The translations under genes and the position numbers were made by a program. Shown in pieces: positions 1 through 64,000 of a stretch of DNA of 64,000 nucleotides (position 1 is its first letter; the number at the start of each line of letters is the position of its first letter). Origin of the DNA: Acidobacteriota bacterium (GTDB lineage Bacteria > Acidobacteriota > Terriglobia > Bryobacterales > Bryobacteraceae); the NCBI GenBank assembly GCA_029776225.1, contig JAKOTR010000011.1, positions 310,001-374,000 of the forward strand. Reading direction: 5' to 3'. The notes under the pieces are model-generated. The model was not told the DNA's origin. It did not search any database and saw only the letters and a list, made by a program, of their open reading frames with translations.

Positions 1-1
1 G

Positions 2-2191
2 CATGAAGTGTGGGTCCGAACCGCGCAGGAAATGAACAAGCGCGTGGACGCGGCCTGCGCGAAGCTCGGCTTTTCCCCGCTGAAGCAGCCCGTCACGCGT
101 GCGCCGAAGCCGCCGGGGCGGTTTTTCTTCGATTCCAATGACGTGCCCGTGCTCATCGAGCGCATCCGCGCGACGCTGCCCGAAGACGCCGGGCGCATCG
201 TGCGCGATGCGGAACGGATTTGTGAGCGCCGCTTCGATTTGCTGGGCTACGAGGGGCTCGATTTCGGCCGCGAAATCGACTGGCACTTCGACCCGGTCAA
301 CAACCGCCGCGCGCCGCGGACACTGTGGTTCCGCATCCCGTTCCTCGATTTCGATACCGTAGGCGACCACAAGGTCATCTGGGAATTGAACCGGCACCAG
401 CACTTGGTCACGCTCGCGAGAGCGTTCCTGCTGGCGGGCGAAACCCGCTATCTGGAGGAGCTTCAGGCGCAGTGGCACTCCTGGCAATCCGCCAACCCGT
501 ACCCCTACGGCATCAACTGGGCGAGCAGCCTGGAGGTCGCTTTCCGCTGCCTCTCCTGGATCTGGATTGACCATTTGCTGGCGGGCCGCGGCTTGGACAA
601 GTTCCGCGCCGTCCTCGCACCGGCGATCGCCGGGCACGCGCGCTACATCGCAAAGTACCTCTCCTACTACTTCGCGCCGAACACGCACCTGCTCGGGGAA
701 GCCGTGGCGCTTTATTTCGCCGGCACACTCTACCCGCAGTTCGCCGCCGCCGCGCGATGGCGGAGGCTCGGTTGGCGAATCGTCCAGAACGAGGCCGCGC
801 GCCAGGTACTTCCCGACGGCGCGCATTTCGAGCAATCGACCTACTATCACGTCTACGCGCTCGACATGTTCCTGCACGCGCGCCTGCTGGCCGCGCGCAA
901 CTGCGAGGAGGCGCCGTCGGAGTTCGACGCTGTGATCGAGCGAATGGCCGAGGCGCTCCGGGCGCAGTCCCAGGCGGGCGCCGCCCCGCGGTTCGGCGAC
1001 GACGACGGCGGGCGCTGGTTCGATCCGCGGCGCAATCGGACTGAGCACATGCTCGATCCGCTTGCCACGGCCGCCGTGGTTTTTCACCGCCCGGATTTCA
1101 AGGCCGCCGCTGGCGGCGTGCTGCGCGATGAATCCATCTGGCTGCTCGGGCCGGAAGGCGTGGAGGAATTTGACCGGCTGCCCTCCGAGCTGCGCCCGCC
1201 GGCTTCAACGCGGTGCGCCGCTTCGGGCGTGTACTGCCTTGCCGCATCGCAACCGCTGTTGCGCACGGTGATCGTCGACGCCGGCCCGCACGGCTACGGC
1301 TCCGGCGGCCACGGACACGCCGACGCCCTCAGCCTGCAATGGATCGCGCAGGGCCGGCACTGGCTCACCGATCCCGGCGCTTTCTGCTATTCGCTTCCGC
1401 GCGGGCGCAACCGCTTCCGCGGCACCGCAGCCCACAACACGCTGGAAGTCGATGGATTAGACCAGGCCGAGCCGGCTGGACCGTTCAACTGGGGCGCGAA
1501 GCCGGCCACCCGCCTCGAGCGCTGGCTGACCTCGCCGCTCGCCGACGTCTTCACCGCCAGCCACGACGGTTACTCGCGGCTAAGCGATCCGGTGATTCAC
1601 CGGCGCTGGGTGATCTCCTGGAAAACAGGTCTGCTTCTCGTCCGCGACGTGGCTCTCGGCCGCGCGGCGCACGATCTGGCGATTCACTGGCGACTGGGAC
1701 CGGGGTTCGCGCCGTCGCGCGAATGGCCGCGCGCGCGTACGTTCGCCGCGCCGGATGGCGCCGCGCTTACGTTCGCCTGGGCGGAAGATTCCGCCTGGAC
1801 GGCCGAGATCCTGGAAAGCGAGTGGTCGCCTGCCTACGGCGCCAGCGTTCCGGTCTTCGTGCTGCGCTATCGCGCGCGGGTGCCGCTGCCGGCGGAGTTC
1901 ACCGTCGCGCTGTCGCCGGGCGAGCGGGAGAATGCCGCGCTGGAACGGTTGCCGGGCGCGCCCGTGGTTTACAGGTACCGCGGCGGCGCCGATACGCTGC
2001 TCATCCTGTTCCAGGACGGCGGTGGGCCGTGGGAATGGGAAGGTTGGGAGAGCGATGCCCCCTTCCTGTGCTTCGGCCGCCACGCGGGCGAACCGTGGCT
2101 GCTGGCGCCCGATTCCGCCCGGCTCCGGTTTGAGGGGCGCGAAGTCAGGGGCCCGATTCCTCCCGCGTCGGCATTGGCTGCGCTTGAGTAA
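2..2191 (+). CDS. heparinase II/III family protein (5' end cut by window)
   Basis: Likely polysaccharide lyase acting on uronic-acid polymers, possibly the product of the facing polysaccharide operon. The frame is open to the left edge; the first in-frame start is GTG at 8, but the family N-terminus (EVWVRTAQEMNKR) begins just before it, so only a few residues are probably missing. About 730 residues are visible: an alpha-toroid N-terminal domain containing FDLLGYEGLDFG, GDHKVIWELNRHQH and NPYPYGINWASSLE, all typical of the family, then a beta-sheet heparinase domain with GSGGHGHADALS and the WLTDPGAFCYS region (residues ~430-470). No signal peptide can be judged. It converges on the glycosyltransferase at 2145 with a 47-nt overlap. 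Family assignment is firm; substrate is not known. Confidence 0.9.
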   Translation, partial: HEVWVRTAQEMNKRVDAACAKLGFSPLKQPVTRAPKPPGRFFFDSNDVPVLIERIRATLPEDAGRIVRDAERICERRFDLLGYEGLDFGREIDWHFDPVNNRRAPRTLWFRIPFLDFDTVGDHKVIWELNRHQHLVTLARAFLLAGETRYLEELQAQWHSWQSANPYPYGINWASSLEVAFRCLSWIWIDHLLAGRGLDKFRAVLAPAIAGHARYIAKYLSYYFAPNTHLLGEAVALYFAGTLYPQFAAAARWRRLGWRIVQNEAARQVLPDGAHFEQSTYYHVYALDMFLHARLLAARNCEEAPSEFDAVIERMAEALRAQSQAGAAPRFGDDDGGRWFDPRRNRTEHMLDPLATAAVVFHRPDFKAAAGGVLRDESIWLLGPEGVEEFDRLPSELRPPASTRCAASGVYCLAASQPLLRTVIVDAGPHGYGSGGHGHADALSLQWIAQGRHWLTDPGAFCYSLPRGRNRFRGTAAHNTLEVDGLDQAEPAGPFNWGAKPATRLERWLTSPLADVFTASHDGYSRLSDPVIHRRWVISWKTGLLLVRDVALGRAAHDLAIHWRLGPGFAPSREWPRARTFAAPDGAALTFAWAEDSAWTAEILESEWSPAYGASVPVFVLRYRARVPLPAEFTVALSPGERENAALERLPGAPVVYRYRGGADTLLILFQDGGGPWEWEGWESDAPFLCFGRHAGEPWLLAPDSARLRFEGREVRGPIPPASALAALE

Positions 2192-3371
2192 AGGTTTTTC
2201 CGCGAACATTGACCCGGGTGGGCTGCCAGAGGCTCCCGCGCGGCAGCAGCAGGGAGAACGCGGCCAGGAACGCCGCGGCCATCAGCGCTATGGCGGTGCG
2301 CACAGGAGACGTGATCCGCTTCAGAGCGAACGAATCGGGCAGGATGGTGTCCAGGAGCGCAAGCGCGAGCGCCGCCGCCTGTGCGCTTAGCGCCGCCGCG
2401 CGCCACATATCGGGAAGCCCGAAGCTGGAAACAAAAGCTGCGAGCAGCGCCCACGGCAGCAGCAGGCGGCCCAGTTTGTGGGAAACAAAGTGGAACCACA
2501 TGCGGTTGCGCGGGCCGAGCAGCGCCGGGTAGTCGCCTATGGTTTGGTACACGCCGGCGAGCGTCCGCACCTTGCGGCGGAATTCCGATTTGAGCGAGGT
2601 GGGGTAATCGTACGCGCGCGCACCCTCCTCGAGCACGATCCGGTAGCCTTGGAAGAATGCGCGCAGCGGCAGGTTGACGTCGTCCAGAATCGTGCCCGCG
2701 GGCAGGGGTCCCGCGAGCGAAGCGCGCATCGCGTAGATGCAGCCTGTGGCGCCCAGAATGGAATCAACGCGGCTCTGGCACTTGCGTATACACTTCTCGT
2801 AGCGCCAGTAGAGGCCGACGTTGGCTTCCTCCAGCGTCTCGCCGCGCAGGATGAACAGCTCGCCCGTCGCGACGCCCACGGTGGGATCGGCGAAGCAGGC
2901 CACCAGGTTGCGCAGCGCCGCCGGGTCGAGCTTCTGCCGCACGTCGGTGAAAAACAGGATCTCGCCGCGGGCGCGCCGCATCCCTTCGTTCAGCGCCAGC
3001 GCTTTTCCGCTTGGCGGGATCGCGACCAGCTCGACGCCCCGCGCCGCGTATTCACGCACCGCCGCCTCCGTGCCGTCGGTCGAGCCATCGGAAATGACGA
3101 TAATCTGGAGTAATTCCGCCGGATAATCCAGCTCCAGAATGGACTCGAGCTTCTGCCGAATCCACGCCTCGCCGTTGCGTACCGGCAGCAGTACGGTGAC
3201 GGACTTCAGCAGCGGTTCCTTGCGGACCGGCCGCGCGCGAAACCGGGCCAGCAAGTACAGCAGAACGGGATAGCCGAGCACCACGTAAACAGCAAAAGCG
3301 GCGCTCAGCAGAAACACCGTGGCACTCAGCACAACACTGATTGTAAACACATGTGTGCACTCGAAGCGCAC
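2145..3371 (-). CDS. membrane glycosyltransferase, family 2
   Basis: Inverting GT2 enzyme expected to build a surface polysaccharide at the inner membrane. 408 residues: an N-terminal transmembrane segment (~10-40), a GT-A domain with VLLPVRNGEAW, the donor-binding ISDGSTDGT, a DVR metal-site variant of DXD, DDVNLPLRAF as likely acid/base region and a RRKVRT motif in place of QXXRW, then two to three C-terminal membrane helices (~300-385). The architecture is that of hyaluronan/poly-N-acetylglucosamine synthase-like transferases. Last gene of the minus-strand operon that starts at 7948; 63 nt separate it from the upstream glycosyltransferase. The ATG at 3371 gives a short polar stretch before the first helix; a slightly later start is possible. 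The 3' end overlaps the heparinase gene on the other strand. Confidence 0.88.
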   Translation of the reverse strand: MRFECTHVFTISVVLSATVFLLSAAFAVYVVLGYPVLLYLLARFRARPVRKEPLLKSVTVLLPVRNGEAWIRQKLESILELDYPAELLQIIVISDGSTDGTEAAVREYAARGVELVAIPPSGKALALNEGMRRARGEILFFTDVRQKLDPAALRNLVACFADPTVGVATGELFILRGETLEEANVGLYWRYEKCIRKCQSRVDSILGATGCIYAMRASLAGPLPAGTILDDVNLPLRAFFQGYRIVLEEGARAYDYPTSLKSEFRRKVRTLAGVYQTIGDYPALLGPRNRMWFHFVSHKLGRLLLPWALLAAFVSSFGLPDMWRAAALSAQAAALALALLDTILPDSFALKRITSPVRTAIALMAAAFLAAFSLLLPRGSLWQPTRVNVRGKTFTQAQPMPTREESGP

Positions 3372-3434
3372 AAGTTAGAGTCCAAAAAAGCCGTGCCGGC
3401 CAGCCCGGACAGAACACGGGGCGCCATAACGCGC

Positions 3435-4634
3435 TCAGCCCAACGCTGGGGCGCTCTCCAGCGCGCGCTCGAAACAACTTGCCACGCGCTCCCACGAAAA
3501 CTTCGCGCGAACCATTTCCAGTGCGGCGGAGGCCAGCCGCGCCCGCTCATCCGCATCGGCCAGCAGCTCCATACAGCTCTCCGCAAAAGCCGCGGGGGAA
3601 TCGGCGATCCGTATGTCGTTCGGGGGATTTACGTGCAGCCCCTCGGCCCCGATGGTGGTCGAAACCACGGGAACGCCCGCGGCCATCGATTCGTAAATCT
3701 TCAAGCGCGTGCCGCCGCCGATGCGCAGCGGCACGACGGACACCGACGAACCCCACAGGTACGGGCGGACGTCCGGCACCGTGCCCGTTACAAAGATGTT
3801 GCGGTCCTGCCGCGCCAGCGCTGTGATGCCTGGCGCGGGCGTGCGCCCAACGATGCCGAAGGTGCAGCCGGGCCGCTTGCGCCGGATCAGCGGAAGAATT
3901 TCCTGCACGAAATAGCTCACGCCGTCGATGTTCGGCAGCCAGTCCATTGACCCGACGAACACGAGATCGGCAAACGGCTCAACAGACGGCGGCGCGGCGA
4001 AGTACTCGATGTTCACGCCCGTGGGAATTTCGGAAACGCGAGAGACGCCGAACAGCTTCCGCATCAGCGCCGCGTCCACGGCCGATACGGCGGCGATGTG
4101 CCCGGCGGCGCGCGACACGCGGCGCTCATAACGAAACATGCGGCGCGCCTGCAGCCCGTAATAGAGCTTTCGCAGCGGGTCCGGGGCGCAGGCGGCGCGG
4201 CGGCGCCAGATCATGGTTTCCACGTTGTGCTGGAAAAACAGGCTGCGGTCGAGCGCGGGAAAGTAGGAGGTCGGCGCCAGATGGTCCACTACGGCGCGGT
4301 CGAAGCGGCCGGTGCGGATCAAGTTTTCGAGAAAGCGGCCCAGCGCGGGCGAATAGAACCGGCTCACCGCAAGCGGCATTTCCGAAAAGCAGTTGCGCGC
4401 GAGCTGAACGGCGAACGCCGGCGAGCTTTTCGGCGGGATGCGGTGCTCGAACGGGTAGCAGCGGGTGCAGTACTCCCTGCTCGCTTCACAAGCCTCGGGG
4501 TGTGCGGGGTCGGCAATGGCGACGTAATGGATCTCGTGGCGGCGGTGGAGCTGCCGCAGGATTTCGAGCGACCGTATCTGGCCGCCCTTGGTGGTCGGGT
4601 GAAGAAAGTTCGTGTTGACCCAGAGTATCTTCAT
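3435..4634 (-). CDS. glycosyltransferase, GT4-like (sugar transferase of PEP-CTERM/exosortase type clusters)
   Basis: Retaining GT-B glycosyltransferase, 399 residues, cytoplasmic. The N-terminal Rossmann half begins MKILWVNTNFLHPTTKGGQIR; the C-terminal half has LVFVGSMDWLPNIDGV, IVGRTP and the donor-binding stretch VVPLRIGGGTRLKIYESMA followed by GVPVVST. This layout resembles the stp1/EpsH-associated sugar transferases that sit next to asparagine-synthase-like genes, as here. The open frame runs further upstream, but the ATG at 4634 is chosen because it overlaps the asnB stop as ATGA and starts the family's conserved N-terminus. Acts with the neighbouring GT2 and the polymerase on one surface glycan; sugar specificity cannot be read from the sequence. 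Confidence 0.88.
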   Translation of the reverse strand: MKILWVNTNFLHPTTKGGQIRSLEILRQLHRRHEIHYVAIADPAHPEACEASREYCTRCYPFEHRIPPKSSPAFAVQLARNCFSEMPLAVSRFYSPALGRFLENLIRTGRFDRAVVDHLAPTSYFPALDRSLFFQHNVETMIWRRRAACAPDPLRKLYYGLQARRMFRYERRVSRAAGHIAAVSAVDAALMRKLFGVSRVSEIPTGVNIEYFAAPPSVEPFADLVFVGSMDWLPNIDGVSYFVQEILPLIRRKRPGCTFGIVGRTPAPGITALARQDRNIFVTGTVPDVRPYLWGSSVSVVPLRIGGGTRLKIYESMAAGVPVVSTTIGAEGLHVNPPNDIRIADSPAAFAESCMELLADADERARLASAALEMVRAKFSWERVASCFERALESAPALG

Positions 4635-6550
4635 CGTGCTGTTTCGGCGGCCTGCGACGGTTTGAGCCGGCCGGTCAGAAAAACTTCGCCCCAGAGCTGG
4701 AGATTGAGCAGGCGCCAGATGCGGTCGGTGGCGTCTTCGATTCCCTGCGAATGCCGCGCGAGCAGCGCGTCGAGTTCGGTTCGGTTTACGTATTCCGCCA
4801 GCAGACCGCCAGGGGCGCGCAAACTGTCGATCAGCGGCGCCGCCGCCGGGCGGAGCAGCCACTCCCGCAGCGGCGTCGGGAAACCCATCTTTCTGCGGTA
4901 CACGATGTCGCGCGGCAGCAAGTCCTCCACCGCGCGCTTGAAAATGTATTTCTGCGTGCGGCCGCGGATTTTGAGCCTTGCGGGGACTCGCGCGGCGAAC
5001 TCGACGAAAGTGTGATCCAGCAGCGGTACACGGCTTTCAATCGAGCACGCCATGCTCATCTGGTCCTGCTTCATCAGCAGCTCGACGAGGTAAGTCTTCG
5101 AGTCCGCGTAGAGCATGCGGTCGAGGGCCGGAACGCGCGGGCGCGCATTCCAGTAGCCGAGGTACTGCGCGTAGGGCGATGGGCCCGGCGGGAGCGAAAA
5201 CAGGCGCTCCTGATCGGCGCCCGAGAAGGCGCAGTAAAAGTTGTCCAGGTAAAGCGATTCGAGAGAGTCGCCGCGCGCAAGGAATGTGTGGCCGAGCTTG
5301 CGCCGCAGCCCGGCGGAGAGCAGCCTGGAAGCGGCTGCCTGCCGGCGGATCCAGCCGCGCAGCGCCGGCGGCAGCAGCCGGTAGCCCGACATCCACTTCC
5401 GGTTCATCAGGTAGAAACGGTAGCGCGCGTAGCCTGCGAACAGCTCGTCGCTTCCCTCGCCGGTGAGCACCACCTTGACCCGCGAGGCGGCCAGCCGCGA
5501 GACGAAGTACAGCGAAACGCTGGAGGGCCAGGCGATCGGCTCGTCCTCGTGCCAGATCAGGCGCGGCAGCGCGGAGAAAAAATCCTCCAGGCCGACGACC
5601 ACCTCGTGGTGATCGGAACCGATCGCGCGCGCCGCCTGCCGGGCATAGCCGAGCTCGCTGAACTCTCCTTCCGCGTAGCCGACGGAAAATGTCTCCACCG
5701 GGCCGGGAACCATGCGGCGCACAAGCGCGGCGATTGCGCTTGAATCGACGCCGCCGCTCAAGAAGACGCCGAGCGGCACGTCGCTCATGAGCCGCGTGCG
5801 CACAGCCTCTTCCAGCCGCCGGCGGCATTCGGAGATCCAGAACGCCTCGTCCTCCGGTTCCCCGCCTGCCTGCGCGGGCAGGTCCCAATAGCGTCGGATC
5901 TCGAGCCGCGTGGCGGCCGGTTCGAACGTGAGCGTGTGGCCCGGCATCAGCTTGCGGATTCCCGAGAACATCGTGCGCTCGCCGCTGAGATACCCCAAGG
6001 CGAGATACTCCGGCAGCGCCTCTTCTTCCAGAGCGCAGCGAATGTCCGGATGCTCGAGCAGCGCTTTGATTTCGGAAGCGAAGGCGAACAGCCGCCCGTC
6101 CCAGAAGTAGTAGAAAGGCTTGATGCCGAGGCGGTCGCGCGCGCAGAACAGCCTCCGGGCGGCGCGGTCCCAGATGGCGAACGAGAACATGCCGCGAAAG
6201 CGGTCCACGCAGCCGGGCCCGTACTGCTCGTAGGCGTGGAGGATGGTTTCCGTGTCGCAGCGTGTGCGATAGCGGTGGCCGGCGCGCTCCAGTTCGGGAC
6301 GCAGCGCGGCGTGGTTGAACACTTCGCCGTTGTAGACGATCCAGAGATTGCCGTCTTCGTTCGACATGGGCTGGCGGCCGGCGGCCAGATCGATGATGCT
6401 GAGGCGGCGGTGGGCCAGAGTGGCCCAAGTATCGGAGTAGGAGCCGCGGTCATCGGGCCCGCGATGCCGTAGCAACGCGGCCATTCGCTCCACGAGCGCC
6501 GGGGACCTCGGGTCGGGGTTGACGCTGACGCATCCGGCGATTCCGCACAT
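4631..6550 (-). CDS. asnB: asparagine synthase (glutamine-hydrolysing)-like amidotransferase
   Basis: 639-residue two-domain enzyme. The N-terminal class II glutaminase has Cys2 as nucleophile (MCGIAG), RGPDDRG at ~30, IVYNGEVFNH at 71-80 and CDTETILHAYEQYG at ~98. The C-terminal synthetase has the ATP-pyrophosphatase P-loop SGGVDSS at 265-271 and GEGSDELFAGY. In glycan clusters such proteins are thought to amidate uronic acids rather than make free asparagine; that role is an inference from its place between the polymerase (3 nt upstream) and a glycosyltransferase (ATGA overlap downstream). Length and motifs match amidotransferase 1 of exosortase-associated clusters, but no exosortase or PEP-CTERM gene is visible here. 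Confidence 0.9.
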   Translation of the reverse strand: MCGIAGCVSVNPDPRSPALVERMAALLRHRGPDDRGSYSDTWATLAHRRLSIIDLAAGRQPMSNEDGNLWIVYNGEVFNHAALRPELERAGHRYRTRCDTETILHAYEQYGPGCVDRFRGMFSFAIWDRAARRLFCARDRLGIKPFYYFWDGRLFAFASEIKALLEHPDIRCALEEEALPEYLALGYLSGERTMFSGIRKLMPGHTLTFEPAATRLEIRRYWDLPAQAGGEPEDEAFWISECRRRLEEAVRTRLMSDVPLGVFLSGGVDSSAIAALVRRMVPGPVETFSVGYAEGEFSELGYARQAARAIGSDHHEVVVGLEDFFSALPRLIWHEDEPIAWPSSVSLYFVSRLAASRVKVVLTGEGSDELFAGYARYRFYLMNRKWMSGYRLLPPALRGWIRRQAAASRLLSAGLRRKLGHTFLARGDSLESLYLDNFYCAFSGADQERLFSLPPGPSPYAQYLGYWNARPRVPALDRMLYADSKTYLVELLMKQDQMSMACSIESRVPLLDHTFVEFAARVPARLKIRGRTQKYIFKRAVEDLLPRDIVYRRKMGFPTPLREWLLRPAAAPLIDSLRAPGGLLAEYVNRTELDALLARHSQGIEDATDRIWRLLNLQLWGEVFLTGRLKPSQAAETAR

Positions 6551-6553
6551 GGC

Positions 6554-7948
6554 TCAGGCGGTTCCTGCACTGCTGCCGGCCGCTCTCCTGGCGAACACCG
6601 GCGAAAGGCGCTGCGGAGGCGGCGCGGCGAGCGGCTGTGGCGCGGGCGGCGACACCGGATTTGTGGCGATTGCGCGTTTGAACTCAAGCGCGCCCGTGCG
6701 CGAAAACACCACCGCCAGCCCGCCCAGCGTCAAGAATTGCGTCTGGAAAGCAAAGCTTCCGAACATCGAGGAAACCACGTACGCCCAAAGCGACAGACGC
6801 ATGCAGAGCGAAGCGGCGGAGATTTCGGCCAGCCGCGGAGTGAGCTTGCGCCGCGGCGTCCTGGGAAGCGAAACAGCCTGGAAGGCGAAGATGATGGCTG
6901 CGGTATAGAAGACCAGGGCCGGAATGCCGTTCTGGCTCGAAACTTCGGTGAAGCTGTTGTGCGTGACCTGCCAGGAGCCCTTGCGGCCGCGCGTGGCGCG
7001 CGAGTAGATGTCCTGGGCCACGTCGAACTGGCCTGGGCCGACTCCGAACAGAGGGTTGTGCAGGGTCAGTATGATGCTGTCCTGAAGCAGCGCCCACCGG
7101 CTCCAGGTGGAACTGACTGCGCTGCCTGCGAACCTCTCGTCGAACTCCGAGTAGGTTTCGCTTTCCTCGGCGTCGAAAAAAGTCACGTATCTCCGGACGA
7201 GGTAGTCCGGCAGCAGCAGCGCGGCGGCGGCCACCACCACGAGCACTCCAATCGTGAGCTGGAACTTGTGAACCATCGAGGAGCGCCAGAACAGCACCAG
7301 CGCAACCACGGCGGCGGCAACCAGCGCGCCGCGGGAACCGGTTTTGGACATGGCCACCAGAATGGGCACCATCGCCAGGTACGAGAGGACCCGGTAGGAG
7401 CGCTTCAGGTTCGGGTTGCCGGCAATGTACCACCAGAAAGGCAGCGCCATGAGAAGAATCTGGGCGAGATCGTTCGGGTTCGTGAAGCGGCCGACGCTGA
7501 GCATCAGCCGGCCCTGCGGCATTTCGCCGACCCAGAGCGCCAGCAGAGCCAGAACGAGAATGGACCAGGCAATCGTGTGTACAAGATGGCGGAACTGCCC
7601 CCAGGTGGTAGCGAGGCCAGCCAGTACAAAATAGAGCAGAAATGTTTTCATCCACAGCTTGACGGCGGTAATGCTGCCGCCAATCCAGACGCTGAACGGG
7701 ACGGCCATGAACATCCAACCCGTCAGCAGCAGCAGGCAGACGCCGATGCGGTGCGTGTAGGCCCGGAGAATCCCGCCGCCGAGAAAAGCGGCGAACATCG
7801 AGGCGTAGAGAGTCAGGCTGGGGATACGCAGATAGGGAAACGTGAGGTCGAGCACCCGGCTGTGCAGGATGAACACGTAGAAGAGCAAACACAGAAAAGC
7901 GATTTTGTGCAGAGGGCTGACGTACGGTTCGGAACTCGCCATTCGCAT
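6554..7948 (-). CDS. O-antigen ligase/polymerase (Wzy_C type) membrane protein
   Basis: About 464 residues with roughly ten to twelve hydrophobic helices and a large polar loop containing FGVGPGQFDVA and the conserved HNSFTEVSSQNGIP, the signature of the O-antigen ligase/polymerase family. It would join repeat units of a surface polysaccharide in the inner membrane. The frame is open to 8017, but ATG at 7948 (or the ATG two codons later, 7942) follows a GGGGTGGG ribosome-binding stretch and starts just before the first helix, so the longer version is unlikely. First gene of a four-gene operon (polymerase, asnB, two glycosyltransferases). The C-terminal ~40 residues are Pro/Ala-rich and probably unstructured. 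Confidence 0.85.
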   Translation of the reverse strand: MRMASSEPYVSPLHKIAFLCLLFYVFILHSRVLDLTFPYLRIPSLTLYASMFAAFLGGGILRAYTHRIGVCLLLLTGWMFMAVPFSVWIGGSITAVKLWMKTFLLYFVLAGLATTWGQFRHLVHTIAWSILVLALLALWVGEMPQGRLMLSVGRFTNPNDLAQILLMALPFWWYIAGNPNLKRSYRVLSYLAMVPILVAMSKTGSRGALVAAAVVALVLFWRSSMVHKFQLTIGVLVVVAAAALLLPDYLVRRYVTFFDAEESETYSEFDERFAGSAVSSTWSRWALLQDSIILTLHNPLFGVGPGQFDVAQDIYSRATRGRKGSWQVTHNSFTEVSSQNGIPALVFYTAAIIFAFQAVSLPRTPRRKLTPRLAEISAASLCMRLSLWAYVVSSMFGSFAFQTQFLTLGGLAVVFSRTGALEFKRAIATNPVSPPAPQPLAAPPPQRLSPVFARRAAGSSAGTA

Positions 7949-8124
7949 CCCACCCCGCCGCGCTGACGGCGGACCCCCAATGGCTTGAGAATCTGCGCCC
8001 CGCCATGCCCCAGACACGGTCGGGCCGCTGTTGCCCCAGTGCTGAATTCTGTTTTCACTGTAGCATGCGGAGTGGGGATGGGGCCGGGCCGGAAGTTTGC
8101 GATGTGAAACTGGGAGTCCGGCGC

Positions 8125-9159
8125 CTAGAACGGCAAGGGCGAGTTCACTGCCGGGATCACTTCAATCTCCACCGGGTTGCTGAAGTGGCTGTTGACCGTG
8201 CGCACCCGGACTTCGTGCCGCCCGGGGTCCAGGCCCGAAGGCAGCCAGAAATTCGCCTGCCAGCCGTCGCCGCCGAGCGACGTCGCGGTGAGCGCGGGCA
8301 CGCCGTAGCCGTCCAGCTCGATGCGCAGGCTCTCCTTCGTGACCTGCTCCTTCGTGTTGAAGAAGCAGCAGACGTAGAGGTCTTTGTTTTTCGGGAAGCG
8401 GTTGCTCCAGTCGCGATTGTTTGCGGCGGCGTTCAGCACGGGCGGCGGGCAGGACGGGTTTGCGGGCGGGGGTTCCCAGTGACGGTAGCAGGTGACGTGC
8501 GCCCGCTGCTTCACCACCTCTCCGAGTTCCACGCGCGCGAAGCCCGCCGATCGGCACAGCGCCAGAAGGCAGGCAGTGGTGGGGCCGTACCAGTTGTCGG
8601 TCTGGCCGCCCAGCTCGTCGGTTTCGTAAAACTCCATCATGTACGGGCCGGGCTCCAGACCGTCGTCGATCACGAAGGATTCCACCAGCGCCATCTCACG
8701 CGTCAACTGGCAGATCCGTTCGAGCGCCAGCAGCGGGTGCCGCAGATGGTAAAGCACCCCGAAGAAGAGTACGATGTCGAAGCGCCCGACCGTGGCCGGG
8801 CAAAGCTCGTCCACGTCCAAGATGCGGTAGTCCACCTTCGAGCCCAGCAGCTCATGGGCGATGCGGAACTTTTCGACATCGATGCAATCCACCGCCACGA
8901 CCTCGGCCCCGCGCCGCTCCATCTCGAAGCTGAACCAGCCGTCCCAGGCGCCCACGTCCAGAACTCGCTTGCCGCGGAGGTCCTCGGGCACGGGGAAGCG
9001 TGCCAGGCGCTGCTTCAAATGATCGATGCTCTGCACACCCTCAATCACCCGGCCGTCGGGCAACTGGATGCTGTGGTACCAGCCCTTCCGGTTGAGGATC
9101 TCGATCTGCTCCTTGACCCATCTGGTGGATTTTTCGTCCCCGGATTTGAGCCACGCCAT
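8125..9159 (-). CDS. class I SAM-dependent methyltransferase, DUF1698/CmoB-like, with C-terminal extension
   Basis: 344 residues. Motif I is VLDVGAWDGWFSFEMERRG, followed by EVVAVDCIDVEKF, YRILDVDEL and DIVLFFGVLYHLRHPLLALE, matching DUF1698 methyltransferases related to tRNA-modifying CmoB. It begins with a helical region containing GWYHSIQLPDG, also typical. About 100 C-terminal residues form an added beta-rich domain (ESLRIELDGYG, HEVRVRTVNSHFSNPVEIEV) that looks like an Ig-like carbohydrate or surface domain and is not part of CmoB; a glycan or small-molecule target is therefore more likely than tRNA. It lies 176 nt upstream of the polysaccharide operon on the same strand. The start at 9159 is 38 bp from the divergent DUF488 start. 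Confidence 0.8.
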   Translation of the reverse strand: MAWLKSGDEKSTRWVKEQIEILNRKGWYHSIQLPDGRVIEGVQSIDHLKQRLARFPVPEDLRGKRVLDVGAWDGWFSFEMERRGAEVVAVDCIDVEKFRIAHELLGSKVDYRILDVDELCPATVGRFDIVLFFGVLYHLRHPLLALERICQLTREMALVESFVIDDGLEPGPYMMEFYETDELGGQTDNWYGPTTACLLALCRSAGFARVELGEVVKQRAHVTCYRHWEPPPANPSCPPPVLNAAANNRDWSNRFPKNKDLYVCCFFNTKEQVTKESLRIELDGYGVPALTATSLGGDGWQANFWLPSGLDPGRHEVRVRTVNSHFSNPVEIEVIPAVNSPLPF

Positions 9160-9197
9160 AGGGGTATGTTATCAGGCAGGGGGCTCGATTCCGCCCT

Positions 9198-9707
9198 ATG
9201 AAAATCTACACCATTGGGCACTCGACCCGTAGTCTGCCGGAGTTCGTGGAGCTGCTGCGGGAGCATGGGGTGCGGCGCGTGGTGGATGTCCGGACGGTCC
9301 CGCGGTCGCGGCACAATCCTCAGTACAACCGCGAATCGCTACCGGCGGCGCTGGGGCACGAGGGGATCGCCTACACGCACATGCCGGAACTTGGAGGGCT
9401 GCGGCACCCGCGCAAGGATTCGCCGAACACGGCCTGGCGCAACGCCTCGTTTCGCGGCTTCGCCGACTACATGGGGACGCCGCAGTTCGACGCCGGGCTG
9501 GACAAGCTGATGGAACTTGCAGGACGGGAACCAGTGGCGCTGATGTGCGCGGAAGCGGTCCCCTGGCGCTGCCACCGCTCGCTGATCTCCGACGCCCTGA
9601 CCGCGCGCGGCGTGGAGGTGGTCCATATCACCGGGCGCGGGCAGGCGCAGCCGCATTCGCTGACGCTGTTCGCGCGGGTCGAAGGCGGGCGGATTACCTA
9701 TCCCTGA
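9198..9707 (+). CDS. DUF488 family protein
   Basis: 169 residues beginning MKIYTIGHSTRSLPEFVELL, with VVDVRTVPRSRHNPQYN, ELGGLRHPR, FRGFADYM and LMCAEAVPWRCHRSLI, which together define DUF488. The conserved Cys/His/Arg cluster (CAE...CHRS) suggests a metal- or phosphate-binding site, but no reaction is established for the family. Transcribed divergently from the methyltransferase with 38 bp between start codons, so the two promoters must overlap. It is followed by 310 bp of non-coding sequence and is probably monocistronic. Confidence 0.88.
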   Translation: MKIYTIGHSTRSLPEFVELLREHGVRRVVDVRTVPRSRHNPQYNRESLPAALGHEGIAYTHMPELGGLRHPRKDSPNTAWRNASFRGFADYMGTPQFDAGLDKLMELAGREPVALMCAEAVPWRCHRSLISDALTARGVEVVHITGRGQAQPHSLTLFARVEGGRITYP

Positions 9708-10017
9708 GCGAAGGCCGCACGCCAAAAAGTTGCGACGCTGTGTTTCGGAGAGCAGCCCAGGCATGCTTTAATGAGGTCCAATGGTCGGAATTCTGGTCTG
9801 ACCATTGCGCGCTTTGACTCGCAACCGGTCTCGTAGCTTGAGATGATACAGTCTGTCAAGGAGGGGGACCGGTGCACGGGGGCGATTGACCTGCCGCAGT
9901 GGCAGGTTGCGGAGACCCCCAGGAGGGGCGCGAAAAAAAGTTGCGCGAAACGGTTCGTGGGTGTTTCGCTAGCTTGTATAAGAGAAATTGAACGGCATTT
10001 TATTTGGAGGAATCAGC
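9708..10017 (+). other. intergenic region with two small dyads, 5' of the LysW-like operon
   Basis: No credible gene. It contains an 8-bp inverted repeat CAATGGTC/GACCATTG at 9779-9786 and 9800-9807 (13-nt spacer), which looks like an operator rather than a terminator, and a compact 7-bp hairpin ACCTGCC-GCAGT-GGCAGGT at 9889-9907. A TATAAG -10-like hexamer lies near 9976-9981, and a strong ribosome-binding site TTTGGAGGAATC precedes the ATG at 10018. Short open frames in this region lack ribosome-binding sites and composition typical of genes. Confidence 0.45.
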
Positions 10018-10224
10018 ATGGTTTCTTGTCCGGTCTGTGACGCGGAACTCGAGCTCGAAGAGGAGGAGTGGGACGAAGGCGACACGATGACGTGCGAGGA
10101 GTGCGGGGCCGATCTCCGGGTTGTGGGTACGGATCCCCTGGAGCTGGAGCCGCTCGAGGAAGAGGAAGAGGACGACACGCTGGATTTTGGCGACGAAGAG
10201 GATGACGAGGACGAGGACTGGTAA
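10018..10224 (+). CDS. LysW-like acidic zinc-ribbon protein lacking the terminal Gly-Glu
   Basis: 68 residues, start fixed by TTTGGAGG nine bases before the ATG. Two zinc-knuckle pairs (CPVCD at 4-8, CEECG at ~30-34) are followed by ADLRVVGTDPLELEP and a long Glu/Asp tail. This matches LysW/amino-carrier proteins, in which the C-terminal EDWGE glutamate carries the biosynthetic intermediate. Here the protein stops at DEDEDW: the Trp is present but Gly-Glu is absent, so the usual attachment residue is missing. No LysX/ArgX-type ligase is in the window. It overlaps the next reading frame by 23 nt, so the two are co-translated. It may be a non-carrier homologue or use another acidic residue. Zinc binding is a good inference; function is not known. 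Confidence 0.75.
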   Translation: MVSCPVCDAELELEEEEWDEGDTMTCEECGADLRVVGTDPLELEPLEEEEEDDTLDFGDEEDDEDEDW

Positions 10225-10594
10225 GCTCGCCTCGCGCGCCTTGCTGGCGATCGCGGTCGGGACGCTCCTGTCGCAGGCTGCCGGAGAGGACAAAAAGCAA
10301 TCCGAAGCCTATGCGGTGGTGAGCGGGACCGTGTTCCGTGAAAACGGGATGTCTTTCCCGGGGGTCGAGGTGGCCCTGGAGGCGGCCCCCGGATCGCAAA
10401 TCCCCAAAAAGTTCAAGAAAATGCGGACCTCTACGAGTCCGAGAGGGGAATTCGTGTTCCGGCTGCCGGCTGAGCCGGGCGAGTACAGGTTGAGGGTCAG
10501 GGTGCCCGGGTACGAGACGCAGGAGAAGCCGGTCATTATATCCGGCGAGGACCGGATTGAGGTATTCTTCAAGTTAGACCCTGCGTCTAAATAA
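10202..10594 (+). CDS. exported carboxypeptidase-regulatory-like domain protein
   Basis: 130 residues from an ATG that lies inside the end of the LysW-like gene (23-nt overlap). N-terminus is basic then hydrophobic (LASRALLAIAVGTLLSQAAG), a Sec signal peptide with cleavage near residue 28. The remainder is one beta-sandwich of the CarboxypepD_reg type: VVSGTVFRENGMSFPGVEVALEA, then GEFVFRLPAEPGEYRLRVRVPGYE. Such domains usually mediate binding or stability in secreted proteins. The open frame extends upstream of this ATG but without a signal peptide in register, so this start is preferred. Second gene of the operon beginning at 10018. Confidence 0.72.
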   Translation: MTRTRTGKLASRALLAIAVGTLLSQAAGEDKKQSEAYAVVSGTVFRENGMSFPGVEVALEAAPGSQIPKKFKKMRTSTSPRGEFVFRLPAEPGEYRLRVRVPGYETQEKPVIISGEDRIEVFFKLDPASK

Positions 10595-10610
10595 CCGTTC
10601 GGATAGTCTA

Positions 10611-10973
10611 ATGAAGAGAATTCTGGTGGTGCTGGCTTTGGCGGCGGCGGTTCTGGCGATCCAGCCGCTGGCGCTGGGGCAGCGGGACAAGAAGGAAGAC
10701 ACAAACGTCCGGTCGGTCCAGGGCACGGTCACGGATGCGGCCGGCAACCCCGTCTCCGGGGCCGTTGTGCACCTCAAGAACACGAAAACGTTGCAGATAC
10801 GCTCGTTTATCACGAAGGAAGACGGGGGCTACGCGTTCCACGGCCTGAGTACGAACGTGGACTTCGAGTTGAAAGCTGAGCATGACGGCTCGGTCAGCGA
10901 TGTCAAGACGCTCAGCGTATTCGATTCACGCAGCAAAGCGGTAATCAACCTGAAACTCAACAAGAAGAAGTAG
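10611..10973 (+). CDS. exported carboxypeptidase-regulatory-like domain protein
   Basis: 120 residues; clear signal peptide (MKRILVVLALAAAVLAIQPLALGQ) and one CarboxypepD_reg-like beta-sandwich with VQGTVTDAAGNPVSGAVVHLKN and DGGYAFHGLSTNVDFELKAEH. It ends in a lysine run (KLNKKK). It is a diverged paralogue of the preceding gene, 16 nt downstream of it. Presumably periplasmic; no enzymatic residues are seen. Confidence 0.8.
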   Translation: MKRILVVLALAAAVLAIQPLALGQRDKKEDTNVRSVQGTVTDAAGNPVSGAVVHLKNTKTLQIRSFITKEDGGYAFHGLSTNVDFELKAEHDGSVSDVKTLSVFDSRSKAVINLKLNKKK

Positions 10974-11015
10974 AACGGCGGGGCGGCAATCCCGCCTGCA
11001 GCAAACGGAGGGGCT

Positions 11016-11588
11016 ATGAAACACATGTTGCTGGCCGCGGTTGTGTGTGCGGCCTTGTTGCCGGCGCAGGAATTTCAACTGGGGTCGCCCGTCAGCGACT
11101 TTACGCTCCAGGACGTCCAGGGGAATCCTGTGCAGTTCTCGAAGCTTAAGGGCGACGTGACGGTGATTACATTCATCGCCACGCAGTGCCCGGTATCGAA
11201 CGCGTACAACGAGCGGATGAAGGCGCTCTACAACGATTACTCTCCGAAAGGGGTGAAGTTCGTGTTCATCAACTCGAACCGAAGCGAACCCGGCTCGGAG
11301 GTGGCGGCCCACGCCCGGCAGAACGGGTTCCCGTTCGCGGTCTATAAGGACGAAAACAACCGGGTGGCCGATATGTTTGGAGCGACCGTAACCCCGGAAG
11401 TCTTCGTGCTGGATAGCGCGGGCGTGATTCGATACCATGGCTCGATCGACGACTCCCAGGAGGTCCGGCGCGTGCAGGTCCAGCGGGCTCGCAACGCTCT
11501 GGACGCGATTCTGGCGGGCCGTCCGGTTGAGGTCGCCCAGACAAAAGCCTTTGGATGCACCATCAAGCGGGTGAGAAAAGAGTCGTGA
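11016..11588 (+). CDS. exported redoxin (AhpC/TSA-type thioredoxin-fold) protein
   Basis: 190 residues with a signal peptide (ending near LLPAQ) and a thioredoxin fold: FTLQDVQGNPVQFSKLKGDVTVITFIATQCPVSNAYNERM, GVKFVFINSN, and the cis-Pro region VTPEVFVLD. The active-site loop is CPVS, i.e. one cysteine with serine in the resolving position, so it is not a CXXC dithiol oxidoreductase; it may act as a peroxiredoxin-like or single-Cys thiol protein, perhaps using the C-terminal GCTIK cysteine. A ribosome-binding GGAGG precedes the ATG. Overlaps the next gene as GTGA. Likely partner of the TlpA-like protein that follows. Confidence 0.82.
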   Translation: MKHMLLAAVVCAALLPAQEFQLGSPVSDFTLQDVQGNPVQFSKLKGDVTVITFIATQCPVSNAYNERMKALYNDYSPKGVKFVFINSNRSEPGSEVAAHARQNGFPFAVYKDENNRVADMFGATVTPEVFVLDSAGVIRYHGSIDDSQEVRRVQVQRARNALDAILAGRPVEVAQTKAFGCTIKRVRKES

Positions 11589-12064
11589 CACGCCGTCTGT
11601 TGCTGATCGTGGCCGCCTGCACCTTCGCAGCCGCGGCTCAGCAACCGATGCTGGCGCCTCTAGACGAGGCCGGGTTCGAGAAGGTCAGAAAGTCGCACAC
11701 AGGCAGTGTGTTGCTGGTGAACTTCTGGGCCACGTGGTGCCAGCCGTGCCGGGCGGAAATGCCCTTGTTGCTGAAGCTGGAAGCACGTTACCGCAGCCGC
11801 GGCCTGAAGCTCGTCAACATCTCCTGCGACGAGCCGGAACAGGAAGCCGGCGCGCTCGAGTTCCTGAAAAAACAGGGCGCGCCGCTGCCCGCTTACATCA
11901 AGCGGCCTCGCAACGACGACACGTTCATCAATTCGATCGACCCGAAGTGGAGCGGGGCCTTGCCGGCTTTGTTCCTCTACGACCGGCAGGGCCGCAAGGT
12001 GAAATCCTTCATAGGCGAAACCGACATGGACAGCCTGCACGAGGCGCTGCGGAAACTGCTTTGA
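11585..12064 (+). CDS. exported TlpA-like thioredoxin
   Basis: 159 residues; signal peptide TRRLLLIVAACTFAAAAQQ, then a thioredoxin fold with the active site WATWCQPCRAEM, typical of TlpA/ResA-type periplasmic reductases, and cis-Pro region GALPALFLYDRQG. The start is taken at GTG 11585 because it overlaps the stop of the redoxin gene (GTGA) and begins the signal peptide; an upstream ATG would add nine residues inside the previous gene. Probably supplies electrons to secreted thiol proteins, including the single-Cys redoxin upstream. The stop overlaps the SDR start as TTGA. Confidence 0.85.
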   Translation: MTRRLLLIVAACTFAAAAQQPMLAPLDEAGFEKVRKSHTGSVLLVNFWATWCQPCRAEMPLLLKLEARYRSRGLKLVNISCDEPEQEAGALEFLKKQGAPLPAYIKRPRNDDTFINSIDPKWSGALPALFLYDRQGRKVKSFIGETDMDSLHEALRKLL

Positions 12065-12825
12065 GCCTCGTCCAGAAGCATCTCGAAAGGCTGAGGGGCC
12101 AGACGGCCTGGATCACGGGCGGCAAGCGCATCGGCCGCACCGTGGCGTATACGCTGGCCGAGCAGGGCGTTAACCTCGTGCTGAGCTACCGGCGCTCGGC
12201 CGCCGAAGCAATGGAGACCGCCTCGATGGCCGAGAAGCTGGGAGTCCGGGCACTCACCGTACAAGCAGACGTTTCCGACCGCTCCAGCGTCGCTGAGGCG
12301 GTGGAGCAGGTGCGGGAAGTGTTTCCCCGGATCGACATTCTGGTGAACATGGCCTCGGTGTACGAGCCGGTGGGAATCGATGCTGCCGGGGAGCGGGAGT
12401 GGAAGGAGAACATCGATGCGCACATCCTGGGCACCTTCTGGCCCACGCAGCTCATCGCGCCGATGATGCCCCCCGGCGGCCATATCATCAACGTGGCCGA
12501 CGTGACCTCGATTTCCAGACCCCAGAAGTGCAACGTTCCCTACATCGCAACGAAGGCCGCAATCGCCGGAATGACCAAGGCGATGGCGCTGGATTACGGC
12601 GAGCGCGGCATCTTCGTAAACGCGCTCGCGCCCGGGCCGATTCTGCCGCCCGAGGACTTCCCGCGTGCCAGGTGGGAGCGAATCCGCGAGCGCTCGGCGG
12701 TGAAGTACCCGGTGAGCGATGAGGAAGCGGTGGAGCAGTTCGCACTCCTGGTGCTGTACCTGGCGCTCACGACGATGTCGAGCGGGCACGTGTATCCGCT
12801 CGATCAGGGGCAGAATCTGGGCTGA
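12061..12825 (+). CDS. short-chain dehydrogenase/reductase
   Basis: 254 residues read from TTG at 12061, which overlaps the previous stop (TTGA). Rossmann nucleotide-binding motif ITGGKRIGRTVA (TGXXXGXG class), VLSYRRS after beta-2 suggesting NADP(H), NMAS motif, catalytic YIATK (Tyr-X3-Lys) and C-terminal SSGHVYPLDQGQ. The TGGKRIG form is like pteridine-reductase/FolM-type SDRs, but substrate is uncertain. Cytoplasmic, unlike the exported products of the four genes before it. No better start (ATG/GTG) lies between the coupling point and the Rossmann motif. Confidence 0.82.
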   Translation: MSLVQKHLERLRGQTAWITGGKRIGRTVAYTLAEQGVNLVLSYRRSAAEAMETASMAEKLGVRALTVQADVSDRSSVAEAVEQVREVFPRIDILVNMASVYEPVGIDAAGEREWKENIDAHILGTFWPTQLIAPMMPPGGHIINVADVTSISRPQKCNVPYIATKAAIAGMTKAMALDYGERGIFVNALAPGPILPPEDFPRARWERIRERSAVKYPVSDEEAVEQFALLVLYLALTTMSSGHVYPLDQGQNLG

Positions 12826-12924
12826 GCTGGCGCCGGGGCGCTCCCCCCGTCTGACGCAAATAAAGAGGCAAGAAACTCTGTGTGGGAGGTTGACCCTGCG
12901 TGCTGCCTTGCGCTAGCATGAGAT

Positions 12925-13001
<77 letters not shown>

Positions 13002-13329
13002 ACCTCCAACGCGTTGCGGTCGCAACCGGGCATCCTTCAGACTCCATCAACCAGACTCCCGTCAACCCTCAATTGCTGTGCTTTAGTCTTTGGTTTCGGG
13101 ATTCGACTGCGACTCGCGCTTCTAAAACCAAGCGCCACGACTTTGCCGACGGGCTGGCCGAACAAGGTCGTCTGATTTCGTCATCTCTGCTTGCCGCTGG
13201 CTGCGATCCTCAGCCTGATCCCGTCGACGCGAGACTCCATGTCGAGCCGGCTGTCGCCGATGGCGTTTGTGAGAACGAGTCGGCTCGCACGCGACCTATG
13301 GCTTGGGCGCCTTGACGTCTTTTACGCGC
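13002..13329. other. non-coding stretch with a possible gene remnant
   Basis: No intact gene is supported. On the minus strand, ending at a TGA at 13181-13183, a frame reads SRLVLTNAIGDSRLDMESRV-DGIRLRIAASGKQR without stop for about 40 codons; it is heptad-like and could be the C-terminal tail of a lost coiled-coil protein. It has no start or upstream body, so it is reported only as a possible relic. Plus-strand frames here have no ribosome-binding sites. Confidence 0.25.
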
Positions 13330-13349
13330 TACGTACTACCTTGTACGTA
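13330..13349. promoter_or_regulatory. palindrome 5' of the higBA remnant
   Basis: Perfect 7-bp inverted repeat TACGTAC/GTACGTA with a 6-bp spacer, immediately before the decayed higB. Position and form fit a relic of the autoregulatory operator that toxin-antitoxin operons carry. No protein able to bind it is intact here. Confidence 0.45.
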
Positions 13350-13626
13350 AAGAATCGCTCGTTTCGATGCCGGAAACCGAGATGATTCACGAAGGATTCG
13401 GCAGCCGGAAATTTTGGGTATCGAGGAGCAGGCCAGGAAAAGGTTGCGGTGGCTGCACGCCGCGACAAGTCTGGCTGATCTGGGCGCCATCCGCGGCAAC
13501 CGGCTGGAGGCGCTGAAGGGCGATCGCGCCGGGCAGTACAGTATTCGGATCAATGACCGTTGGAGGATCTGCTTTTCCTGGCGCGAAGGGAACGCTTACG
13601 ACGTCGAGATCGTGGATTATCACTGA
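13341..13626 (+). pseudogene. higB: frameshifted HigB/RelE-family toxin
   Basis: The C-terminal two thirds read intact from about 13414: IEEQARKRLRWLHAATSL, GNRLEALKGDRAGQYSIRIN, DRWRICFSW and the terminal VEIVDYH, which is the HigB mRNA-interferase fold nearly complete. The N-terminus lies in other frames: RSFR at ~13356-13367, then TEMIHEGFGSRKF at 13376-13412. At least two frameshifts (near 13366 and 13412) therefore separate the parts and no single frame encodes a full toxin. A TTG-initiated short form from 13414 would lack the first beta-strand and helix. Followed 14 nt later by an equally damaged antitoxin gene. Confidence 0.75.
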
Positions 13627-13640
13627 ATGGAGGACCCTGC

Positions 13641-13815
13641 ATGGCAAGGCGTAAGAGATTGCCGCCGATCCATCCGGGCGAGTTGCTCGGGTCAGCATGA
13701 ACGAACCTCGCCGCAGTACTGGTTGAATCTCCAGAACGCCTACGACCTGGAGATCGCGGAGCGGACAATCCCACCGCAGATCGACAGGGAAGTTCTCCCC
13801 CGACGCGCTGCTTAG
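13641..13815 (+). pseudogene. higA: internally deleted HigA-family antitoxin
   Basis: ATG at 13641 reads MARRKRLPPIHPGELLGSA and stops; the canonical HigA N-terminus is RRKRLPPIHPGEILLEEF. Just downstream, in another frame, RTSPQYWLNLQNAYDLEIAE and DREVLPRRAA are the canonical HigA C-terminus. The missing block of roughly 40-50 residues is the helix-turn-helix DNA-binding core. The join therefore reflects a deletion plus frame change. With higB frameshifted too, the module is inactive. Confidence 0.78.
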
Positions 13816-13928
13816 CTCTGGATCGTGGAGACGACACCACTGCGCCGGTCATCTGGAGAGCTCTCGGTTGCCTGGAAGCCGGCGCCCGGTGAATACTGGT
13901 ACGTCAAGACCAGACCTTTGAGGAGGCT

Positions 13929-15647
13929 ATGACGGATCGATTCTCCACAAGCTTTTCCCGGCGCCACATCATTGGCGCGACAGCCTCGGCGCTTGCCGTT
14001 GGAGTGCCCCATTTGCACGCTGCACAGGCTCCCGTTGCGCAGGCCGCGGGCAGCCGGGGCCAGACGTTTTTCAACGTCCTCGAAATGGGCGCCGTTCCCG
14101 ACGCAAAGACCAAGAACACCGAGGTTCTTCAGCGCGCGATCGACGCGTGCGCCGCGGCGGGCGGCGGGACCGTGTACGTGCCGCCTGGCGTCTATATCAC
14201 GGGAGCCCTGCGCCTCGTCAGTAATCTTGTGCTGTACCTGGAAGCGGGTTCCGTAATCAAGGGAAGCCCCGATGTGGCGGATTACACGCTTCCCCCCAGC
14301 GAGCCAGGAGGACGTCCCAGGCGCAGCGGGCTTATCACCGCCAACGACGCCGAAAACATCTCGATCATCGGGCGCGGCGCCATCGACGGAAACGGGCCTG
14401 CGTTTGTCGACTCTTCAAGGGTGCACCACCCGCGCGACTTCGATCCCAAGTACATCCGGCAGAAGGAAGCGTTTCTCGATCCGGCGATCGATACGGAAGG
14501 CCCCCACCCGCCGCGGTCGCGCCCCGGCAACATGATCCGGCTGACGAACTGCCGCAAGGTGCTCTTCCGCGACGTCACTCTGCAGAATTCGCCCTCTTGG
14601 AATCTGCATTTTGTCCAGTGCGACGATGTCGGAGTCTTCGGCATCACCATACACAGCCTGGATAGCGACCGCCGCGTGCCGAACGATGATGGCATCGACA
14701 TTTCCGGCTGCAGGAACATGCGGATGACCGGTTGCGTGATCCGGACCGGCGACGACTGCATCGCGGTCTTCGATGCCGATGGCCTGGTCGTGAGCGACTG
14801 CGTTCTCGAGGCGAAGTCTTCGGCCATCCGCGTGGGATACGGCGCGCACAATACCGACGGCAACATCCGCAACTGCGTTTTCTCGAACATCACCATCACC
14901 GGGAACCGCGCCATTTGCGTCAACGTGCGGGGGCCGCACTCGGTGGAGAACGTTCAGTTCTCGAACATTCAAATCCGCACGCGGCTGCATACCGGCCACT
15001 GGTGGGGCAAGGCCGAACCGATCCACATCTCCGCCGCCCTGGCCCCGGGTATGGAGAAACTCGGGCGGATCCGGAACATCCAATTCGACAACATCGACGC
15101 GCAGTGCGAGCACGGCGTGGTGATCTTCGGCGTCGAAGACAGCGTGATCCGGAAGGTGGGGTTGAGGAACGTGAGGCTGGTCATGACCGGCGGCCCGCTG
15201 CACAAGGCCGTCGGCGGCAATTTTGATCTCAGAGCCACCAGGGATCCGAGCATCGGCCTTTTCGAGCATGACATTTCTGCCGTGTTCGCGCGGTACGTGG
15301 ACGGGCTCGATATCGCCAACCTGGAAGTGGAGTGGCAGGGCGAACTGCCGCCTTACTTCACACACGCGATTCAGGTGGAGAACTTCCGCGACCTGGAAAT
15401 CTCGGGTTTCCGCGGGCGTCAGGCGCATACGACGGCGAACACGGCGGCGATTGCGCTGAGCAAAGGCCAGGGCGTGACGATTCGGGATTGCCGCGCCGCC
15501 GAGGGGACGGCGACGTTCCTTGCCCTGAACGAAGTTACCGGCCAGCGGATGTTTGTGAACAACGATCTCGCGGCAGCGAAGGAGCTTTCAAGCCCTCAAA
15601 AAACCCAATTTCTGTCCGCGGGGAACCGGATGCCCGGCCGGCGCTAA
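13929..15647 (+). CDS. glycoside hydrolase family 28 (polygalacturonase-like), Tat-exported
   Basis: 572 residues. The N-terminus SRRHIIGATASALAVG is a twin-arginine type signal, so it is probably exported folded. NVLEMGAVPDAKTKNTEVLQ and GGGTVYVPPGVY are the usual start of pectate-lyase-fold GH28 proteins. The catalytic region reads PNDDGIDISGCRNMRM and RTGDDCIAV, giving the expected Asp residues (NTDG-like and DD motifs), and IRVGY where QHG/RIK elements lie. Ribosome-binding GAGGAGGC precedes the ATG. It would hydrolyse galacturonan or rhamnogalacturonan-like plant polymers. No neighbouring gene is coupled to it. Confidence 0.88.
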   Translation: MTDRFSTSFSRRHIIGATASALAVGVPHLHAAQAPVAQAAGSRGQTFFNVLEMGAVPDAKTKNTEVLQRAIDACAAAGGGTVYVPPGVYITGALRLVSNLVLYLEAGSVIKGSPDVADYTLPPSEPGGRPRRSGLITANDAENISIIGRGAIDGNGPAFVDSSRVHHPRDFDPKYIRQKEAFLDPAIDTEGPHPPRSRPGNMIRLTNCRKVLFRDVTLQNSPSWNLHFVQCDDVGVFGITIHSLDSDRRVPNDDGIDISGCRNMRMTGCVIRTGDDCIAVFDADGLVVSDCVLEAKSSAIRVGYGAHNTDGNIRNCVFSNITITGNRAICVNVRGPHSVENVQFSNIQIRTRLHTGHWWGKAEPIHISAALAPGMEKLGRIRNIQFDNIDAQCEHGVVIFGVEDSVIRKVGLRNVRLVMTGGPLHKAVGGNFDLRATRDPSIGLFEHDISAVFARYVDGLDIANLEVEWQGELPPYFTHAIQVENFRDLEISGFRGRQAHTTANTAAIALSKGQGVTIRDCRAAEGTATFLALNEVTGQRMFVNNDLAAAKELSSPQKTQFLSAGNRMPGRR

Positions 15648-15818
15648 GCGGCGCCGGCCTCGACCGCCGGCCTGCGCGAGTTGGGGCCCGGCCCCCCACG
15701 AGGAGGCGGACAACTTCTCGTGTGGAGGGGTATACCGCCCCCCCGCGTCCGGATTGGGAAAGATGGCGGGTTGCGGGGGTACTGCCTTTTCGACGGCTGG
15801 TTCACCGTTTCGCGGGAT

Positions 15819-15847
15819 TTGGCCGGGGTGCGACGCAGCCTTATCAT
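15819..15847 (+). promoter_or_regulatory. candidate promoter for the HTH gene
   Basis: TTGGCC (15819-15824), 17-bp spacer, TATCAT (15842-15847). The predicted transcription start falls only a few bases before the ATG at 15857 and no ribosome-binding site is present, so a leaderless or near-leaderless message is possible. Confidence 0.4.
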
Positions 15848-15856
15848 AGATTCGAA

Positions 15857-16195
15857 ATGAAGGATTGCCGCGGAACGTTCGCCGTTGCGGCTGCCGTGAG
15901 AGAAAGCCGCGGGGTGACACTCGAAAAGATAGCGCGCTCCACAAACATCAACATCAATTACTTGCAAGCGATCGAGCGCGGTGAGTTCGAGATGCTGCCG
16001 GGCGGCATTTACAATACCAGTTACATCCGGCAGTACGCACAGGCGTTTGATTTCGACGAGCAGGAATTGCTCGAAGCCTACCACCAGACGCAAGCCGAGG
16101 ACGAGGGGGGACCTTCGGATTTGCGCCAATCGCCTCGCCGGAGGCGGTCCATTTGGTTCGCCAGGCCCAGGATGACGCAAGAGAGCGGGTCGTGA
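15857..16195 (+). CDS. RodZ-like helix-turn-helix protein without a membrane segment
   Basis: 112 residues. An HTH_25-type domain fills residues ~8-80: VAAAVRESRGVTLEKIARST, YLQAIERGEFEMLPGGIYNT and YIRQYAQAFDFD, the conserved signature of RodZ-family N-termini. RodZ continues with a membrane helix and periplasmic domain; here the protein ends with a basic tail (SPRRRRS) and no hydrophobic stretch, so it is a soluble truncated relative, perhaps a DNA-binding regulator. The frame is open upstream, but the ATG at 15857 is the only start that begins the domain cleanly. Confidence 0.72.
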   Translation: MKDCRGTFAVAAAVRESRGVTLEKIARSTNININYLQAIERGEFEMLPGGIYNTSYIRQYAQAFDFDEQELLEAYHQTQAEDEGGPSDLRQSPRRRRSIWFARPRMTQESGS

Positions 16196-16603
16196 GCGAC
16201 CCTGACGGTAAGCCCGCCGGGGCCGCGCGAATGGCGGCTTCGCGCGGCACCCCGTGAACAAGACAGCGCCCCTCGATCATTTCCTTCACCATCCGGCAGC
16301 GCCGAGCCGGGCTGAATCTTGAGCCGTTGGGCGGCTGGCGCGGGTCGGCCGCATGAATCAGTCCCCAGTTCCGCGCAAGCCTGATGACACAGCGCCGGGG
16401 AGCGCCGGCTGCGTCTGAGCCGGGCAGTTGCCTGAAAACGCACAGTGATGGCCGTTGGCGTCCAGCGAGGCGGTCGGGCGGCTTCTATCTAGAGGTCAAA
16501 AGAAGGCGGAATTCGCAGCCGGAGGGGCGGCGGCGCGCGGCCGGTTCCGCCTTTCGCCTTGGTAACTCTCTTGCACCGCGCAGGGAGAGGCTGTAGTTTG
16601 GTC
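16196..16603. other. gene-free stretch
   Basis: About 400 bp without a recognisable gene, structural RNA or transposon end. Short open frames occur on both strands but none has a plausible ribosome-binding site or domain. A TTGCAC (16571-16576), 17-bp spacer, TAGTTT (16594-16599) pair next to the following gene may be its promoter. Confidence 0.4.
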
Positions 16604-17026
16604 ATGCTGACATTCAGGATTCCGGAGCCGCACCAGGTTGGGCTGCGGATGGTGCGGAACGCGCTCGCGCGGCATGGGCTGCGCACGCCCGCGGAGTTGA
16701 ACATCGCCGCAAGAATCAAGCAGGAACTGGGAGCCGGTGTTGCGCCGTGTGTCGTCCTGTACGTCGACGATCCGGCGGTGCTGCTGGAGGCGGTAGTTTT
16801 CAACCGGGGCGCCGCGCTGCTGATTCCCCACCCGGTGGTTGTGACGGGAGGCGAGCGGGAGACCGAGGTGCTGCTGCGGAGTTCGGAGTCGTTGGCGGGA
16901 ATCACACAGGAGAGCGTTCGCGGTCCTCTGCTCGACCTTCACAGAAGAATTTTTCTGGCTCTGGAAGGTATTGCCGAGCGACACGAAGCGCACTTGAACG
17001 TCAGTCCCTCCTTGGATGTACGCTGA
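16604..17026 (+). CDS. DUF302-like protein
   Basis: 140 residues from ATG 16604. The sequence LTFRIPEPHQVGLRMVRNAL, AELNIAARIKQELG, and GVAPCVVLYVDDPAVLLEAV followed by the C-terminal GITQESVRGPLLDLHRRI has the layout of the DUF302 fold (about 130 residues, conserved central Cys before the main strand). Function of the family is unknown. It ends 39 nt before the sensor kinase and may be its first operon member. Similarity is moderate; it could be an unrelated conserved hypothetical. Confidence 0.55.
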   Translation: MLTFRIPEPHQVGLRMVRNALARHGLRTPAELNIAARIKQELGAGVAPCVVLYVDDPAVLLEAVVFNRGAALLIPHPVVVTGGERETEVLLRSSESLAGITQESVRGPLLDLHRRIFLALEGIAERHEAHLNVSPSLDVR

Positions 17027-17065
17027 GGGTAGAGGGCAAAAGAGGCCTCGATCACGCGAAAACTG

Positions 17066-18121
17066 TTGAATCGAGACAGTTGGGAACCGGCGCTCCGGTG
17101 GATTGCCATAGCCGCGGCAGTGGCTTTTGCCGGGCTGGCCGACTGGCTCGCGGGGGGATCGCTGGCGCTCCTCTACAGCATCCCCGTGGTTCTTGCCGCG
17201 CTGCTCGAAGGCCGGCTTGCAGGGCTGAGCGCCGCCGCCGTGTGCGGGATCGGCCTGTTCCTGCTCCCGCGGGCTCACGGCGGCGCGGGGACGGCGGCGG
17301 AATTGCTGGCGCTGGCGTTTCTCGCCTGGCTCGTTGATTCCCTGACCGCACGCGAACGGCGGCTCAGGCGCCATCACCAGCAGATCGCGGAGCAACTCAG
17401 CAGCGTTTACGAGAAAGTCCAGGCGAACTTCGAGGGCATGAAGCGCGCCGAGCGCCTGTCCGCGATCGGGCAGCTTTCGGCAGGCCTGGCTCACGAGATC
17501 AGGAACCCGCTGGCGAGCATTTCGGGGGCAGCAGCCATACTCAGCCGGAGCCGGGACCTCAGCCCGAAGGACGCCAAGTGCCTGGACATCATCATGAGCG
17601 AGAGCCAACGGCTCAACGGCCTGCTGACGAACTTCTTAAATTTTGCCCGTCCGCGGCCCCCTCGCCTGCAAACGGTAGAGCTGGAGCCCGTTTTGGATAA
17701 TGTGCTCGGGCTGGCCGCACATGGCGTTCGCGGCAAAACGGTGCGGTTCGAGAAAAAGATCGACCCGAACCTCGAACCGGTCGAATGCGACCCGGAGCAA
17801 CTGGAACAAGTACTTTTAAATCTGATGATTAACGCCATCGAAGCGAGCCCGGAAGGGGAAACGGTGACGCTTTCGGCCGAGACCGGAGATGGCAAGATTT
17901 CGATCGGGGTCATCGACCGCGGGCATGGGGTGGCGCCGGGGCACATAGACCGGCTGTTCGACCCCTTTTTCACCACCAAGGAACACGGCACAGGGCTGGG
18001 ATTGCCGGTCGCCCATCAGATCGTGCGGCAGATGGGCGGGTCGCTTGTGGCGCGCCCCAATGACGGCCAGGGCATGACCTTTGCGGTGGTTCTCCCGGCC
18101 AAAGAAAAGAAAAGCAGATGA
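17066..18121 (+). CDS. membrane sensor histidine kinase, NtrB-like
   Basis: 351 residues; three to four N-terminal transmembrane helices (~10-92) with almost no periplasmic loop, a short coiled-coil linker (~95-130), HisKA with His143 in LSAGLAHEIRNPLAS, and HATPase with N box LMINAIEASPEG, G1 IDRGHGVAP and G2 GTGLGLPVA. No PAS domain. It should phosphorylate the response regulator that follows, whose ATG overlaps this stop (ATGA). Start taken as TTG 17066, since no ATG or GTG lies between the preceding in-frame stop and the first helix. With few extracellular residues it may sense membrane state or a lipophilic signal. Confidence 0.9.
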   Translation: MNRDSWEPALRWIAIAAAVAFAGLADWLAGGSLALLYSIPVVLAALLEGRLAGLSAAAVCGIGLFLLPRAHGGAGTAAELLALAFLAWLVDSLTARERRLRRHHQQIAEQLSSVYEKVQANFEGMKRAERLSAIGQLSAGLAHEIRNPLASISGAAAILSRSRDLSPKDAKCLDIIMSESQRLNGLLTNFLNFARPRPPRLQTVELEPVLDNVLGLAAHGVRGKTVRFEKKIDPNLEPVECDPEQLEQVLLNLMINAIEASPEGETVTLSAETGDGKISIGVIDRGHGVAPGHIDRLFDPFFTTKEHGTGLGLPVAHQIVRQMGGSLVARPNDGQGMTFAVVLPAKEKKSR

Positions 18122-19536
18122 ATCCTCCTCGCATTCTGGTCGTAGACGATGATGAGAATCTGCGCTGGGTCCTCCAGACGCAGCTTGAGCAGATGGGCTA
18201 CACCGCCGTGACGGCGGGCAGTGCGGAGGAAGCCATTGGGGCTATCGAGAAGGAGCCGCCTGCGCTGGTGCTCACCGACTTGAAGATGCCCGGCGTCTCC
18301 GGGATGGACCTGCTGGAGCAGATCCGCCGGGATTACCCCGAAATTCCGGTGTTGATCATCACCGCGTTCGGGACGATCCAGAACGCCGTGCAGGCGATGC
18401 GCGCGGGGGCGTACGATTATCTGACCAAACCCATCGACTATGACGAACTGGCGCTGGCGGTGAGCCGCGCGCTCGAGCACTTCCGGCTGGTGAAGGAAGT
18501 GCGCACGCTGCGGGCGAGCCTGGACCGCAAGTACGGCTTTGAAAACATCATTGGCCACTCGGAAGTCCTGCTGACGGTGCTCGACACAGCCGCGCGCGCC
18601 GCGCAGAGCAATTCCACCATCCTGATCCACGGTGAGACGGGGACCGGGAAGGAGCTCCTGGCCCGGGCCATCCATTACAACAGCCCGCGCCGCGACAAGC
18701 CCTTTGTCACCATCAACTGCGGCACGATCCCGCGCGATCTGCTGGAATCTGAGCTGTTCGGGCACGTGAAGGGGTCGTTCACGGGCGCCATCACGCACAA
18801 AGTCGGAAAAGTCGAACTCGCGGACCGCGGGACGCTGTTTCTGGACGAAATCGGTGAGATGCCCGGAGAACTCCAGGTGAAGCTGCTGCGGCTTCTCCAG
18901 CACGGCGAACTGGAGAAGGTGGGGGCGACGTCACCGCTCCGGGTCGATGTGCGGTTCATTGCCGCTACGAACCGGAATCTGAGGGCGATGATCGAGGATG
19001 GAACATTTCGCGAAGATTTGTACTATCGCCTCTCGGTCATCCCGCTGGAACTGCCGCCGCTGCGGGACCGCGCCGAAGACATCCCGGAACTGGTGCAGCA
19101 CTTTTTCGTAAAGGCGAAGGAAGCTCAGGGCCGCCCCAACCTGGTCCTTCCGGCAAGCCTGCTGCCGCGGTTCCAGGACTACCGGTGGCCGGGAAACGTG
19201 CGGGAGCTTGAAAACGTCATCGAGCGGATCGTGGTTCTGGCGCGCGGCGACGAGATTACCCTGGCCGACCTGCCGGATTTCCTGCGCCGGGAGCGGCCGG
19301 CGGTGGATATGCTGCAACTGGAACTGCCGCCCCAGGGAATCAGCCTCGAAGCAGTGGAGAAGGAGCTGATCGTGCGGGCGCTCGAGAAGTTCCACGGCAA
19401 CCAGACCCATGCCGCCCGGTACCTGGACATCAGCCGCAAAGCTCTCATTTATCGGATGGAGAAGCACGGCATCCGGCGTAAGGCTGTCGAGGGCGAGGAG
19501 GAGATGCTGCCTGCGGACGATGCTCAGGCGCGGTGA
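18118..19536 (+). CDS. sigma-54-dependent response regulator, NtrC family
   Basis: 472 residues in the standard three-domain order. Receiver with Asp54 in LVLTDLKMPG and acidic pocket DDD at 10-12; AAA+ domain with Walker A GETGTGKE (172-179), sigma-54 contact loop GSFTGA (219-224, Ser for Ala of GAFTGA), Walker B LFLDEIGEM, and ATNRNLR; C-terminal Fis-type HTH NQTHAARYLDISRKALIYRM. Activates transcription from -24/-12 promoters when phosphorylated by the coupled kinase. I saw no convincing -24/-12 site next to neighbouring genes, so targets may be elsewhere. Confidence 0.95.
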   Translation: MNPPRILVVDDDENLRWVLQTQLEQMGYTAVTAGSAEEAIGAIEKEPPALVLTDLKMPGVSGMDLLEQIRRDYPEIPVLIITAFGTIQNAVQAMRAGAYDYLTKPIDYDELALAVSRALEHFRLVKEVRTLRASLDRKYGFENIIGHSEVLLTVLDTAARAAQSNSTILIHGETGTGKELLARAIHYNSPRRDKPFVTINCGTIPRDLLESELFGHVKGSFTGAITHKVGKVELADRGTLFLDEIGEMPGELQVKLLRLLQHGELEKVGATSPLRVDVRFIAATNRNLRAMIEDGTFREDLYYRLSVIPLELPPLRDRAEDIPELVQHFFVKAKEAQGRPNLVLPASLLPRFQDYRWPGNVRELENVIERIVVLARGDEITLADLPDFLRRERPAVDMLQLELPPQGISLEAVEKELIVRALEKFHGNQTHAARYLDISRKALIYRMEKHGIRRKAVEGEEEMLPADDAQAR

Positions 19537-19870
19537 CTTCTCCGGCTGCGCCGAGCCGCCGCAGAATTTCGCCGAGTTGCTTTCCCACCATTTCCAGATT
19601 CGTGATCGCCGCGTTCGGAACAGGCTGGTGGTGCTGGCGGGCTATCTCCAGCAGTAACCGGATGCTATTGACGTGCTCGGCGGCGAGCGACAGTTCCCGC
19701 TGCAACCAACCCTCCGGCAGCGGCGGCGGATTGCCCGCTTCATCCGTGCCGGCTTTCGCCTTGTCCCTGCGCCTGGCAATCCGGAACCTTGCCAGCGCTG
19801 CGGCAAGCACCAGTCCCGCCAGCAAGCAGATCAGCAGTACCGGCCCAGGCAGTTGCATAGGCGGGATCAT
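19445..19870 (-). CDS. small membrane-anchored hypothetical protein
   Basis: Not recognised. From ATG 19870 (or ATG 19858, MQLPG) it reads an N-terminal membrane helix VLLICLLAGLVLAAALARF, a basic stop-transfer stretch, a helical segment WLQRELSLAAEHVNSIRLLLEIARQ and a Pro/Arg-rich tail. The 3' 92 nt overlap the end of the NtrC gene on the other strand. No ribosome-binding site is seen, and the tail composition may simply reflect the antisense of NtrC, so the gene is uncertain. Confidence 0.4.
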   Translation of the reverse strand: MIPPMQLPGPVLLICLLAGLVLAAALARFRIARRRDKAKAGTDEAGNPPPLPEGWLQRELSLAAEHVNSIRLLLEIARQHHQPVPNAAITNLEMVGKQLGEILRRLGAAGEVTAPEHRPQAASPPRPRQPYAGCRASPSDK

Positions 19871-20091
19871 TGCACGAAGACGGCCAGAACGGCCCGGCGT
19901 ACCGCACCGCCGGGGTCGAGGCGCTCCAGCGGCTTGGAAGAGCGCCGATACTGCCTGAAAAGGGCCAGCAATGCGCGTTTTTGGGCAGCAATAGCGGGCT
20001 GGAAAGGCTGAAACCCCTGTTTTTCCATTGCTATCGTTGGCGCGGCACGTGCTCCATGACAGGTAGAGCGACACGTGAGGAGGTAAGAAGA

Positions 20092-20295
20092 ATGCCGGCG
20101 ACCACTTCGGTTACCCGCAACGATGAGCGCCGCGTGCTTGGCGCGCAGATGGCGAGGCTCGGCGTGAGGCTGCTGAACAAGTACGGCCGCGTGCTCCAGT
20201 GCGAAACCTGCGAGGCGACATGGTCTCCTCAACCCGCCGCTGACGGGTCTTTTCCACCGGGTTTCTGGCGTTGCCCGAACAGGTGCAACTGGTAG
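20092..20295 (+). CDS. small zinc-ribbon-like conserved hypothetical
   Basis: 67 residues with a strong ribosome-binding site GAGGAGGTAAGA before the ATG. Basic N-terminal half (RLGVRLLNKYGRVLQ), then CETC and CPNRC 25 residues apart, a likely single zinc site. Not assigned to a known family. The frame is open upstream but the ribosome-binding site fixes this start. 36 nt before the next small gene, so the two are probably co-transcribed. Confidence 0.7.
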   Translation: MPATTSVTRNDERRVLGAQMARLGVRLLNKYGRVLQCETCEATWSPQPAADGSFPPGFWRCPNRCNW

Positions 20296-20331
20296 CAAAG
20301 GACACCCGGCGTTTCCCGGGGGGAGGGAAGC

Positions 20332-20520
20332 ATGGTCAACAGCAATGGAAACGGAGCGGGGAAGATCCCGCCAGTTGAATTTCCGCCGCGCGGAATCATC
20401 CTGAGGCTTGAAGACCTTCCGGCCACTCCGGTGAATCTGGAGCGGATCCGGGAACGAGTGCGGCTGCTGAACCTGCGGCTTTTGGAATCGGGGACGCCGT
20501 TCCGCTTGCGGGTAATTTGA
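20332..20520 (+). CDS. small conserved-type hypothetical protein
   Basis: 62 residues, preceded by GGGGGGAGGGAAGC as ribosome-binding site. Reads IPPVEFPPRGIILRLEDLPA then a helix VNLERIRERVRLLNLRLLES and ends FRLRVI. No family recognised, no cysteines, no export signal. Good translation signals and non-shadow codon use make it a likely gene; co-transcribed with the zinc-ribbon gene just upstream. Confidence 0.62.
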   Translation: MVNSNGNGAGKIPPVEFPPRGIILRLEDLPATPVNLERIRERVRLLNLRLLESGTPFRLRVI

Positions 20521-20719
20521 AGCGGAGGCCGGACTCCTCCAAGCTCCAGACACTTGTAGTATCTCCTCGTCTATTGCCTAGGGCGGGCGGGCCCCGGCGG
20601 AAGTGGATCCGCCCGCTTCCCACTTCGCTGAACCCACGAACAATCAGCCACGACAGGCCTGAGTTGCGGCCCGCTTGCTCCGTAGGATAGCTTGTTGCTG
20701 TTGAGCTGGAGGAAAAAGG

Positions 20720-22678
20720 GTGAAGAATCTCGCGCCAGTTCTTTCGATCGTGATTTTGGCCCTTGCGGCGCCGGACCAGGGGCGTGCAGCCAGGCCGTTT
20801 GAAGAAGTGGTTCGCGACGTCCATGTTCTAAGAAACTACCGCGCCGGCAAGAACAGCTATGTGGAAAGCACCAAGCGGCACGCCGGCTGGTGGACGGGCA
20901 GGGGCTTCCGCGCGACGCTGCTCGATATCAAAGGCACGGGCTCCGTACGGCACATCTGGAGCACCTGGATGAAGGACGGCCCCTACTTCGAATGGCAGTT
21001 CTTCGTCGACGGGGAAACTGAGCCGAGCATCCGCGGAAGGTTCGACGAGCTCGTCGCGGCCGCCGACCACGTGAAGAGCTCGCCGGCCATCGCCTCTCCC
21101 GTTCCGCGCGACCCGGCCAAACGCGACCACAACCTGTACCTGCCGATTCCCTTCGAGAAAAGCATACGCATCGATGTGGTGCAACTGACCGACAGCGTGG
21201 ATATTTTCTTCACCCAGATCGATTACCGGACCGAGGACGACAGTTTGAAAGGCGTGCGCCTGCGATCGCGGCAAAGGGAAGGCCGCGTCGAGCTGTACTA
21301 CGAGGGATGGCAGCCGCCCGCGCCCCGCCCGCCTATTCGAACCGAAACCATCCGATTTGACCGGCGCCGGATCGCTCCGGGGGAACGCGTGCTGATAGGC
21401 ACAGCGACGGGTCCCGCGATTGTGCGCAGGCTGGATCTCAACGCGCCGATCTCGCATCCGCTGCGGATGCTCGTGCGCTACGACGGCGCGTCCGGATACG
21501 CCATCAACGCACCTACGGCGCGTTATTTCGGCGAGTTCCAGGGCGCGAGCTTCGAGCGCATCGATGAAAACCGCGCCGTGAACTACCTTCCGATGCCGTT
21601 CCGCGAGAAGTTTGAATTTTACCTGGAGAACGAAGGCTCCACCCCGGTCGAAGCCGTTCTCTCTCTGGACATCGAGCGCGTCACGGAGTTCCGGCCGGAC
21701 TGGGGTTATTTACACGCCTGGTACAACCGGACGGCTTCCACCAACGGACACAGCCCGCACCAGGTGCTCTACACGCGAGGCCGCGGCCACTGGCTCGGCA
21801 TGTCGCTGTTCAAGACGGGTCATGACCACGGCGGCGGGGATTTTGCGATTGTCGATGGCGAGTCGGAAAGGCCCGCGTTTCTGCACGGCATTAATGGCGA
21901 GGATTACTTCACTTTCGCCTTCTTCGGGGCCGGGCAGCACCAGCCGTACGCCCAGGCGATCACGAACGATCGCGGGCGATACCGCCACCATTTCGAAAAC
22001 CCCTATCCGTTCCAGCATTCCTTCCACATGGAATGGGCGACATTCGCCAACCTCCAGCCCGAGAGCGTGGCGTTCTGGTACCAGGATTCGCCGGAGGACC
22101 TGACCGTGCCCGCGGGCGACCCCTCCATAACGGAATTGTGGGAGACGTTCGGCTTCGTGCCCGTTCCGCTGGAGGCTACCAAACAAAAACGCGGGCTCTA
22201 CGTTAACCTCCCGTCGGTAGCCGATCTGGATGCCGGAAAAACCTTCGAAGCGGGAAACATCAAAGAGAGATTTCCCGCAGGCTGGCTGTGGGAGACGAGC
22301 AACGGCCCGGGACTGAACCTCACCTATATCAGCCGCCATGGCGCGGAAACCAACGGCGAAATGTATCTGGGAGGTAACGGGCACGCCTACCTGGCGCGCA
22401 AACGCTTTATCGCGAAGAAGGCCGAGCAGCTCGAGGCGGTGCTCAGCCACGATGACCCGATCGAAATCGAGCTGAACGGAAAAATCGTCTACCAGGAACC
22501 CAGCCAGTGCGCCGGTTTCTGCACGCACAAGATTACGCTTCCGGTTCGCGCCGGCGAGAACGAGCTCGTCGTCCGGCTGACCAATTACTTCAACCAGACG
22601 TTTGTCTGGGCCGGTTTCAATCTCTGGATCCGGAACTCGGCCGGGCAGCCGGTGCGGCTGTCGGACCTGCACCGGTAA
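20720..22678 (+). CDS. DUF2961/GH172 family secreted glycoside hydrolase
   Basis: 652 residues from GTG 20720 behind GAGCTGGAGG. Signal peptide NLAPVLSIVILALAAPDQGRA. DUF2961 core with KGTGSVRHIWSTWM, YFEWQFFVDGETEPSI, VNYLPMPFREKFEFYLENEG and GHDHGGGDFAIVDGE. This family is now GH172, with members acting on fructofuranosides and arabinofuranosides by a retaining mechanism. The C-terminal ~130 residues form an extra beta-domain (EIELNGKIVYQEPS, ENELVVRLTNYFNQ) likely to bind carbohydrate. Presumably periplasmic or secreted. Followed at 112 nt by an MFS exporter, which may move a product or be unrelated. Confidence 0.88.
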   Translation: MKNLAPVLSIVILALAAPDQGRAARPFEEVVRDVHVLRNYRAGKNSYVESTKRHAGWWTGRGFRATLLDIKGTGSVRHIWSTWMKDGPYFEWQFFVDGETEPSIRGRFDELVAAADHVKSSPAIASPVPRDPAKRDHNLYLPIPFEKSIRIDVVQLTDSVDIFFTQIDYRTEDDSLKGVRLRSRQREGRVELYYEGWQPPAPRPPIRTETIRFDRRRIAPGERVLIGTATGPAIVRRLDLNAPISHPLRMLVRYDGASGYAINAPTARYFGEFQGASFERIDENRAVNYLPMPFREKFEFYLENEGSTPVEAVLSLDIERVTEFRPDWGYLHAWYNRTASTNGHSPHQVLYTRGRGHWLGMSLFKTGHDHGGGDFAIVDGESERPAFLHGINGEDYFTFAFFGAGQHQPYAQAITNDRGRYRHHFENPYPFQHSFHMEWATFANLQPESVAFWYQDSPEDLTVPAGDPSITELWETFGFVPVPLEATKQKRGLYVNLPSVADLDAGKTFEAGNIKERFPAGWLWETSNGPGLNLTYISRHGAETNGEMYLGGNGHAYLARKRFIAKKAEQLEAVLSHDDPIEIELNGKIVYQEPSQCAGFCTHKITLPVRAGENELVVRLTNYFNQTFVWAGFNLWIRNSAGQPVRLSDLHR

Positions 22679-22790
22679 TCCGGCTTGCTACGGCGCGCGG
22701 CGCCGGCGGCTATTCGTACCCACCTCCGGCCAGTTCCATGGCCAGGCCGGTTCGGGAGTAGCAGACCCGAGCTTCGGCGACAATGGAACA

Positions 22791-24095
22791 GTGGGGAATT
22801 GGGCATTTGCTTTCCGAGCCCTGCGGGCACGAAACTACCGGCTCTTCTTCATAGGGCAGAGCGTCTCTCTCATAGGCGTCTGGATGATGCGGGTCGCGAC
22901 GAGCTGGCTCGTCTACCGCCTCACCGGCTCGTCGATTCTGCTGGGAGTGGTCGGGTTTGCCGGGCAGATCCCCACGTTCCTCCTCGGGCCGGTGGCCGGC
23001 GTGTTGGTCGACCGCTGGGACCGCCACCGCACGCTGGTCGTCACCCAGGTTTTCCTGATGCTGCAATCGCTGGCCATGGCCGGGCTTACGCTGGCCGGCG
23101 TCATTACCCCCGCGCAGATCATCTTGCTGTCGGTGGTGCAGGGGGTGATCAACAGCGTCGATATGCCGGCGCGCCAGGCGTTCGTCGTCCAAATGGTCGA
23201 AAACCGGGAGGACCTCGGCAACGCCATCGCGCTCAACTCCTCGATGTTCAACGGGGCGCGGCTGGCCGGGCCCGCCATCGCGGGCATGGTGATCGCGGCG
23301 GTGGGCGAGGGCGTCTGTTTTCTGCTGGACGGTTTGAGCTACGTCGCCGTCATCGGATCGCTGCTGGCGATGAAGATTCAGGCTGCGCCGCCGCGTTCGC
23401 AGCGCGATCTGCTGGTTGAAATCCGCGAGGGCTGGCGGTACGTCAGCGGGTCGCTGGCAATTCGTTCGCTGCTGGTGATGGTGGCAGTGATCAGCCTCTT
23501 CGGGATGCCGTACACGGTGCTGATGCCGGTCTTCGCCGCCAACGTGCTCGGCGGAGGGCCGAACACGCTGGGGTTCTTGATGGCCGCCACGGGCATGGGC
23601 GCGTTGGGAGGCGGGATCCTGCTGGCCATGCGGCGGAGCGTTTTGGGACTCGGAAAGCAGATCGTGTTCGCGATACTGACGTTCGGCGGATCGCTGATCG
23701 TCTTCGGGCTATCAAGCAACTTGTGGCTCTCGCTATTCGTTCTGGCCGTTTCCGGCTACGGCATGATCCAGCAGATGGCCGGCACGAACACTATTCTTCA
23801 AACAATCGTCGATGAAGAGAAGCGCGGGCGCGTAATGTCGTTCTATACGATGGCGTTCATGGGCGCGGCGCCGTTTGGCAGCCTGCTGGCGGGGGCGCTG
23901 TCGGACCGGATCGGCGCTCCGTGGACAGTGGTCGTCTGCGGGCTGGTGTGTCTGGCGGGAGGCGGCTGGCTGGCGCGCAAGCTGCCCGCGATCCGCCGCG
24001 AAATTCGCCCCATCTACATTCAACTGGGCATTCTGCCCGAAGTGGCGGCCGGCGTCCAACAGGCTTCCACCCTTCAGACCCCGCCGCAAAACTGA
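22791..24095 (+). CDS. MFS transporter (MFS_3 / EntS-like)
   Basis: About 434 residues from GTG 22791, the first start before the conserved FRALRARNYRLFFIGQSVSL that opens this subfamily; an earlier frame extension has no ribosome-binding site. Twelve helices; VLVDRWDRHRTLV between helices 2 and 3 is the MFS loop motif, and VNSVDMPARQAFVVQMV is typical of the group. DEEKRGRVMSFYTMAFMG lies in the second half. Likely proton-driven exporter of a small hydrophobic compound or siderophore-like molecule. Ends five bases before the convergent binding-protein gene. Confidence 0.86.
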   Translation: MGNWAFAFRALRARNYRLFFIGQSVSLIGVWMMRVATSWLVYRLTGSSILLGVVGFAGQIPTFLLGPVAGVLVDRWDRHRTLVVTQVFLMLQSLAMAGLTLAGVITPAQIILLSVVQGVINSVDMPARQAFVVQMVENREDLGNAIALNSSMFNGARLAGPAIAGMVIAAVGEGVCFLLDGLSYVAVIGSLLAMKIQAAPPRSQRDLLVEIREGWRYVSGSLAIRSLLVMVAVISLFGMPYTVLMPVFAANVLGGGPNTLGFLMAATGMGALGGGILLAMRRSVLGLGKQIVFAILTFGGSLIVFGLSSNLWLSLFVLAVSGYGMIQQMAGTNTILQTIVDEEKRGRVMSFYTMAFMGAAPFGSLLAGALSDRIGAPWTVVVCGLVCLAGGGWLARKLPAIRREIRPIYIQLGILPEVAAGVQQASTLQTPPQN

Positions 24096-24099
24096 GCGC

Positions 24100-25200
24100 C
24101 TACGGCCGAAAGGTAAGCTCCACCGGGCGCAGATTGCGGCCGAGCGGGTCCCACTCGATGCGCCCCGATGCGCCCTCGTACGGCGAGAGCGCCTGGATGG
24201 CGTCACGGATCCGCGAGCGGTTCAGCCCGGCCCGGCGGATGGCGGCAGTGAGCAGTGCGGCTGCGTCGTAGCTGGAAGCCGCGTACAGGTCCGGCGCCAC
24301 GCCGTAGCGCTTGAGGAAGCGGGCGCGGAATTCCGCTCGAATTTCGCCGGCTCGGGGGAACGGCACGTTGCGAAGCTGCGCGGCTGCGAGTTTCGGCCCT
24401 CCGAAGATATCGCCCGTAAAGCCGCGCGCCCGGATGGCCTCGATCACGCGCTCGCTGTCCCGCGGCCCGGCGAGCACGACGGCGGCCCTCGCATTCGAAG
24501 CCGTGAGCCGGTCCGCGAGTTCGCCCGGCTGCCGCGCGCCCGGTTCGAATTCCACGTGCAGGACAGGGGAGGCGCGTTCCCGGCCGAGCGCGATTTTCAG
24601 CTCCGTGACGAAGGCTCGGGAATCGTGATCGGTGGCCGATAGGATGGCAAAAGGTGCGTGTTGCCCGAGAGCCCGCGCCAGAGGCGGAGCGAGCTGCTGA
24701 TCGGGCGGCAGGCAGGAGAAGACCCAGGGCACGTTCGCGCCGTGTATGCCGCGATCGGTGCCGGCCGGATTGACGAGGGGCAGCAGAGCCTTGGCGACAA
24801 TCTGTTCGGCCAGATGGGTGGTATCGCCGTCGATGCCGCCGATGATGGCCCAGACCCTTTCGGTGTAAACGAGACGCGCCAGTTTCCCCGCGCCGCCGCT
24901 CCAGGGGTTCTCATCCCAGACGGGCGCGAGCCGGAAGGCGAGGCCGCGGTAGCCGCCGCGCGCATTCGCCTCTTCGATGGCCAGGGCGGCGCCGCGCCAG
25001 AGCATGCCGCCGAGCGGGTGCGCGGGATCGTCCGGCCCGAAGTAGCCGATCAGGACTTCACGCACGTCCGCCGGTTCGGGATCGTCAAGGCCCGGGCCCT
25101 CAAAGTCCCTCGGGCGGTGGTTGGGATCGAAGTACGGCTTCTGGCAGAGGACGGGCGCGCTGAGTGCAAGCGCGAGTCCCAGGGCGAGTAAGAAGCGCAT
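24100..25200 (-). CDS. periplasmic substrate-binding protein (Peripla_BP_6, Leu/Ile/Val type)
   Basis: 366 residues; signal peptide ending near LSAPVLCQK, then a type I periplasmic-binding fold: VLIGYFGPDDPAHPLGG, GAALAIEEANARGGYRG, WAIIGGIDGDTTHLAEQI, VNPAGTD, YAASSYDAAALLTAAI. The Cys at the end of the hydrophobic stretch (LCQ) could be a lipobox. Last of seven operon genes; its start abuts the stop of its paralogue. No ABC permease or ATPase gene lies nearby, so it may act as a sensor or carrier instead of a classical uptake component. Confidence 0.85.
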   Translation of the reverse strand: MRFLLALGLALALSAPVLCQKPYFDPNHRPRDFEGPGLDDPEPADVREVLIGYFGPDDPAHPLGGMLWRGAALAIEEANARGGYRGLAFRLAPVWDENPWSGGAGKLARLVYTERVWAIIGGIDGDTTHLAEQIVAKALLPLVNPAGTDRGIHGANVPWVFSCLPPDQQLAPPLARALGQHAPFAILSATDHDSRAFVTELKIALGRERASPVLHVEFEPGARQPGELADRLTASNARAAVVLAGPRDSERVIEAIRARGFTGDIFGGPKLAAAQLRNVPFPRAGEIRAEFRARFLKRYGVAPDLYAASSYDAAALLTAAIRRAGLNRSRIRDAIQALSPYEGASGRIEWDPLGRNLRPVELTFRP

Positions 25201-26658
25201 TTACTTCATAGGCTCGATGGCGCCCGTGGCGCGGCTCACGCGGTCGCGCGCGGGAATGTAGCCACGTGGAATCCCGAGATCCTCGCGGGAGTAGTATTTC
25301 CAGGCGCCGTTTTCGCGCCTGCAAATGAACACCTCGCCGAGGTCGTCGAGCGTGGCGCTGAACGGGATATCGCCGGTGACGCCGGGCCAGGGCTGGCTGC
25401 GATAGGCGAGCACGTCGCGAATCTTGGCGCGATTCAAGCCGGCCACCTGAATGGCCCAGATCAGCAGGTTCATGCCGTCGTAGCCGTGGGCCGCGTACGT
25501 CTCGGGCTCCTGGTTGAAACGTGCCCGGAACGCCTTCCGAAACTCGTCGAGCTTGGGGTCCTTGCGGTCGGGATTCCACGGGTATGCGCAGATCACGCCC
25601 TCGGCGTTCTTGCCCGCAATCGCCAGGAACTCGTCCGAGACCGTGCGATCGCTGGCAAAGTATGGCTGGTTCATCCCCATCTTGCGCATCTGGTTGAGAA
25701 TGAGCGCGCTCTCTTTGGCGTCGCCCCAGTGAATGATGCAATCGAGATTGGCGGCCTTGAGGCGCTCCAGTTGGAGCGAAAAGTCCTCCGCGCCCACGCG
25801 GTAGGCCATTTCGAGAATGATCGGACGTTGCAGCCGGCGCGCGCTGTCGCGCACCTCGCGGACGCCGAACCTGCCGTAGCGGTTGCTTGCGCGGATGATG
25901 CCGATGCGCCGGTAGTTCATCTTGCGGATGATGTAGTCCATCAGCAGGTAGCTCTGCTGGCGGTCGTCGCTGATCACGCGCATCACCCAGGGAATGTTGG
26001 TTTCGATGAAGGTGGGGTCGGTGTCTCCGCTGTTTACCATGACAATCTCGGCCTTGAGCGCGACGCGGATGGCAATATGCGAGTTTGCGCCGTCGATGGT
26101 GCCGAGAATGCCCCAGACCCGGTCTTTGTAGGCCATGTTGATGATTTCGTTGCCCGAGGCGCCCCACAGGCCGTTATCGTTGGAGACCACGAGTTCAAAC
26201 GGAATCTTGCGCCGGAGATAGCCGCCGCGCGCGTTCGCCTGCTCGATTGCCAACTGCGCTCCTTGAAGCATCTTGATGCCGAGCGCCTCCTCGTGGCTCG
26301 CTCCGCCGGTGGCTACCGAAACCGTGGCCATGATCGGTCCGATGAACCCGATCTTTACCGATTTCAAATCCGGTCCCGGTTCCGGCTCGGCGCGCCGCGG
26401 CCCGGTGTATTCCATCTGGACCAGGAAATGCTCCTTGTAGGGCTTCGCGCCGCTGTACGGCTCAATATCGATGGGCGTTTTGGCGTAGTTCGTATCCTGT
26501 TTCAAGCGCAGGTCGGGGACTTCGTACGGCCCAACGGCATCGATGCGGCGCAGCACCTCGGCGGTGTCGGGATCGATGAGCGCCCTGAGTTCGGGCGGAT
26601 CGCCGGGCCGCTGGGCAAAAAGCAACGGAGCAATCAGGGCGAGGCAGATTCGTTTCAT
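25201..26658 (-). CDS. periplasmic substrate-binding protein (Peripla_BP_6) with N-terminal extension
   Basis: 485 residues from ATG 26658, which overlaps the upstream stop (ATGA). Signal peptide MKRICLALIAPLLFAQ, then about 100 residues not found in usual members (DTAEVLRRIDAVGPYEVPDL), followed by the binding fold: VKIGFIGPIMATVSVA, GAQLAIEQANARGGYLRR, WGILGTIDGANSHIAI, VNSGDTDPTFIETNIPW, YAAHGYDGMNLLIWAI. Diverged tandem paralogue of the gene that follows. The extension may contact the cytochrome or propeller proteins of the operon; that is a guess. Confidence 0.86.
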   Translation of the reverse strand: MKRICLALIAPLLFAQRPGDPPELRALIDPDTAEVLRRIDAVGPYEVPDLRLKQDTNYAKTPIDIEPYSGAKPYKEHFLVQMEYTGPRRAEPEPGPDLKSVKIGFIGPIMATVSVATGGASHEEALGIKMLQGAQLAIEQANARGGYLRRKIPFELVVSNDNGLWGASGNEIINMAYKDRVWGILGTIDGANSHIAIRVALKAEIVMVNSGDTDPTFIETNIPWVMRVISDDRQQSYLLMDYIIRKMNYRRIGIIRASNRYGRFGVREVRDSARRLQRPIILEMAYRVGAEDFSLQLERLKAANLDCIIHWGDAKESALILNQMRKMGMNQPYFASDRTVSDEFLAIAGKNAEGVICAYPWNPDRKDPKLDEFRKAFRARFNQEPETYAAHGYDGMNLLIWAIQVAGLNRAKIRDVLAYRSQPWPGVTGDIPFSATLDDLGEVFICRRENGAWKYYSREDLGIPRGYIPARDRVSRATGAIEPMK

Positions 26659-27848
26659 CGTGCGCCTCCCGACGCGGACCGGGCGCTCGCGGTCATCACG
26701 CCGCGCTCGCGCAGGCCGGGATAGTAATCCTTGCCAATCCCCCAGGCGAGTCCTTTGGCGGTGCCGATCCACACGTCGTTGCCGTTGATATCGGCCGAGA
26801 TCGTGTAGTTGTGCGGGATGTTGAGGCCGGTTTCCACGGTTTCGATCACCTGCTTGTCGCGCGTAACCACGGCATACCCAGTGTTGCGTTTCGGATCGCG
26901 CGTGTAGGCTACCCAGGTATTCGTGGCTACGTCCACGGCGGCGCCCAGGCCCTTGTCGGTGCAGAACCATGCCTCGTTGCCGCTGCGGACGGCGATGTTG
27001 TTAATGAAGTCGCTCGGCAGGCCGGAATCCTGGTTGTAGAATCCCCGCCAGTGGCGGCCGTCGTAGCGGGACGCGCCGAAGTAGGAAGAAACCCAGAGCA
27101 CCTTGTCCACATAGCCGGCGCCGGTGGTGATCACGTGGATGATGCCGTCGTCGCGGTAGAGATCGATTTCCATCTCGCCGTCGGGGTCCAGGTAATCTTT
27201 CCAGCGGCCGGTGGCGACGTCGTACTCGAGAATGCCGCTGCCCCAGACGGCCAAATGGACTTTCCCGTCGCCGTAGTGAACGCCGTAGTTCCAGATCTCC
27301 TCCATCGGGGCGTTCTTTTCGGTGAAGACGGTCCATTCCTTGGTGACGGTGTTGTAGCGGCTGGCGCCGGCGGTGGTGGCGGCCCAGACGTTATCGTTTT
27401 CGACGGCGACGGCGTACACCACGTCGTTCACCAGCCCGCTGTTCATCTGGTGCCAGTGGTCGAAGCGGCCTCCACTGAAGCGGGCCAGGCCGGCTCCGAA
27501 CAGGGCCAGCCAGACGTCGCCGGTTTTCTTGTCCACATCGATGCCCGTTATCACGCGCCAGGGCAGGCCGTCTTTTTCAGTCCAGCTCCTGATTTTGCCC
27601 GTGCGCTTATCGAGCATTGCCAGGCCACCTTCCGTTCCGATCCACACGCGCGGGCCATCGGCCTTGACGGCGAAGATGTGGTCGTTGGGGAGCCCGTCTT
27701 TCGTGGTGAACTGCCTCCAGTGCGTATAGATGTACGGCAGCTTCTGAGCCGCTGCCGCCGGCGCCGCGGTCTGGGCCTGCCCGCCCGATCCCCAAGGCAG
27801 AATGCAGCCTAGCCCAGCGGCGAGTGCGAATACGGATGCGAGTCTCAT
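26655..27848 (-). CDS. exported regulator-type beta-propeller protein
   Basis: 397 residues. Start is ATG 27848, preceded by TTGGAGGGCTGG; the TTG inside that sequence is not used. Signal peptide (ASVFALAAGLGCILPWG), then repeats of the Reg_prop kind: FTTKDGLPNDHIFAVKADG, VWIGTEGGLAMLDKRTGK, VWLALFGAGLARFSGG, VWAATTAGASRY, WFCTDKGLGAAVD, VWIGTAKGLAWG. In Bacteroidota and Acidobacteriota such propellers form the periplasmic half of hybrid sensors, but here no kinase domain follows, so it is a free periplasmic ligand-binding or structural protein. Lies 13 nt after the cytochrome gene. Confidence 0.84.
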   Translation of the reverse strand: MRLASVFALAAGLGCILPWGSGGQAQTAAPAAAAQKLPYIYTHWRQFTTKDGLPNDHIFAVKADGPRVWIGTEGGLAMLDKRTGKIRSWTEKDGLPWRVITGIDVDKKTGDVWLALFGAGLARFSGGRFDHWHQMNSGLVNDVVYAVAVENDNVWAATTAGASRYNTVTKEWTVFTEKNAPMEEIWNYGVHYGDGKVHLAVWGSGILEYDVATGRWKDYLDPDGEMEIDLYRDDGIIHVITTGAGYVDKVLWVSSYFGASRYDGRHWRGFYNQDSGLPSDFINNIAVRSGNEAWFCTDKGLGAAVDVATNTWVAYTRDPKRNTGYAVVTRDKQVIETVETGLNIPHNYTISADINGNDVWIGTAKGLAWGIGKDYYPGLRERGVMTASARSASGGAR

Positions 27849-27861
27849 CCAGCCCTCCAAG

Positions 27862-30690
27862 TCAGAGCGTCTTGAGGTATTCGATCAAATCGTTAAGCTG
27901 ATCTTTCGTCATGTCGTTGGTTACGCCGTGCCGGTCGTCCGGGTTGTGAATGGTCCAGATCTCTTCCAGGGTGGCGGCCGAGCCATCGTGCAGGTACGGC
28001 GCGGAATCGTAAATGTTGTTGAGGTGAGGCACGTCGAACTTCCCTTGGCGGTCGAGCGGGTGGCGCGTGCCGACGTCGTGCCGCTGGCGGTCCGTGTAAT
28101 ACGGCGGTGGGTGGCAGGTGCTGCACCGGTTCTCCACCGGGATTTCGCGGCCGTCGTTCGTCGTGGTGCGGTAAAAGATTTCCTTGCCGCGCCGCTGCGC
28201 CGGCGTGAGCGGGGCGTTCATCGCGCGATACCGGTTGGGCGGGCGGGGAATCGTCGTGATGTAGTAATCGAGCGCAGAAAGCTCTTCCGGGGTGAAGGGG
28301 GCAAGGCGCGTGAAGAAGACCGAAAGGCGCGGTCCGCATTGCCGCGAAAGGCTCGGATTCGTGCCCTCCCACTTGAACGGAGCGGTGTCAAGAATGCCGC
28401 GCAGCGTCCGGTTGTCGACGGGGCTTACGCCAATGCCGTCCGCTTCGATGTCGTACGTGACGCCGTCGATGTGTCCGTCCGGATGGCAGGAGTGGCAAGA
28501 AAACTGGCGGTGAAACGTAACCTTGGCGCTATGGAAAACGCGCTCGCCGAAGCGCTGTTTGGTTACTTCTTTCGGACCGCCGAGGTCGATGACGCCGGCG
28601 GGCTCCAGCCGCGCCAGGTCGATCACCCCGATGTTGTCATCGAGGCAATTGGCGACGTAGGCGGTCTTTCCGTCCGGCGCGATCACGATGCCGCGAGGGC
28701 TGCGGCCCGTGGGAATGTGCTTCACGATGAACTCGGTGGGTTTGCCGAGATGGTTTGGAAGCACGTGCTCGCGTTCGTACTTCGATGAGCGCTGGATAAG
28801 CCCGGTGAGAAGCTGGATGTCGACGACGGCGATACGGTCCGTGCCCGAACTCGAGGCCAGCGCGTAGCGGCCATCCGGCGTGCAGGCGATGCCGGTGACG
28901 TCCGCAAAACCCATGTCGGGCTCGTCCAGGAGCACCTGGTCCACTTCGCCCGTGCGCCAGAGCACCGCGAGGCCGTTGGTGATTGTCCAGCCCTGCAACA
29001 GGCGCGTCATGGGGACCAGGTTTTTGGTCCGGTTCATGGTCGCCAGGGCGAAACGGCCGCTTGGGTGCCAGTCGATCCCCATCATGAGATTGGCGCCCGG
29101 CACCTGGAGCCGGTCTTCCACCGTGCCGCGCTCCGTTTCGATCTGCGTGACCTCGGAAAGCAGAGTCGAGCGCAGCGGCCGGATGTGCGAGAAGGTGTTG
29201 GTGACGAGCAGCGCCGAGCCGTCCGGCGAGAGACTGGCGGCCCAGGGGCCGCGGCCGGCAGCCAGCGTTTTCACCCGCTCCAGCGCGGCGAGATCAAAGA
29301 CCCAGATATCGTCCGACGACGTGTTCAGAACGTAGAGCAGCCTGCCCTGATTGTCCGTCGCCACGCCGTGCGGTTCATCGCCGGTGGGGATCGTCTTAAG
29401 GACCTTGCGCCCAGCCGCGTCGATGACGGCGATGGTATCGTCGAGGCGGTTCGTTACAAAGGCGCGCTTGCCGTCCGGGGTGAAGGCGACTCCGGTCGGC
29501 GCGCCGCCGGTGTGGAACTCGGCCGTTTTCTCCCGGGTGGCGAGGTCAATCACGGCGACCGTATCGCCCGTTTCGCATGTGACCCACAACTCGGCGCCGC
29601 CCGGCCGGATAGCCAGGTTGAGCGGGTTTTTGTACTTCGGCTCGGCGATGCCGTTGGCCGCCTCGGTCCTGGTGGGATGGGCGATTTTCTTCACCGCTTC
29701 GTCGTATTGAAACTTGTTGCCATCGTGGCAGCCCAGGCAGGTTTTGCGGGTGGGCTGGCGAAGCCCCGCTTTCGCGGCGGCGGTGCGGTCGCGCATGATG
29801 GCGTCCTCGAGATACTCGCTGCCCGCGCCGTGGCAGGCTTCGCAGCCGACGCCCTCTTCGACCCGCGCGGAAGCCAGACGCGCCGGAACGGCGGCAGGCG
29901 CATGGCACTTCAGACACGCCGGATCGGTTTGCGGCTCGGCCACACCCTTCTCTTTGGCGACCTCAAAGCCGCGGGCCGTGCCGAGCACAGCCCATGCGCG
30001 CGCATGCTGGCTGCTGCGCCAGATGCTGTACTGATAGCCCCTGTTCGGTCCGCGGTGGCAAGCGCCGCAAGCGTCGGAGCCGGCGAAGCGCGGCCCCTCG
30101 GCTTTGCCGTCCGCGGGGACGGCCGCGGGCACCGGCCCTGGCACGGGGTTTTCGGGAAGCGGGTGTTTCACCGCTTCCAGGCCTTGCTTCAAATCGAACA
30201 CAGGCTTCTGGAGAGCCGCGATATGCGAGCCTTTTTCCTGATGGCATTTCATGCACTCACGCTCGCCCGGCATGCGCAGGCCGGCTTTCCTTGCCGCCTC
30301 GGGGTCGCGCATCACGCTTTCCGTCATGTACTCGCTGCCCGGACCGTGGCAGGCCTCGCACTGCACGCCGTCTTCGATACGGAACTCGGGTTCGCGCTCC
30401 CATTCTTCCGTGTGCGCTGCCGTGGCGTGGCACCCCAGGCAAATCACCGACTGCTGGGGTTCGACGTCGCGCAGGCCGCTCAGCCTGGCGATGACGCGCG
30501 ATTCGGGTTTGGCCAGCACCGCCCAGGCCTGGCTGTGCTTTGAGTGCAGCCAGAGGCCGTACTGGCTGCCCATGCTCCGCGCGCCGTGACAGGTGGAGCA
30601 CGCCCGCGCCCCGACATAGACGGGAGTCTTAGGCGCGCCCACCAGGTATGCTGCGAGCAGCACGGCCGGCCAGAGAAGTCTGCCCATCAT
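27862..30690 (-). CDS. ten-haem c-type cytochrome / YVTN beta-propeller / MauG-like fusion
   Basis: 942 residues, exported (hydrophobic N-terminus to ~20). Ten CXXCH sites: eight in two tetrahaem blocks at ~31, 84, 111, 146 and ~208, 259, 283, 318 (cytochrome c-554-like repeats, each with CEACHG followed by PGSEY or AGSEY), then a seven-bladed-type propeller (~345-690; LWVTCETGDTVAVIDLATRE, RAFVTNRLDDTIAVID, TAYVANCLDDNIGVID), then CHSCH and CSTCH in a di-haem peroxidase/MauG-like C-terminus with RGKEIFYRTTTNDG and APYLHDGSAATLEEI. Likely a periplasmic electron-transfer protein or oxidase. ATG overlaps the upstream stop (ATGA). Confidence 0.9.
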   Translation of the reverse strand: MMGRLLWPAVLLAAYLVGAPKTPVYVGARACSTCHGARSMGSQYGLWLHSKHSQAWAVLAKPESRVIARLSGLRDVEPQQSVICLGCHATAAHTEEWEREPEFRIEDGVQCEACHGPGSEYMTESVMRDPEAARKAGLRMPGERECMKCHQEKGSHIAALQKPVFDLKQGLEAVKHPLPENPVPGPVPAAVPADGKAEGPRFAGSDACGACHRGPNRGYQYSIWRSSQHARAWAVLGTARGFEVAKEKGVAEPQTDPACLKCHAPAAVPARLASARVEEGVGCEACHGAGSEYLEDAIMRDRTAAAKAGLRQPTRKTCLGCHDGNKFQYDEAVKKIAHPTRTEAANGIAEPKYKNPLNLAIRPGGAELWVTCETGDTVAVIDLATREKTAEFHTGGAPTGVAFTPDGKRAFVTNRLDDTIAVIDAAGRKVLKTIPTGDEPHGVATDNQGRLLYVLNTSSDDIWVFDLAALERVKTLAAGRGPWAASLSPDGSALLVTNTFSHIRPLRSTLLSEVTQIETERGTVEDRLQVPGANLMMGIDWHPSGRFALATMNRTKNLVPMTRLLQGWTITNGLAVLWRTGEVDQVLLDEPDMGFADVTGIACTPDGRYALASSSGTDRIAVVDIQLLTGLIQRSSKYEREHVLPNHLGKPTEFIVKHIPTGRSPRGIVIAPDGKTAYVANCLDDNIGVIDLARLEPAGVIDLGGPKEVTKQRFGERVFHSAKVTFHRQFSCHSCHPDGHIDGVTYDIEADGIGVSPVDNRTLRGILDTAPFKWEGTNPSLSRQCGPRLSVFFTRLAPFTPEELSALDYYITTIPRPPNRYRAMNAPLTPAQRRGKEIFYRTTTNDGREIPVENRCSTCHPPPYYTDRQRHDVGTRHPLDRQGKFDVPHLNNIYDSAPYLHDGSAATLEEIWTIHNPDDRHGVTNDMTKDQLNDLIEYLKTL

Positions 30691-32348
30691 TGCTTTACCC
30701 TGACAGCTTTTGCCTCGCGCACCAGTTTCAAAATCTGGTTCGCCTTCACCTTTTCGAGTCTTTCCACCGCGCCGTCCGGCCAGCGGATCTCGACCGAATC
30801 GGCGTACTCCGCCTTTCCGAGTCCGAAGTGCAGCCGGGGATCGCCCTGGGAGAGGTAGCCGCGCGCCGGAACCAGGTCCTGGATCTGCTTCAGCGAGCCG
30901 GTGGTGACGGTGACGCGCGCGCCGTTGGCATCCCGCGTTCCGGTGGGGAATTTCAGGCGCGCATCGATCACGAGCCAGTTGTTCACCTTGTTCCCGCCGT
31001 CGTTGCGAAGCAGCTTCGGGTAGTCGTTTAAATTGATGATCAGGATGTCGATGTCGCCGTCGTTATCGATATCCGCCCAGGTGGCGCCGCGGCCCACGTA
31101 CTTTTCCGCGAAATAGGCTCCCGAGCGAGTGGAAACGTCTTCGAACGTCCCGTCGCCTTTGTTGCGCATCAAGGTGTCTTCCTGCACGTACTCGTGATGG
31201 GCGTTGCCGTGGACGGTGAGCAGATCGAGCCACCCATCGTTGTCGTGGTCGTACAGGATGGCGCCCCAGCCGGCGTACTGCCCCAGCGCCTGCGAGAGGC
31301 CGCTGACGGCGGTGCGGTCGAAAAACGTTCTGCGGCCGTTGACTATGCTCTGGACAAACAAGATGCAGTAGTTCAGGTTGGGGATGAAGATATCGAGCAA
31401 ACCGTCGCGATTCACATCGCCGACCACCGGACCCATCGAAGAGACGCCCTGCCCGTTCTCTCCATATGCAATGCCAAGCTCGAGGGCTTTTTCCTTGAAA
31501 ACGCCCTTGCCAGTGTTCTCGAAGTAGTAATTTTCAATCGCGTCGTTGGCGGCGAAAAGATCGAGCAGGCCGACATTGCGGAAATCCGAAACGGTGACGC
31601 TCATTGCGCGGCCGTCCGGTTTGTAGATCCCCACCTCCTTGGTGACGTCGGTGAAGGTGCCGTCGCCGTTGTTGCGGAAGAGCGCATTCGGCACGCCGCT
31701 GTAGCTCAGCGGCCCGGGATACCCCTGGGCAGGGTAAAAGTCGCGGAACTTGCCGTCGTCGTACACCAGGTAGTTGCCGACGAACACGTCGAGATAGCCG
31801 TCGTGGTTGTAATCGAACCAGGCGGCCGAAACGCTCCATCGCTTGTCGTCCAGCCCCGATTGCTTCGACACGTCGGTGAAGGTGCCGTCGCCGTTGTTGC
31901 GGTAGAGAATGTTGGGGCCGTAGTTAAGGACGTAGATGTCTACATCGCCGTCGTTGTCGTAGTCGGCCGCCGAGCATCCGGTGCCATACACGCCGCCGCC
32001 GTCCACGCCGGCCTGCGCGGTTACATCCGTGAATGTGTTGTTGCCGTTGTTTCTGTAGAGCCGGTTGGACAGCTTCCCGCGGAGGTCCCTGCCCTGGTTG
32101 TCGCTGACGCCCTTCGTCCACGTGCCGGTGACGAAGTAAATGTCCATGAAGCCGTCGCCGTTGTAATCGAAGAAACACGCGCCGGCGCCAGTGCCCTCGA
32201 CGATGTTGTCGAGGTGGCGGTCGCCGTAGCTGTGTTTGAATTCGATGCCCGCCTGTTTGGTGATGTCTGTGAAAACGGGCCACTGCTGCGGCGGCGCTGC
32301 AAACGCAGCGGCGGCGGCCAGCAATCGCATGAGGCAGGAAACTCTCAT
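30687..32348 (-). CDS. CRTAC1 family protein: FG-GAP/VCBS repeats with ASPIC/UnbV domain
   Basis: 553 residues; signal peptide MRVSCLMRLLAAAAAFAAPP. Repeated calcium-binding-like FG-GAP blades (FFDYNGDGFMDIYFV, AADYDNDGDVDIYVLN, WFDYNHDGYLDVFVGN, DVNRDGLLDIFIPN, WADIDNDGDIDILIIN) build an integrin-like propeller, and the C-terminal ~100 residues are ASPIC/UnbV (GARVTVTTGSLKQIQDLVPA, LHFGLGKAEYADSVEIRWPDG). Start is ATG 32348, overlapping the preceding stop as ATGA; the open frame continues upstream but inside the previous gene. Secreted or periplasmic, possibly a scaffold for the cytochromes encoded on both sides. Confidence 0.9.
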   Translation of the reverse strand: MRVSCLMRLLAAAAAFAAPPQQWPVFTDITKQAGIEFKHSYGDRHLDNIVEGTGAGACFFDYNGDGFMDIYFVTGTWTKGVSDNQGRDLRGKLSNRLYRNNGNNTFTDVTAQAGVDGGGVYGTGCSAADYDNDGDVDIYVLNYGPNILYRNNGDGTFTDVSKQSGLDDKRWSVSAAWFDYNHDGYLDVFVGNYLVYDDGKFRDFYPAQGYPGPLSYSGVPNALFRNNGDGTFTDVTKEVGIYKPDGRAMSVTVSDFRNVGLLDLFAANDAIENYYFENTGKGVFKEKALELGIAYGENGQGVSSMGPVVGDVNRDGLLDIFIPNLNYCILFVQSIVNGRRTFFDRTAVSGLSQALGQYAGWGAILYDHDNDGWLDLLTVHGNAHHEYVQEDTLMRNKGDGTFEDVSTRSGAYFAEKYVGRGATWADIDNDGDIDILIINLNDYPKLLRNDGGNKVNNWLVIDARLKFPTGTRDANGARVTVTTGSLKQIQDLVPARGYLSQGDPRLHFGLGKAEYADSVEIRWPDGAVERLEKVKANQILKLVREAKAVRVKQ

Positions 32349-34195
32349 CGCTTTCCTCCCGATGCGGTGGGAAGGGCTTCCCAATGCGCGCCGAAGTCGA
32401 TCCACTCGACGATGGCCCGCTTCTGGGCCGCCGTCAACGGCTTCGAGCCCGCGGGCGGCATTGCCGCTACGGGCGCGGCCGCGGCGCCGTCCCACGGACG
32501 CGAGGTGTTGCGGCCGTGTATGCTCCAAACCAGCGGGCTGGTGCGCGCCTGTCCGGGCGTGACGTATCCGGCAAGCAAAGCTTTGTAGGCCGCCTCCGGC
32601 GAGTGGAGCGGCAGCTTCGACCCAGCGGGGTGGCACGCGCCGCTGGCGCATCCCGCCGCAAGCAGCGGCATGATGTCCCGGCGGAAATCCACCGTGCGGC
32701 GTTTTTCCACCGGCAGGTTGAGCCGGGCCGCCGGATGCGAGAGCGCTTTCGCGGCGACGTTTTCCGGCGTGCGCTCGCCATCCTCATGACAGCCGATGCA
32801 GCCGCGGTGTTCCTTGTTCTTCACCCAGATCCACGCGCTCGACCGCAGCGCCATGCCGTCCGCATCCAGCGCCTGGAGTTGAATCGGGAGGTTGGCCGGA
32901 ACCTGTATGTGGAACGATCCGTCGTCTTCCACGTCGACTTCGCCCAGCAGGCGCCGGTGCAGCAAAGGCGAGCGGGTTTCGGTTCCGGAGGCCGCCGGTG
33001 TGCGCGGAACGGCCTCGAGCACCCGCAGCCGTTTCACGCTGCCGGGCGGCATCCAGTTGCGGTCGGAAAAATCGGTGGTGTAGAGATCGAGGCAGTAAAA
33101 CACGCCGTCCGGCTCGGAATCGACCACGACGGAAGACCGGCCATCGGGTTCCTCGCGCGGCGCGACGAGCTTGGCCTGGATATCGTGGAATTTCGGGTCG
33201 TCGAAGACGGGCTCCGCGCGGCCGGTCTCTGGGTCCAGCCGGTAGATTGCATGCGTGCCCTTTCCGTTTGCCGGCCGGCGCGAAATCAGCACCGGGCCGT
33301 CGGGCAGCGGCGACGGCGAATGATAGAGGCCCGCTTCGGGCGGCGTAAGAGCGCGGTAAGAGTGCAGATTGCGGCGCAGGCTCAGGGTCCCGACCGATCC
33401 GGCGCCGTCCCAAAGGGCCTCGGAGGACTCGATGAAAACCACCATGCGCTTCGGCGTCGTGCACGCCATGTGCTTGATCCGCCGGCCTTGCATTCCCGAA
33501 AACGCCGCGAAGTCCGTGCCGTCCAGGTTGATTCCGTACAGTTCCACGCGGCCGAGCGGACCGCCACCCTCCAGCGTGTGCCAGCGCCAGGCGGAAAACA
33601 GAATCCGCCCGTCCTGCATCTGGAACGGATCGAAGCTGCTGGAAACCTGGAACGTGAGCCGGCGCGGTTGCGTGCCATCCAGGCGAATGGAATACAAGTT
33701 GGATGCGGGAATCGGGCCGTACTCGTTGTACTCGCCGGCCGCCGTGCTGACAAACGTGACCTGGTAGTGCGGCGCCTCGTCGTCCAGGTAGAAGATGGAG
33801 GATTGATAGACCGGGTTGCGGCAGTCGCCGAGACCCCGCGTGATCTGGCGCAAGCCCGAGCCGTCCGCGTTGATCTCGTAAATCTCCCAGTTGCTTGACG
33901 CGGTCTTGCGGCCCGCGAACAGGATGCGTTTACCGTCGAAGGAGACGTCGGGATCCGCCGCGCTTTCAAAATCCTTGACCAGCGGACGGACGGCGCCGCC
34001 GGGCAGCAGCAGCATGAGCCGGCCACCGCGCCCGTAATCGCCGCGCAGCACCGCGCGGGGAGAAGGCAGACCGGTGAGGGGAAGCTGCGTGAAAACCACG
34101 GGCGCGGTGAGTTTCGGGGCAGCCTGGCTGCTTGCGGCGCTGCCTACAAGAATCGCGGAAAGCATCCACCACGCCCGGAACACGGCCGCGCTCAC
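32345..34195 (-). CDS. HzsA-related protein: TolB-like propeller plus c-type cytochrome domain
   Basis: 616 residues from GTG 34195, which overlaps the RidA stop (GTGA); ATG 34165 is the alternative and also leaves a signal peptide (MLSAILVGSAASSQA). PD40/TolB-type blades (DPDVSFDGKRILFAGRKT, EIYEINADGSGLRQITRG, LYSIRLDGTQPRRLTF) match the middle domain of proteins annotated as hydrazine-synthase-alpha related. Then CIGCHEDGERTPEN (haem c site) and RRDIMPLLAAGCASGACHPAG, a CX4CH pair as in planctomycete-type cytochromes. Relation to true hydrazine synthase is only by family; no anammox genes are present. Second gene of the seven-gene operon. Confidence 0.8.
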   Translation of the reverse strand: MSAAVFRAWWMLSAILVGSAASSQAAPKLTAPVVFTQLPLTGLPSPRAVLRGDYGRGGRLMLLLPGGAVRPLVKDFESAADPDVSFDGKRILFAGRKTASSNWEIYEINADGSGLRQITRGLGDCRNPVYQSSIFYLDDEAPHYQVTFVSTAAGEYNEYGPIPASNLYSIRLDGTQPRRLTFQVSSSFDPFQMQDGRILFSAWRWHTLEGGGPLGRVELYGINLDGTDFAAFSGMQGRRIKHMACTTPKRMVVFIESSEALWDGAGSVGTLSLRRNLHSYRALTPPEAGLYHSPSPLPDGPVLISRRPANGKGTHAIYRLDPETGRAEPVFDDPKFHDIQAKLVAPREEPDGRSSVVVDSEPDGVFYCLDLYTTDFSDRNWMPPGSVKRLRVLEAVPRTPAASGTETRSPLLHRRLLGEVDVEDDGSFHIQVPANLPIQLQALDADGMALRSSAWIWVKNKEHRGCIGCHEDGERTPENVAAKALSHPAARLNLPVEKRRTVDFRRDIMPLLAAGCASGACHPAGSKLPLHSPEAAYKALLAGYVTPGQARTSPLVWSIHGRNTSRPWDGAAAAPVAAMPPAGSKPLTAAQKRAIVEWIDFGAHWEALPTASGGKR

Positions 34196-34680
34196 CTCGC
34201 AGAGGTGCGCTGGAAGACTGCAATCGCTTCGATTTCCACCAGCAGGTCCGGCCGGCACAGGTGCGCCTGAATGCCGGTCGAGGCGGGCAGCGGATCGAGC
34301 CCTTGCGCCTTGTAGAAAGCGGTGCGCTCCTCGTTGAAGGCGGCGTAGTCCCGGTCGATATCGCGCAGGTAGCAGGTGGTGCGAACGACATCCTTCCAGG
34401 TAGCGCCCTCGGCTTCCAGCAATGCCGTGATGTTGGCGAAGGTGCGGCGCGTCTGGGCGCGAAAGTCGCCCGGATGCAGGGTCTCGCCGTTCGGGCCGAT
34501 ACTGGCGGTGCCGGAGATCAGCAGGACCGTGATATTCCCCAGGTCGAGGCGAATGCCGCGGGAAAAGGAACTTGGCCGGGGGTAGTTATACGCCTCGTTC
34601 AGGACCGCCGGGTTGCTAATCGCCTTTTTCACCAGAGCGGCATTCGAGTTGCAGGCCGCCAGCAGTTCTTCCATGCGCAT
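34192..34680 (-). CDS. RidA/YjgF family protein
   Basis: 162 residues. Core RidA sequence: NITVLLISGTASIGPNGETL, GDFRAQTRRTFANITALLEAEGATWKDVVRTTCYLRD, and C-terminal RPDLLVEIEAIAVF. The catalytic Arg of reactive-enamine deaminases corresponds to the CRPDLLVEIE segment, which retains Arg and Glu. An N-terminal extension of ~35 residues precedes the core. RidA proteins hydrolyse enamines/imines; here it heads the cytochrome-propeller operon and overlaps the next start. A TTATAAAG -10-like element lies upstream on the minus strand. Its role in this operon is not known. Confidence 0.87.
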   Translation of the reverse strand: MRMEELLAACNSNAALVKKAISNPAVLNEAYNYPRPSSFSRGIRLDLGNITVLLISGTASIGPNGETLHPGDFRAQTRRTFANITALLEAEGATWKDVVRTTCYLRDIDRDYAAFNEERTAFYKAQGLDPLPASTGIQAHLCRPDLLVEIEAIAVFQRTSAR

Positions 34681-34854
34681 GGCCTTTTTTCTCCGACACT
34701 CCCGATTAGGAGCCCACCCTTTATAACATCGGGCCCCTAAAGACTGAAATAGTAGGAATAGAGTAATAGAAATGTACTAGCCGGGGTTCGGTGCGGATGC
34801 CCGGCGCAGCCGGGCTTTGTGGCTGCGGAGGCCGTTTCTGGCGCAAAAAACCTT
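34681..34854. other. divergent intergenic region between RidA operon and padR
   Basis: AT-rich segment around 34720-34780 with a minus-strand TATAAA -10-like hexamer near 34721 for the RidA operon. A 7-bp hairpin GCCCGGC-GCA-GCCGGGC (34799-34815) followed by TTT might be a weak plus-strand terminator. No open frame is credible. Confidence 0.4.
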
Positions 34855-34904
34855 TTGACATTCTACAGGAGCGCGGCTACACTCCTGTTGAATGTCTACA
34901 GGAG
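34855..34904 (+). promoter_or_regulatory. padR promoter overlapped by a three-arm operator
   Basis: TTGACA (34855-34860), exactly 17 bp, TACACT (34878-34883); the ATG of padR is at 34892, so the message is near leaderless. The element TCTACAGGAG is repeated directly at 34862-34871 and 34895-34904, and the inverted half CTCCTGT sits between them at 34882-34888, giving ACAGGAG/CTCCTGT/ACAGGAG arms about one and a half helical turns apart across the promoter and start codon. This is the pattern expected for autoregulation by the PadR protein. Confidence 0.7.
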
Positions 34905-35236
34905 AGCGAAAAGCCGGGCTTCTACAGGGCACGCTGGATTTGATGGTCCTGCGGACTCTCGAAACCATGGGCCCACAACACGGATTCGGCCTCGCCCGCA
35001 GGATCCAGCAGATCTCCGGGGGCGCACTCGACCTGAATCAGGGCACGCTCTATCCGGCCCTCCTGCGCCTGGAACAGAAAGGCTTAATCCGCGCGAAATG
35101 GGGAATTTCGGAGAATAACCGCCGCGCGAAGTTCTACGAACTCACGCGCTCCGGGCGCAAGCGGATTCAACAGGAGCGCGAATACTGGGACCGGACGGTG
35201 GCCCTCATGGAGCGGTTCCTGCGAACCGTGGAGTAG
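34892..35236 (+). CDS. PadR family transcriptional regulator
   Basis: 114 residues; winged helix typical of acidobacterial PadR proteins: LLQGTLDLMVLRTLETMGPQHGFGLARRI, GGALDLNQGTLYPALLRLEQKGLIRAKWG, NNRRAKFYELTRSGRKRI, with a short C-terminal dimerisation helix. Expected to repress its own promoter and the permease gene that starts 3 nt after its stop. No ribosome-binding site precedes the ATG, consistent with leaderless translation. Confidence 0.92.
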   Translation: MSTGERKAGLLQGTLDLMVLRTLETMGPQHGFGLARRIQQISGGALDLNQGTLYPALLRLEQKGLIRAKWGISENNRRAKFYELTRSGRKRIQQEREYWDRTVALMERFLRTVE

Positions 35237-35239
35237 CCT

Positions 35240-37827
35240 ATGCGCAGCTTCTGGGCAAGACTAATCGCGACGTTTCGCAAGCGGGCTCTCGAGCGGGAAT
35301 TGGATGCCGAACTCCAGTTTCATCTCGACATGCTAATCGAGGAAAACCTCGCCCGGGGCATGTCTCCCGAGGAAGCGCGCGCACAGGCGCTCCGCAGCTT
35401 CGGCGGCGTGGAACAGACGAAGGAAGAATACCGTGACCGCCGGGGCTTCCCGGCGCTGGACAGCCTGACTCAGGACATCCGCTTCGCCGCGCGGATGTTG
35501 CGGCGCGATCCGGGCTTCACCGCAGTGGCCGCCTTGACCATGGCATTGGGCATCGGCGCCAACACCGCCGTCTTCACCGTCGTAACGCCGTCATCATGCG
35601 GCCGTTACGTTTCCCCGAGCCCGAGCGCCTCATGGTCATCCTATCGGAAAAAGGGGGCGAGGCTTTCGCCTCCGCACAGGGCGTATACGTAGACTGGCGG
35701 GAGCGCGCCACAAGCTTCGAAACCGTTGCCGGGGCTTACAACACCGGGATGATTCTCAGCGGCGTCGAGCAGGCGCGCCGCGTCTCCGTGGGTGCTGTCA
35801 GCCACGATTTCTTCGATGTCCTCGGAGTGCGGCCGGTTCTCGGCCGGCCCATTTCCAGGGACGAAGATCAGCCGGGACGAGCTTCGGTCGCCCTTCTGGG
35901 CGCCGAATTCTGGCGAAGCGAGTTTAGCGGGAACCCGAATGTCCTTGGCCGCACCCTGGTGCTGAACGGGAAGATATTCACGGTCACCGGAGTCATACCC
36001 GACGGCTTTCGCTTTGCACACTTCGGCGCAATCGACGTCTGGGTCCCCATGGCTGCCAACCGCAACTCCCGCGGAGGCGGCAACGTGGTGGCGATCGGGC
36101 GCCTCGCCCGGGCATCACCCGGCAAGCCGCCCAGAAGGAAATGGACGCGGTCATGCAACAGATCCGCCGCGAGCACCTGGAGGACTCGCGGACGTATGTT
36201 GTGGTGAAGCCGTTCCATGAGTGGATTGTCGGCGATGTGCGGCGGACGTTTCTCGTTCTGCTTGGAGCCGTCGGCTTCGTGCTGCTGATCTGCTGCGCCA
36301 ACCTGGCGAACCTGCTGCTGGCGCGGTCAACCGCCAGGCAGAAGGAGATGGCCATTCGTGCGGCCCTGGCGCGGGCCGCGCTCGCCTGGTGCGCCAGACA
36401 CTTGTGGAGAGCGTCATGCTTTGCCTGATCGGCGGTGTGGCGGGCGCCGCTCTGGCGATCGCCGCTGTACGCGCCGTTCCTGCCATTGAGTCCTTCCGTA
36501 TTCCTCGCGTCGAGGAGGTAGGGGTCGACTATACGGTCCTGTCACGGCCGCGGCCATCGCGATCGCGAGCGGCATCCTGTGCGGGTTCGCGCCGGCGTTC
36601 CAGGCGGGGCGCAGAGATCTTGCCGCGGCCATGCATCAAGGCGACGCCATAATGGCCGCTCGTGTTGGCGGCCTGCCGCTCCGCAACGTGCTGGTGGTGG
36701 CGCAACTGGCTCTCGCAATGGTGCTGCTCAGCGGCGCCGGCTTGATGACGAACACGTTGCTTCGCCTGTTGAGCATCGACGTCGGCTTCGAGCGCGACCG
36801 CGTTCTTTCTATCCAGCTCTCCCTGCCGTACCAGAAATACGATGCGGCCCGCCGCGTAGAATTCGCCCGGCGGCTCGCCGCGGAAGTCGGCCGGATGCCG
36901 GGCGTGATCCGGGTTAGCGCGGCGGATTACTTGCCCTTGCAGGCGGTCCTTTTCCCTTATGAGCTGAGCGCAGAGGATGCCGGCGAAAAGCGGACCTGCT
37001 CGGCTCTGGCGCGCAATATTGACCGCGATTTCCTTGCCGTCATGGCATACCTCTGCTCGCCGGCCGGGACTTCGAGCCCGCCGACGACCGCCGCACGCCG
37101 GTGCCCGTAATGATCAGCCGGACCACAGCGGCCATGCTGTTCGGCCGGACGAATCCTCTCGGCAAGGAGATCATGACGAATTACCGAAGCCGCGCCAGGC
37201 TCGAGGTGATCGGGCTGGTGGGCGATGTGCGCCAGACCGGTCTGACCACGGAGCCGGGCTGCCAGATCCATTTGCCGTTGCCCTATGGAGCTTCCCAGTA
37301 TGTCGTTGCGCGCATCCTCTCCCAATCCCACGATTTTGCTGCCGACATCCGGAGCACGGTCCGCGCCATGGACCGAAGTGCCGCCGCCGGAAATAGAGAC
37401 CGTGGATGACTGGTTCTCGCGGGAGGTGGCCAAGCCGCGCTTCTACATGCTGCTCCTGGCAGCCTTCGCGGCAACGGGGCTCATCCTGGCAGCCATCGGA
37501 ATCTACGGGGTTACCGCCAATACGGTGGCGCGGCGGACCCGCGAGTTCGCGATCCGGATGGCGTTCGGCGCCGGACGCAGTGACATCTTGCAACTTGTTC
37601 TGTCACTGGGGGCCCGGCTCACGATCGCCGGGGCCGTGATCGGCCTTGCAGGAGCATTGGCTGCGACGCGTCTCATCTCGTCGCTGTTATACGGAGTCAA
37701 GCCGGAAGATCCCCTGACACTCGCCTCTGGTCTGGTGGTGCTTGCCGGAACCGGGCTCGGCGCCTCATATATTGCCGCGCGTAAGGCCACAAGTGCGGAC
37801 CCGAATGTCGCTCTCCGGTGTGAGTAA
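35240..37827 (+). pseudogene. ADOP-type FtsX-like permease, interrupted by about six frameshifts
   Basis: Reading across frames gives a complete acidobacterial duplicated orphan permease (MacB/FtsX superfamily, ~860 residues): N-terminal [32 protein letters not shown], first helix [20 protein letters not shown], MacB periplasmic domain, three-helix block [20 protein letters not shown], second periplasmic domain, last block GLILAAIGIYGVTANTVARRTREFAIRM. Frame changes occur near 35582, 36106, 36370, 36541, 37044 and 37378. At most sites one missing base in a short run restores the frame, and no nonsense codon is seen in the corrected frame. This could be a young pseudogene or assembly errors. 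If real, PadR has no functional permease partner here. Confidence 0.82.
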
Positions 37828-37870
37828 TGCTGGCAAACCCTGTCCGTTGGGGTCCGCGCGCTGGAGGTTA

Positions 37871-37899
37871 TTGACACCTTTTTTACCTGAGCTTATAAT
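37871..37899 (+). promoter_or_regulatory. consensus sigma-70 promoter for the TonB receptor
   Basis: TTGACA (37871-37876), 17-bp spacer, TATAAT (37894-37899): a perfect match at both hexamers. Predicted start near 37906, leaving a leader of about 123 nt before the ATG at 38029. Confidence 0.82.
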
Positions 37900-37906
37900 T
37901 AGCCGT

Positions 37907-37931
37907 GCACAACACCACACGCGTGTTGTGC
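37907..37931 (+). promoter_or_regulatory. 5'-terminal leader hairpin of the TonB receptor message
   Basis: Perfect 9-bp stem GCACAACAC/GTGTTGTGC with a 7-nt loop, lying at the predicted first transcribed bases. A hairpin at the very 5' end usually protects the message from decay; it could also be an operator for a DNA-binding protein. Confidence 0.55.
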
Positions 37932-38028
37932 TGGGGGTAGATCGCTTTGGGCGCGCTGGCCTGTGTGTAAAGACAGGCACAGTGCAACCTCAAGGATCAC
38001 AATACGGGTAAACAACTCGAGGTAACAA

Positions 38029-41000
38029 ATGAAGATATGTAGATGGTTTGTCCTAATTTGGGCTATAACCCTAGCATCTCAATTATCTGCGCAAACCATT
38101 ACCGGTTCCATTCTGGGGACGGTAACCGACCCTTCAGGGCTTGCGGTTGCAGGGGCAACCGTAACGTTAACTAATGAAAGGACAGGGGTTACGCGCAGTG
38201 CTTCGACCTCAGCCACGGGCGACTTCGCTTTCAATGCGGTCGATCCCGGGGTTTACAGCCTCACGATCGAGAATGAAGGTTTCAAAAAGGTTCAGCGGAC
38301 TTCACTCAATCTCACGGCGAATGAGAGGCTTTCGGTGGGCACGATTGCTCTCGAGGTCGGCAGCGTGACCGAGAGCATTACGGTAGAGGCTGAGGGCACG
38401 GCCGTACAGGTGGCGAGCGCTGAGCGCTCGGGTCTCGTGACCGGCAGCCAGTTGGAAAACCTGATGATCAAGGGCAGGAACGTCACAAGCCTGCTTCAGC
38501 TGCTTCCCGGAGTCATTGACACCGCCACCCCGGAAGGACCGGACCGCAACTTCGCCATCGGCCTGTGGGTTAACGGCGACCGGAGGAACGCCATCGGGAC
38601 CTGGCTGGACGGCGTCCCGACCCAGGACAGCGGCGTCGGCTGGATTTCGACCCTGAATCCCAGCATGGATGCGCTGGCCGAGGTGAAAGTGCTTTTGAAT
38701 CAGTACCAGGCCGAATACGGCCGTATGCGCGGCGCCGGTGTGCAGATGGTTACCAAGTCCGGAACCCGCGAGTTCCACGGCAGTTTCGGCTATTACAAAC
38801 GGCACGAACAATTCAACGCCAACAGCTTTTTCAATAACCGCACGATTGTAGGTGGACAGCCTATCCCCAAGCCCCGTTACCGCTACAACACTTTCACCTA
38901 CACCATCGGAGGACCGGTTTATATCCCCAACAAATTCAACACGGAGAAGAACAAGCTGTTTTTCTTCTGGGCGCAGGAGATCTGGCCGCAGAAGTCGGGC
39001 GTCGGCCCCACCCGCATTACGGTGCCCACAGAACTGGAGCGGGCCGGCGACTTCTCGCAAAGCGTGGACGTGAATAACAGGCTGATTGTTGTAAGGGATC
39101 CTCTTACCCGCCAGCCGTTTCCGGACAACATCATCCCGGCGAACCGGCTCGATCCGAACGGACAGGCACTGCTGAAGTTCTTACCGCTTCCGAACTTTTT
39201 CGATCGCAGCATTTCGGGAGGGAACTACAACTACGTCAGCCAGGTCGAGCTTGAAAAGCCACAGATTCTGCATACTCTGAAAATCGACTTCAACCCGACG
39301 TCGAACGACTTCATTGCCGTAACGTGGTCGCGGCAGCAGGACAAGCAGACCGGCACGATGGGGCTTGCCACGCCCAACGCGAACTGGCCTCTGGAGTATC
39401 GGACCTTCCTCACAAGGGGCAACATCGTTTCCGCCCGGTATCAGAAAATCATCTCGCCCACGCTGGTAAACGAACTGGTGCTGGGCTACAACTGGCGCTG
39501 GGAGAGCGAGACGATTCCCGATGACCAGCTCCAAAAACTCAAGAGATCAACGGTCGGCTACAACGCTCCGCAACTGTTCCCGGAGTCGAATCCGCTCGAT
39601 CTGCTTCCCAACGTTACGTTCGGGGGAATCCCCAACGTCGCCAACATCACCCTGACGAACATCCCCTACACGGTACGGTATCCGACCTACACGATCACTG
39701 ACAACGTTACCAAGATTAGTGGGCCGCACACCTTTAAAGCCGGCATCTTTCTGAACCGTCAATCCCAGACCGGGGCTGCTTCGACCAATCGGGGCAGCGT
39801 CAATTTCTCAAGCAATGCGAACAACCCGCTGGAATCCGGCCACACGTTCGCCAATGCGGCGTTGGGTGTTTTCAACAACGTGTCCCAGGCCAACCGGTAT
39901 GTGCGCGGCGGTTCGATCTGGAAGTCTTACGAGTGGTTCGTCCAGGATAGCTGGAAGGTACACCGCCAGCTGACGCTGGAATTGGGCATCCGGTTTGTGG
40001 CGACGCCTCCCGGCTATGGCACCGCGGTGGAATCGGCCTTCCGGCTTTCCGAATGGAAGCCCGAGGATAAAGTGGTGTTGCTGAGGCCGCAAATGGTGAA
40101 CGGCCAAAGAATGGCGGTGGATCCGGTCACGGGCGCGGTATATCCGGCGGTCTTGATCGGCGCCATTTCTCCGGCGGTGGGCAACTTCGCCAACGGCATG
40201 GTCCTGAGCACGGATCCCGGCATCCCCCGCGGAATGGTCGAGGGTCCCGGGCTCTTGTATTCACCCCGATTTGGCTTTGCTTACGATGTTTTCGGCGACG
40301 GAAAGACGGCCATTCGCGGCGGCTTCGGGATTTTCCAAAGCTCGGGCGCGAACGGCGAAGCGCGGGTTGGCAGCGCTAGCCGAATCCCGCTGGTGATTAC
40401 CAGCACGATTCACTACAGCACCCTGGAATCCCTGGCCTCCCCGCAGCAAGGCTTCATGAACCCGAGTTCTGTGACCGCCAACCAGGACCCCAGGGGAGTG
40501 GCCAGATCCTACAACACCAACTTCGGGATCCAGCAAAATATCGGCTGGGGCACCGTGCTGGATGTGAGCTATGTCGGGACCTTTGGCCGGCACCTTCGCT
40601 GGGCTTTCGACATGGATCCGATCCCACTGGGGGCGCGTTTCGATCCCGCAAACCGGGACGAGACCACCGGATCTCCCCTGCCCGACAATTTCCTCCGGTC
40701 TTACACCGGGTACAGCGGCGTGAGCTATGCGAATTACGGCGCCAGCTCCAACTACCATTCGTTGCAGGTCATGGTGAACCGCCGGTTCGCCAAAGGCATG
40801 CAGTTCGGCACTTCCTATACCTGGTCCAAGTGGCTGGATACGGTGGACTACGACGACAACTCGGTCTCTCCGTTCATCCCCGCAAGGCAGTGGCACTATG
40901 GGTACTCGCAATTTGACCGCCGGCATAACCTGCGGATCAACTTCCTGTACCAGGTGCCGAACGTTCCGATGAGGGATGTGGTTTCCCGCTGGGTCCTGAA

Positions 41001-41475
41001 CGGCTGGCAGGTTTCCGGTATCGCCTCCTTCATCAGCGGCGGGCCCGGAAACGTGGGCTTTACGACCACGGACAACAGGGATATCACCGGCACGCCATCC
41101 CAGTCGGCGCGTATCGTGGTGACCGGAAAGGTTCAGCTCCCCAAGAGCGAGCAGACCTTTGACCGCTTCTTCCGGACCGATGTGTTCCAGATGCCCGCGG
41201 TGGGCACTCTCGGCAACGGCGGAAAGTGGTTGTATACCGGCCCCGGTATCAACAACTGGGATCTCTCGTTCATCAAGAACTTCCCGATTCGCGAACCTCT
41301 CACGCTCCAGTTCCGGGCCGAAATGTACAATGCCTTCAACCACACGCAGTTCAGTGGTGTGGATTCCACGGCCCGCTTCGATCCCAACGGCAACCAGGTG
41401 AACGCCACTCTGGGCCAGTTCACCAGCGCGCGCAATCCGCGCCAAATGCAGATGGTTGTGCGTTTCACCTTCTGA
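38029..41475 (+). CDS. TonB-dependent receptor with N-terminal carboxypeptidase-regulatory domain (Oar-like)
   Basis: 1148 residues. Signal peptide ending near LSAQ; CarboxypepD_reg domain at ~25-110 (ITGSILGTVTDPSGLAVAGATVTL); plug region ~130-260 (VTSLLQLLPGVID, LDGVPTQD, EVKVLLNQYQAEYGRMRGAG); then a large outer-membrane barrel ending LQFRAEMYNAFNHTQF and terminal VRFTF. No TonB box can be named with certainty. Such Oar-like receptors are expanded in Acidobacteriota and import large glycans or peptides. GAGGTAACAA before ATG is the ribosome-binding site; a strong terminator follows. Confidence 0.93.
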   Translation: MKICRWFVLIWAITLASQLSAQTITGSILGTVTDPSGLAVAGATVTLTNERTGVTRSASTSATGDFAFNAVDPGVYSLTIENEGFKKVQRTSLNLTANERLSVGTIALEVGSVTESITVEAEGTAVQVASAERSGLVTGSQLENLMIKGRNVTSLLQLLPGVIDTATPEGPDRNFAIGLWVNGDRRNAIGTWLDGVPTQDSGVGWISTLNPSMDALAEVKVLLNQYQAEYGRMRGAGVQMVTKSGTREFHGSFGYYKRHEQFNANSFFNNRTIVGGQPIPKPRYRYNTFTYTIGGPVYIPNKFNTEKNKLFFFWAQEIWPQKSGVGPTRITVPTELERAGDFSQSVDVNNRLIVVRDPLTRQPFPDNIIPANRLDPNGQALLKFLPLPNFFDRSISGGNYNYVSQVELEKPQILHTLKIDFNPTSNDFIAVTWSRQQDKQTGTMGLATPNANWPLEYRTFLTRGNIVSARYQKIISPTLVNELVLGYNWRWESETIPDDQLQKLKRSTVGYNAPQLFPESNPLDLLPNVTFGGIPNVANITLTNIPYTVRYPTYTITDNVTKISGPHTFKAGIFLNRQSQTGAASTNRGSVNFSSNANNPLESGHTFANAALGVFNNVSQANRYVRGGSIWKSYEWFVQDSWKVHRQLTLELGIRFVATPPGYGTAVESAFRLSEWKPEDKVVLLRPQMVNGQRMAVDPVTGAVYPAVLIGAISPAVGNFANGMVLSTDPGIPRGMVEGPGLLYSPRFGFAYDVFGDGKTAIRGGFGIFQSSGANGEARVGSASRIPLVITSTIHYSTLESLASPQQGFMNPSSVTANQDPRGVARSYNTNFGIQQNIGWGTVLDVSYVGTFGRHLRWAFDMDPIPLGARFDPANRDETTGSPLPDNFLRSYTGYSGVSYANYGASSNYHSLQVMVNRRFAKGMQFGTSYTWSKWLDTVDYDDNSVSPFIPARQWHYGYSQFDRRHNLRINFLYQVPNVPMRDVVSRWVLNGWQVSGIASFISGGPGNVGFTTTDNRDITGTPSQSARIVVTGKVQLPKSEQTFDRFFRTDVFQMPAVGTLGNGGKWLYTGPGINNWDLSFIKNFPIREPLTLQFRAEMYNAFNHTQFSGVDSTARFDPNGNQVNATLGQFTSARNPRQMQMVVRFTF

Positions 41476-41496
41476 GCTGAGCGGATAACAACTCGG

Positions 41497-41538
41497 CGGG
41501 GGCGAGCGGTCCTTTCAGGGTCGCCGCCCCCGTTTTTT
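41497..41538 (+). terminator. Rho-independent terminator after the TonB receptor
   Basis: Stem CGGGGGCG (41497-41504) / CGCCCCCG (41525-41532) with additional inner pairing, followed directly by six T residues (41533-41538). It ends the receptor transcript before leuA. Confidence 0.88.
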
Positions 41539-41598
41539 ATGCCGGGGTAGTTCATCACTCAAGCGCCGCTCCGCCGGCCACTGATGGATACTTAAGGC

Positions 41599-43143
41599 AT
41601 GTCCGAGAAAGTAGACATTTTTGACACTACCTTGCGCGACGGCGAGCAGGCGGCCGGCACCCGGCTCGGCAGCCGCGACAAGCTTAACCTCGCCCGCCAG
41701 TTGGCCCGGCTGAAAGTGGACGTCATCGAGGCGGGCTACCCTGCGTCTTCGCCCGAGGATTTCCAAGCGGTCCAAACCATTGCCAAGGAAATCAGAGGAC
41801 CCGTGATCTGCGCTTTGTCCCGCGCCGTGCCCGCCGATATCGAGGCGTGCGGCAAGGCCCTCGCCCGGGCGAGGCGGCCGCGCATACACACCGGCATCGG
41901 CGTCTCGGACATTCACATACTGGGCAAGTTCCGCGATCCCCGCTACGGCAAGGATCTGGCCGAGAAGAAAACAACAATCATCAAGATGGCGGTCGATGCG
42001 GTGAAGCTGGCCCGCTCGTTCGCCGACGACGTCCAGTTTTACGCCGAAGACGCCGGGCGCGCGGATCCCGCCTACCTGTTCGAAGTGCTCGAAGCGGTGA
42101 TCGACGCTGGCGCGACGGTCGTCAACATTCCCGATACGACGGGTTACTGCGTTCCGGAGCAATTCGGCGGGCTGATCCGCGCTATTCGGGAGAAGGTGCG
42201 CAACATCGCCCGCGCGAAGATCAGCGTACACTGCCACAACGATCTCGGCATGGCGGTGGCCAACGCGCTCGCCGGGGTGAAGAACGGCGCGCGGCAGGTG
42301 GAGGGCACCATCAACGGAGTCGGCGAGAGAGCTGGCAATGCGGCTCTGGAAGAGGTGGTCATGGCGCTCCGCACGCGCTCGGACTACTTCGGCGTCACCA
42401 CCGGGATCGAAACGCGCGAATTCTGCCGGACCAGCCGGCTGGTGGCGGACATGCTGGGCATGGCGGTTCCGCCGAACAAGGCGGTGGTCGGCGGGAATGC
42501 GTTCGCGCACAGCTCCGGCATCCACGTGGACGGCGTGCTGAAGGACCGTGAGACTTACGAGATCATGCGGCCGGAAGACGTGGGCTTCGCCGAAAGCAGA
42601 GTCGTGCTGACGGCGCGCACGGGACGCGCGGGCCTCCGCGCTCGCCTCGAAAAGCTCGGCTACAAGCTGTCGCAGGAGGAGCTGAACCAAACCTACCAGC
42701 GCTTCCTGCTGGTCGCGGACAAAAAGCAGGAGGTTTTCGACGAGGACCTCATCGCCATCCTCCACGACCAGATTCAACCCGCCCCGGAGCTCTACCAGCT
42801 TGAATATTTGCAGATCTACAGCGGCACGTCCGCCATACCGACGGCCACTGTGCGGCTGCGCGTGAAGGGCGAAACGAAGCAGGGGGCTTCGATCGGAGAC
42901 GGCCCGGTGGATGCGGTCTGCAAGGCGATTTCGCAGGTCACGGGCACTTCCGCCAGGCTGTCGCGCTACGAAATACGCGCGGTGACGAGCGGCACGGAGG
43001 CCATAGGCGAGGTCACCGTGCACCTTGAGGAGGATGGCCGCCGTGTGATGGGGCGCGGCGCATCAACCGACGTCGTGGAAGCCAGCGCCAGAGCTTTTAT
43101 CAACGGCCTGAACCAGCTCGCCCTGACAAAGGGCTCTGCCTGA
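41599..43143 (+). CDS. leuA: 2-isopropylmalate synthase
   Basis: 514 residues. Condenses 2-ketoisovalerate with acetyl-CoA, first step of leucine synthesis. HMGL-like TIM barrel with FDTTLRDGEQAAGTRL, VIEAGYPASS, ISVHCHNDLGMAVANALAG (metal-binding His pair) and GTINGVGERAGNAALEEVVMAL, then HSSGIHVDGVLKD; C-terminal LeuA dimer/regulatory domain from ~370 with SIGDGPVDAVCKAI, which binds leucine for feedback. The length is that of the classical type. Stands alone; the following gene is convergent. Confidence 0.94.
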   Translation: MSEKVDIFDTTLRDGEQAAGTRLGSRDKLNLARQLARLKVDVIEAGYPASSPEDFQAVQTIAKEIRGPVICALSRAVPADIEACGKALARARRPRIHTGIGVSDIHILGKFRDPRYGKDLAEKKTTIIKMAVDAVKLARSFADDVQFYAEDAGRADPAYLFEVLEAVIDAGATVVNIPDTTGYCVPEQFGGLIRAIREKVRNIARAKISVHCHNDLGMAVANALAGVKNGARQVEGTINGVGERAGNAALEEVVMALRTRSDYFGVTTGIETREFCRTSRLVADMLGMAVPPNKAVVGGNAFAHSSGIHVDGVLKDRETYEIMRPEDVGFAESRVVLTARTGRAGLRARLEKLGYKLSQEELNQTYQRFLLVADKKQEVFDEDLIAILHDQIQPAPELYQLEYLQIYSGTSAIPTATVRLRVKGETKQGASIGDGPVDAVCKAISQVTGTSARLSRYEIRAVTSGTEAIGEVTVHLEEDGRRVMGRGASTDVVEASARAFINGLNQLALTKGSA

Positions 43144-43149
43144 TCTTTA

Positions 43150-44118
43150 TCAGCGGGTATATTTCGTTGCCTTCCGCGCTTCGGCGCGCTCCAGCGCTAG
43201 TGCGATCAGCCGGTCGATCAGCTCGGAATAGGGGATTCCGCTGGCCTCCCACATCTTCGGGTACATGCTGATGGAAGTGAAACCCGGAATCGTATTGATC
43301 TCGTTGATGTAGAGGCGCCCCGTAGCCGTTTCGAGCAGGAAATCGACGCGCGCCATGCCTTCGCACTCCGTAGCCTGATAACACGCCACCGCCAGCCGCC
43401 GTATCTCCTCGATCATCGCGTCCGGCAGATCGGCCGGAAGCACGGTCTTGGCCTTGTCGAGCAGGTACTTGTCTTCGTAATCGTAAAAGTCGCGCGAGGG
43501 CAGAATCTCGCAGGGCAGGGAAGCGCACGGGTGCTCATTGCCGAGCACGGAGCATTCGAACTCCCGGCCGGCGATGCCGCGCTCCACAATGATCTTGCGG
43601 TCGTACTCGGCCGCCGCGGCGATGGCCTTCCGCAGCTCTTCGGCGTTCGTGGCTTTTGAGATCCCCACGGACGAGCCGAGGTTCGCCGGCTTCACGAACA
43701 CGGGATAGCCGAACGGGTTTTCAAAGTCCAGCTTGCCGCGCCACAGCACCGCGTACTCAACTACCGGCAGGCCTTTCTCGCGGCACAGCCGTTTCATGAC
43801 GTCCTTGTCCATCGACACCGCCGAGGCCAGAACGCCCGGCCCGACATAAGGCAGCCCCGCCAACTCGAGCAGGCCCTGCACCGTGCCGTCCTCGCCGAAC
43901 GTGCCGTGCAGCACCGGGAAAACCACGTCGATGCCGGGATTGGCGCCGGGCTCGGGCAGGATCGGCCGCGGCTCCCACTTACCCTCTTTCGTGATGAACA
44001 GCCGCTCGATCTCGTACTTGCCCGGATCCATCGCGGCTATGATCGATTCCGCCGAGCGGAGCGACACTTCGTGCTCTCCGCTCCGCCCGCCGTACAGGAC
44101 GGCAACTCGTATCTTCAT
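43150..44118 (-). CDS. ddl: D-alanine--D-alanine ligase
   Basis: 322 residues. Makes D-Ala-D-Ala for peptidoglycan. ATP-grasp fold with [57 protein letters not shown] and the C-terminal [26 protein letters not shown] (Mg-binding NEIN). ATG at 44118 overlaps the arginase stop (ATGA), so it is translated from the asnS-arginase-ddl operon. Confidence 0.95.
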
Positions 44119-45035
44119 AGAATTCGTTTACCCATGGCCGACAGCACCAGCTCCACCGCGAGCGCCGCCGTGCGGTTCGCTTCGTCGAGGATCGGATTTA
44201 CCTCGACCACTTCCATCGAAAGGATCCGGTGCGTATCGCCCGCCATCTCCATTGCCAGGTGCGCCTCGCGATAGTTGAGTCCGCCGCGGACGGGCGTTCC
44301 CACTCCGGGCGCGTAATCCGGGTCCACCGAGTCCATGTCGAGCGAGACGTGGAAGCCCGCGGTGCCGTCGCACACGATTTCGAGCGCTTCCGCCATCACC
44401 GCCCGCATGCCCCGCTCGTCGATATCGCGCATCGTGAAGGCGCGCACGCCCGATTCCTTCACATGCGGCCTCTCCAGCGCGTCCACGTCGCGGACTCCCA
44501 CCAGCGCCACGTTCGCGGGATCGACCTTGGGAGCGAAACCGAACAGGTGCGTGAGCCGGCGCGGACCCAGTCCGATGGTGCACGCGAGCGGCATCCCGTG
44601 CACGTTGCCGCTGGGGCTCGTCTCTGGCGTGTTCATATCGGCGTGCGCGTCGATCCACAGCACCCCAAGCCGCTTCTTCGACCGCCGCAGCCGCTTGGCC
44701 ATTCCGCCGATCGTGCCGATTGCAACCGAATGATCGCCGCCCAACACCAGCGGCAGTTTGCCGGCTCCGGCGGCGGCGTCCACCGTTTCTCCCAGCCTCC
44801 GGCAGGCCTGCTCGATTTGGGGAAGAAAACGCGCGTTCTGCGAACCAACCGGCGCGCGCTCGGGCTGCTCGACCTCCACGTTGCCGAAATCCTTCACGCT
44901 GTAGCCGAGCTCTGCGAGCCGCTGCCCGAGATTGGCGAAGCGCATGGCCGAAACGCCCATGTCCACACCGCGCCGGCCTGCGCCGAGATCCACGGGCGCG
45001 CCGATCACGGCTATGCTGGATTTCGCCCGCGGCAT
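44115..45035 (-). CDS. rocF: arginase
   Basis: 306 residues. Hydrolyses arginine to ornithine and urea. Ureohydrolase manganese ligands are all present: [34 protein letters not shown], and [29 protein letters not shown]; the HGMPLA block marks arginase over agmatinase. Its stop overlaps the ddl start and its start abuts the asnS stop (45036). No urease gene is seen in the window. Confidence 0.93.
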
Positions 45036-46358
45036 CTAGGGTCTTGTCCGGTAAAGCATGCGGGGGAAAGCGATGGTCTCGCGCACGTGCTCAAGGCCGC
45101 ACAGCCACGCCACGCAGCGCTCGATGCCCATGCCGAAGCCGCCGTGCGGTACGGTGCCGTACTTCCGCAAATCGATGTACCAGCTAAACGCCTCTTTCGG
45201 CAGCCCGTGCTCTTCGATGCGGCGCAGCAGCAAATCGAGGTCGTGTATGCGCTGGCCGCCGCCGATGATCTCGCCGTATCCTTCCGGCGCGAGCACGTCC
45301 ACACCGAGGGCAACCTCCGGGCGCTCGGGATCGGGCTGCATGTAGAACGCCTTGACCGCGGAGGGGAACCGGTCCACCATCAGCGGGCGGTCGTGGGCTT
45401 CGCTCAGCAGGGTTTCGTCGGTGCCGCCGAAATCGCTGCCCCACTGGATATTGCTGCCTTTCGCTTGCAGTTCCCGCACCGCGTCGTCATAGGTAATGCG
45501 CGGGAAAGGCGCTTGGATGCATTCCAGCTTCGAGACGTCGCGCTCGAGTTCATTCAGTTCCTTGCGGCGGTTTTCGAGCACCCGCCCCACGACGTAGACG
45601 ACGAGCTCCTCGGCTACGCGCTTCACTTCCTCAAGATCGGCGTAAGCCATCTCCGGCTCCACCATCCAGAACTCGGTGAGGTGGCGCCGCGTTTTCGACC
45701 GCTCGGCGCGGAAAGTCGGCCCGAAACAGTAGACTTTTCCGAAAGCCATTGCCGCGGCTTCGGCATAGAGCTGGCCGGATTGCGTGAGATACACCTTCTC
45801 GTCGTCGAAGTAATTCACCTCGAACAACGTGGTGGTGCCTTCGCAGGCGCTCGGCGTAAAGATGGGCGTATCGATCAGCGTGAAGCCATGGGAATCGAAG
45901 TAGTCGCGCACCGCCCGGATCACTTCGTGGCGCACGCGCAGGATGGCGTGCTGGCGCCGGCTCCGCAGCCACAGGTGGCGGTGGTCCATCAGAAACTCGA
46001 TGCCGTGCTCCTTGGGAGTGATCGGGTATGGGTCTTCCACCGGCACGCGCTGGATCACCTCGACGTTTTCGATGTCCAGCTCGTAACCGCCCGGCGCCCG
46101 CTGCTCGGCGCGGACCTTGCCCGTTACGATGATCGACGACTCCTGCGTCAGGTCCTTGATCTGCTCGAACAGCTCTTCAGGCAGCGCGCTCTTCACCGCG
46201 ACGCACTGCATGATGCCGCTGCCGTCGCGCACCAGGGGGAACACGATCTTGCCCGACTTGCGCAGGTTATACAGCCAGCCGGCGATACGGACCTTCATGC
46301 CGACATGCCGGCCCGCATCGGCGATCGTAATGGTGGGAACGGTTTCGCCGGAACTCAT
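45036..46358 (-). CDS. asnS: asparaginyl-tRNA synthetase
   Basis: 440 residues. Class II enzyme: N-terminal OB fold ([26 protein letters not shown]), motif 2 [28 protein letters not shown], motif 3 [28 protein letters not shown]. The size and motif 2 fit AsnRS better than the larger bacterial AspRS. First of at least three co-directional genes (asnS, arginase, ddl) and adjacent to the sugar isomerase, whose stop lies 1 nt before this start (46359). Confidence 0.95.
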
Positions 46359-47186
46359 TTACAAATTCTCCAATCGTTCAAAGATCTGCAAGCAGGTCTC
46401 GAGCGGATTCTTAAGCTCGGGGTTCTCCTTCACCTCGAGCAGAAGCGGATACTGATCGGGCCGGGATCGCAGCAGATCCATCGTCTTCTTCCAGTCCACC
46501 GTGCCGCTGTCGACTGTCGGGAACAGGTGAGCGTCGTTGGTGCCGTCGTTGTCGTGGATATGGGTCGAGCGGATGCGGTCCTTCATCAGCTCAAAGGCGG
46601 CCTCCACGCCCTCGCACATGTGCGCGTGCCCGATGTCGAAGCAGATGCCGAGCGGCAGGTGTGTCTCATTCAGGAAATAGACGAGCCGTTCCGCGGTCGA
46701 GAGTTCGTTCGGTATGTTTTCCAGCAGCACCTCCACTCCGCGCTGTTTGGCGAAGACGTGCAGTTCGTCCAGCGACGAGAAAGCGGCATCGAGCTTCCGT
46801 TCGTCGAAAGGCTCTCCGCCCACCCCGACGTGCTGGATCAAATAGCGGAACGGAATGTGCTCGGCCAGGTCGATCGCCCGCTTGATCTCGTCCACCATCG
46901 CGATGCGCTTGGACTTCACCGGCTCGGTAATGGTGATGACCGCGTGCGGGCCCGACCGCCCCCACACGTCGTCGGTGTACATCGGCGCGTGCAGGGAGTG
47001 AAGCTGCAGCTCGGAATCGCGGAACCAGTGCTTGAGTTCGGTCACCTGGGCGCGGTTCGTGTAGTCGAGGTGCTGCTTGGCGCAGAAGATCTCGACCGCG
47101 GTGATGCCCGCGTTCTGGATCCTCTCCAGCCCGGCTGTGGTCAATCGATGGTTTACAAACAGGTGCGTGGATATGGCGTGAATCAT
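46359..47186 (-). CDS. sugar phosphate isomerase/epimerase-type TIM barrel protein
   Basis: 275 residues of the AP-endonuclease-2 (xylose-isomerase-like) barrel: ISTHLFVNHRLTTAGLERI, VEIFCAKQHLDYT, EVLLENIPNEL, LGICFDIGHAHMCEG (metal-binding His/Asp), STHIHDNDGTNDAHLFP and a final EVKENPEL. Metal-dependent isomerase or epimerase of an unidentified sugar. Directly upstream of asnS with 0-1 nt spacing, so co-transcribed. Confidence 0.88.
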   Translation of the reverse strand: MIHAISTHLFVNHRLTTAGLERIQNAGITAVEIFCAKQHLDYTNRAQVTELKHWFRDSELQLHSLHAPMYTDDVWGRSGPHAVITITEPVKSKRIAMVDEIKRAIDLAEHIPFRYLIQHVGVGGEPFDERKLDAAFSSLDELHVFAKQRGVEVLLENIPNELSTAERLVYFLNETHLPLGICFDIGHAHMCEGVEAAFELMKDRIRSTHIHDNDGTNDAHLFPTVDSGTVDWKKTMDLLRSRPDQYPLLLEVKENPELKNPLETCLQIFERLENL

Positions 47187-47308
47187 CCTATGCCGGCCTC
47201 AATATATAGAGTATCGGGTAGCCGTTAAGGATGGGAACGCGGCCGCTCCACCGGGCCGCACCTGAACGGCTTTGAAAAGAAGCATCTCGAACGATTTTAC
47301 CAACCGCC

Positions 47309-48022
47309 TCACGCTCCCTTCCGCCGCTTCCACTCGAACAGCGCGATGCCGGCCGCCACCGAGACATTCAGCGAAGAGATTTTGCCGGCCAGCGGGATCC
47401 GCACCAGGAAATCGCAATGCTTGCGGACCCCCTGGCGCACGCCTTTGCCCTCGCCGCCGAATACAAAGGCGGCGGGAGAGGCGTAGTCGATGCGGTCGTA
47501 GGTTTCCTGGCCGCGCTCGTCGAATCCGTAGATCCAGAAGCCGAGCCGCTTGAGTTGTTCGAGCGCCTGGGTGAGGTTGCCCACGCGGGCGACCGGCAGG
47601 TATTCGAGCGCGCCCGCGGCGGCCTTGGCCACAGTCTCGGTCAGCCCGACAGCGCGGCGTTCGGGAACCACCACCGCGCTGGCCCCGGCCGCGTGCGCCG
47701 TCCGGATGATCGCGCCGAGATTGTGCGGGTCTTCCACGCCGTCGAGAACCACCAGGAGCTGCGCGCCTCTGGCAGCCTCGTCGAGCGTGACGAACCCGTG
47801 GGCCGCGCCCAAGGCCGCGACGCCCTGGTGCGCCGCGCCGCCCGCCAGCCGGTCCAGCGCCTCGCGCGGCTCGAAGCGCACCGGCACGGAAAGCTCGCGG
47901 CACAGCTCGATGATTTGTTGAATGCGCGGCCCGGACAGGCCTTTGGCAATGACGACGCGGGTCAGAGGGCGGCGGGCGCGAAGCGCCTCCAGGACGGGAT
48001 GAATGCCAATGCGAGCGGGCAC
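47309..48022 (-). CDS. rlmB: 23S rRNA (guanosine-2'-O)-methyltransferase RlmB-type SpoU/TrmH family
   Basis: 237 residues. N-terminal substrate-binding subdomain (GIHPVLEALRARRPLTRVVIAKG, GAAHQGVAALG) and SPOUT catalytic domain with motif 1 LDGVEDPHNLGAIIRTAHAAGA, motif 2 FVFGGEGKGVRQGV and motif 3 IPLAGKISSLNVSVAAGIALFEW, the trefoil-knot signature. Methylates a guanosine ribose in 23S rRNA, most likely G2251. Monocistronic on the minus strand; 122 nt without features separate it from the isomerase gene. Confidence 0.92.
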   Translation of the reverse strand: MPARIGIHPVLEALRARRPLTRVVIAKGLSGPRIQQIIELCRELSVPVRFEPREALDRLAGGAAHQGVAALGAAHGFVTLDEAARGAQLLVVLDGVEDPHNLGAIIRTAHAAGASAVVVPERRAVGLTETVAKAAAGALEYLPVARVGNLTQALEQLKRLGFWIYGFDERGQETYDRIDYASPAAFVFGGEGKGVRQGVRKHCDFLVRIPLAGKISSLNVSVAAGIALFEWKRRKGA

Positions 48023-48297
48023 CTAACCATCATGCACAAAAGTAGTCAGCCTGATGTGGCGCCCTCTTTCAAAAGGAAGGGGGCTGTGGGCCGTCGATGT
48101 CCTCCATGAGCGATTCCGGCCCACAACCCAGGGTCGAATATTGACTCCACCTTAGAGCAAGGCCGATCGGAAATCGCCGCTGCGGGTCCGCAAGTTTTTG
48201 AAACAATTGGATAAAAAAACCTGGAAATGGCGTTACCGCATCTCCCACGCCGATTCCCTCGCTCGAAAAAGTGGAGGCGTGCGGGGAGACGTGCTGC

Positions 48298-48324
48298 GGC
48301 GCGCCCGACTTCGTCGGGCGCGCC
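48298..48324. repeat. 12-bp perfect inverted repeat
   Basis: GGCGCGCCCGAC-TTC-GTCGGGCGCGCC: 12-bp stem, 3-nt loop, no T-run after it on either strand. It lies 4 nt before the first CRISPR-like unit. Very stable as RNA; could be a transcription-blocking or processing structure. Confidence 0.6.
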
Positions 48325-48327
48325 TGG

Positions 48328-48435
48328 CACTCAATGGGGCCGCGACCGAGTGATCGCGGAAATGTTCGTTTATTTTCAAAAGTTTACGTTTGAGTAAACT
48401 CTTCAATGGGGCGGATGCGCTGGCAGTCTCACTTC
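48328..48435 (+). CRISPR. candidate two-repeat CRISPR remnant (36-nt repeat, 36-nt spacer)
   Basis: First unit 48328-48363 reads ...TCAATGGGGCCGCGA, an 8-nt loop, then TCGCGGAAAT: a 6-bp dyad CCGCGA/TCGCGG (48340-48345, 48354-48359) between a TCAATGGGGCC start and a GGAAAT end, a form seen in many 36-nt CRISPR repeats. Exactly 72 nt later (48403) TCAATGGGGC recurs, preceded by CT as in the usual CTTCAATG; the rest of that copy (to 48435) is degenerate, as terminal repeats often are. The 36-nt spacer is AT-rich. It lies 250 bp before the cas genes. Only ten bases are shared, so chance is not excluded. Confidence 0.4.
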
Positions 48436-48531
48436 CCGTCTCATCCGACTCCGTTAGTATATTTAAACTCCATTCGTATAGTCAAATGTAAAAAACATTG
48501 ACCAGCAGCAAGTCTCATGCTTAAATAAGAA

Positions 48532-48566
48532 ACGCGCTCGAACGGCGGCAATCCGTTCGAGCGCGT
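48532..48566. repeat. 14-bp perfect hairpin upstream of the Cas2-like gene
   Basis: ACGCGCTCGAACGG-CGGCAAT-CCGTTCGAGCGCGT, a perfect 14-bp stem with a 7-nt loop. No T-tract follows on the plus strand (TAACAACC), and A-rich sequence precedes it, so on the minus strand it would be followed by TTTCTTATTT and could terminate leftward transcription. It may equally be an operator or RNA element of the cas transcript. Confidence 0.6.
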
Positions 48567-48685
48567 AACAACCGCTTGTCCGCAGGCGCAGACTCGCAGT
48601 TTGCTGTCCACCCTGAGCATAACATAGCTCGGGGCCACCCGGGCTGCGCCTCCGACGAGCGTAATCAACACACTCAGGAGGAAGT

Positions 48686-48919
48686 ATGCGCGATCTCATC
48701 ATCGCGTACGATCTGGTGTCAAACACATCAGACTACGACTACGCACGGTTTTTTGAGTTCCTGCACAAGCTGGGAGCTCATCCGCTCAACGGCAGCGTGT
48801 GGCTGCTGAAGAATACCTCTTACGCGATCGGGTTACTGCATGCCGAACTCACAAATTTACTTAGTCCCAGAGATCACTTGCTCGTGGCTCTCATCAATGG
48901 AGTAGTCTCGACAAAATAG
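48686..48919 (+). CDS. Cas2-fold (SinR-like) small protein beside the cas operon
   Basis: 77 residues with AGGAGG before the ATG. LIIAYDLVSNTSDYDYARFF (beta-1 with the Asp of the Cas2/VapD ferredoxin fold), LHKLGAHPLNGSVWLLKNTS, a helix LLHAELTNLLS and PRDHLLVALING as last strand. The Tyr-Asp-Leu and DY positions match the stand-alone Cas2-like family often called SinR, rather than adaptation Cas2, which carries a longer C-terminus for dimer swapping. Related proteins are metal-dependent nucleases or toxins. No cas1 is nearby. 64 nt before csb1. Confidence 0.7.
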   Translation: MRDLIIAYDLVSNTSDYDYARFFEFLHKLGAHPLNGSVWLLKNTSYAIGLLHAELTNLLSPRDHLLVALINGVVSTK

Positions 48920-48934
48920 CTGCTAACTTTAGGA

Positions 48935-48965
48935 GTACACTTTCGGCGGAGATGTGATAGTGTAC
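48935..48965 (+). promoter_or_regulatory. inverted repeat just before csb1
   Basis: GTACACT (48935-48941) and AGTGTAC (48959-48965) form a 7-bp dyad with a 17-bp spacer, 18 nt before the csb1 ATG. The arms occupy the places where -35 and -10 elements of a csb1 promoter would be expected, suggesting a repressor or activator site controlling the cas operon. Confidence 0.5.
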
Positions 48966-48983
48966 CCAGTCAAGGAGTAGATC

Positions 48984-50198
48984 ATGATTTTACAGCTCGA
49001 TACTCTTCAACATGCTCTTGAGAACGATGCCGCGCTTCGACGCAGAAGGCGGCTGCAACCTGCCGAAGGACAAGGCGCAAAAATCTTCCCCCCTACTTAC
49101 CCCGGACCGGAAAAGAACGACCCGCCGCGGCATGTCTTTGAGCGGCGGCGCATCAATGGCGAAGAAGTCTGGTGCGTACTAGTCGATTCAGTACAATCAC
49201 AAGCCAATCGCGCGGAAGAGTACCTGCTCGAAGCGGCTCGCCAAAAACTAATTGAACTACCTTACGTTTCCGTCGATTTCTCGGATGCGAAACTGGACGG
49301 GTTGACGGAAATTACCTCGCTGGAAGCGCCGCACAGGCTGTTCGACGCCATTCTGCGCGACAGCGAATTATGCGGCGTACCATTTATGAAGTCCGACGTG
49401 GGCAGGGCTTTGATCGCTGCCAAGGCGTCGGACGCGAGCGCGATATTCGAGCTTTCACCGACAGCGCTCTTGTTCGGCGTCTGGAACTCCACGGGTGAGG
49501 GCGGCGGACTGGGCGCAAAATTCCCGCGTTGCTTCGTGAGCGAGCTGATTGGCGTGAATGTGCCCACAGAACAAAACGGTGGCGATGTCGTTAGCGCGGC
49601 GCGGCGCACCGGCAGCCGCATCGACCCGCTCGGCGTGCTTCGCGGCGTGGCGGTGTACAAGTCCAAGGAAGGCTGGGACGTGGAGGCGGAGAACGCCGGA
49701 AGGGGCGCCAAGAAGGTCAGGCCATCCGAGATTAATCACGGTAATATCGCGCCCACGGTTGACAAGCTTGGTGTTACTTGCGACTACATTGAACAAACTT
49801 CTGTGGTCACACTGGCGGGTTTGCGCCGTCTGCGGTTCGGCAACAGTGAGCGGACCCTGGCGGCGCGGTCGCTGCTGGCGGCGCTCGGTCTGGTCGCAAT
49901 GCTGGAGCAGGACGCCAGAGGATATGCGCTGCGCTCGCGGTGCGATCTCGTTTGCGACGGGCCGGCGCCCTTGCAATTGGTGAAGTTTGACGGCTCGACG
50001 GAAGACATCGAACTTGACCTCGCGGCGGCGCGCGCTCTGTATGCCGAGTGCGTCGCGGCCGTTCGCAATGCGGGATTCACGTTTTCGAGCACACCCCTGG
50101 TGCTGAAGCCGCAGGCCAAGCTGATCGCGATCGTCGAGAAGAGCCGCGAGCTGGCATTGGCAGGCGAAGGAGGCGAGGCAGCCGAAACAGGAGCCTGA
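48984..50198 (+). CDS. csb1: type I-G CRISPR-associated Csb1 (Cas7, backbone subunit)
   Basis: 404 residues of the GSU0053 family: RLQPAEGQGAKIFPPTYPGP near the N-terminus, WCVLVDSVQSQANRAEEYLLEA, LEAPHRLFDAILRDSE, ALLFGVWNSTGEGGGLGAKFPRC, VGV-type NVPTEQNGGDVVSAARRTGSRIDPLG. These proteins are the repeated Cas7-type RNA-binding subunit of the I-G (former I-U) Cascade. Ribosome-binding AAGGAG precedes the ATG. Only 3 nt separate it from csb2. The C-terminus (KPQAKLIAIVEKSREL) is helical. Confidence 0.92.
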   Translation: MILQLDTLQHALENDAALRRRRRLQPAEGQGAKIFPPTYPGPEKNDPPRHVFERRRINGEEVWCVLVDSVQSQANRAEEYLLEAARQKLIELPYVSVDFSDAKLDGLTEITSLEAPHRLFDAILRDSELCGVPFMKSDVGRALIAAKASDASAIFELSPTALLFGVWNSTGEGGGLGAKFPRCFVSELIGVNVPTEQNGGDVVSAARRTGSRIDPLGVLRGVAVYKSKEGWDVEAENAGRGAKKVRPSEINHGNIAPTVDKLGVTCDYIEQTSVVTLAGLRRLRFGNSERTLAARSLLAALGLVAMLEQDARGYALRSRCDLVCDGPAPLQLVKFDGSTEDIELDLAAARALYAECVAAVRNAGFTFSSTPLVLKPQAKLIAIVEKSRELALAGEGGEAAETGA

Positions 50199-50201
50199 CC
50201 G

Positions 50202-51641
50202 ATGCTGACCCTGGAAATCGAGTACCTCACCGGGGTGTGCTTCGCCGCAAAATCCGGACAGAACCCCACGGAAGAGCCGGACTGGCCCCCGCAGCCGGAT
50301 CGTGTCTTTTCGGCGCTGGTGGCAGCGTGGGGGACGCGAGGCGAGCAGCCGCAGGAAAGGGCGGCGCTCGAATGGCTGGAGCGGCAGCCCCCTCCTATGA
50401 TTGAAGCAAGCGAGGCCGAAAAGCGCCGCATCGGCATCGCATACGTTCCTCCCGGAGATTCAAGCGCGCTGCCAGAACACCGCCGCAGGCAGCCTCGGAT
50501 GTTTCCGGCGGCCATTCCCTACCGGCCGGTTGTGCGTTTGAACTGGAGCATTCAGCCCGAAAAAGAGACTTTCGACGCCCTTCAGGCCCTTGCGCGAGAC
50601 ACCGCATATCTCGGACACTCGGCGTCGGTGGTTCGCTGCCGGTTTGCCCTCGACGCGCCCCCAGAGGCCGGATTGTGGAGGCGCCCGCCGAGCCGCCGCG
50701 TCTATCCGGGCAGGCTGGCGGAGCTCGAACATTACTACCGGCAGGGCGAGCGTCCTCTAGTGGGCGAGCCTGTCGCGGCGCCGCCTGAAGAACCACAAGA
50801 ACTGCCTCAAAGTATCTTTTCCGATCAGTGGATCGTGCTCGAAGACAGTGGCGGCCAAACCCCGGATCTGCGCGCGATCGCTGCGGTTGCGCGCCGCCTT
50901 CGCGACGCTCTGATGAGCCGGTACGGAGAGGTGGGCCTGGCCGTGCCCGAGCTGATCTCCGGGCATCATCCGGACGGCACGCCGGTTAACTTCCCGCACA
51001 TGGCGATCGTGCCGCTCGCTGATGTCGGCTCGCAGTACTCCGAAGGCCGGCTCATGGGACTTGCCATCGTTTTCCCGCGCGATACCGATCATGAGCGGCG
51101 AAAAGCCGAGCGCGACTGGCTGGCGGGATTGGATGATCCTTCGGGCCTGACCGAGCAGTGGCGCACGTTTGACAGTCTGCTCAGTGCAGTCGGCGAACTG
51201 AAGCTCGGCAGCCTGGGCGTCTGGTCGATCAGCCGCACCTTGACACCTTCAAAGTGGAGCTTGCAGCCCGGGAGATATGCGCGCCCCGCGAGGCGCTGGG
51301 CATCCGTCACTCCAATCGTGCTCGACAGGTTCCCGAAGGCGAAAGACCTGATTGAGCGCGACGCCGAAATGGCGGCGATCATTGCTTCCTCGTGCCAGAA
51401 CATCGGTTTGCCGGCGCCGCGAGCAGTGAGGCTCTACAAGCACGCTGCAATCCGAGGAGCGCCTTCCGCATATCCCTCGGGAAAGGCGCCGGAGTGGACT
51501 GGCTGGACGCTGCCGGGATTCCTCAGCAAGCGAATGCTGACGCACGCTGTTATCGAGTTCTCGGAACCGGTGTGCGGTCCGGTGATACTCGGCGCGGGCC
51601 GCTACTCGGGACTTGGCCTTTGCATAGGAGAACAGGCATGA
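50202..51641 (+). CDS. csb2: type I-G CRISPR-associated Csb2 (Cas5-Cas6 fusion)
   Basis: 479 residues of the GSU0054 family. N-terminal Cas5-like RAMP part begins LTLEIEYLTGVCFAAKSG and DWPPQPDRVFSALVAAWG, the hallmark WPP.P.R.F.ALVAA; C-terminal Cas6-like part ends CGPVILGAGRYSGLGLC, the glycine-rich RAMP loop. In I-G systems this one protein both caps the crRNA 5' end and processes the repeat. The catalytic His cannot be named with certainty (candidates in YKHAAIRG and MLTHAVIEF). Stop overlaps the cas3 start as ATGA. Confidence 0.92.
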   Translation: MLTLEIEYLTGVCFAAKSGQNPTEEPDWPPQPDRVFSALVAAWGTRGEQPQERAALEWLERQPPPMIEASEAEKRRIGIAYVPPGDSSALPEHRRRQPRMFPAAIPYRPVVRLNWSIQPEKETFDALQALARDTAYLGHSASVVRCRFALDAPPEAGLWRRPPSRRVYPGRLAELEHYYRQGERPLVGEPVAAPPEEPQELPQSIFSDQWIVLEDSGGQTPDLRAIAAVARRLRDALMSRYGEVGLAVPELISGHHPDGTPVNFPHMAIVPLADVGSQYSEGRLMGLAIVFPRDTDHERRKAERDWLAGLDDPSGLTEQWRTFDSLLSAVGELKLGSLGVWSISRTLTPSKWSLQPGRYARPARRWASVTPIVLDRFPKAKDLIERDAEMAAIIASSCQNIGLPAPRAVRLYKHAAIRGAPSAYPSGKAPEWTGWTLPGFLSKRMLTHAVIEFSEPVCGPVILGAGRYSGLGLCIGEQA

Positions 51642-54514
51642 ACCCGCTCTGCCCAGAAGATTTTGCCCCGTTCTTTCGCGAAGTCAACGACGGCCACGAT
51701 CCCTTTCCGTGGCAGGAGCGCCTGGCAAGCGAAGTGTTCCGCCGGCGGGAATGGCCGAAGTGCCTCGATCTGCCGACGGCCGCCGGAAAGACCGCTGTTC
51801 TCGAAATCGCGATCTTTCACCTGGCGCTGGAAGCCGCGCTAGGCGCCGAACGGCGGGCGCCCGTACGGATTGCCTTCGTTGTCGACCGCCGGTTAATCGT
51901 GGACCAGGCATACGAGCGGGCCTGCAGGATCCAGCAGGCGCTGGATCCGAACGCCACCACCGTTGCAGGGAAGGTGGCGCGCGCGCTCCAGCCTCTTTCG
52001 TGCGGCGAAGAACCCTGTCTCTGGGTCCAGAAATTGCGCGGAGGTCTTCCCCGCGAATCGGACTGGGCCAGGACGCCTGTGCAGCCGACGATCCTGCTTT
52101 CCACCGTGGACCAGGTCGGCTCTCGGCTGCTGTTCCGCGGCTATGGCGTTTCCAATTCCATGCGGCCCATACACGCGGGGCTACTCGGATCCGACTGCCT
52201 GATCTTTCTGGACGAGGCTCATCTGGCCGAGCCGTTCCGGCAAACACTCGATTGGGTGGAGCGCTATCGCGGGAAGCCGTGGACCGAGTTTGAGCCTGGT
52301 CCGTGGGCAGCGGTGACCTTGTCGGCAACTCCTGGTGAGCAGGGCGGCACGGCTGTTATTGGTCTTTCACCGGAGGACTTGACTCACCCCATTTTGGGTA
52401 AGCGGCTCTCCGCCCGGAAGCCTGCTGAGTTGCGCGAGGTAGCAGAAGCCGATCTGGCCGTCGCGCACGCGCAGGCGGCACGCGAGCTTGCAAGACAGGA
52501 GGGAATCAATCGAGTTCTGATCGTCGTCAACCGGGTCGACCTGGCGCGCGCGGTTTTCGCCCAGTTGAAGGCGGACGAGAACGCGAACGCGGAAAACGAC
52601 TCGAGTACGGAACAAAAAATTCTTCTCACCGGGCGTGTCCGCGACATCGATCGCACATCGATCGTGAGCAGGCTGGAGGAGGCGCTGGAAGAAGATGGAC
52701 GAAAGCTGTTCGCCGTCGCAACTCAGACAGTCGAGGTTGGCGCGGACTTTGATTTCGACGGGCTCGTGACGCAGATCGCGCCTTTGGATGCGCTGCGCCA
52801 GCGTTTCGGCCGGCTGAACCGGACGGGCCGCGATATTGCGGCGAAGGCTATCGTGATCGCGGCCAAAGAAGAGCTGAAGGCCAAGACGCCGGACCCGATT
52901 TACGGCTTTGCGGCGAGAGGCGCTTGGGAGGCGTTGAGCCGGATCGCGCGCGTTGAGCAGAGGCGGCGGATCGTGGATTTCGGTTCTCTCGCGCTCACTG
53001 AGGAGATCAATGAGAAATTCACTCCCGGCGATCTGATCAAAGCCTGCTGCGAGAAGCCGGATGCTCCTGTGATGCCGCCGGCTTACCTTGACCTTTGGGC
53101 GTGCACGAACCCGCCGCCATCCGTGGAGCCGGAAGTTGCCTTGTTCCTCCACGGCGCGGAGAGGGCTTCCGCCGACGTCGAAATCGTCTGGCGCAAGGAC
53201 ATCTCCGAAAAAGACTTGGACGAACGCAATCAGGATCGTTTGAAGCGCCTGATTGCTCTTGTGCCTCCGCGCGCTCCCGAAATGCTTTGCGCTCCTGTGT
53301 GGAGCGTGCGGCAGTGGCTCGCCGGCGATCCCAACGCGGCAGACGTAGGCGATATCGAAGGACAATCGGAACCCGAAGACGCGGCCCCGAGCCGCCGTAG
53401 AGTCTTTCGCTGGCGCGGCGCTGACGATGATCAAACCAGAGTGATCCGGGCGTGGGAGATTCGCCCCGGCGACGTGATCATTGTGCCGGCCTCCTACGGC
53501 GGATGCGATGAATCGGGCTGGACCGGCCGGCAGGAGGGGCCGGTTGAGGACCGCGCTTTGGAGGCGGCAGCGCAACTCAAAACGCGGCAGATTGCGATTC
53601 GCCTCCACCGGGATCTCTTTGAGCGCGAAGTCTGGGAAAGGATCGCTCCTCTTCTCGAACAGTATTACGAAGACCCGGAAACGCTCCCGGCGGAACTCGC
53701 CGGTGTGTTGACGGGCGACGCCCTCAACGAATTGCAGGCCATCGAACGGTTGGAAGACGTCACGCTTTATGTGGACGACCGCCCCGAGGAAGGCCTGATT
53801 CTGACAGGCCGCCGGGCGGTCAGCCGGGAATCCACGCTTGAGCCCAGCACGGAAAGCGATCGCCAGGGGAGCTTCGGCAGGAATGATGTCAGCCTGAGCG
53901 ATCATACGATGCACGTCGCCGCCAAGGTTGAGCAGTTCGCAAGCCGGGCTGGATTGAGCGAACCCGTCCGGCGAGCGCTGCACTTCGCGGCGCAGTTTCA
54001 CGACGCGGGCAAGGGCGACCGCCGCTTCCAACGAGTGCTCCACAACGGAGGCGATGTGTTACCGGTCCTGGCCAAGTCGGCGGTTCGCGCTCGGCCGCGT
54101 GGCCTGCCCGAGTACTGGAGGCACGAGGCGCTGTCCGTTCGAGTCGCCATGCAGGATCCGGAGTTTGCAGCTTCGGCCGGTTCGATGGACCGGGATCTCG
54201 CGCTGTGGCTCATCGGGACCCATCACGGCTGGGGACGCCCATTTTTCCCTCATGACGACGAACTGGACGACCACCCCCGGCAAATCCTGGGGGTCAATGG
54301 AAAGTCTTTGCATTTGGATGCGGCGCCGGGCCCGCAAAGATTGGATTTCACCTGGGACGGCGTCGATTGGGCGGGGCTTTTTGACCGCCTGCAACGGCGT
54401 TACGGTTTCTGGGAACTCGCCCGGTTCGAAGCCATCCTGAGGCTTGCGGACCATCGCGCGTCGGAGGAAGAGGAAGATGCCAAGAGAACACATTCTGCAA
54501 GGTCTGGAGCCTGA
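51638..54514 (+). CDS. cas3: type I-G Cas3 helicase with C-terminal HD nuclease
   Basis: 958 residues from ATG 51638 (behind AGGAGAAC, overlapping the csb2 stop); a longer frame lies inside csb2. SF2 helicase: PFPWQERLA, Walker A LPTAAGKT (45-52), DEAH at 192-195 (LIFLDEAHLAEPF), TLSATP, and motif VI LRQRFGRLNRTGRD (~388). The HD domain is at the C-terminus (~750-880) with HTMHVAAKVEQF and HFAAQFHDAGKGDRRFQRVL, the reversed order characteristic of I-G. Shreds target DNA after Cascade binding. Key residues look intact. The gene overlaps the next by 38 nt. Confidence 0.93.
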   Translation: MNPLCPEDFAPFFREVNDGHDPFPWQERLASEVFRRREWPKCLDLPTAAGKTAVLEIAIFHLALEAALGAERRAPVRIAFVVDRRLIVDQAYERACRIQQALDPNATTVAGKVARALQPLSCGEEPCLWVQKLRGGLPRESDWARTPVQPTILLSTVDQVGSRLLFRGYGVSNSMRPIHAGLLGSDCLIFLDEAHLAEPFRQTLDWVERYRGKPWTEFEPGPWAAVTLSATPGEQGGTAVIGLSPEDLTHPILGKRLSARKPAELREVAEADLAVAHAQAARELARQEGINRVLIVVNRVDLARAVFAQLKADENANAENDSSTEQKILLTGRVRDIDRTSIVSRLEEALEEDGRKLFAVATQTVEVGADFDFDGLVTQIAPLDALRQRFGRLNRTGRDIAAKAIVIAAKEELKAKTPDPIYGFAARGAWEALSRIARVEQRRRIVDFGSLALTEEINEKFTPGDLIKACCEKPDAPVMPPAYLDLWACTNPPPSVEPEVALFLHGAERASADVEIVWRKDISEKDLDERNQDRLKRLIALVPPRAPEMLCAPVWSVRQWLAGDPNAADVGDIEGQSEPEDAAPSRRRVFRWRGADDDQTRVIRAWEIRPGDVIIVPASYGGCDESGWTGRQEGPVEDRALEAAAQLKTRQIAIRLHRDLFEREVWERIAPLLEQYYEDPETLPAELAGVLTGDALNELQAIERLEDVTLYVDDRPEEGLILTGRRAVSRESTLEPSTESDRQGSFGRNDVSLSDHTMHVAAKVEQFASRAGLSEPVRRALHFAAQFHDAGKGDRRFQRVLHNGGDVLPVLAKSAVRARPRGLPEYWRHEALSVRVAMQDPEFAASAGSMDRDLALWLIGTHHGWGRPFFPHDDELDDHPRQILGVNGKSLHLDAAPGPQRLDFTWDGVDWAGLFDRLQRRYGFWELARFEAILRLADHRASEEEEDAKRTHSARSGA

Positions 54515-55433
54515 CAACCTGCTTGCATTCCTTGCGCTGGTGGGATTTCACCGCGCGCTGGATCATGCCGAGCCGGGCTGGCATTCTCGCGTGTACTGGG
54601 GAGGCGTCCCCTTGCGTCCGCGCCTGGTTGTGTCCAAAGACCTCACACGAGCAGAAATTCTCGACGCCGCCGCGCGAGGCTGTAACGCTCTGGCTGAAGT
54701 TCACTCCTTCGGCGAACACAAGAACCTGAACTTTGACATAGCCGAAGCGCGGCGGCAACTGGAAGAGGCGTGCAAAGGCGACCCCGGCTCGGGCCGGCTG
54801 AGAATGGACCTGCTGTCCGCGCTCATGAGCGACGTGGCATCCAAGGATGGCAAAATCCGGGCCACTCCCTTCTGCGTCATGTTCGGCCAAGGTCGTCAGT
54901 ACTTTCTGGAAAGACTGGAAAGCGTGCCGAAAGGACTGCCGCCGAGGGAATTGGCGAACGAAGTCACCGCTGACGACTTGAACTCTCCGGCCAGACTCGA
55001 ACAGGCCCTCTTTCACAGATGGGTGCGCCAGGACCGAACGCAGTCATTCCGCTGGGACCCTCTCGAAGACCGCCGCTATGCGCTGCGCTTCGAGGATCCT
55101 TCGGATGACAAGGGGCTGACCGTGCATGGAGCGAACCGCCTTGCCAGCCTCGCCCTTCCCCTGCTGACCGCCGTTCCCCGGCGCGAACGAGGCGAGGTCC
55201 GGCTGTTTGCGCTTACGACGAGTTGGGATTCGGGCAGCGTTATCGTTTCATGGCCCGTTTGGTCGCGGCCGGCAAGTTTGAAGGCTGTAGTGAAGATGCT
55301 GGCAGGATGTGGCATCTCGAAGCCCTGCGGCGGTTTGGGTGTCATTGCCATCTATCGATCGGAGCGAATCAGTGTGGGCAAGTACATTAATTTCACCCGC
55401 GCCGTGCCTGTGGAAGTGGGACAACCCGCTTAA
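54477..55433 (+). CDS. type I-G Cas8-like (Csb3) or Cas3-extension subunit
   Basis: 318 residues from ATG 54477, behind GAGGAAGAGGA and inside the end of cas3 (38-nt overlap); translation is therefore coupled. ILQGLEPDNLLAFLALVGFHRALDHAEPGW resembles the N-terminus of I-G Cas8/Csx17-type large subunits, and RMDLLSALMSDVASKDGKIRATPFCVMFGQGRQ is a central conserved-looking block. Its size fits Csb3/Cas8g2 or the proteins called Cas3-extension family. It would be the PAM-sensing subunit if Cas8-like. Last cas gene; the next gene is convergent and unrelated. Confidence 0.72.
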   Translation: MPREHILQGLEPDNLLAFLALVGFHRALDHAEPGWHSRVYWGGVPLRPRLVVSKDLTRAEILDAAARGCNALAEVHSFGEHKNLNFDIAEARRQLEEACKGDPGSGRLRMDLLSALMSDVASKDGKIRATPFCVMFGQGRQYFLERLESVPKGLPPRELANEVTADDLNSPARLEQALFHRWVRQDRTQSFRWDPLEDRRYALRFEDPSDDKGLTVHGANRLASLALPLLTAVPRRERGEVRLFALTTSWDSGSVIVSWPVWSRPASLKAVVKMLAGCGISKPCGGLGVIAIYRSERISVGKYINFTRAVPVEVGQPA

Positions 55434-55465
55434 TGCTTCATAGCCGACGCAAGGACTGCTCCGGC

Positions 55466-55963
55466 TCAGCCGCGCAATCGAAGGCCTCGCAGCCGCCGCG
55501 CGGCGAACACGGCTACCGCGGCCACGTAGCACATCGTCAGCAGGATGACCGCTCGCCGCCGTCCGGGCGGTAACTCGCGGGCTTCCTCCGCGAAAGCCAG
55601 GTTCACGGTGAGGTGTACGCGCGCCTCCCGCGCTCCCGAGAGCCGGTTGTCCACCACGATGCTGTACTCGCCGGCCTGCTCCAAAAAGTGTCTCAGGCGG
55701 CCGGATTTCTCGAACCCGGTTATCGTAAGCACTTCGGGGCGGGCGCCGTTGCGAGACCGGTCCGTGCCGGCGTGCCGTATGAGCGCGACGCGCACGTCTG
55801 GCCCGCCGCTCTCCACCGAGAAGCGGCACTCGACAAACGCCCGCTGCTGCGCGATGTCGAGACGGAAGCTCCCCACCTCCCGCGGGGGCACGGTAACGGT
55901 CTCCTCCATCAGGACCAGGCGCCCGGACGACGCCGCAAGCAGCAGCAGGACCCCGAAAATCAT
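55466..55963 (-). CDS. membrane-tethered periplasmic hypothetical protein
   Basis: 165 residues from ATG 55963, which overlaps the amidohydrolase stop (ATGA). N-terminal signal (MIFGVLLLLAASSGRLV), a beta-rich domain (VTVPPREVGSFRLDIAQQRAFVECRF, EYSIVVDNRLSGAREARVHLTVNL) and a C-terminal membrane helix (AVILLTMCYVAAVAVFAARRL) with a basic tail. Not a known family by eye; the fold looks like an emp24/GOLD- or PPC-type beta-sandwich. Faces the end of the cas operon at 32 nt. Confidence 0.72.
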   Translation of the reverse strand: MIFGVLLLLAASSGRLVLMEETVTVPPREVGSFRLDIAQQRAFVECRFSVESGGPDVRVALIRHAGTDRSRNGARPEVLTITGFEKSGRLRHFLEQAGEYSIVVDNRLSGAREARVHLTVNLAFAEEARELPPGRRRAVILLTMCYVAAVAVFAARRLRGLRLRG

Positions 55964-57618
55964 CGCGCTTCCGAGTAAACGATCTCGCCGCCCAGCACCG
56001 TCATCGTCACGCGCGCGCTCAGGATCTCCCGCGGCGCCACGCGCATGATATCGGCGGAAAGCATCACGAAATCGGCCAGCTTGCCGGGCTCCAGCGAGCC
56101 TTTCTCGTTCTCCTCGAATGCGGCCCAGGCGCCGCTCAGGGTCCAGCTTCTGAGCGCCTCCTGGCGTGTCATCCGCTGATCGGGGAACCAACCACCCGGA
56201 GGATTCCCCTCGCGGTCCTGACGCGTCACCGCGGCATAGAAACCGAGCAGCGGGTTGGGCTCCTCGACGGGGAAGTCCGAACCGCTCGGGATTTCGAGTC
56301 CGAGCGAAAGGAAGCGCCGCCACGCGTAAGCGCCCTTCACGCGCGCGCCGCCCAGGCGTTGCTCCGCCCACCGCATATCGCTGGTGGCGTGCGTTGGCTG
56401 CATCGAGGGCGTCACCGCATACTTCGCGAACAACTCGAAATCCTCCGGCGCGACCACCTGCGCGTGCTCGATACGGAACCGGCGGCCGCTCTTGCCGCCG
56501 AGCACAGCGCCGTACGCTTCAAGCACTACCCGGTTGGCGCGATCACCGATGGCGTGCGTGTTCACCTGAAAGCCGCGCGCCGCCGCCTCGCGCGCCACCC
56601 GCTCCACCTGTTCCCGCGTGAGCATCAGCAGGCCGATGTTGCCCGGCTCGTCCGCGAAGGGCGCCAGCAGCGCCGCGCCGCGGCTGCCGAGCGCTCCGTC
56701 CGCCATCAGCTTGATGCTGCGCACGGTCAAACGGTCGCCGATTTCCGGGCCGCGTTGCAAGTACTCGCGCCAGAGCGGTCCCGGCCCGCCGATCATCGCG
56801 TATACTCGCACCGGCAGCTCGCCGCGGGCAATCAACTCACGGTAGGCGGCAAGCGCCTGAGCGGTTACGCCGGCGTCGTGCACCGTGGTCAGCCCTAGTC
56901 TCGCGCACTCCCGTGCTGCCCGCGCGATCCGGCGCCGCGTGTCCTCCGGGGTGGCCGGCGGAATCTTCGATGCCACGAGGTTTGAGGCGCTGTCGATCAG
57001 AATGCCAGCCGGTGTGCCCTCCGCGGTCCGCAAAATCCTGCCGCCAGGCGGGTCTGGCGTCTTCGCCGTGATGCCGGCGATTTCGAGCGCCTTCCGGTTC
57101 ACCCAGGCGGCGTGGCCGTCCACGCGCGTGAGGTAAACGGGATGGTTGGGAGCGGCCCGCGTAAGGTCCTCCGCGGAGGGAAACGCGCCGCCCCAGTTCG
57201 TCTGGTCCCAACCGCGGCCCCGGATCCACTCGCCCGGCTTGCGTTCGGAAGCCGCCTTGCACACGATCTCGCACACTTCCTCGATCGACCGCACGCGCCG
57301 CAGATTCAAAGTCTCCAGCTCATCGCCCAGCGCTTCCATGTGGGCGTGGGAATCGATCAGGCCGGGAACGATCGTTGCGCCGCGCGCGTCGATGTGCCGG
57401 ACTCCGGCGCCGAGATATTGCGAAGCATCATTGCCGGTGTAAACAATGCGGCTCCCCTTGACGGCCATGGCGGAGACGATCGGCTTACGGCTGTCCACGG
57501 TGTAAATTCGCGCCCCGGTGATCACCAGATCCGCGGGCTGCGCCAAACAGGTTCCCATCGCCAAAACCGTTATGCCCCAACATTTAGCCTTCAAATTGCG
57601 GGATACAATAGGGAGCAT
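55960..57618 (-). CDS. YtcJ-like metal-dependent amidohydrolase, probably exported
   Basis: 552 residues. N-terminus is hydrophobic after a basic start (LKAKCWGITVLAMGTCLAQ), a likely signal or lipoprotein peptide. Amidohydrolase-3 features: ADLVITGARIYTVD, VPGLIDSHAHMEAL (metal HxH), RGWDQTNWG, TVHDAG, IKLMADGALGSRGAALL, NTHAIGDRANRVVLEAY, RIEHAQVV, and SGSDFPVEEPNPL. Hydrolyses an amide or related bond; substrate unknown. Its start codon shares CATG (57616-57619) with the divergent DoxX gene. Operon with the small membrane protein downstream. Confidence 0.88.
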   Translation of the reverse strand: MLPIVSRNLKAKCWGITVLAMGTCLAQPADLVITGARIYTVDSRKPIVSAMAVKGSRIVYTGNDASQYLGAGVRHIDARGATIVPGLIDSHAHMEALGDELETLNLRRVRSIEEVCEIVCKAASERKPGEWIRGRGWDQTNWGGAFPSAEDLTRAAPNHPVYLTRVDGHAAWVNRKALEIAGITAKTPDPPGGRILRTAEGTPAGILIDSASNLVASKIPPATPEDTRRRIARAARECARLGLTTVHDAGVTAQALAAYRELIARGELPVRVYAMIGGPGPLWREYLQRGPEIGDRLTVRSIKLMADGALGSRGAALLAPFADEPGNIGLLMLTREQVERVAREAAARGFQVNTHAIGDRANRVVLEAYGAVLGGKSGRRFRIEHAQVVAPEDFELFAKYAVTPSMQPTHATSDMRWAEQRLGGARVKGAYAWRRFLSLGLEIPSGSDFPVEEPNPLLGFYAAVTRQDREGNPPGGWFPDQRMTRQEALRSWTLSGAWAAFEENEKGSLEPGKLADFVMLSADIMRVAPREILSARVTMTVLGGEIVYSEAR

Positions 57619-58543
57619 GGACGACAGTATGGCACATCCTAACGAGGCGTCCGCTTTATGGGTGCCCGCTGGATGGAAGGCCGCCGTAAGTCACATTGCA
57701 GCGTTTCTGATTGCTCTCCTCTTCATTATCGCCGGCGTTTGGAAGATCACCGATCCGTTTGGCGCCGCGGCGCGTCTCGTTGAGGCGCGCGTGCCCGCCA
57801 GCCTGAGCCTTATTGGAGCGGTCCTGCTCGGAGTGGGCGAGCTGTTTGCGGGCGTACTGATCCTGGTGCCGCGTTACCGCCGCTGGGGCGCCTGGCTGAT
57901 CAGCGCGATGCTTGTCTTCTTCGTCATTTACATCGGCGCGCTCTACGATGTGCTGCGCGGAGAAGAATGCAACTGCTTCCCATGGGTGAAGCGCGCGATC
58001 GGGCCGGGATTCTTCATTGGGGACGGCATCATGCTCGCGCTGGCCGTGATTGCCGGATGGTGGGCACGGCCTTCCCGCGGAATCCGCGGCGCGGTGCTGG
58101 TGTTGCTCGCCGTGGCCGTGTTCGCCGGCGCCTCCTACGGCGTTCACGTCACGATGAAGGCCTGGATCATGGCGCCGGAGTCGATCACCGTAGACGGCAA
58201 ACCGTTCCCGCTGCGGGAAGGGCGCGTGCTGCTATTCTTCTATAACCCGGAATGCGCACACTGTATGGAGGTAGCGCGCGCGATGTCCACCTTCCAGTGG
58301 AACAGCGGTGTAACCATCATCAGTGCCGCCTTGGAGCAACCGCACTTCGCCGAGCAGTTCGTCAGCGCCACCGGGTTGCCCGCGCTGATCACGGATGACG
58401 TCGAGCCGCTGCGTGAGGTGTACAGTCCCAACACGGTGCCTTACATCGTTGCGCTCGAAAACGGCCGCGTGAAGCAATCCTTCGTCAGTTTCGAGGAACC
58501 GGACTTCGAATCGCGGCTCAAGGCGCTCGGGTTCACGAACTGA
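57617..58543 (+). CDS. DoxX/MauE-like membrane protein fused to a thioredoxin-like domain
   Basis: 308 residues from ATG 57617 (GGGAG just upstream). Four membrane helices (~25-160) of the DoxX/MauE type: LLFIIAGVWKITDPFGAAARLVEA, GELFAGVLILVPRYR, then EECNCFPWVKRAIGP with a CNC pair as in MauE-like proteins, a fifth helix, and a periplasmic thioredoxin-like domain from ~200 with FFYNPECAHCMEVAR (CXXC), TGLPALITDD and NTVPYIVALENG. Likely moves reducing power across the membrane to periplasmic thiols. Divergent from the amidohydrolase. Confidence 0.85.
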   Translation: MDDSMAHPNEASALWVPAGWKAAVSHIAAFLIALLFIIAGVWKITDPFGAAARLVEARVPASLSLIGAVLLGVGELFAGVLILVPRYRRWGAWLISAMLVFFVIYIGALYDVLRGEECNCFPWVKRAIGPGFFIGDGIMLALAVIAGWWARPSRGIRGAVLVLLAVAVFAGASYGVHVTMKAWIMAPESITVDGKPFPLREGRVLLFFYNPECAHCMEVARAMSTFQWNSGVTIISAALEQPHFAEQFVSATGLPALITDDVEPLREVYSPNTVPYIVALENGRVKQSFVSFEEPDFESRLKALGFTN

Positions 58544-58557
58544 CGCTCACGGAAAGC

Positions 58558-58591
58558 AAAAAGGCCCACGGCGCAGCCTGAGCCGTGGGCC
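58558..58591 (-). terminator. Rho-independent terminator of the M48 protease gene
   Basis: Read on the minus strand: GGCCCACGGC, 9-nt loop, GCCGTGGGCC, then TTTTT (58562-58558). It lies 28 nt past the protease stop, between two convergent genes. It has no T-run in the plus direction. Confidence 0.85.
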
Positions 58592-58618
58592 CCAACGGAA
58601 TCAACGAGAAGAAAAAAC

Positions 58619-59614
58619 TCAGTCGCGGCGTTTCAATGTCGGCCGCTCGTCCTCGTCGCTCGCCTTCTCATCGCCGCTCTCGTCGCCAATGGTTGTGCCG
58701 GTGCCCGCTTTCTTGCGCAGCCGTGGCCTGTTGGCCTCCTTGGGATCGATCTTGTGCCGGTTCTCCATCGCGATGAGCCGCGCCTTCACTCTGTCGAACT
58801 CCGAAGTGTTCACGATGTATTCCGGCTTGGGCTTCAGAAGTTCCTGAATGTTCTTCTGGGCTTTCTTGATCCGGTCGTCGGTCAGCGGGTGCGTCGAGAA
58901 GATCTTGGACATCGTCCCCGGCTTGCGTTTTTCAAGCGTCTGGATCTTCTCGAAGAAGTCCACGAACGCGGTCGGGTCGTAGCCGGTCTTGTACAGGTAT
59001 TGCAGCCCGAGCAGATCGGCTTCTTCCTCAAAGCCGCGCGAGAACTTCAGGAACGCAACGGGAACCAGCACGCTGGCCGCCTGCCGCACGCCGTAACCCG
59101 TCCAGCCTCCCATGAAGATCAGCGGGATCGTGGCGAAATTGGCGAACGTGCCCTTGGTGGCCTGGCGCGTGCCGTGGCGCGCGGCCACGTGCGCAATCTC
59201 ATGCGCCATCACGCCCGCCAGTTCCGCTTCGGACTCCGCCTTCATAATCAGGCCGGAATTCACGAAGAAGAATCCGCCGGGCAAGGCAAACGCGTTTACC
59301 TCCTCGGCGTCGATCACCTTGATGGTGAACGGCACCTTCGCATCCGAGTTGCGTACGAGGTTCTGGCCTACCCGGTTGACGTATTCCGAAATGATCGGGT
59401 CGTCGATAAGCTTGGCCTGGCGCTCCACTTCCTGCGCCAGTTGCTTGCCGAGGGCGATCTCCTTTTCGAGCGAGTAGATGTTCATGCCGCGGCCGACGTC
59501 GCGGTTCCCGATCTCATCCGGGTCCTTTTTCTTGTTGTCGGCAAAACCCGGTTGGGGAGATAGCAGGGCCAAGGCTGTCGCCGCCGCAATTGCGAAAACG
59601 GAAAGGCGTCTCAT
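58619..59614 (-). CDS. M48 family zinc metalloprotease (BepA/LoiP-like)
   Basis: 331 residues from ATG 59614, fixed by AGGAGG seven bases upstream. Signal peptide to about FADNKKK. EIALGKQLAQEVERQAKLIDDPIISEYVNRVGQNL, FALPGGFFFVNSGLI, the zinc site AGVMAHEIAHVAARHGTRQ (HEXXH) and third ligand FEEEADLLGLQYLYK. It ends in a charged, disordered tail instead of the TPR repeats of BepA. Periplasmic quality control of outer-membrane proteins is the likely role. A TATAAT -10 element sits at 59642-59647 on the minus strand. Confidence 0.9.
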   Translation of the reverse strand: MRRLSVFAIAAATALALLSPQPGFADNKKKDPDEIGNRDVGRGMNIYSLEKEIALGKQLAQEVERQAKLIDDPIISEYVNRVGQNLVRNSDAKVPFTIKVIDAEEVNAFALPGGFFFVNSGLIMKAESEAELAGVMAHEIAHVAARHGTRQATKGTFANFATIPLIFMGGWTGYGVRQAASVLVPVAFLKFSRGFEEEADLLGLQYLYKTGYDPTAFVDFFEKIQTLEKRKPGTMSKIFSTHPLTDDRIKKAQKNIQELLKPKPEYIVNTSEFDRVKARLIAMENRHKIDPKEANRPRLRKKAGTGTTIGDESGDEKASDEDERPTLKRRD

Positions 59615-59776
59615 AATTCCTCCTGCCCGGAACCCAACCTCGATTATACTCCCGGAACTCGGATCACACCGTTTCATTTCAGTCCACCTCCGAAACGGGT
59701 AAGGCGGGCCCGCCCCACCCGGGTCCATATAGCCGTCCTGAGTAGGTCCTGATCTATATAACGTATATTGGAAGGA

Positions 59777-60928
59777 ATGGGTTGCGATGCTTCCGAGAAT
59801 TTGTCCGGAACCGCCGCCCCTGCGCTCTGGGAGGCCTACCGCGATCAGTTTCCGGTGACTCAACAAGCCGTTTACCTCAACCACGCCGCGGTCGCGCCCC
59901 TCTCTAAACCCGCCGCCGACGCGATGAAGCGCCTGGCGGATGACGCCTTGCACTTCGGCTCCTCCCATTACTCGGAGTGGATGGAGACGTACGAGGGTCT
60001 GCGGCTGGCCGCCGCCCGACTCATCGGGGCCCACCGCGACGAAATCGCGCTGGTCAAGAACACCTCCGAAGGCATCGCCACCGTGGCCATCGGCCTGGAT
60101 TGGCGTCCCGGCGATAAGGTGGTGGCGTTTCAAGAGGAATTTCCGGCCAATTACTATCCGTGGAAGCGGCTGGAATCGCGGGGGATCCGGGTGGAATGGC
60201 TTTCGGCGTTCAGCCCGCTGGACCGCATCGACGAGGCCTGCCGCGGGGCGCGGCTCCTGGCGATCAGCCACGTCCAGTACCTCAGCGGCTACCGCGCCAA
60301 CCTCGAGGCGATCGGCGAAATCTGCCACCGGCGCGGCTGCCTGTTCCTGGTGGACGCCATCCAGGGCCTCGGCGCGTTCCCCGTCGACGTCCGGAAGGCT
60401 CGCATTCACGCCCTGGCCGCCGACGGCCATAAATGGCTGTTGGGTCCGGAAGGTTGCGGCATCCTGTACATACAAAAGGACATACAGGATCAGATCGAGC
60501 CGGTGGAGTTCGGCTGGACCAACGTGGCCGCCTACGCCGACTACGCCAGCCGGGATATGACGCTGCGGCCCGACGCCGGCCGCTACGAGTGCGGCACGCT
60601 GAACACCATCGGCTGCTACGGTTTGCGCGCCTCGGTCGAGTTTCTGCTTTCCGTCGGGATCGACCGCATCGCCGCGCAGGTGCAGGCTTTGGGCGACCGC
60701 ATTGCCGCCGGCGCCGCCGCCAAGGGGTATGAGGTCCTCGGAACCAGGACCCCGGAGACCGGCGCCGGGATCGTCAGCATCCGGAAACCGGGCCAGGATG
60801 CGCGCTTGACCGTGAGATCGCTGAAATCGTTGGGCTTTATCGCCGCTCCGCGCCAGGGCTGGGTGCGGCTATCCCCGCATTTCTACATCAGCCCGGATGA
60901 TATCGACCGTTTGCTTGCCGCCCTGTAG
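59777..60928 (+). CDS. class V aminotransferase (cysteine desulfurase-like fold)
   Basis: 383 residues from ATG 59777; a TTG three codons earlier is possible but lies inside the ribosome-binding stretch GGAAGGA. PLP enzyme: QAVYLNHAAVAPLSKPAADAM, LVKNTSEGIATVAIGLDW, VDAIQGLGAFPVDV and Schiff-base Lys in LAADGHKWLLGPEG. C-terminal VRLSPHFYISPDDIDRLL. The active-site Cys loop of true NifS/SufS enzymes is not evident, so an aminotransferase, lyase or epimerase role is more likely; substrate unknown. Monocistronic, convergent with the next gene (3 nt). Confidence 0.87.
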   Translation: MGCDASENLSGTAAPALWEAYRDQFPVTQQAVYLNHAAVAPLSKPAADAMKRLADDALHFGSSHYSEWMETYEGLRLAAARLIGAHRDEIALVKNTSEGIATVAIGLDWRPGDKVVAFQEEFPANYYPWKRLESRGIRVEWLSAFSPLDRIDEACRGARLLAISHVQYLSGYRANLEAIGEICHRRGCLFLVDAIQGLGAFPVDVRKARIHALAADGHKWLLGPEGCGILYIQKDIQDQIEPVEFGWTNVAAYADYASRDMTLRPDAGRYECGTLNTIGCYGLRASVEFLLSVGIDRIAAQVQALGDRIAAGAAAKGYEVLGTRTPETGAGIVSIRKPGQDARLTVRSLKSLGFIAAPRQGWVRLSPHFYISPDDIDRLLAAL

Positions 60929-60931
60929 GGG

Positions 60932-61438
60932 TTAACGCGGCTGTTGCGGTTCCTCGCCGGATGGCGGTTTTACTGCGGGGACGGAGTTGGCGGAGTTGGC
61001 ATTCTCCCGCCGGGGTCCCAGACCCAAAGAGATCAAGGTGAGCGAATCCAGTTTGCCGTCCGGCTTCAAATTCTGATCCTGCTGGAATTTTTTCAGCGCC
61101 TCCGTGCATTCGGAGTCCCAGACGCCGTTCGCGCTGCCCTGATAGTAGCCTTTATCGATCAGAGCTTGTTGGATTTCGCGGTAGCGCTCAGGCGTCGGCG
61201 CCATCTGCCCCGTTCGCCAGCTTTGCTTCGCGGCGGGAGCGCGCTTGCGGGCGGTTTGCTTCTTTGCCGTTTTCTTCGCTGCTGTGGTTTTCTTGGCCGT
61301 GGTTTTCTTGGCGGCAGGTGTGGTTGCTTTCTTTGATGCGGCTGTAGCGGGTTTCGAGGCCGCGGTCTTTTCCTGGGCTGCGCAGGGAGCCGGAAGAGCC
61401 AGAAGCAGGACTAAGCACAGCGCGCCATATACTCGCAA
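60932..61438 (-). CDS. secreted peptidoglycan-binding protein with Ala/Lys-rich histone-like linker
   Basis: About 168 residues. The frame opens at TTG 61456 with GGAGAG inside it; the TTG at 61438, six bases after GGAGAG, is preferred. Signal peptide ending near APCAAQ, then ~50 residues of KKATTPAAKKTTAKKTT-type repeats resembling histone H1 tails, then one PG_binding_1 domain (RYREIQQALIDKGYYQGSANG, TEALKKFQQDQNLKPDGKLD). The cationic linker could bind wall polymers or DNA. It ends in a Pro/Glu-rich tail. Confidence 0.8.
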   Translation of the reverse strand: MRVYGALCLVLLLALPAPCAAQEKTAASKPATAASKKATTPAAKKTTAKKTTAAKKTAKKQTARKRAPAAKQSWRTGQMAPTPERYREIQQALIDKGYYQGSANGVWDSECTEALKKFQQDQNLKPDGKLDSLTLISLGLGPRRENANSANSVPAVKPPSGEEPQQPR

Positions 61439-61544
61439 ACGCAACTCTCCAAACAAGGATTCAAAATAACACCGCCGGTGGTTGTTGTTCTTATTGCGGC
61501 CGGACTGGTTTCGAGGCCGCGGCCGGACCGGCGCTTGCGTAGGC

Positions 61545-61575
61545 CGGGGAACACCAGGCGGCCCGGTGTTCCCCG
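61545..61575 (-). terminator. hairpin 3' of the DegP-like gene
   Basis: CGGGGAACACC/GGTGTTCCCCG, an 11-bp stem with a 9-nt loop, 15 nt downstream of the protease stop on the minus strand. No T-tract follows, so it may be a Rho-assisted terminator or RNA-stabilising hairpin. Confidence 0.5.
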
Positions 61576-61589
61576 ACCCGGCTATCGTA

Positions 61590-63206
61590 TCACGGACTGG
61601 GGGTCAAAGTGCCCGCAAGAAAGACTGGCTGCCACGCGATCTCGCCTGGGCGCGTGCCTTGGCCCCTGATGCCACGCATGACCTTGATGGCAACAGGGTC
61701 GCCCGGCTTCAGAGTCGCCTGGATCCGCTGCACGTCATCGGTGGATGCAACTGGCCGGCGGTTGATGGCCAATATGATGTCGCGCGGGACGACACCGATG
61801 TCCTCGGCGAACGAGTTGGGCGTCACGCCGGTCACCAGCACACCGCCTTTTTCGGTGAAGCCCATGCGCTCGCGCATGCCATCGGTAAGGTTTTGTATGC
61901 TGAGGCCGAATTTCACCTCGGCGGCGGACTTCTCCTCCGCGGTCTCCTCGCGGCGGAACCGGCGGAACTGCGGGGCGTTGGCCCAAACCTCGGAGCGCTC
62001 GGCGATTTTGACCTTGACGTCCATCTTGCGGCCGTCGCGCAGCAACGTGAGCGTCACTTCCGAGCCCACCGGCGTATTGGAGACGCGGCTCACCAGGTCG
62101 TCGCCGTCCTTGATTGGCTGCCCGTTCAGCGCGATGATCACGTCCTCGACCTTCACGCCGGCCTTGTCGCTGGGCCCGTTCGGCTCCACCTGGGTGACGA
62201 ACACGCCGTGCTTGGCGCCGTAGACTGCCAGCGTTTCCGGCCTCTCGTTCGCGTTGAACCCTACGCCGATGCTGCCGCGCGAAACCCGGCCCGTGCGGAC
62301 GATCTGGTTGTACACGTTCACGGCGAGGTTGATGGGCAATGCGAACCCTATGCCCTGGTAGCCGCCGTTTTCTGTCGCGATGGCGGTATTGATTCCGATC
62401 ACCTGCCCCTTGATGTCAAGCAGCGGTCCGCCGCTGTTGCCCGGGTTAATGGCCGCGTCGGTCTGAAGGAATTTCTGCAACTGGTGCTCGACGCCGCCGA
62501 TGTCGCGGCCTGTGGCGCTGATGATGCCCGCGGTCACGGTCGCTTCCAGCCCGAATGGAGAACCGATGGCCACCGCCCAATCGCCCACCTGCACGCCGTC
62601 CGAGTTTCCGATCTTCGCTGGCACGAATATCCTGCTTTGCTCGACTTTAATTACGGCGAGATCGGTTTCCGGGTCCGCACCCACCAGCCTGGCCGTGTAT
62701 TCCACCGGGTCGCCGTTGAACTTCACCCGGATCCTTGAGGCGTTCTCCACTACGTGGAGGTTCGTCAGGATATACCCCTTTTCGTCTACGACCACGCCCG
62801 AGCCGGTGCCCTGGCGGCGGCCGAACGGGAGCTGCGGAATATCCGGTTCCTGGCCGAAAAAGCGGCGGAAGAGATCGAGCCCCCCAGAATCGCCCTCTTC
62901 GTCGCCCTGGGGGACAGGAGAGGGACGGCGGTTCCGCGATTGCGCCGAGGTGCGCGGGTTGTAGATGGACGTGATGTTCACGACCGAGGGTTCGAGCTGC
63001 TTGGCGAGCGCGCTGAAGGCGGTAGAGAGTTGCACCGGACTCGGGATTTCCAGCGTGCTTGCATCCGGCACGCCCCCCTGCTCCTTCCCGGCGTGCACGG
63101 CCGTGTTGATCAGCGTGCCGATCAGGATGCCGATCGACAACGTGAACGTAAGCAAAGTGACCGATAGCACCTTCTGGCGCTTCAGTTGACCCAGTAGTTT
63201 CATCAC
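61590..63206 (-). CDS. DegP/HtrA-type periplasmic serine protease (Do family)
   Basis: 538 residues; one N-terminal membrane segment (VLSVTLLTFTLSIGILIGTLI) acting as anchor or signal. Trypsin-like domain with catalytic His in YILTNLHVVENA, Asp in DPETDLAVIKV and Ser in INPGNSGGPLLD; then two PDZ domains (GSIGVGFNANERPETLAVYG; VKFGLSIQNLTDGMRERMGF). A disordered loop rich in Arg/Pro after residue ~85 corresponds to the LA loop. Chaperone-protease for misfolded envelope proteins. Two TATAAT hexamers lie upstream. Confidence 0.93.
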   Translation of the reverse strand: MMKLLGQLKRQKVLSVTLLTFTLSIGILIGTLINTAVHAGKEQGGVPDASTLEIPSPVQLSTAFSALAKQLEPSVVNITSIYNPRTSAQSRNRRPSPVPQGDEEGDSGGLDLFRRFFGQEPDIPQLPFGRRQGTGSGVVVDEKGYILTNLHVVENASRIRVKFNGDPVEYTARLVGADPETDLAVIKVEQSRIFVPAKIGNSDGVQVGDWAVAIGSPFGLEATVTAGIISATGRDIGGVEHQLQKFLQTDAAINPGNSGGPLLDIKGQVIGINTAIATENGGYQGIGFALPINLAVNVYNQIVRTGRVSRGSIGVGFNANERPETLAVYGAKHGVFVTQVEPNGPSDKAGVKVEDVIIALNGQPIKDGDDLVSRVSNTPVGSEVTLTLLRDGRKMDVKVKIAERSEVWANAPQFRRFRREETAEEKSAAEVKFGLSIQNLTDGMRERMGFTEKGGVLVTGVTPNSFAEDIGVVPRDIILAINRRPVASTDDVQRIQATLKPGDPVAIKVMRGIRGQGTRPGEIAWQPVFLAGTLTPSP

Positions 63207-63231
63207 GGTGTCTCCAACGGCAGGCTTCTAC

Positions 63232-63249
63232 ATTATAGCCGCGATTATA
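63232..63249 (-). promoter_or_regulatory. tandem -10 elements before the degP-like gene
   Basis: On the minus strand, TATAAT occurs at 63249-63244 and again at 63237-63232, 12 bp apart, 26-43 bp before the ATG at 63206. No good -35 hexamer accompanies either, which may point to an extended -10 or alternative sigma factor. Confidence 0.4.
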
Positions 63250-63345
63250 ACCGCCCCCGCCCAGCCGGGGTTGCAGCCGGTGCGCCCTTCACGCTCGCCG
63301 GGCGGTAAGAAAGCACCCTCGCGATGCACATGTAAACAAAAAATC

Positions 63346-64000
63346 CTACGCGGGCGGCCGGCGCAGCGCGAACGGTTTTAACTCCACCAGCAGAATGCCC
63401 GAAAGGATCAGCGCCGCGCCCAAGGCCGCCTTGCGTGACAGCACCTCGCCGGTCACAACGAAAGACGTCACCCAGGCAAACACCGGCTCGAGCGCCAGGA
63501 TGAGCGCCGTGCGCGTCGGCGTGGTGTACTGCTGCGCCCAGGTCTGCACCGAGAATGCCAGTGCCGTGGCGAGCAGGCCGGTAACGATCACCGCCGCAAC
63601 GACGCCGGCGCTCCACCTGATGAACGGCGTTTCCAGCCACCAGAAGCCGGCGAGCGACATCGCGGCGGTGGTGGCGAGCTGAACCAGCGTCAATGCCTGG
63701 AAGCCTATCTTCGGGGCGTAATAACCGACCACCAGGATGTGCGCGGCGAAAGCCACCGCGCAGGCTAAAGTCAACAGGTCGCCCTTTTCCATGTGGAGCG
63801 AACCGGCGGGCATGGTCAGCAGCGCCAGGCCTGCCGTCGCAACCGCCACGCCGATCGCCTCCGAAGGATGCGGGACCTTGCGCTGCACCACCCCCGCCAG
63901 CACGGGCACCATCACAATCGCCAGCCCGGTGATGAAGGCCGACTTGGACGGAGTCGTGTACCGGAGGCCGAAAGTCTGGAACGCGTAACCGCCGAACAGG
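63346..64000 (-). CDS. EamA/DMT family transporter (N-terminus beyond window)
   Basis: About 218 C-terminal residues are visible; the frame runs out of the window at its right edge, so the protein is incomplete. Helices and family motifs: GYAFQTFGLRYTTPSKSAFITGL, VHPSEAIGVAVATAGL-like second helix (KVPHPSEAIGVAVA), and the second EamA repeat with WAQQYTTPTRTALILALEPVFAW, the conserved motif of this superfamily. Drug/metabolite exporter of unknown substrate. Stop at 63346 lies 139 nt before the degP-like start on the same strand. Confidence 0.88.
   Translation of the reverse strand, partial: LFGGYAFQTFGLRYTTPSKSAFITGLAIVMVPVLAGVVQRKVPHPSEAIGVAVATAGLALLTMPAGSLHMEKGDLLTLACAVAFAAHILVVGYYAPKIGFQALTLVQLATTAAMSLAGFWWLETPFIRWSAGVVAAVIVTGLLATALAFSVQTWAQQYTTPTRTALILALEPVFAWVTSFVVTGEVLSRKAALGAALILSGILLVELKPFALRRPPA

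What the first reader, a model, noticed from the sequence alone, without database searches (positions are those of the whole stretch)
24100..34680. Seven-gene coupled operon joining RidA, two cytochromes, two propellers and two binding proteins
Every junction overlaps, abuts or is within 13 nt (GTGA, ATGA, ATGA, 13 nt, ATGA, abutting), so the products are almost surely used together. All but RidA carry export signals. The set (HzsA-related cytochrome, CRTAC1 protein, ten-haem propeller/MauG fusion, Reg_prop protein, two Leu/Ile/Val-type binding proteins without a transporter) fits no pathway I know. It could be a periplasmic oxidation system in which binding proteins capture a substrate, cytochromes take electrons and RidA clears a reactive imine in the cytoplasm.
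Basis: partly seen in the sequence, partly recalled or inferred. Interest (0 to 1): 0.8.

Follow-up and report, generated by a model that had tools for sequence, protein, structure and literature searches.

The report
Hydrazine-synthase-like haem operon with chorismatase-like partner
A soil bacterium carries a tightly packed seven-gene unit whose two haem proteins are relatives of the enzyme that makes hydrazine in anammox bacteria, but with key residues changed, and whose supposed 'RidA' gene carries hallmarks of enzymes that cut chorismate into hydroxybenzoates; the set travels together across several bacterial phyla and its job is unknown.

Summary
In detail: seven minus-strand genes, 24100-34680, with every junction as stated. 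The two cytochromes are relatives of hydrazine synthase (HZS). Gene 2 is the alpha subunit: its only PDB sequence match is 5c2v_A, and its model matches that chain at TM 0.77. Gene 4 is two four-haem c554 domains fused to HZS beta and gamma. Haem-site residues show it is not a hydrazine synthase. A 2025 paper already describes such homologues with CRTAC1 and, in one clade, two binding proteins, without a function.

The unit is not incidental: in 42 well-flanked loci from several phyla, alpha-CRTAC1-betagamma-Reg_prop-SBP1 are together in all 42 and SBP2 in 38. New here is the first gene. It lacks the arginine RidA needs and carries chorismatase-type residues. It co-occurs with betagamma in its class (43 of 45 genomes against 8 of 205; p about 1e-37). 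Two-domain chorismatase homologues take its place in some lineages, and DAHP synthase sits beside it in several phyla. None of seven anammox-type genomes has it.

Best reading: a periplasmic HZS-type haem oxidoreductase working with a chorismate-derived aromatic compound. The parts list is firm; the chemistry is inference.

The parts
34192..34680 (-). Rid-superfamily protein, 162 aa, chorismatase-like: Gly57 (SGTAS), Cys142 and Glu149 (CRPDLLVE), Ser134 in place of RidA Arg105; no signal peptide
   Evidence: PF01042 3e-21; TIGR04444 FkbO/Hyg5 4e-12; alignments; RidA fold
32345..34195 (-). HZS alpha-like cytochrome, 616 aa, propeller plus haem motifs CIGCH and CX4CH
   Evidence: NF052339 1.8e-53; 5c2v_A 2e-46; model TM 0.77 to 5c2v
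30687..32348 (-). CRTAC1-type FG-GAP propeller with ASPIC/UnbV domain, 553 aa, exported
   Evidence: PF13517, PF07593
27862..30690 (-). Ten-haem protein, 942 aa: two c554-type domains (about 1-340), HZS beta propeller (355-691), HZS gamma dihaem domain (712-942)
   Evidence: NF052342 1.2e-58; 5c2v_B 2e-39, 5c2v_C 4e-20, c554 1bvb 4e-7; alignment A1
26655..27848 (-). Reg_prop beta-propeller without kinase part, 397 aa, exported
   Evidence: PF07494; strongly conserved in 82 sequences
25201..26658 (-). SBP1, Leu/Ile/Val-type binding protein with about 110-residue N-terminal extension, 485 aa
   Evidence: PF13458 3e-38; conserved D189, H194, D214
24100..25200 (-). SBP2, Leu/Ile/Val-type binding protein, 366 aa
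   Evidence: PF13458 2e-30; conserved D124, H129, D149

Best explanation
The operon encodes a non-anammox, hydrazine-synthase-type periplasmic haem complex (alpha plus c554-beta-gamma) with fixed accessory proteins (CRTAC1, Reg_prop propeller, two binding proteins). It is paired with a cytoplasmic chorismatase-like Rid protein. Most likely the Rid protein makes a chorismate-derived aromatic such as a hydroxybenzoate. That compound, or something made from it, reaches the periplasm, where the haem complex oxidises it or uses it as a redox partner; the eight extra haems of the c554 domains pass electrons to or from the dihaem gamma site, and the binding proteins hold a ligand. Shown here: family identities, conservation of the gene set, genome-wide co-occurrence with the Rid gene, DAHP synthase neighbours, loss of HZS catalytic residues. 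Inferred: chorismatase activity, the aromatic ligand, direction of electron flow, role of the binding proteins.
For: HZS alpha, beta and gamma homology. Gene set kept in 42 of 42 loci apart from SBP2 (38) and linked Rid (19). Rid lacks Arg105 and has the Hyg5-type Cys and Glu (PMC7170507). Two-domain chorismatase homologues replace it upstream of alpha or follow betagamma. DAHP synthase adjoins it in several phyla. Co-occurrence 43/45 against 8/205 genomes, and 15/21 against 10/178; none in seven anammox-type genomes.
Against: No activity is known for any single-domain Rid of this type. By fold, and by count of shared invariant residues, it is as close to RidA as to chorismatases, and the tree is uninformative. 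The window's own operon has no DAHP synthase. Three of 28 module genomes show no Rid homologue. The binding-protein pockets carry Asp and His residues that do not obviously suit an aromatic acid.
Confidence: 0.4

Rival explanations
1. A dihaem-peroxidase/MauG-like complex: the gamma haem, with its conserved Trp, oxidises a protein or small substrate using peroxide, and the aromatic link is indirect. The propellers and binding proteins are assembly factors, as XoxJ/MxaJ are thought to be for methanol dehydrogenases (own knowledge).
For: Gamma resembles CCP/MauG/MbnH; Trp sits where HZS has His144, the residue PMC12758564 notes as important for CCP/MauG catalysis.
Against: It does not explain the strict link to a chorismatase-like gene or to DAHP synthase.
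Confidence: 0.25
2. It still does reduced-nitrogen chemistry: the gamma haem reduces NO or a similar molecule, with a different second step at the alpha haem.
For: Complete alpha, beta, gamma set; third covalent Cys of haem gamma-I kept in 74 of 76 matched sequences.
Against: Alpha Tyr591, gamma His144 and gamma Asp168 are replaced; PMC12758564 concludes that the homologues cannot make hydrazine.
Confidence: 0.12
3. One reading: binding proteins capture an amine, cytochromes oxidise it, RidA hydrolyses the imine.
For: RidA fold; binding proteins of an amino-acid-type family.
Against: The arginine essential for imine hydrolysis is Ser in the copies read (PMC4433059); neighbours are aromatic-biosynthesis genes; SBP1 differs from its amino-acid-binding relative at the aligned carboxylate-side positions.
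Confidence: 0.05

Closest known systems
Clade I HZS homologues of Hagglund et al. 2025 (PMC12758564), including Paludibaculum fermentans and Syntrophobacter fumaroxidans
   Same: alpha-CRTAC1-betagamma order, eight extra N-terminal haems in two c554 domains, gamma Trp, third Cys kept
   Different: That paper reports the two binding proteins only for its clade III, and the sections read do not mention Rid/chorismatase, DAHP synthase or Reg_prop; no function is proposed there
Anammox hydrazine synthase (Kuenenia, PDB 5c2v)
   Same: alpha, beta and gamma folds; haem alpha-I CXXCH; haem gamma-I with third Cys
   Different: Tyr591, His144 and Asp168 replaced; beta and gamma fused and carrying eight extra haems; extra partner genes; opposite gene order
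Chorismatases FkbO, Hyg5 (CH-I, CH-II)
   Same: SGTAS and CRxDLLVEIE motifs with the catalytic Glu; lineages with two-domain homologues in the same slot
   Different: The window protein is a single Rid domain; no activity known
RidA/YjgF imine deaminases
   Same: Fold (VIA Z about 17, rmsd 2.0, 125-126 residues)
   Different: Arg105 replaced by Ser; below the TIGR00004 cut-off (59.8 against 106 bits)

Membership tests
Hydrazine synthase (functional, anammox) | alpha, beta and gamma subunits | tested here: met
   as homologues; scores far below the NCBIfam equivalog cut-offs
Hydrazine synthase (functional, anammox) | haem alpha-I proximal Tyr591 | tested here: not met
   motif CIGCHEDGE; no Tyr after the haem motif
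Hydrazine synthase (functional, anammox) | gamma His144 and Asp168 at haem gamma-I | tested here: not met
   W774 and R788, both invariant in A1
Hydrazine synthase (functional, anammox) | third covalent Cys (gamma Cys165) | tested here: met
   C785
Hydrazine synthase (functional, anammox) | makes hydrazine from NO and ammonium | not testable with these tools
   needs purified protein
Clade I non-anammox HZS homologues | alpha-CRTAC1-betagamma order with c554 domains and two alpha haem sites | tested here: met
   the second alpha haem is CX4CH. No tree was built with that paper's sequences
RidA imine deaminase | catalytic Arg105 | tested here: not met
   Ser134
Chorismatase CH-II (Hyg5) | Cys and Glu of the CRxDLLVE motif, Gly of SGTAS | tested here: met
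   C142, E149, G57 invariant; the Gly also occurs in RidA
Chorismatase CH-II (Hyg5) | two-domain architecture and the N-domain Gly-164 | tested here: inconclusive
   single domain; its PASTGI motif resembles that of the N-domain
Chorismatase CH-II (Hyg5) | converts chorismate to 3-hydroxybenzoate and pyruvate | not testable with these tools
   needs an assay
Liv-type (HAAT) ABC transporter | permease pair for the binding proteins | tested here: not met
   none in the operon; a single BPD_transp_2 hit in the 97.7% complete genome

The most novel reading that the evidence does not exclude
Hydrazine-synthase-type haem complexes outside anammox act on, or depend on, a chorismate-derived aromatic compound made by a single-domain chorismatase that has been mistaken for RidA. 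Anammox HZS would then be an offshoot of an aromatic-linked redox system that took on NO and ammonium as substrates.
Probability: 0.25. Interest if true: 0.85.

Novelty: new variant of a known kind. Interest (0 to 1): 0.6.

Why it matters
Hydrazine synthase was thought to lack homologues, and its relatives outside anammox bacteria have no assigned function. The fixed gene set, and especially the chorismatase-like and DAHP synthase partners, give a concrete metabolic lead to what this enzyme class does elsewhere, testable with one small soluble protein and chorismate. It would also bear on how the key anammox enzyme arose, and it questions the RidA annotation of this gene in many Acidobacteriota.

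Tried and rejected
RidA as imine deaminase: rejected on the missing Arg. Functional hydrazine synthase: rejected on residues. Amino-acid transport: no LivHM pair. Maximum-likelihood tree of Rid, RidA and chorismatase domains: the RidA and chorismatase branches are too long, so placement is uninformative. Fold search of the Rid model: RidA-type structures fill the list; fold does not separate the families, and the absence of chorismatases there is no evidence. Invariant Rid positions shared with chorismatase C-domains (20 of 49) and with RidA (17-18 of 42-47) show no overall preference; only the motif residues discriminate. Promoter scan: no convincing sigma-70 site for the operon. Literature searches found no description of the Rid/DAHP synthase link, within an open-access library only.

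Full report
Observation. Families: Rid; HZS_alpha; FG-GAP/ASPIC-UnbV; c554-propeller-dihaem; Reg_prop; two Peripla_BP_6.

Identity of the cytochromes. NCBIfam scores gene 2 against HZS alpha (1.8e-53) and gene 4 against the HZS beta-gamma fusion (1.2e-58), both far below the curated cut-offs. In the PDB by sequence, gene 2 matches only 5c2v_A (2e-46). Gene 4 matches 5c2v_B (2e-39) over residues 355-691 and 5c2v_C (4e-20) over 712-942, with c554 at its N-terminus. The AF2 model of gene 2 (pLDDT 83) matches HZS alpha at TM 0.77, E about 1e-38; the next fold, TolB, is at 1e-12. Genes 2 and 4 together carry a complete HZS-type subunit set plus eight extra haems.

It is not a hydrazine synthase. 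HZS has Tyr591 as proximal ligand of haem alpha-I, and gamma His144 and Asp168 near haem gamma-I (PMC12758564; PMC12607021). Here the alpha motif is CIGCHEDGE, gamma His144 is W774 and Asp168 is R788. The third covalent Cys is kept (C785). Of 76 relatives matched by the search pattern, all have Trp and 74 have the Cys; 12 did not match the pattern.

Prior description. Hagglund et al. 2025 (PMC12758564) found such homologues in four clades: alpha-CRTAC1-betagamma in clades I and II, and two substrate-binding proteins downstream in clade III. Clade I includes Paludibaculum fermentans. They conclude that key residues are lost and propose no function. The sections I read do not mention Rid, Reg_prop or DAHP synthase. 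The finding is therefore a member of a published group, with additions.

The set is conserved. In close relatives the seven genes recur, with the Rid gene first, last or in the middle; one of two copies in G017 keeps only a fragment of SBP2, and G034 (the genome of L049) has its Rid elsewhere. A scan of named genomes returned 80 loci from Acidobacteriota, Planctomycetota, Verrucomicrobiota, Neomarinimicrobiota, Calditrichota/Deferribacteres, Aminicenantes and Deltaproteobacteria. In the 42 with more than 4.3 kb on both sides of betagamma, alpha, CRTAC1, betagamma, Reg_prop and SBP1 are present in all 42, SBP2 in 38 and a linked Rid in 19. That scan was seeded with betagamma and keeps the best 80, so it favours close relatives. 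A shorter version without the c554 domains has the same genes in other lineages of the class (L038-L040) and in Planctomycetota, where DAHP synthase leads the operon (L164-L166).

The 'RidA'. The catalytic Arg105 of RidA is Ser134 here, in a PASTGI-type motif. Rid proteins without that Arg appear not to hydrolyse imines, although about 10% of RidA proteins carry Ser (PMC4433059). Instead the protein has ISGTAS and CRPDLLVEIE, as the Hyg5 chorismatase does (VSGTAS, CRSDLLVEIE), including the Cys and, seven residues later, the Glu. In Hyg5 that Glu (334) is the catalytic acid, and Nat-hyg5 has its subfamily Cys-318 seven residues before Glu-325 (PMC7170507). Its PASTGI and RTTCYLRDIDRDYAAFN stretches resemble the N-domain of two-domain homologues (PASTGI, RTWFYLRDILDWYGPFN). 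One chain may thus hold both halves of the site, as a homotrimer would need; that step is inference. Overall similarity does not decide between RidA and chorismatase.

Context of the Rid gene. In six loci a two-domain homologue stands upstream of alpha instead (L051, L095, L097, L104, L109, L115). L104 matches TIGR04444 at 1.5e-42 and the FkbO_Hyg5 N-domain; the others are weaker. In L167, L168, L171 and L172 such a protein directly follows betagamma. DAHP synthase, the entry to the shikimate pathway, adjoins the Rid gene or lies in the operon in L038, L039, L080, L111, L112, L134, L153, L155, L157, L160 and L164-L166; in L095 and L097 it is divergent. Stand-alone Rid copies sit beside 2OG-Fe(II) oxygenases, and one lies near prephenate dehydratase and a UbiA-type prenyltransferase (L131).

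Co-occurrence. Among 250 genomes of the class: betagamma and Rid 43, betagamma only 2, Rid only 8, neither 197 (Fisher p 1.3e-37). Among 199 Planctomycetota, 15 of 21 genomes with a fused betagamma have the Rid/chorismatase homologue, against 10 of 178 others (p 1e-11). None of the seven genomes matching only over the beta part, as separate anammox-type subunits would, has it; that they are anammox bacteria is my inference from the match. Relatedness of genomes is not corrected for, so the p-values are indicative. Of 28 module genomes searched, nearly all chosen because no strong Rid was linked, 25 have a homologue somewhere.

Binding proteins. The own genome has one BPD_transp_2 permease, not a LivH/LivM pair. 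Conserved residues are Asp189, His194, Asp214 in SBP1 and Asp124, His129, Asp149 in SBP2; by the alignment to 4gnr they lie in the stretches that form the ligand site of this family (own knowledge). The ligand is probably not a plain amino acid; a metal or a cation is possible. This does not fit easily with an aromatic acid, and is the weakest point of the preferred model.

Mechanism. Shown: parts, conservation, lost HZS residues, link to chorismate-pathway genes. Inferred: Rid makes a hydroxybenzoate-type compound, and the periplasmic complex oxidises it or uses it as a redox partner, electrons moving through the c554 haems.

Noticed in passing
34943-37827 (+): A PadR regulator gene divergent from the operon is followed by coding pieces in several frames (35240-35692, 36141-36428, 36631-37110, 37134-37409, 37378-37827) that look, by eye, like a broken MacB/ADOP-type permease gene. 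PadR-like genes also stand beside the module in L035, L036, L045 and L046 (by eye).
   Followed up: partly
48984-54514 (+): CRISPR-associated genes: Cas_GSU0053 (Csb1) at 48984-50198 and Cas3 with a C-terminal HD domain at 51494-54514, as in type I-G/I-U systems. No repeat array in 47900-51600.
   Followed up: partly
25201-26658 and 24100-25200 (-): Both binding proteins share a conserved Asp-His-Asp pattern (D189, H194, D214; D124, H129, D149) where typical amino-acid-binding relatives have small or hydroxyl residues; a metal or cationic ligand is possible.
   Followed up: partly
L153, L157, L160: A second locus in module-bearing genomes: CRTAC1-type gene, Rid gene and DAHP synthase, without the haem genes in the stretch read.
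   Followed up: no
L127, L128, L131, L132, L133, L135: Stand-alone copies of the same Rid family beside a 2OG-Fe(II) oxygenase gene of about 245 aa (the Pfam match was tested in L131, L132 and L133).
   Followed up: partly
L151, L158: A two-domain Rid/chorismatase homologue next to a gamma-like dihaem gene away from the main module.
   Followed up: no
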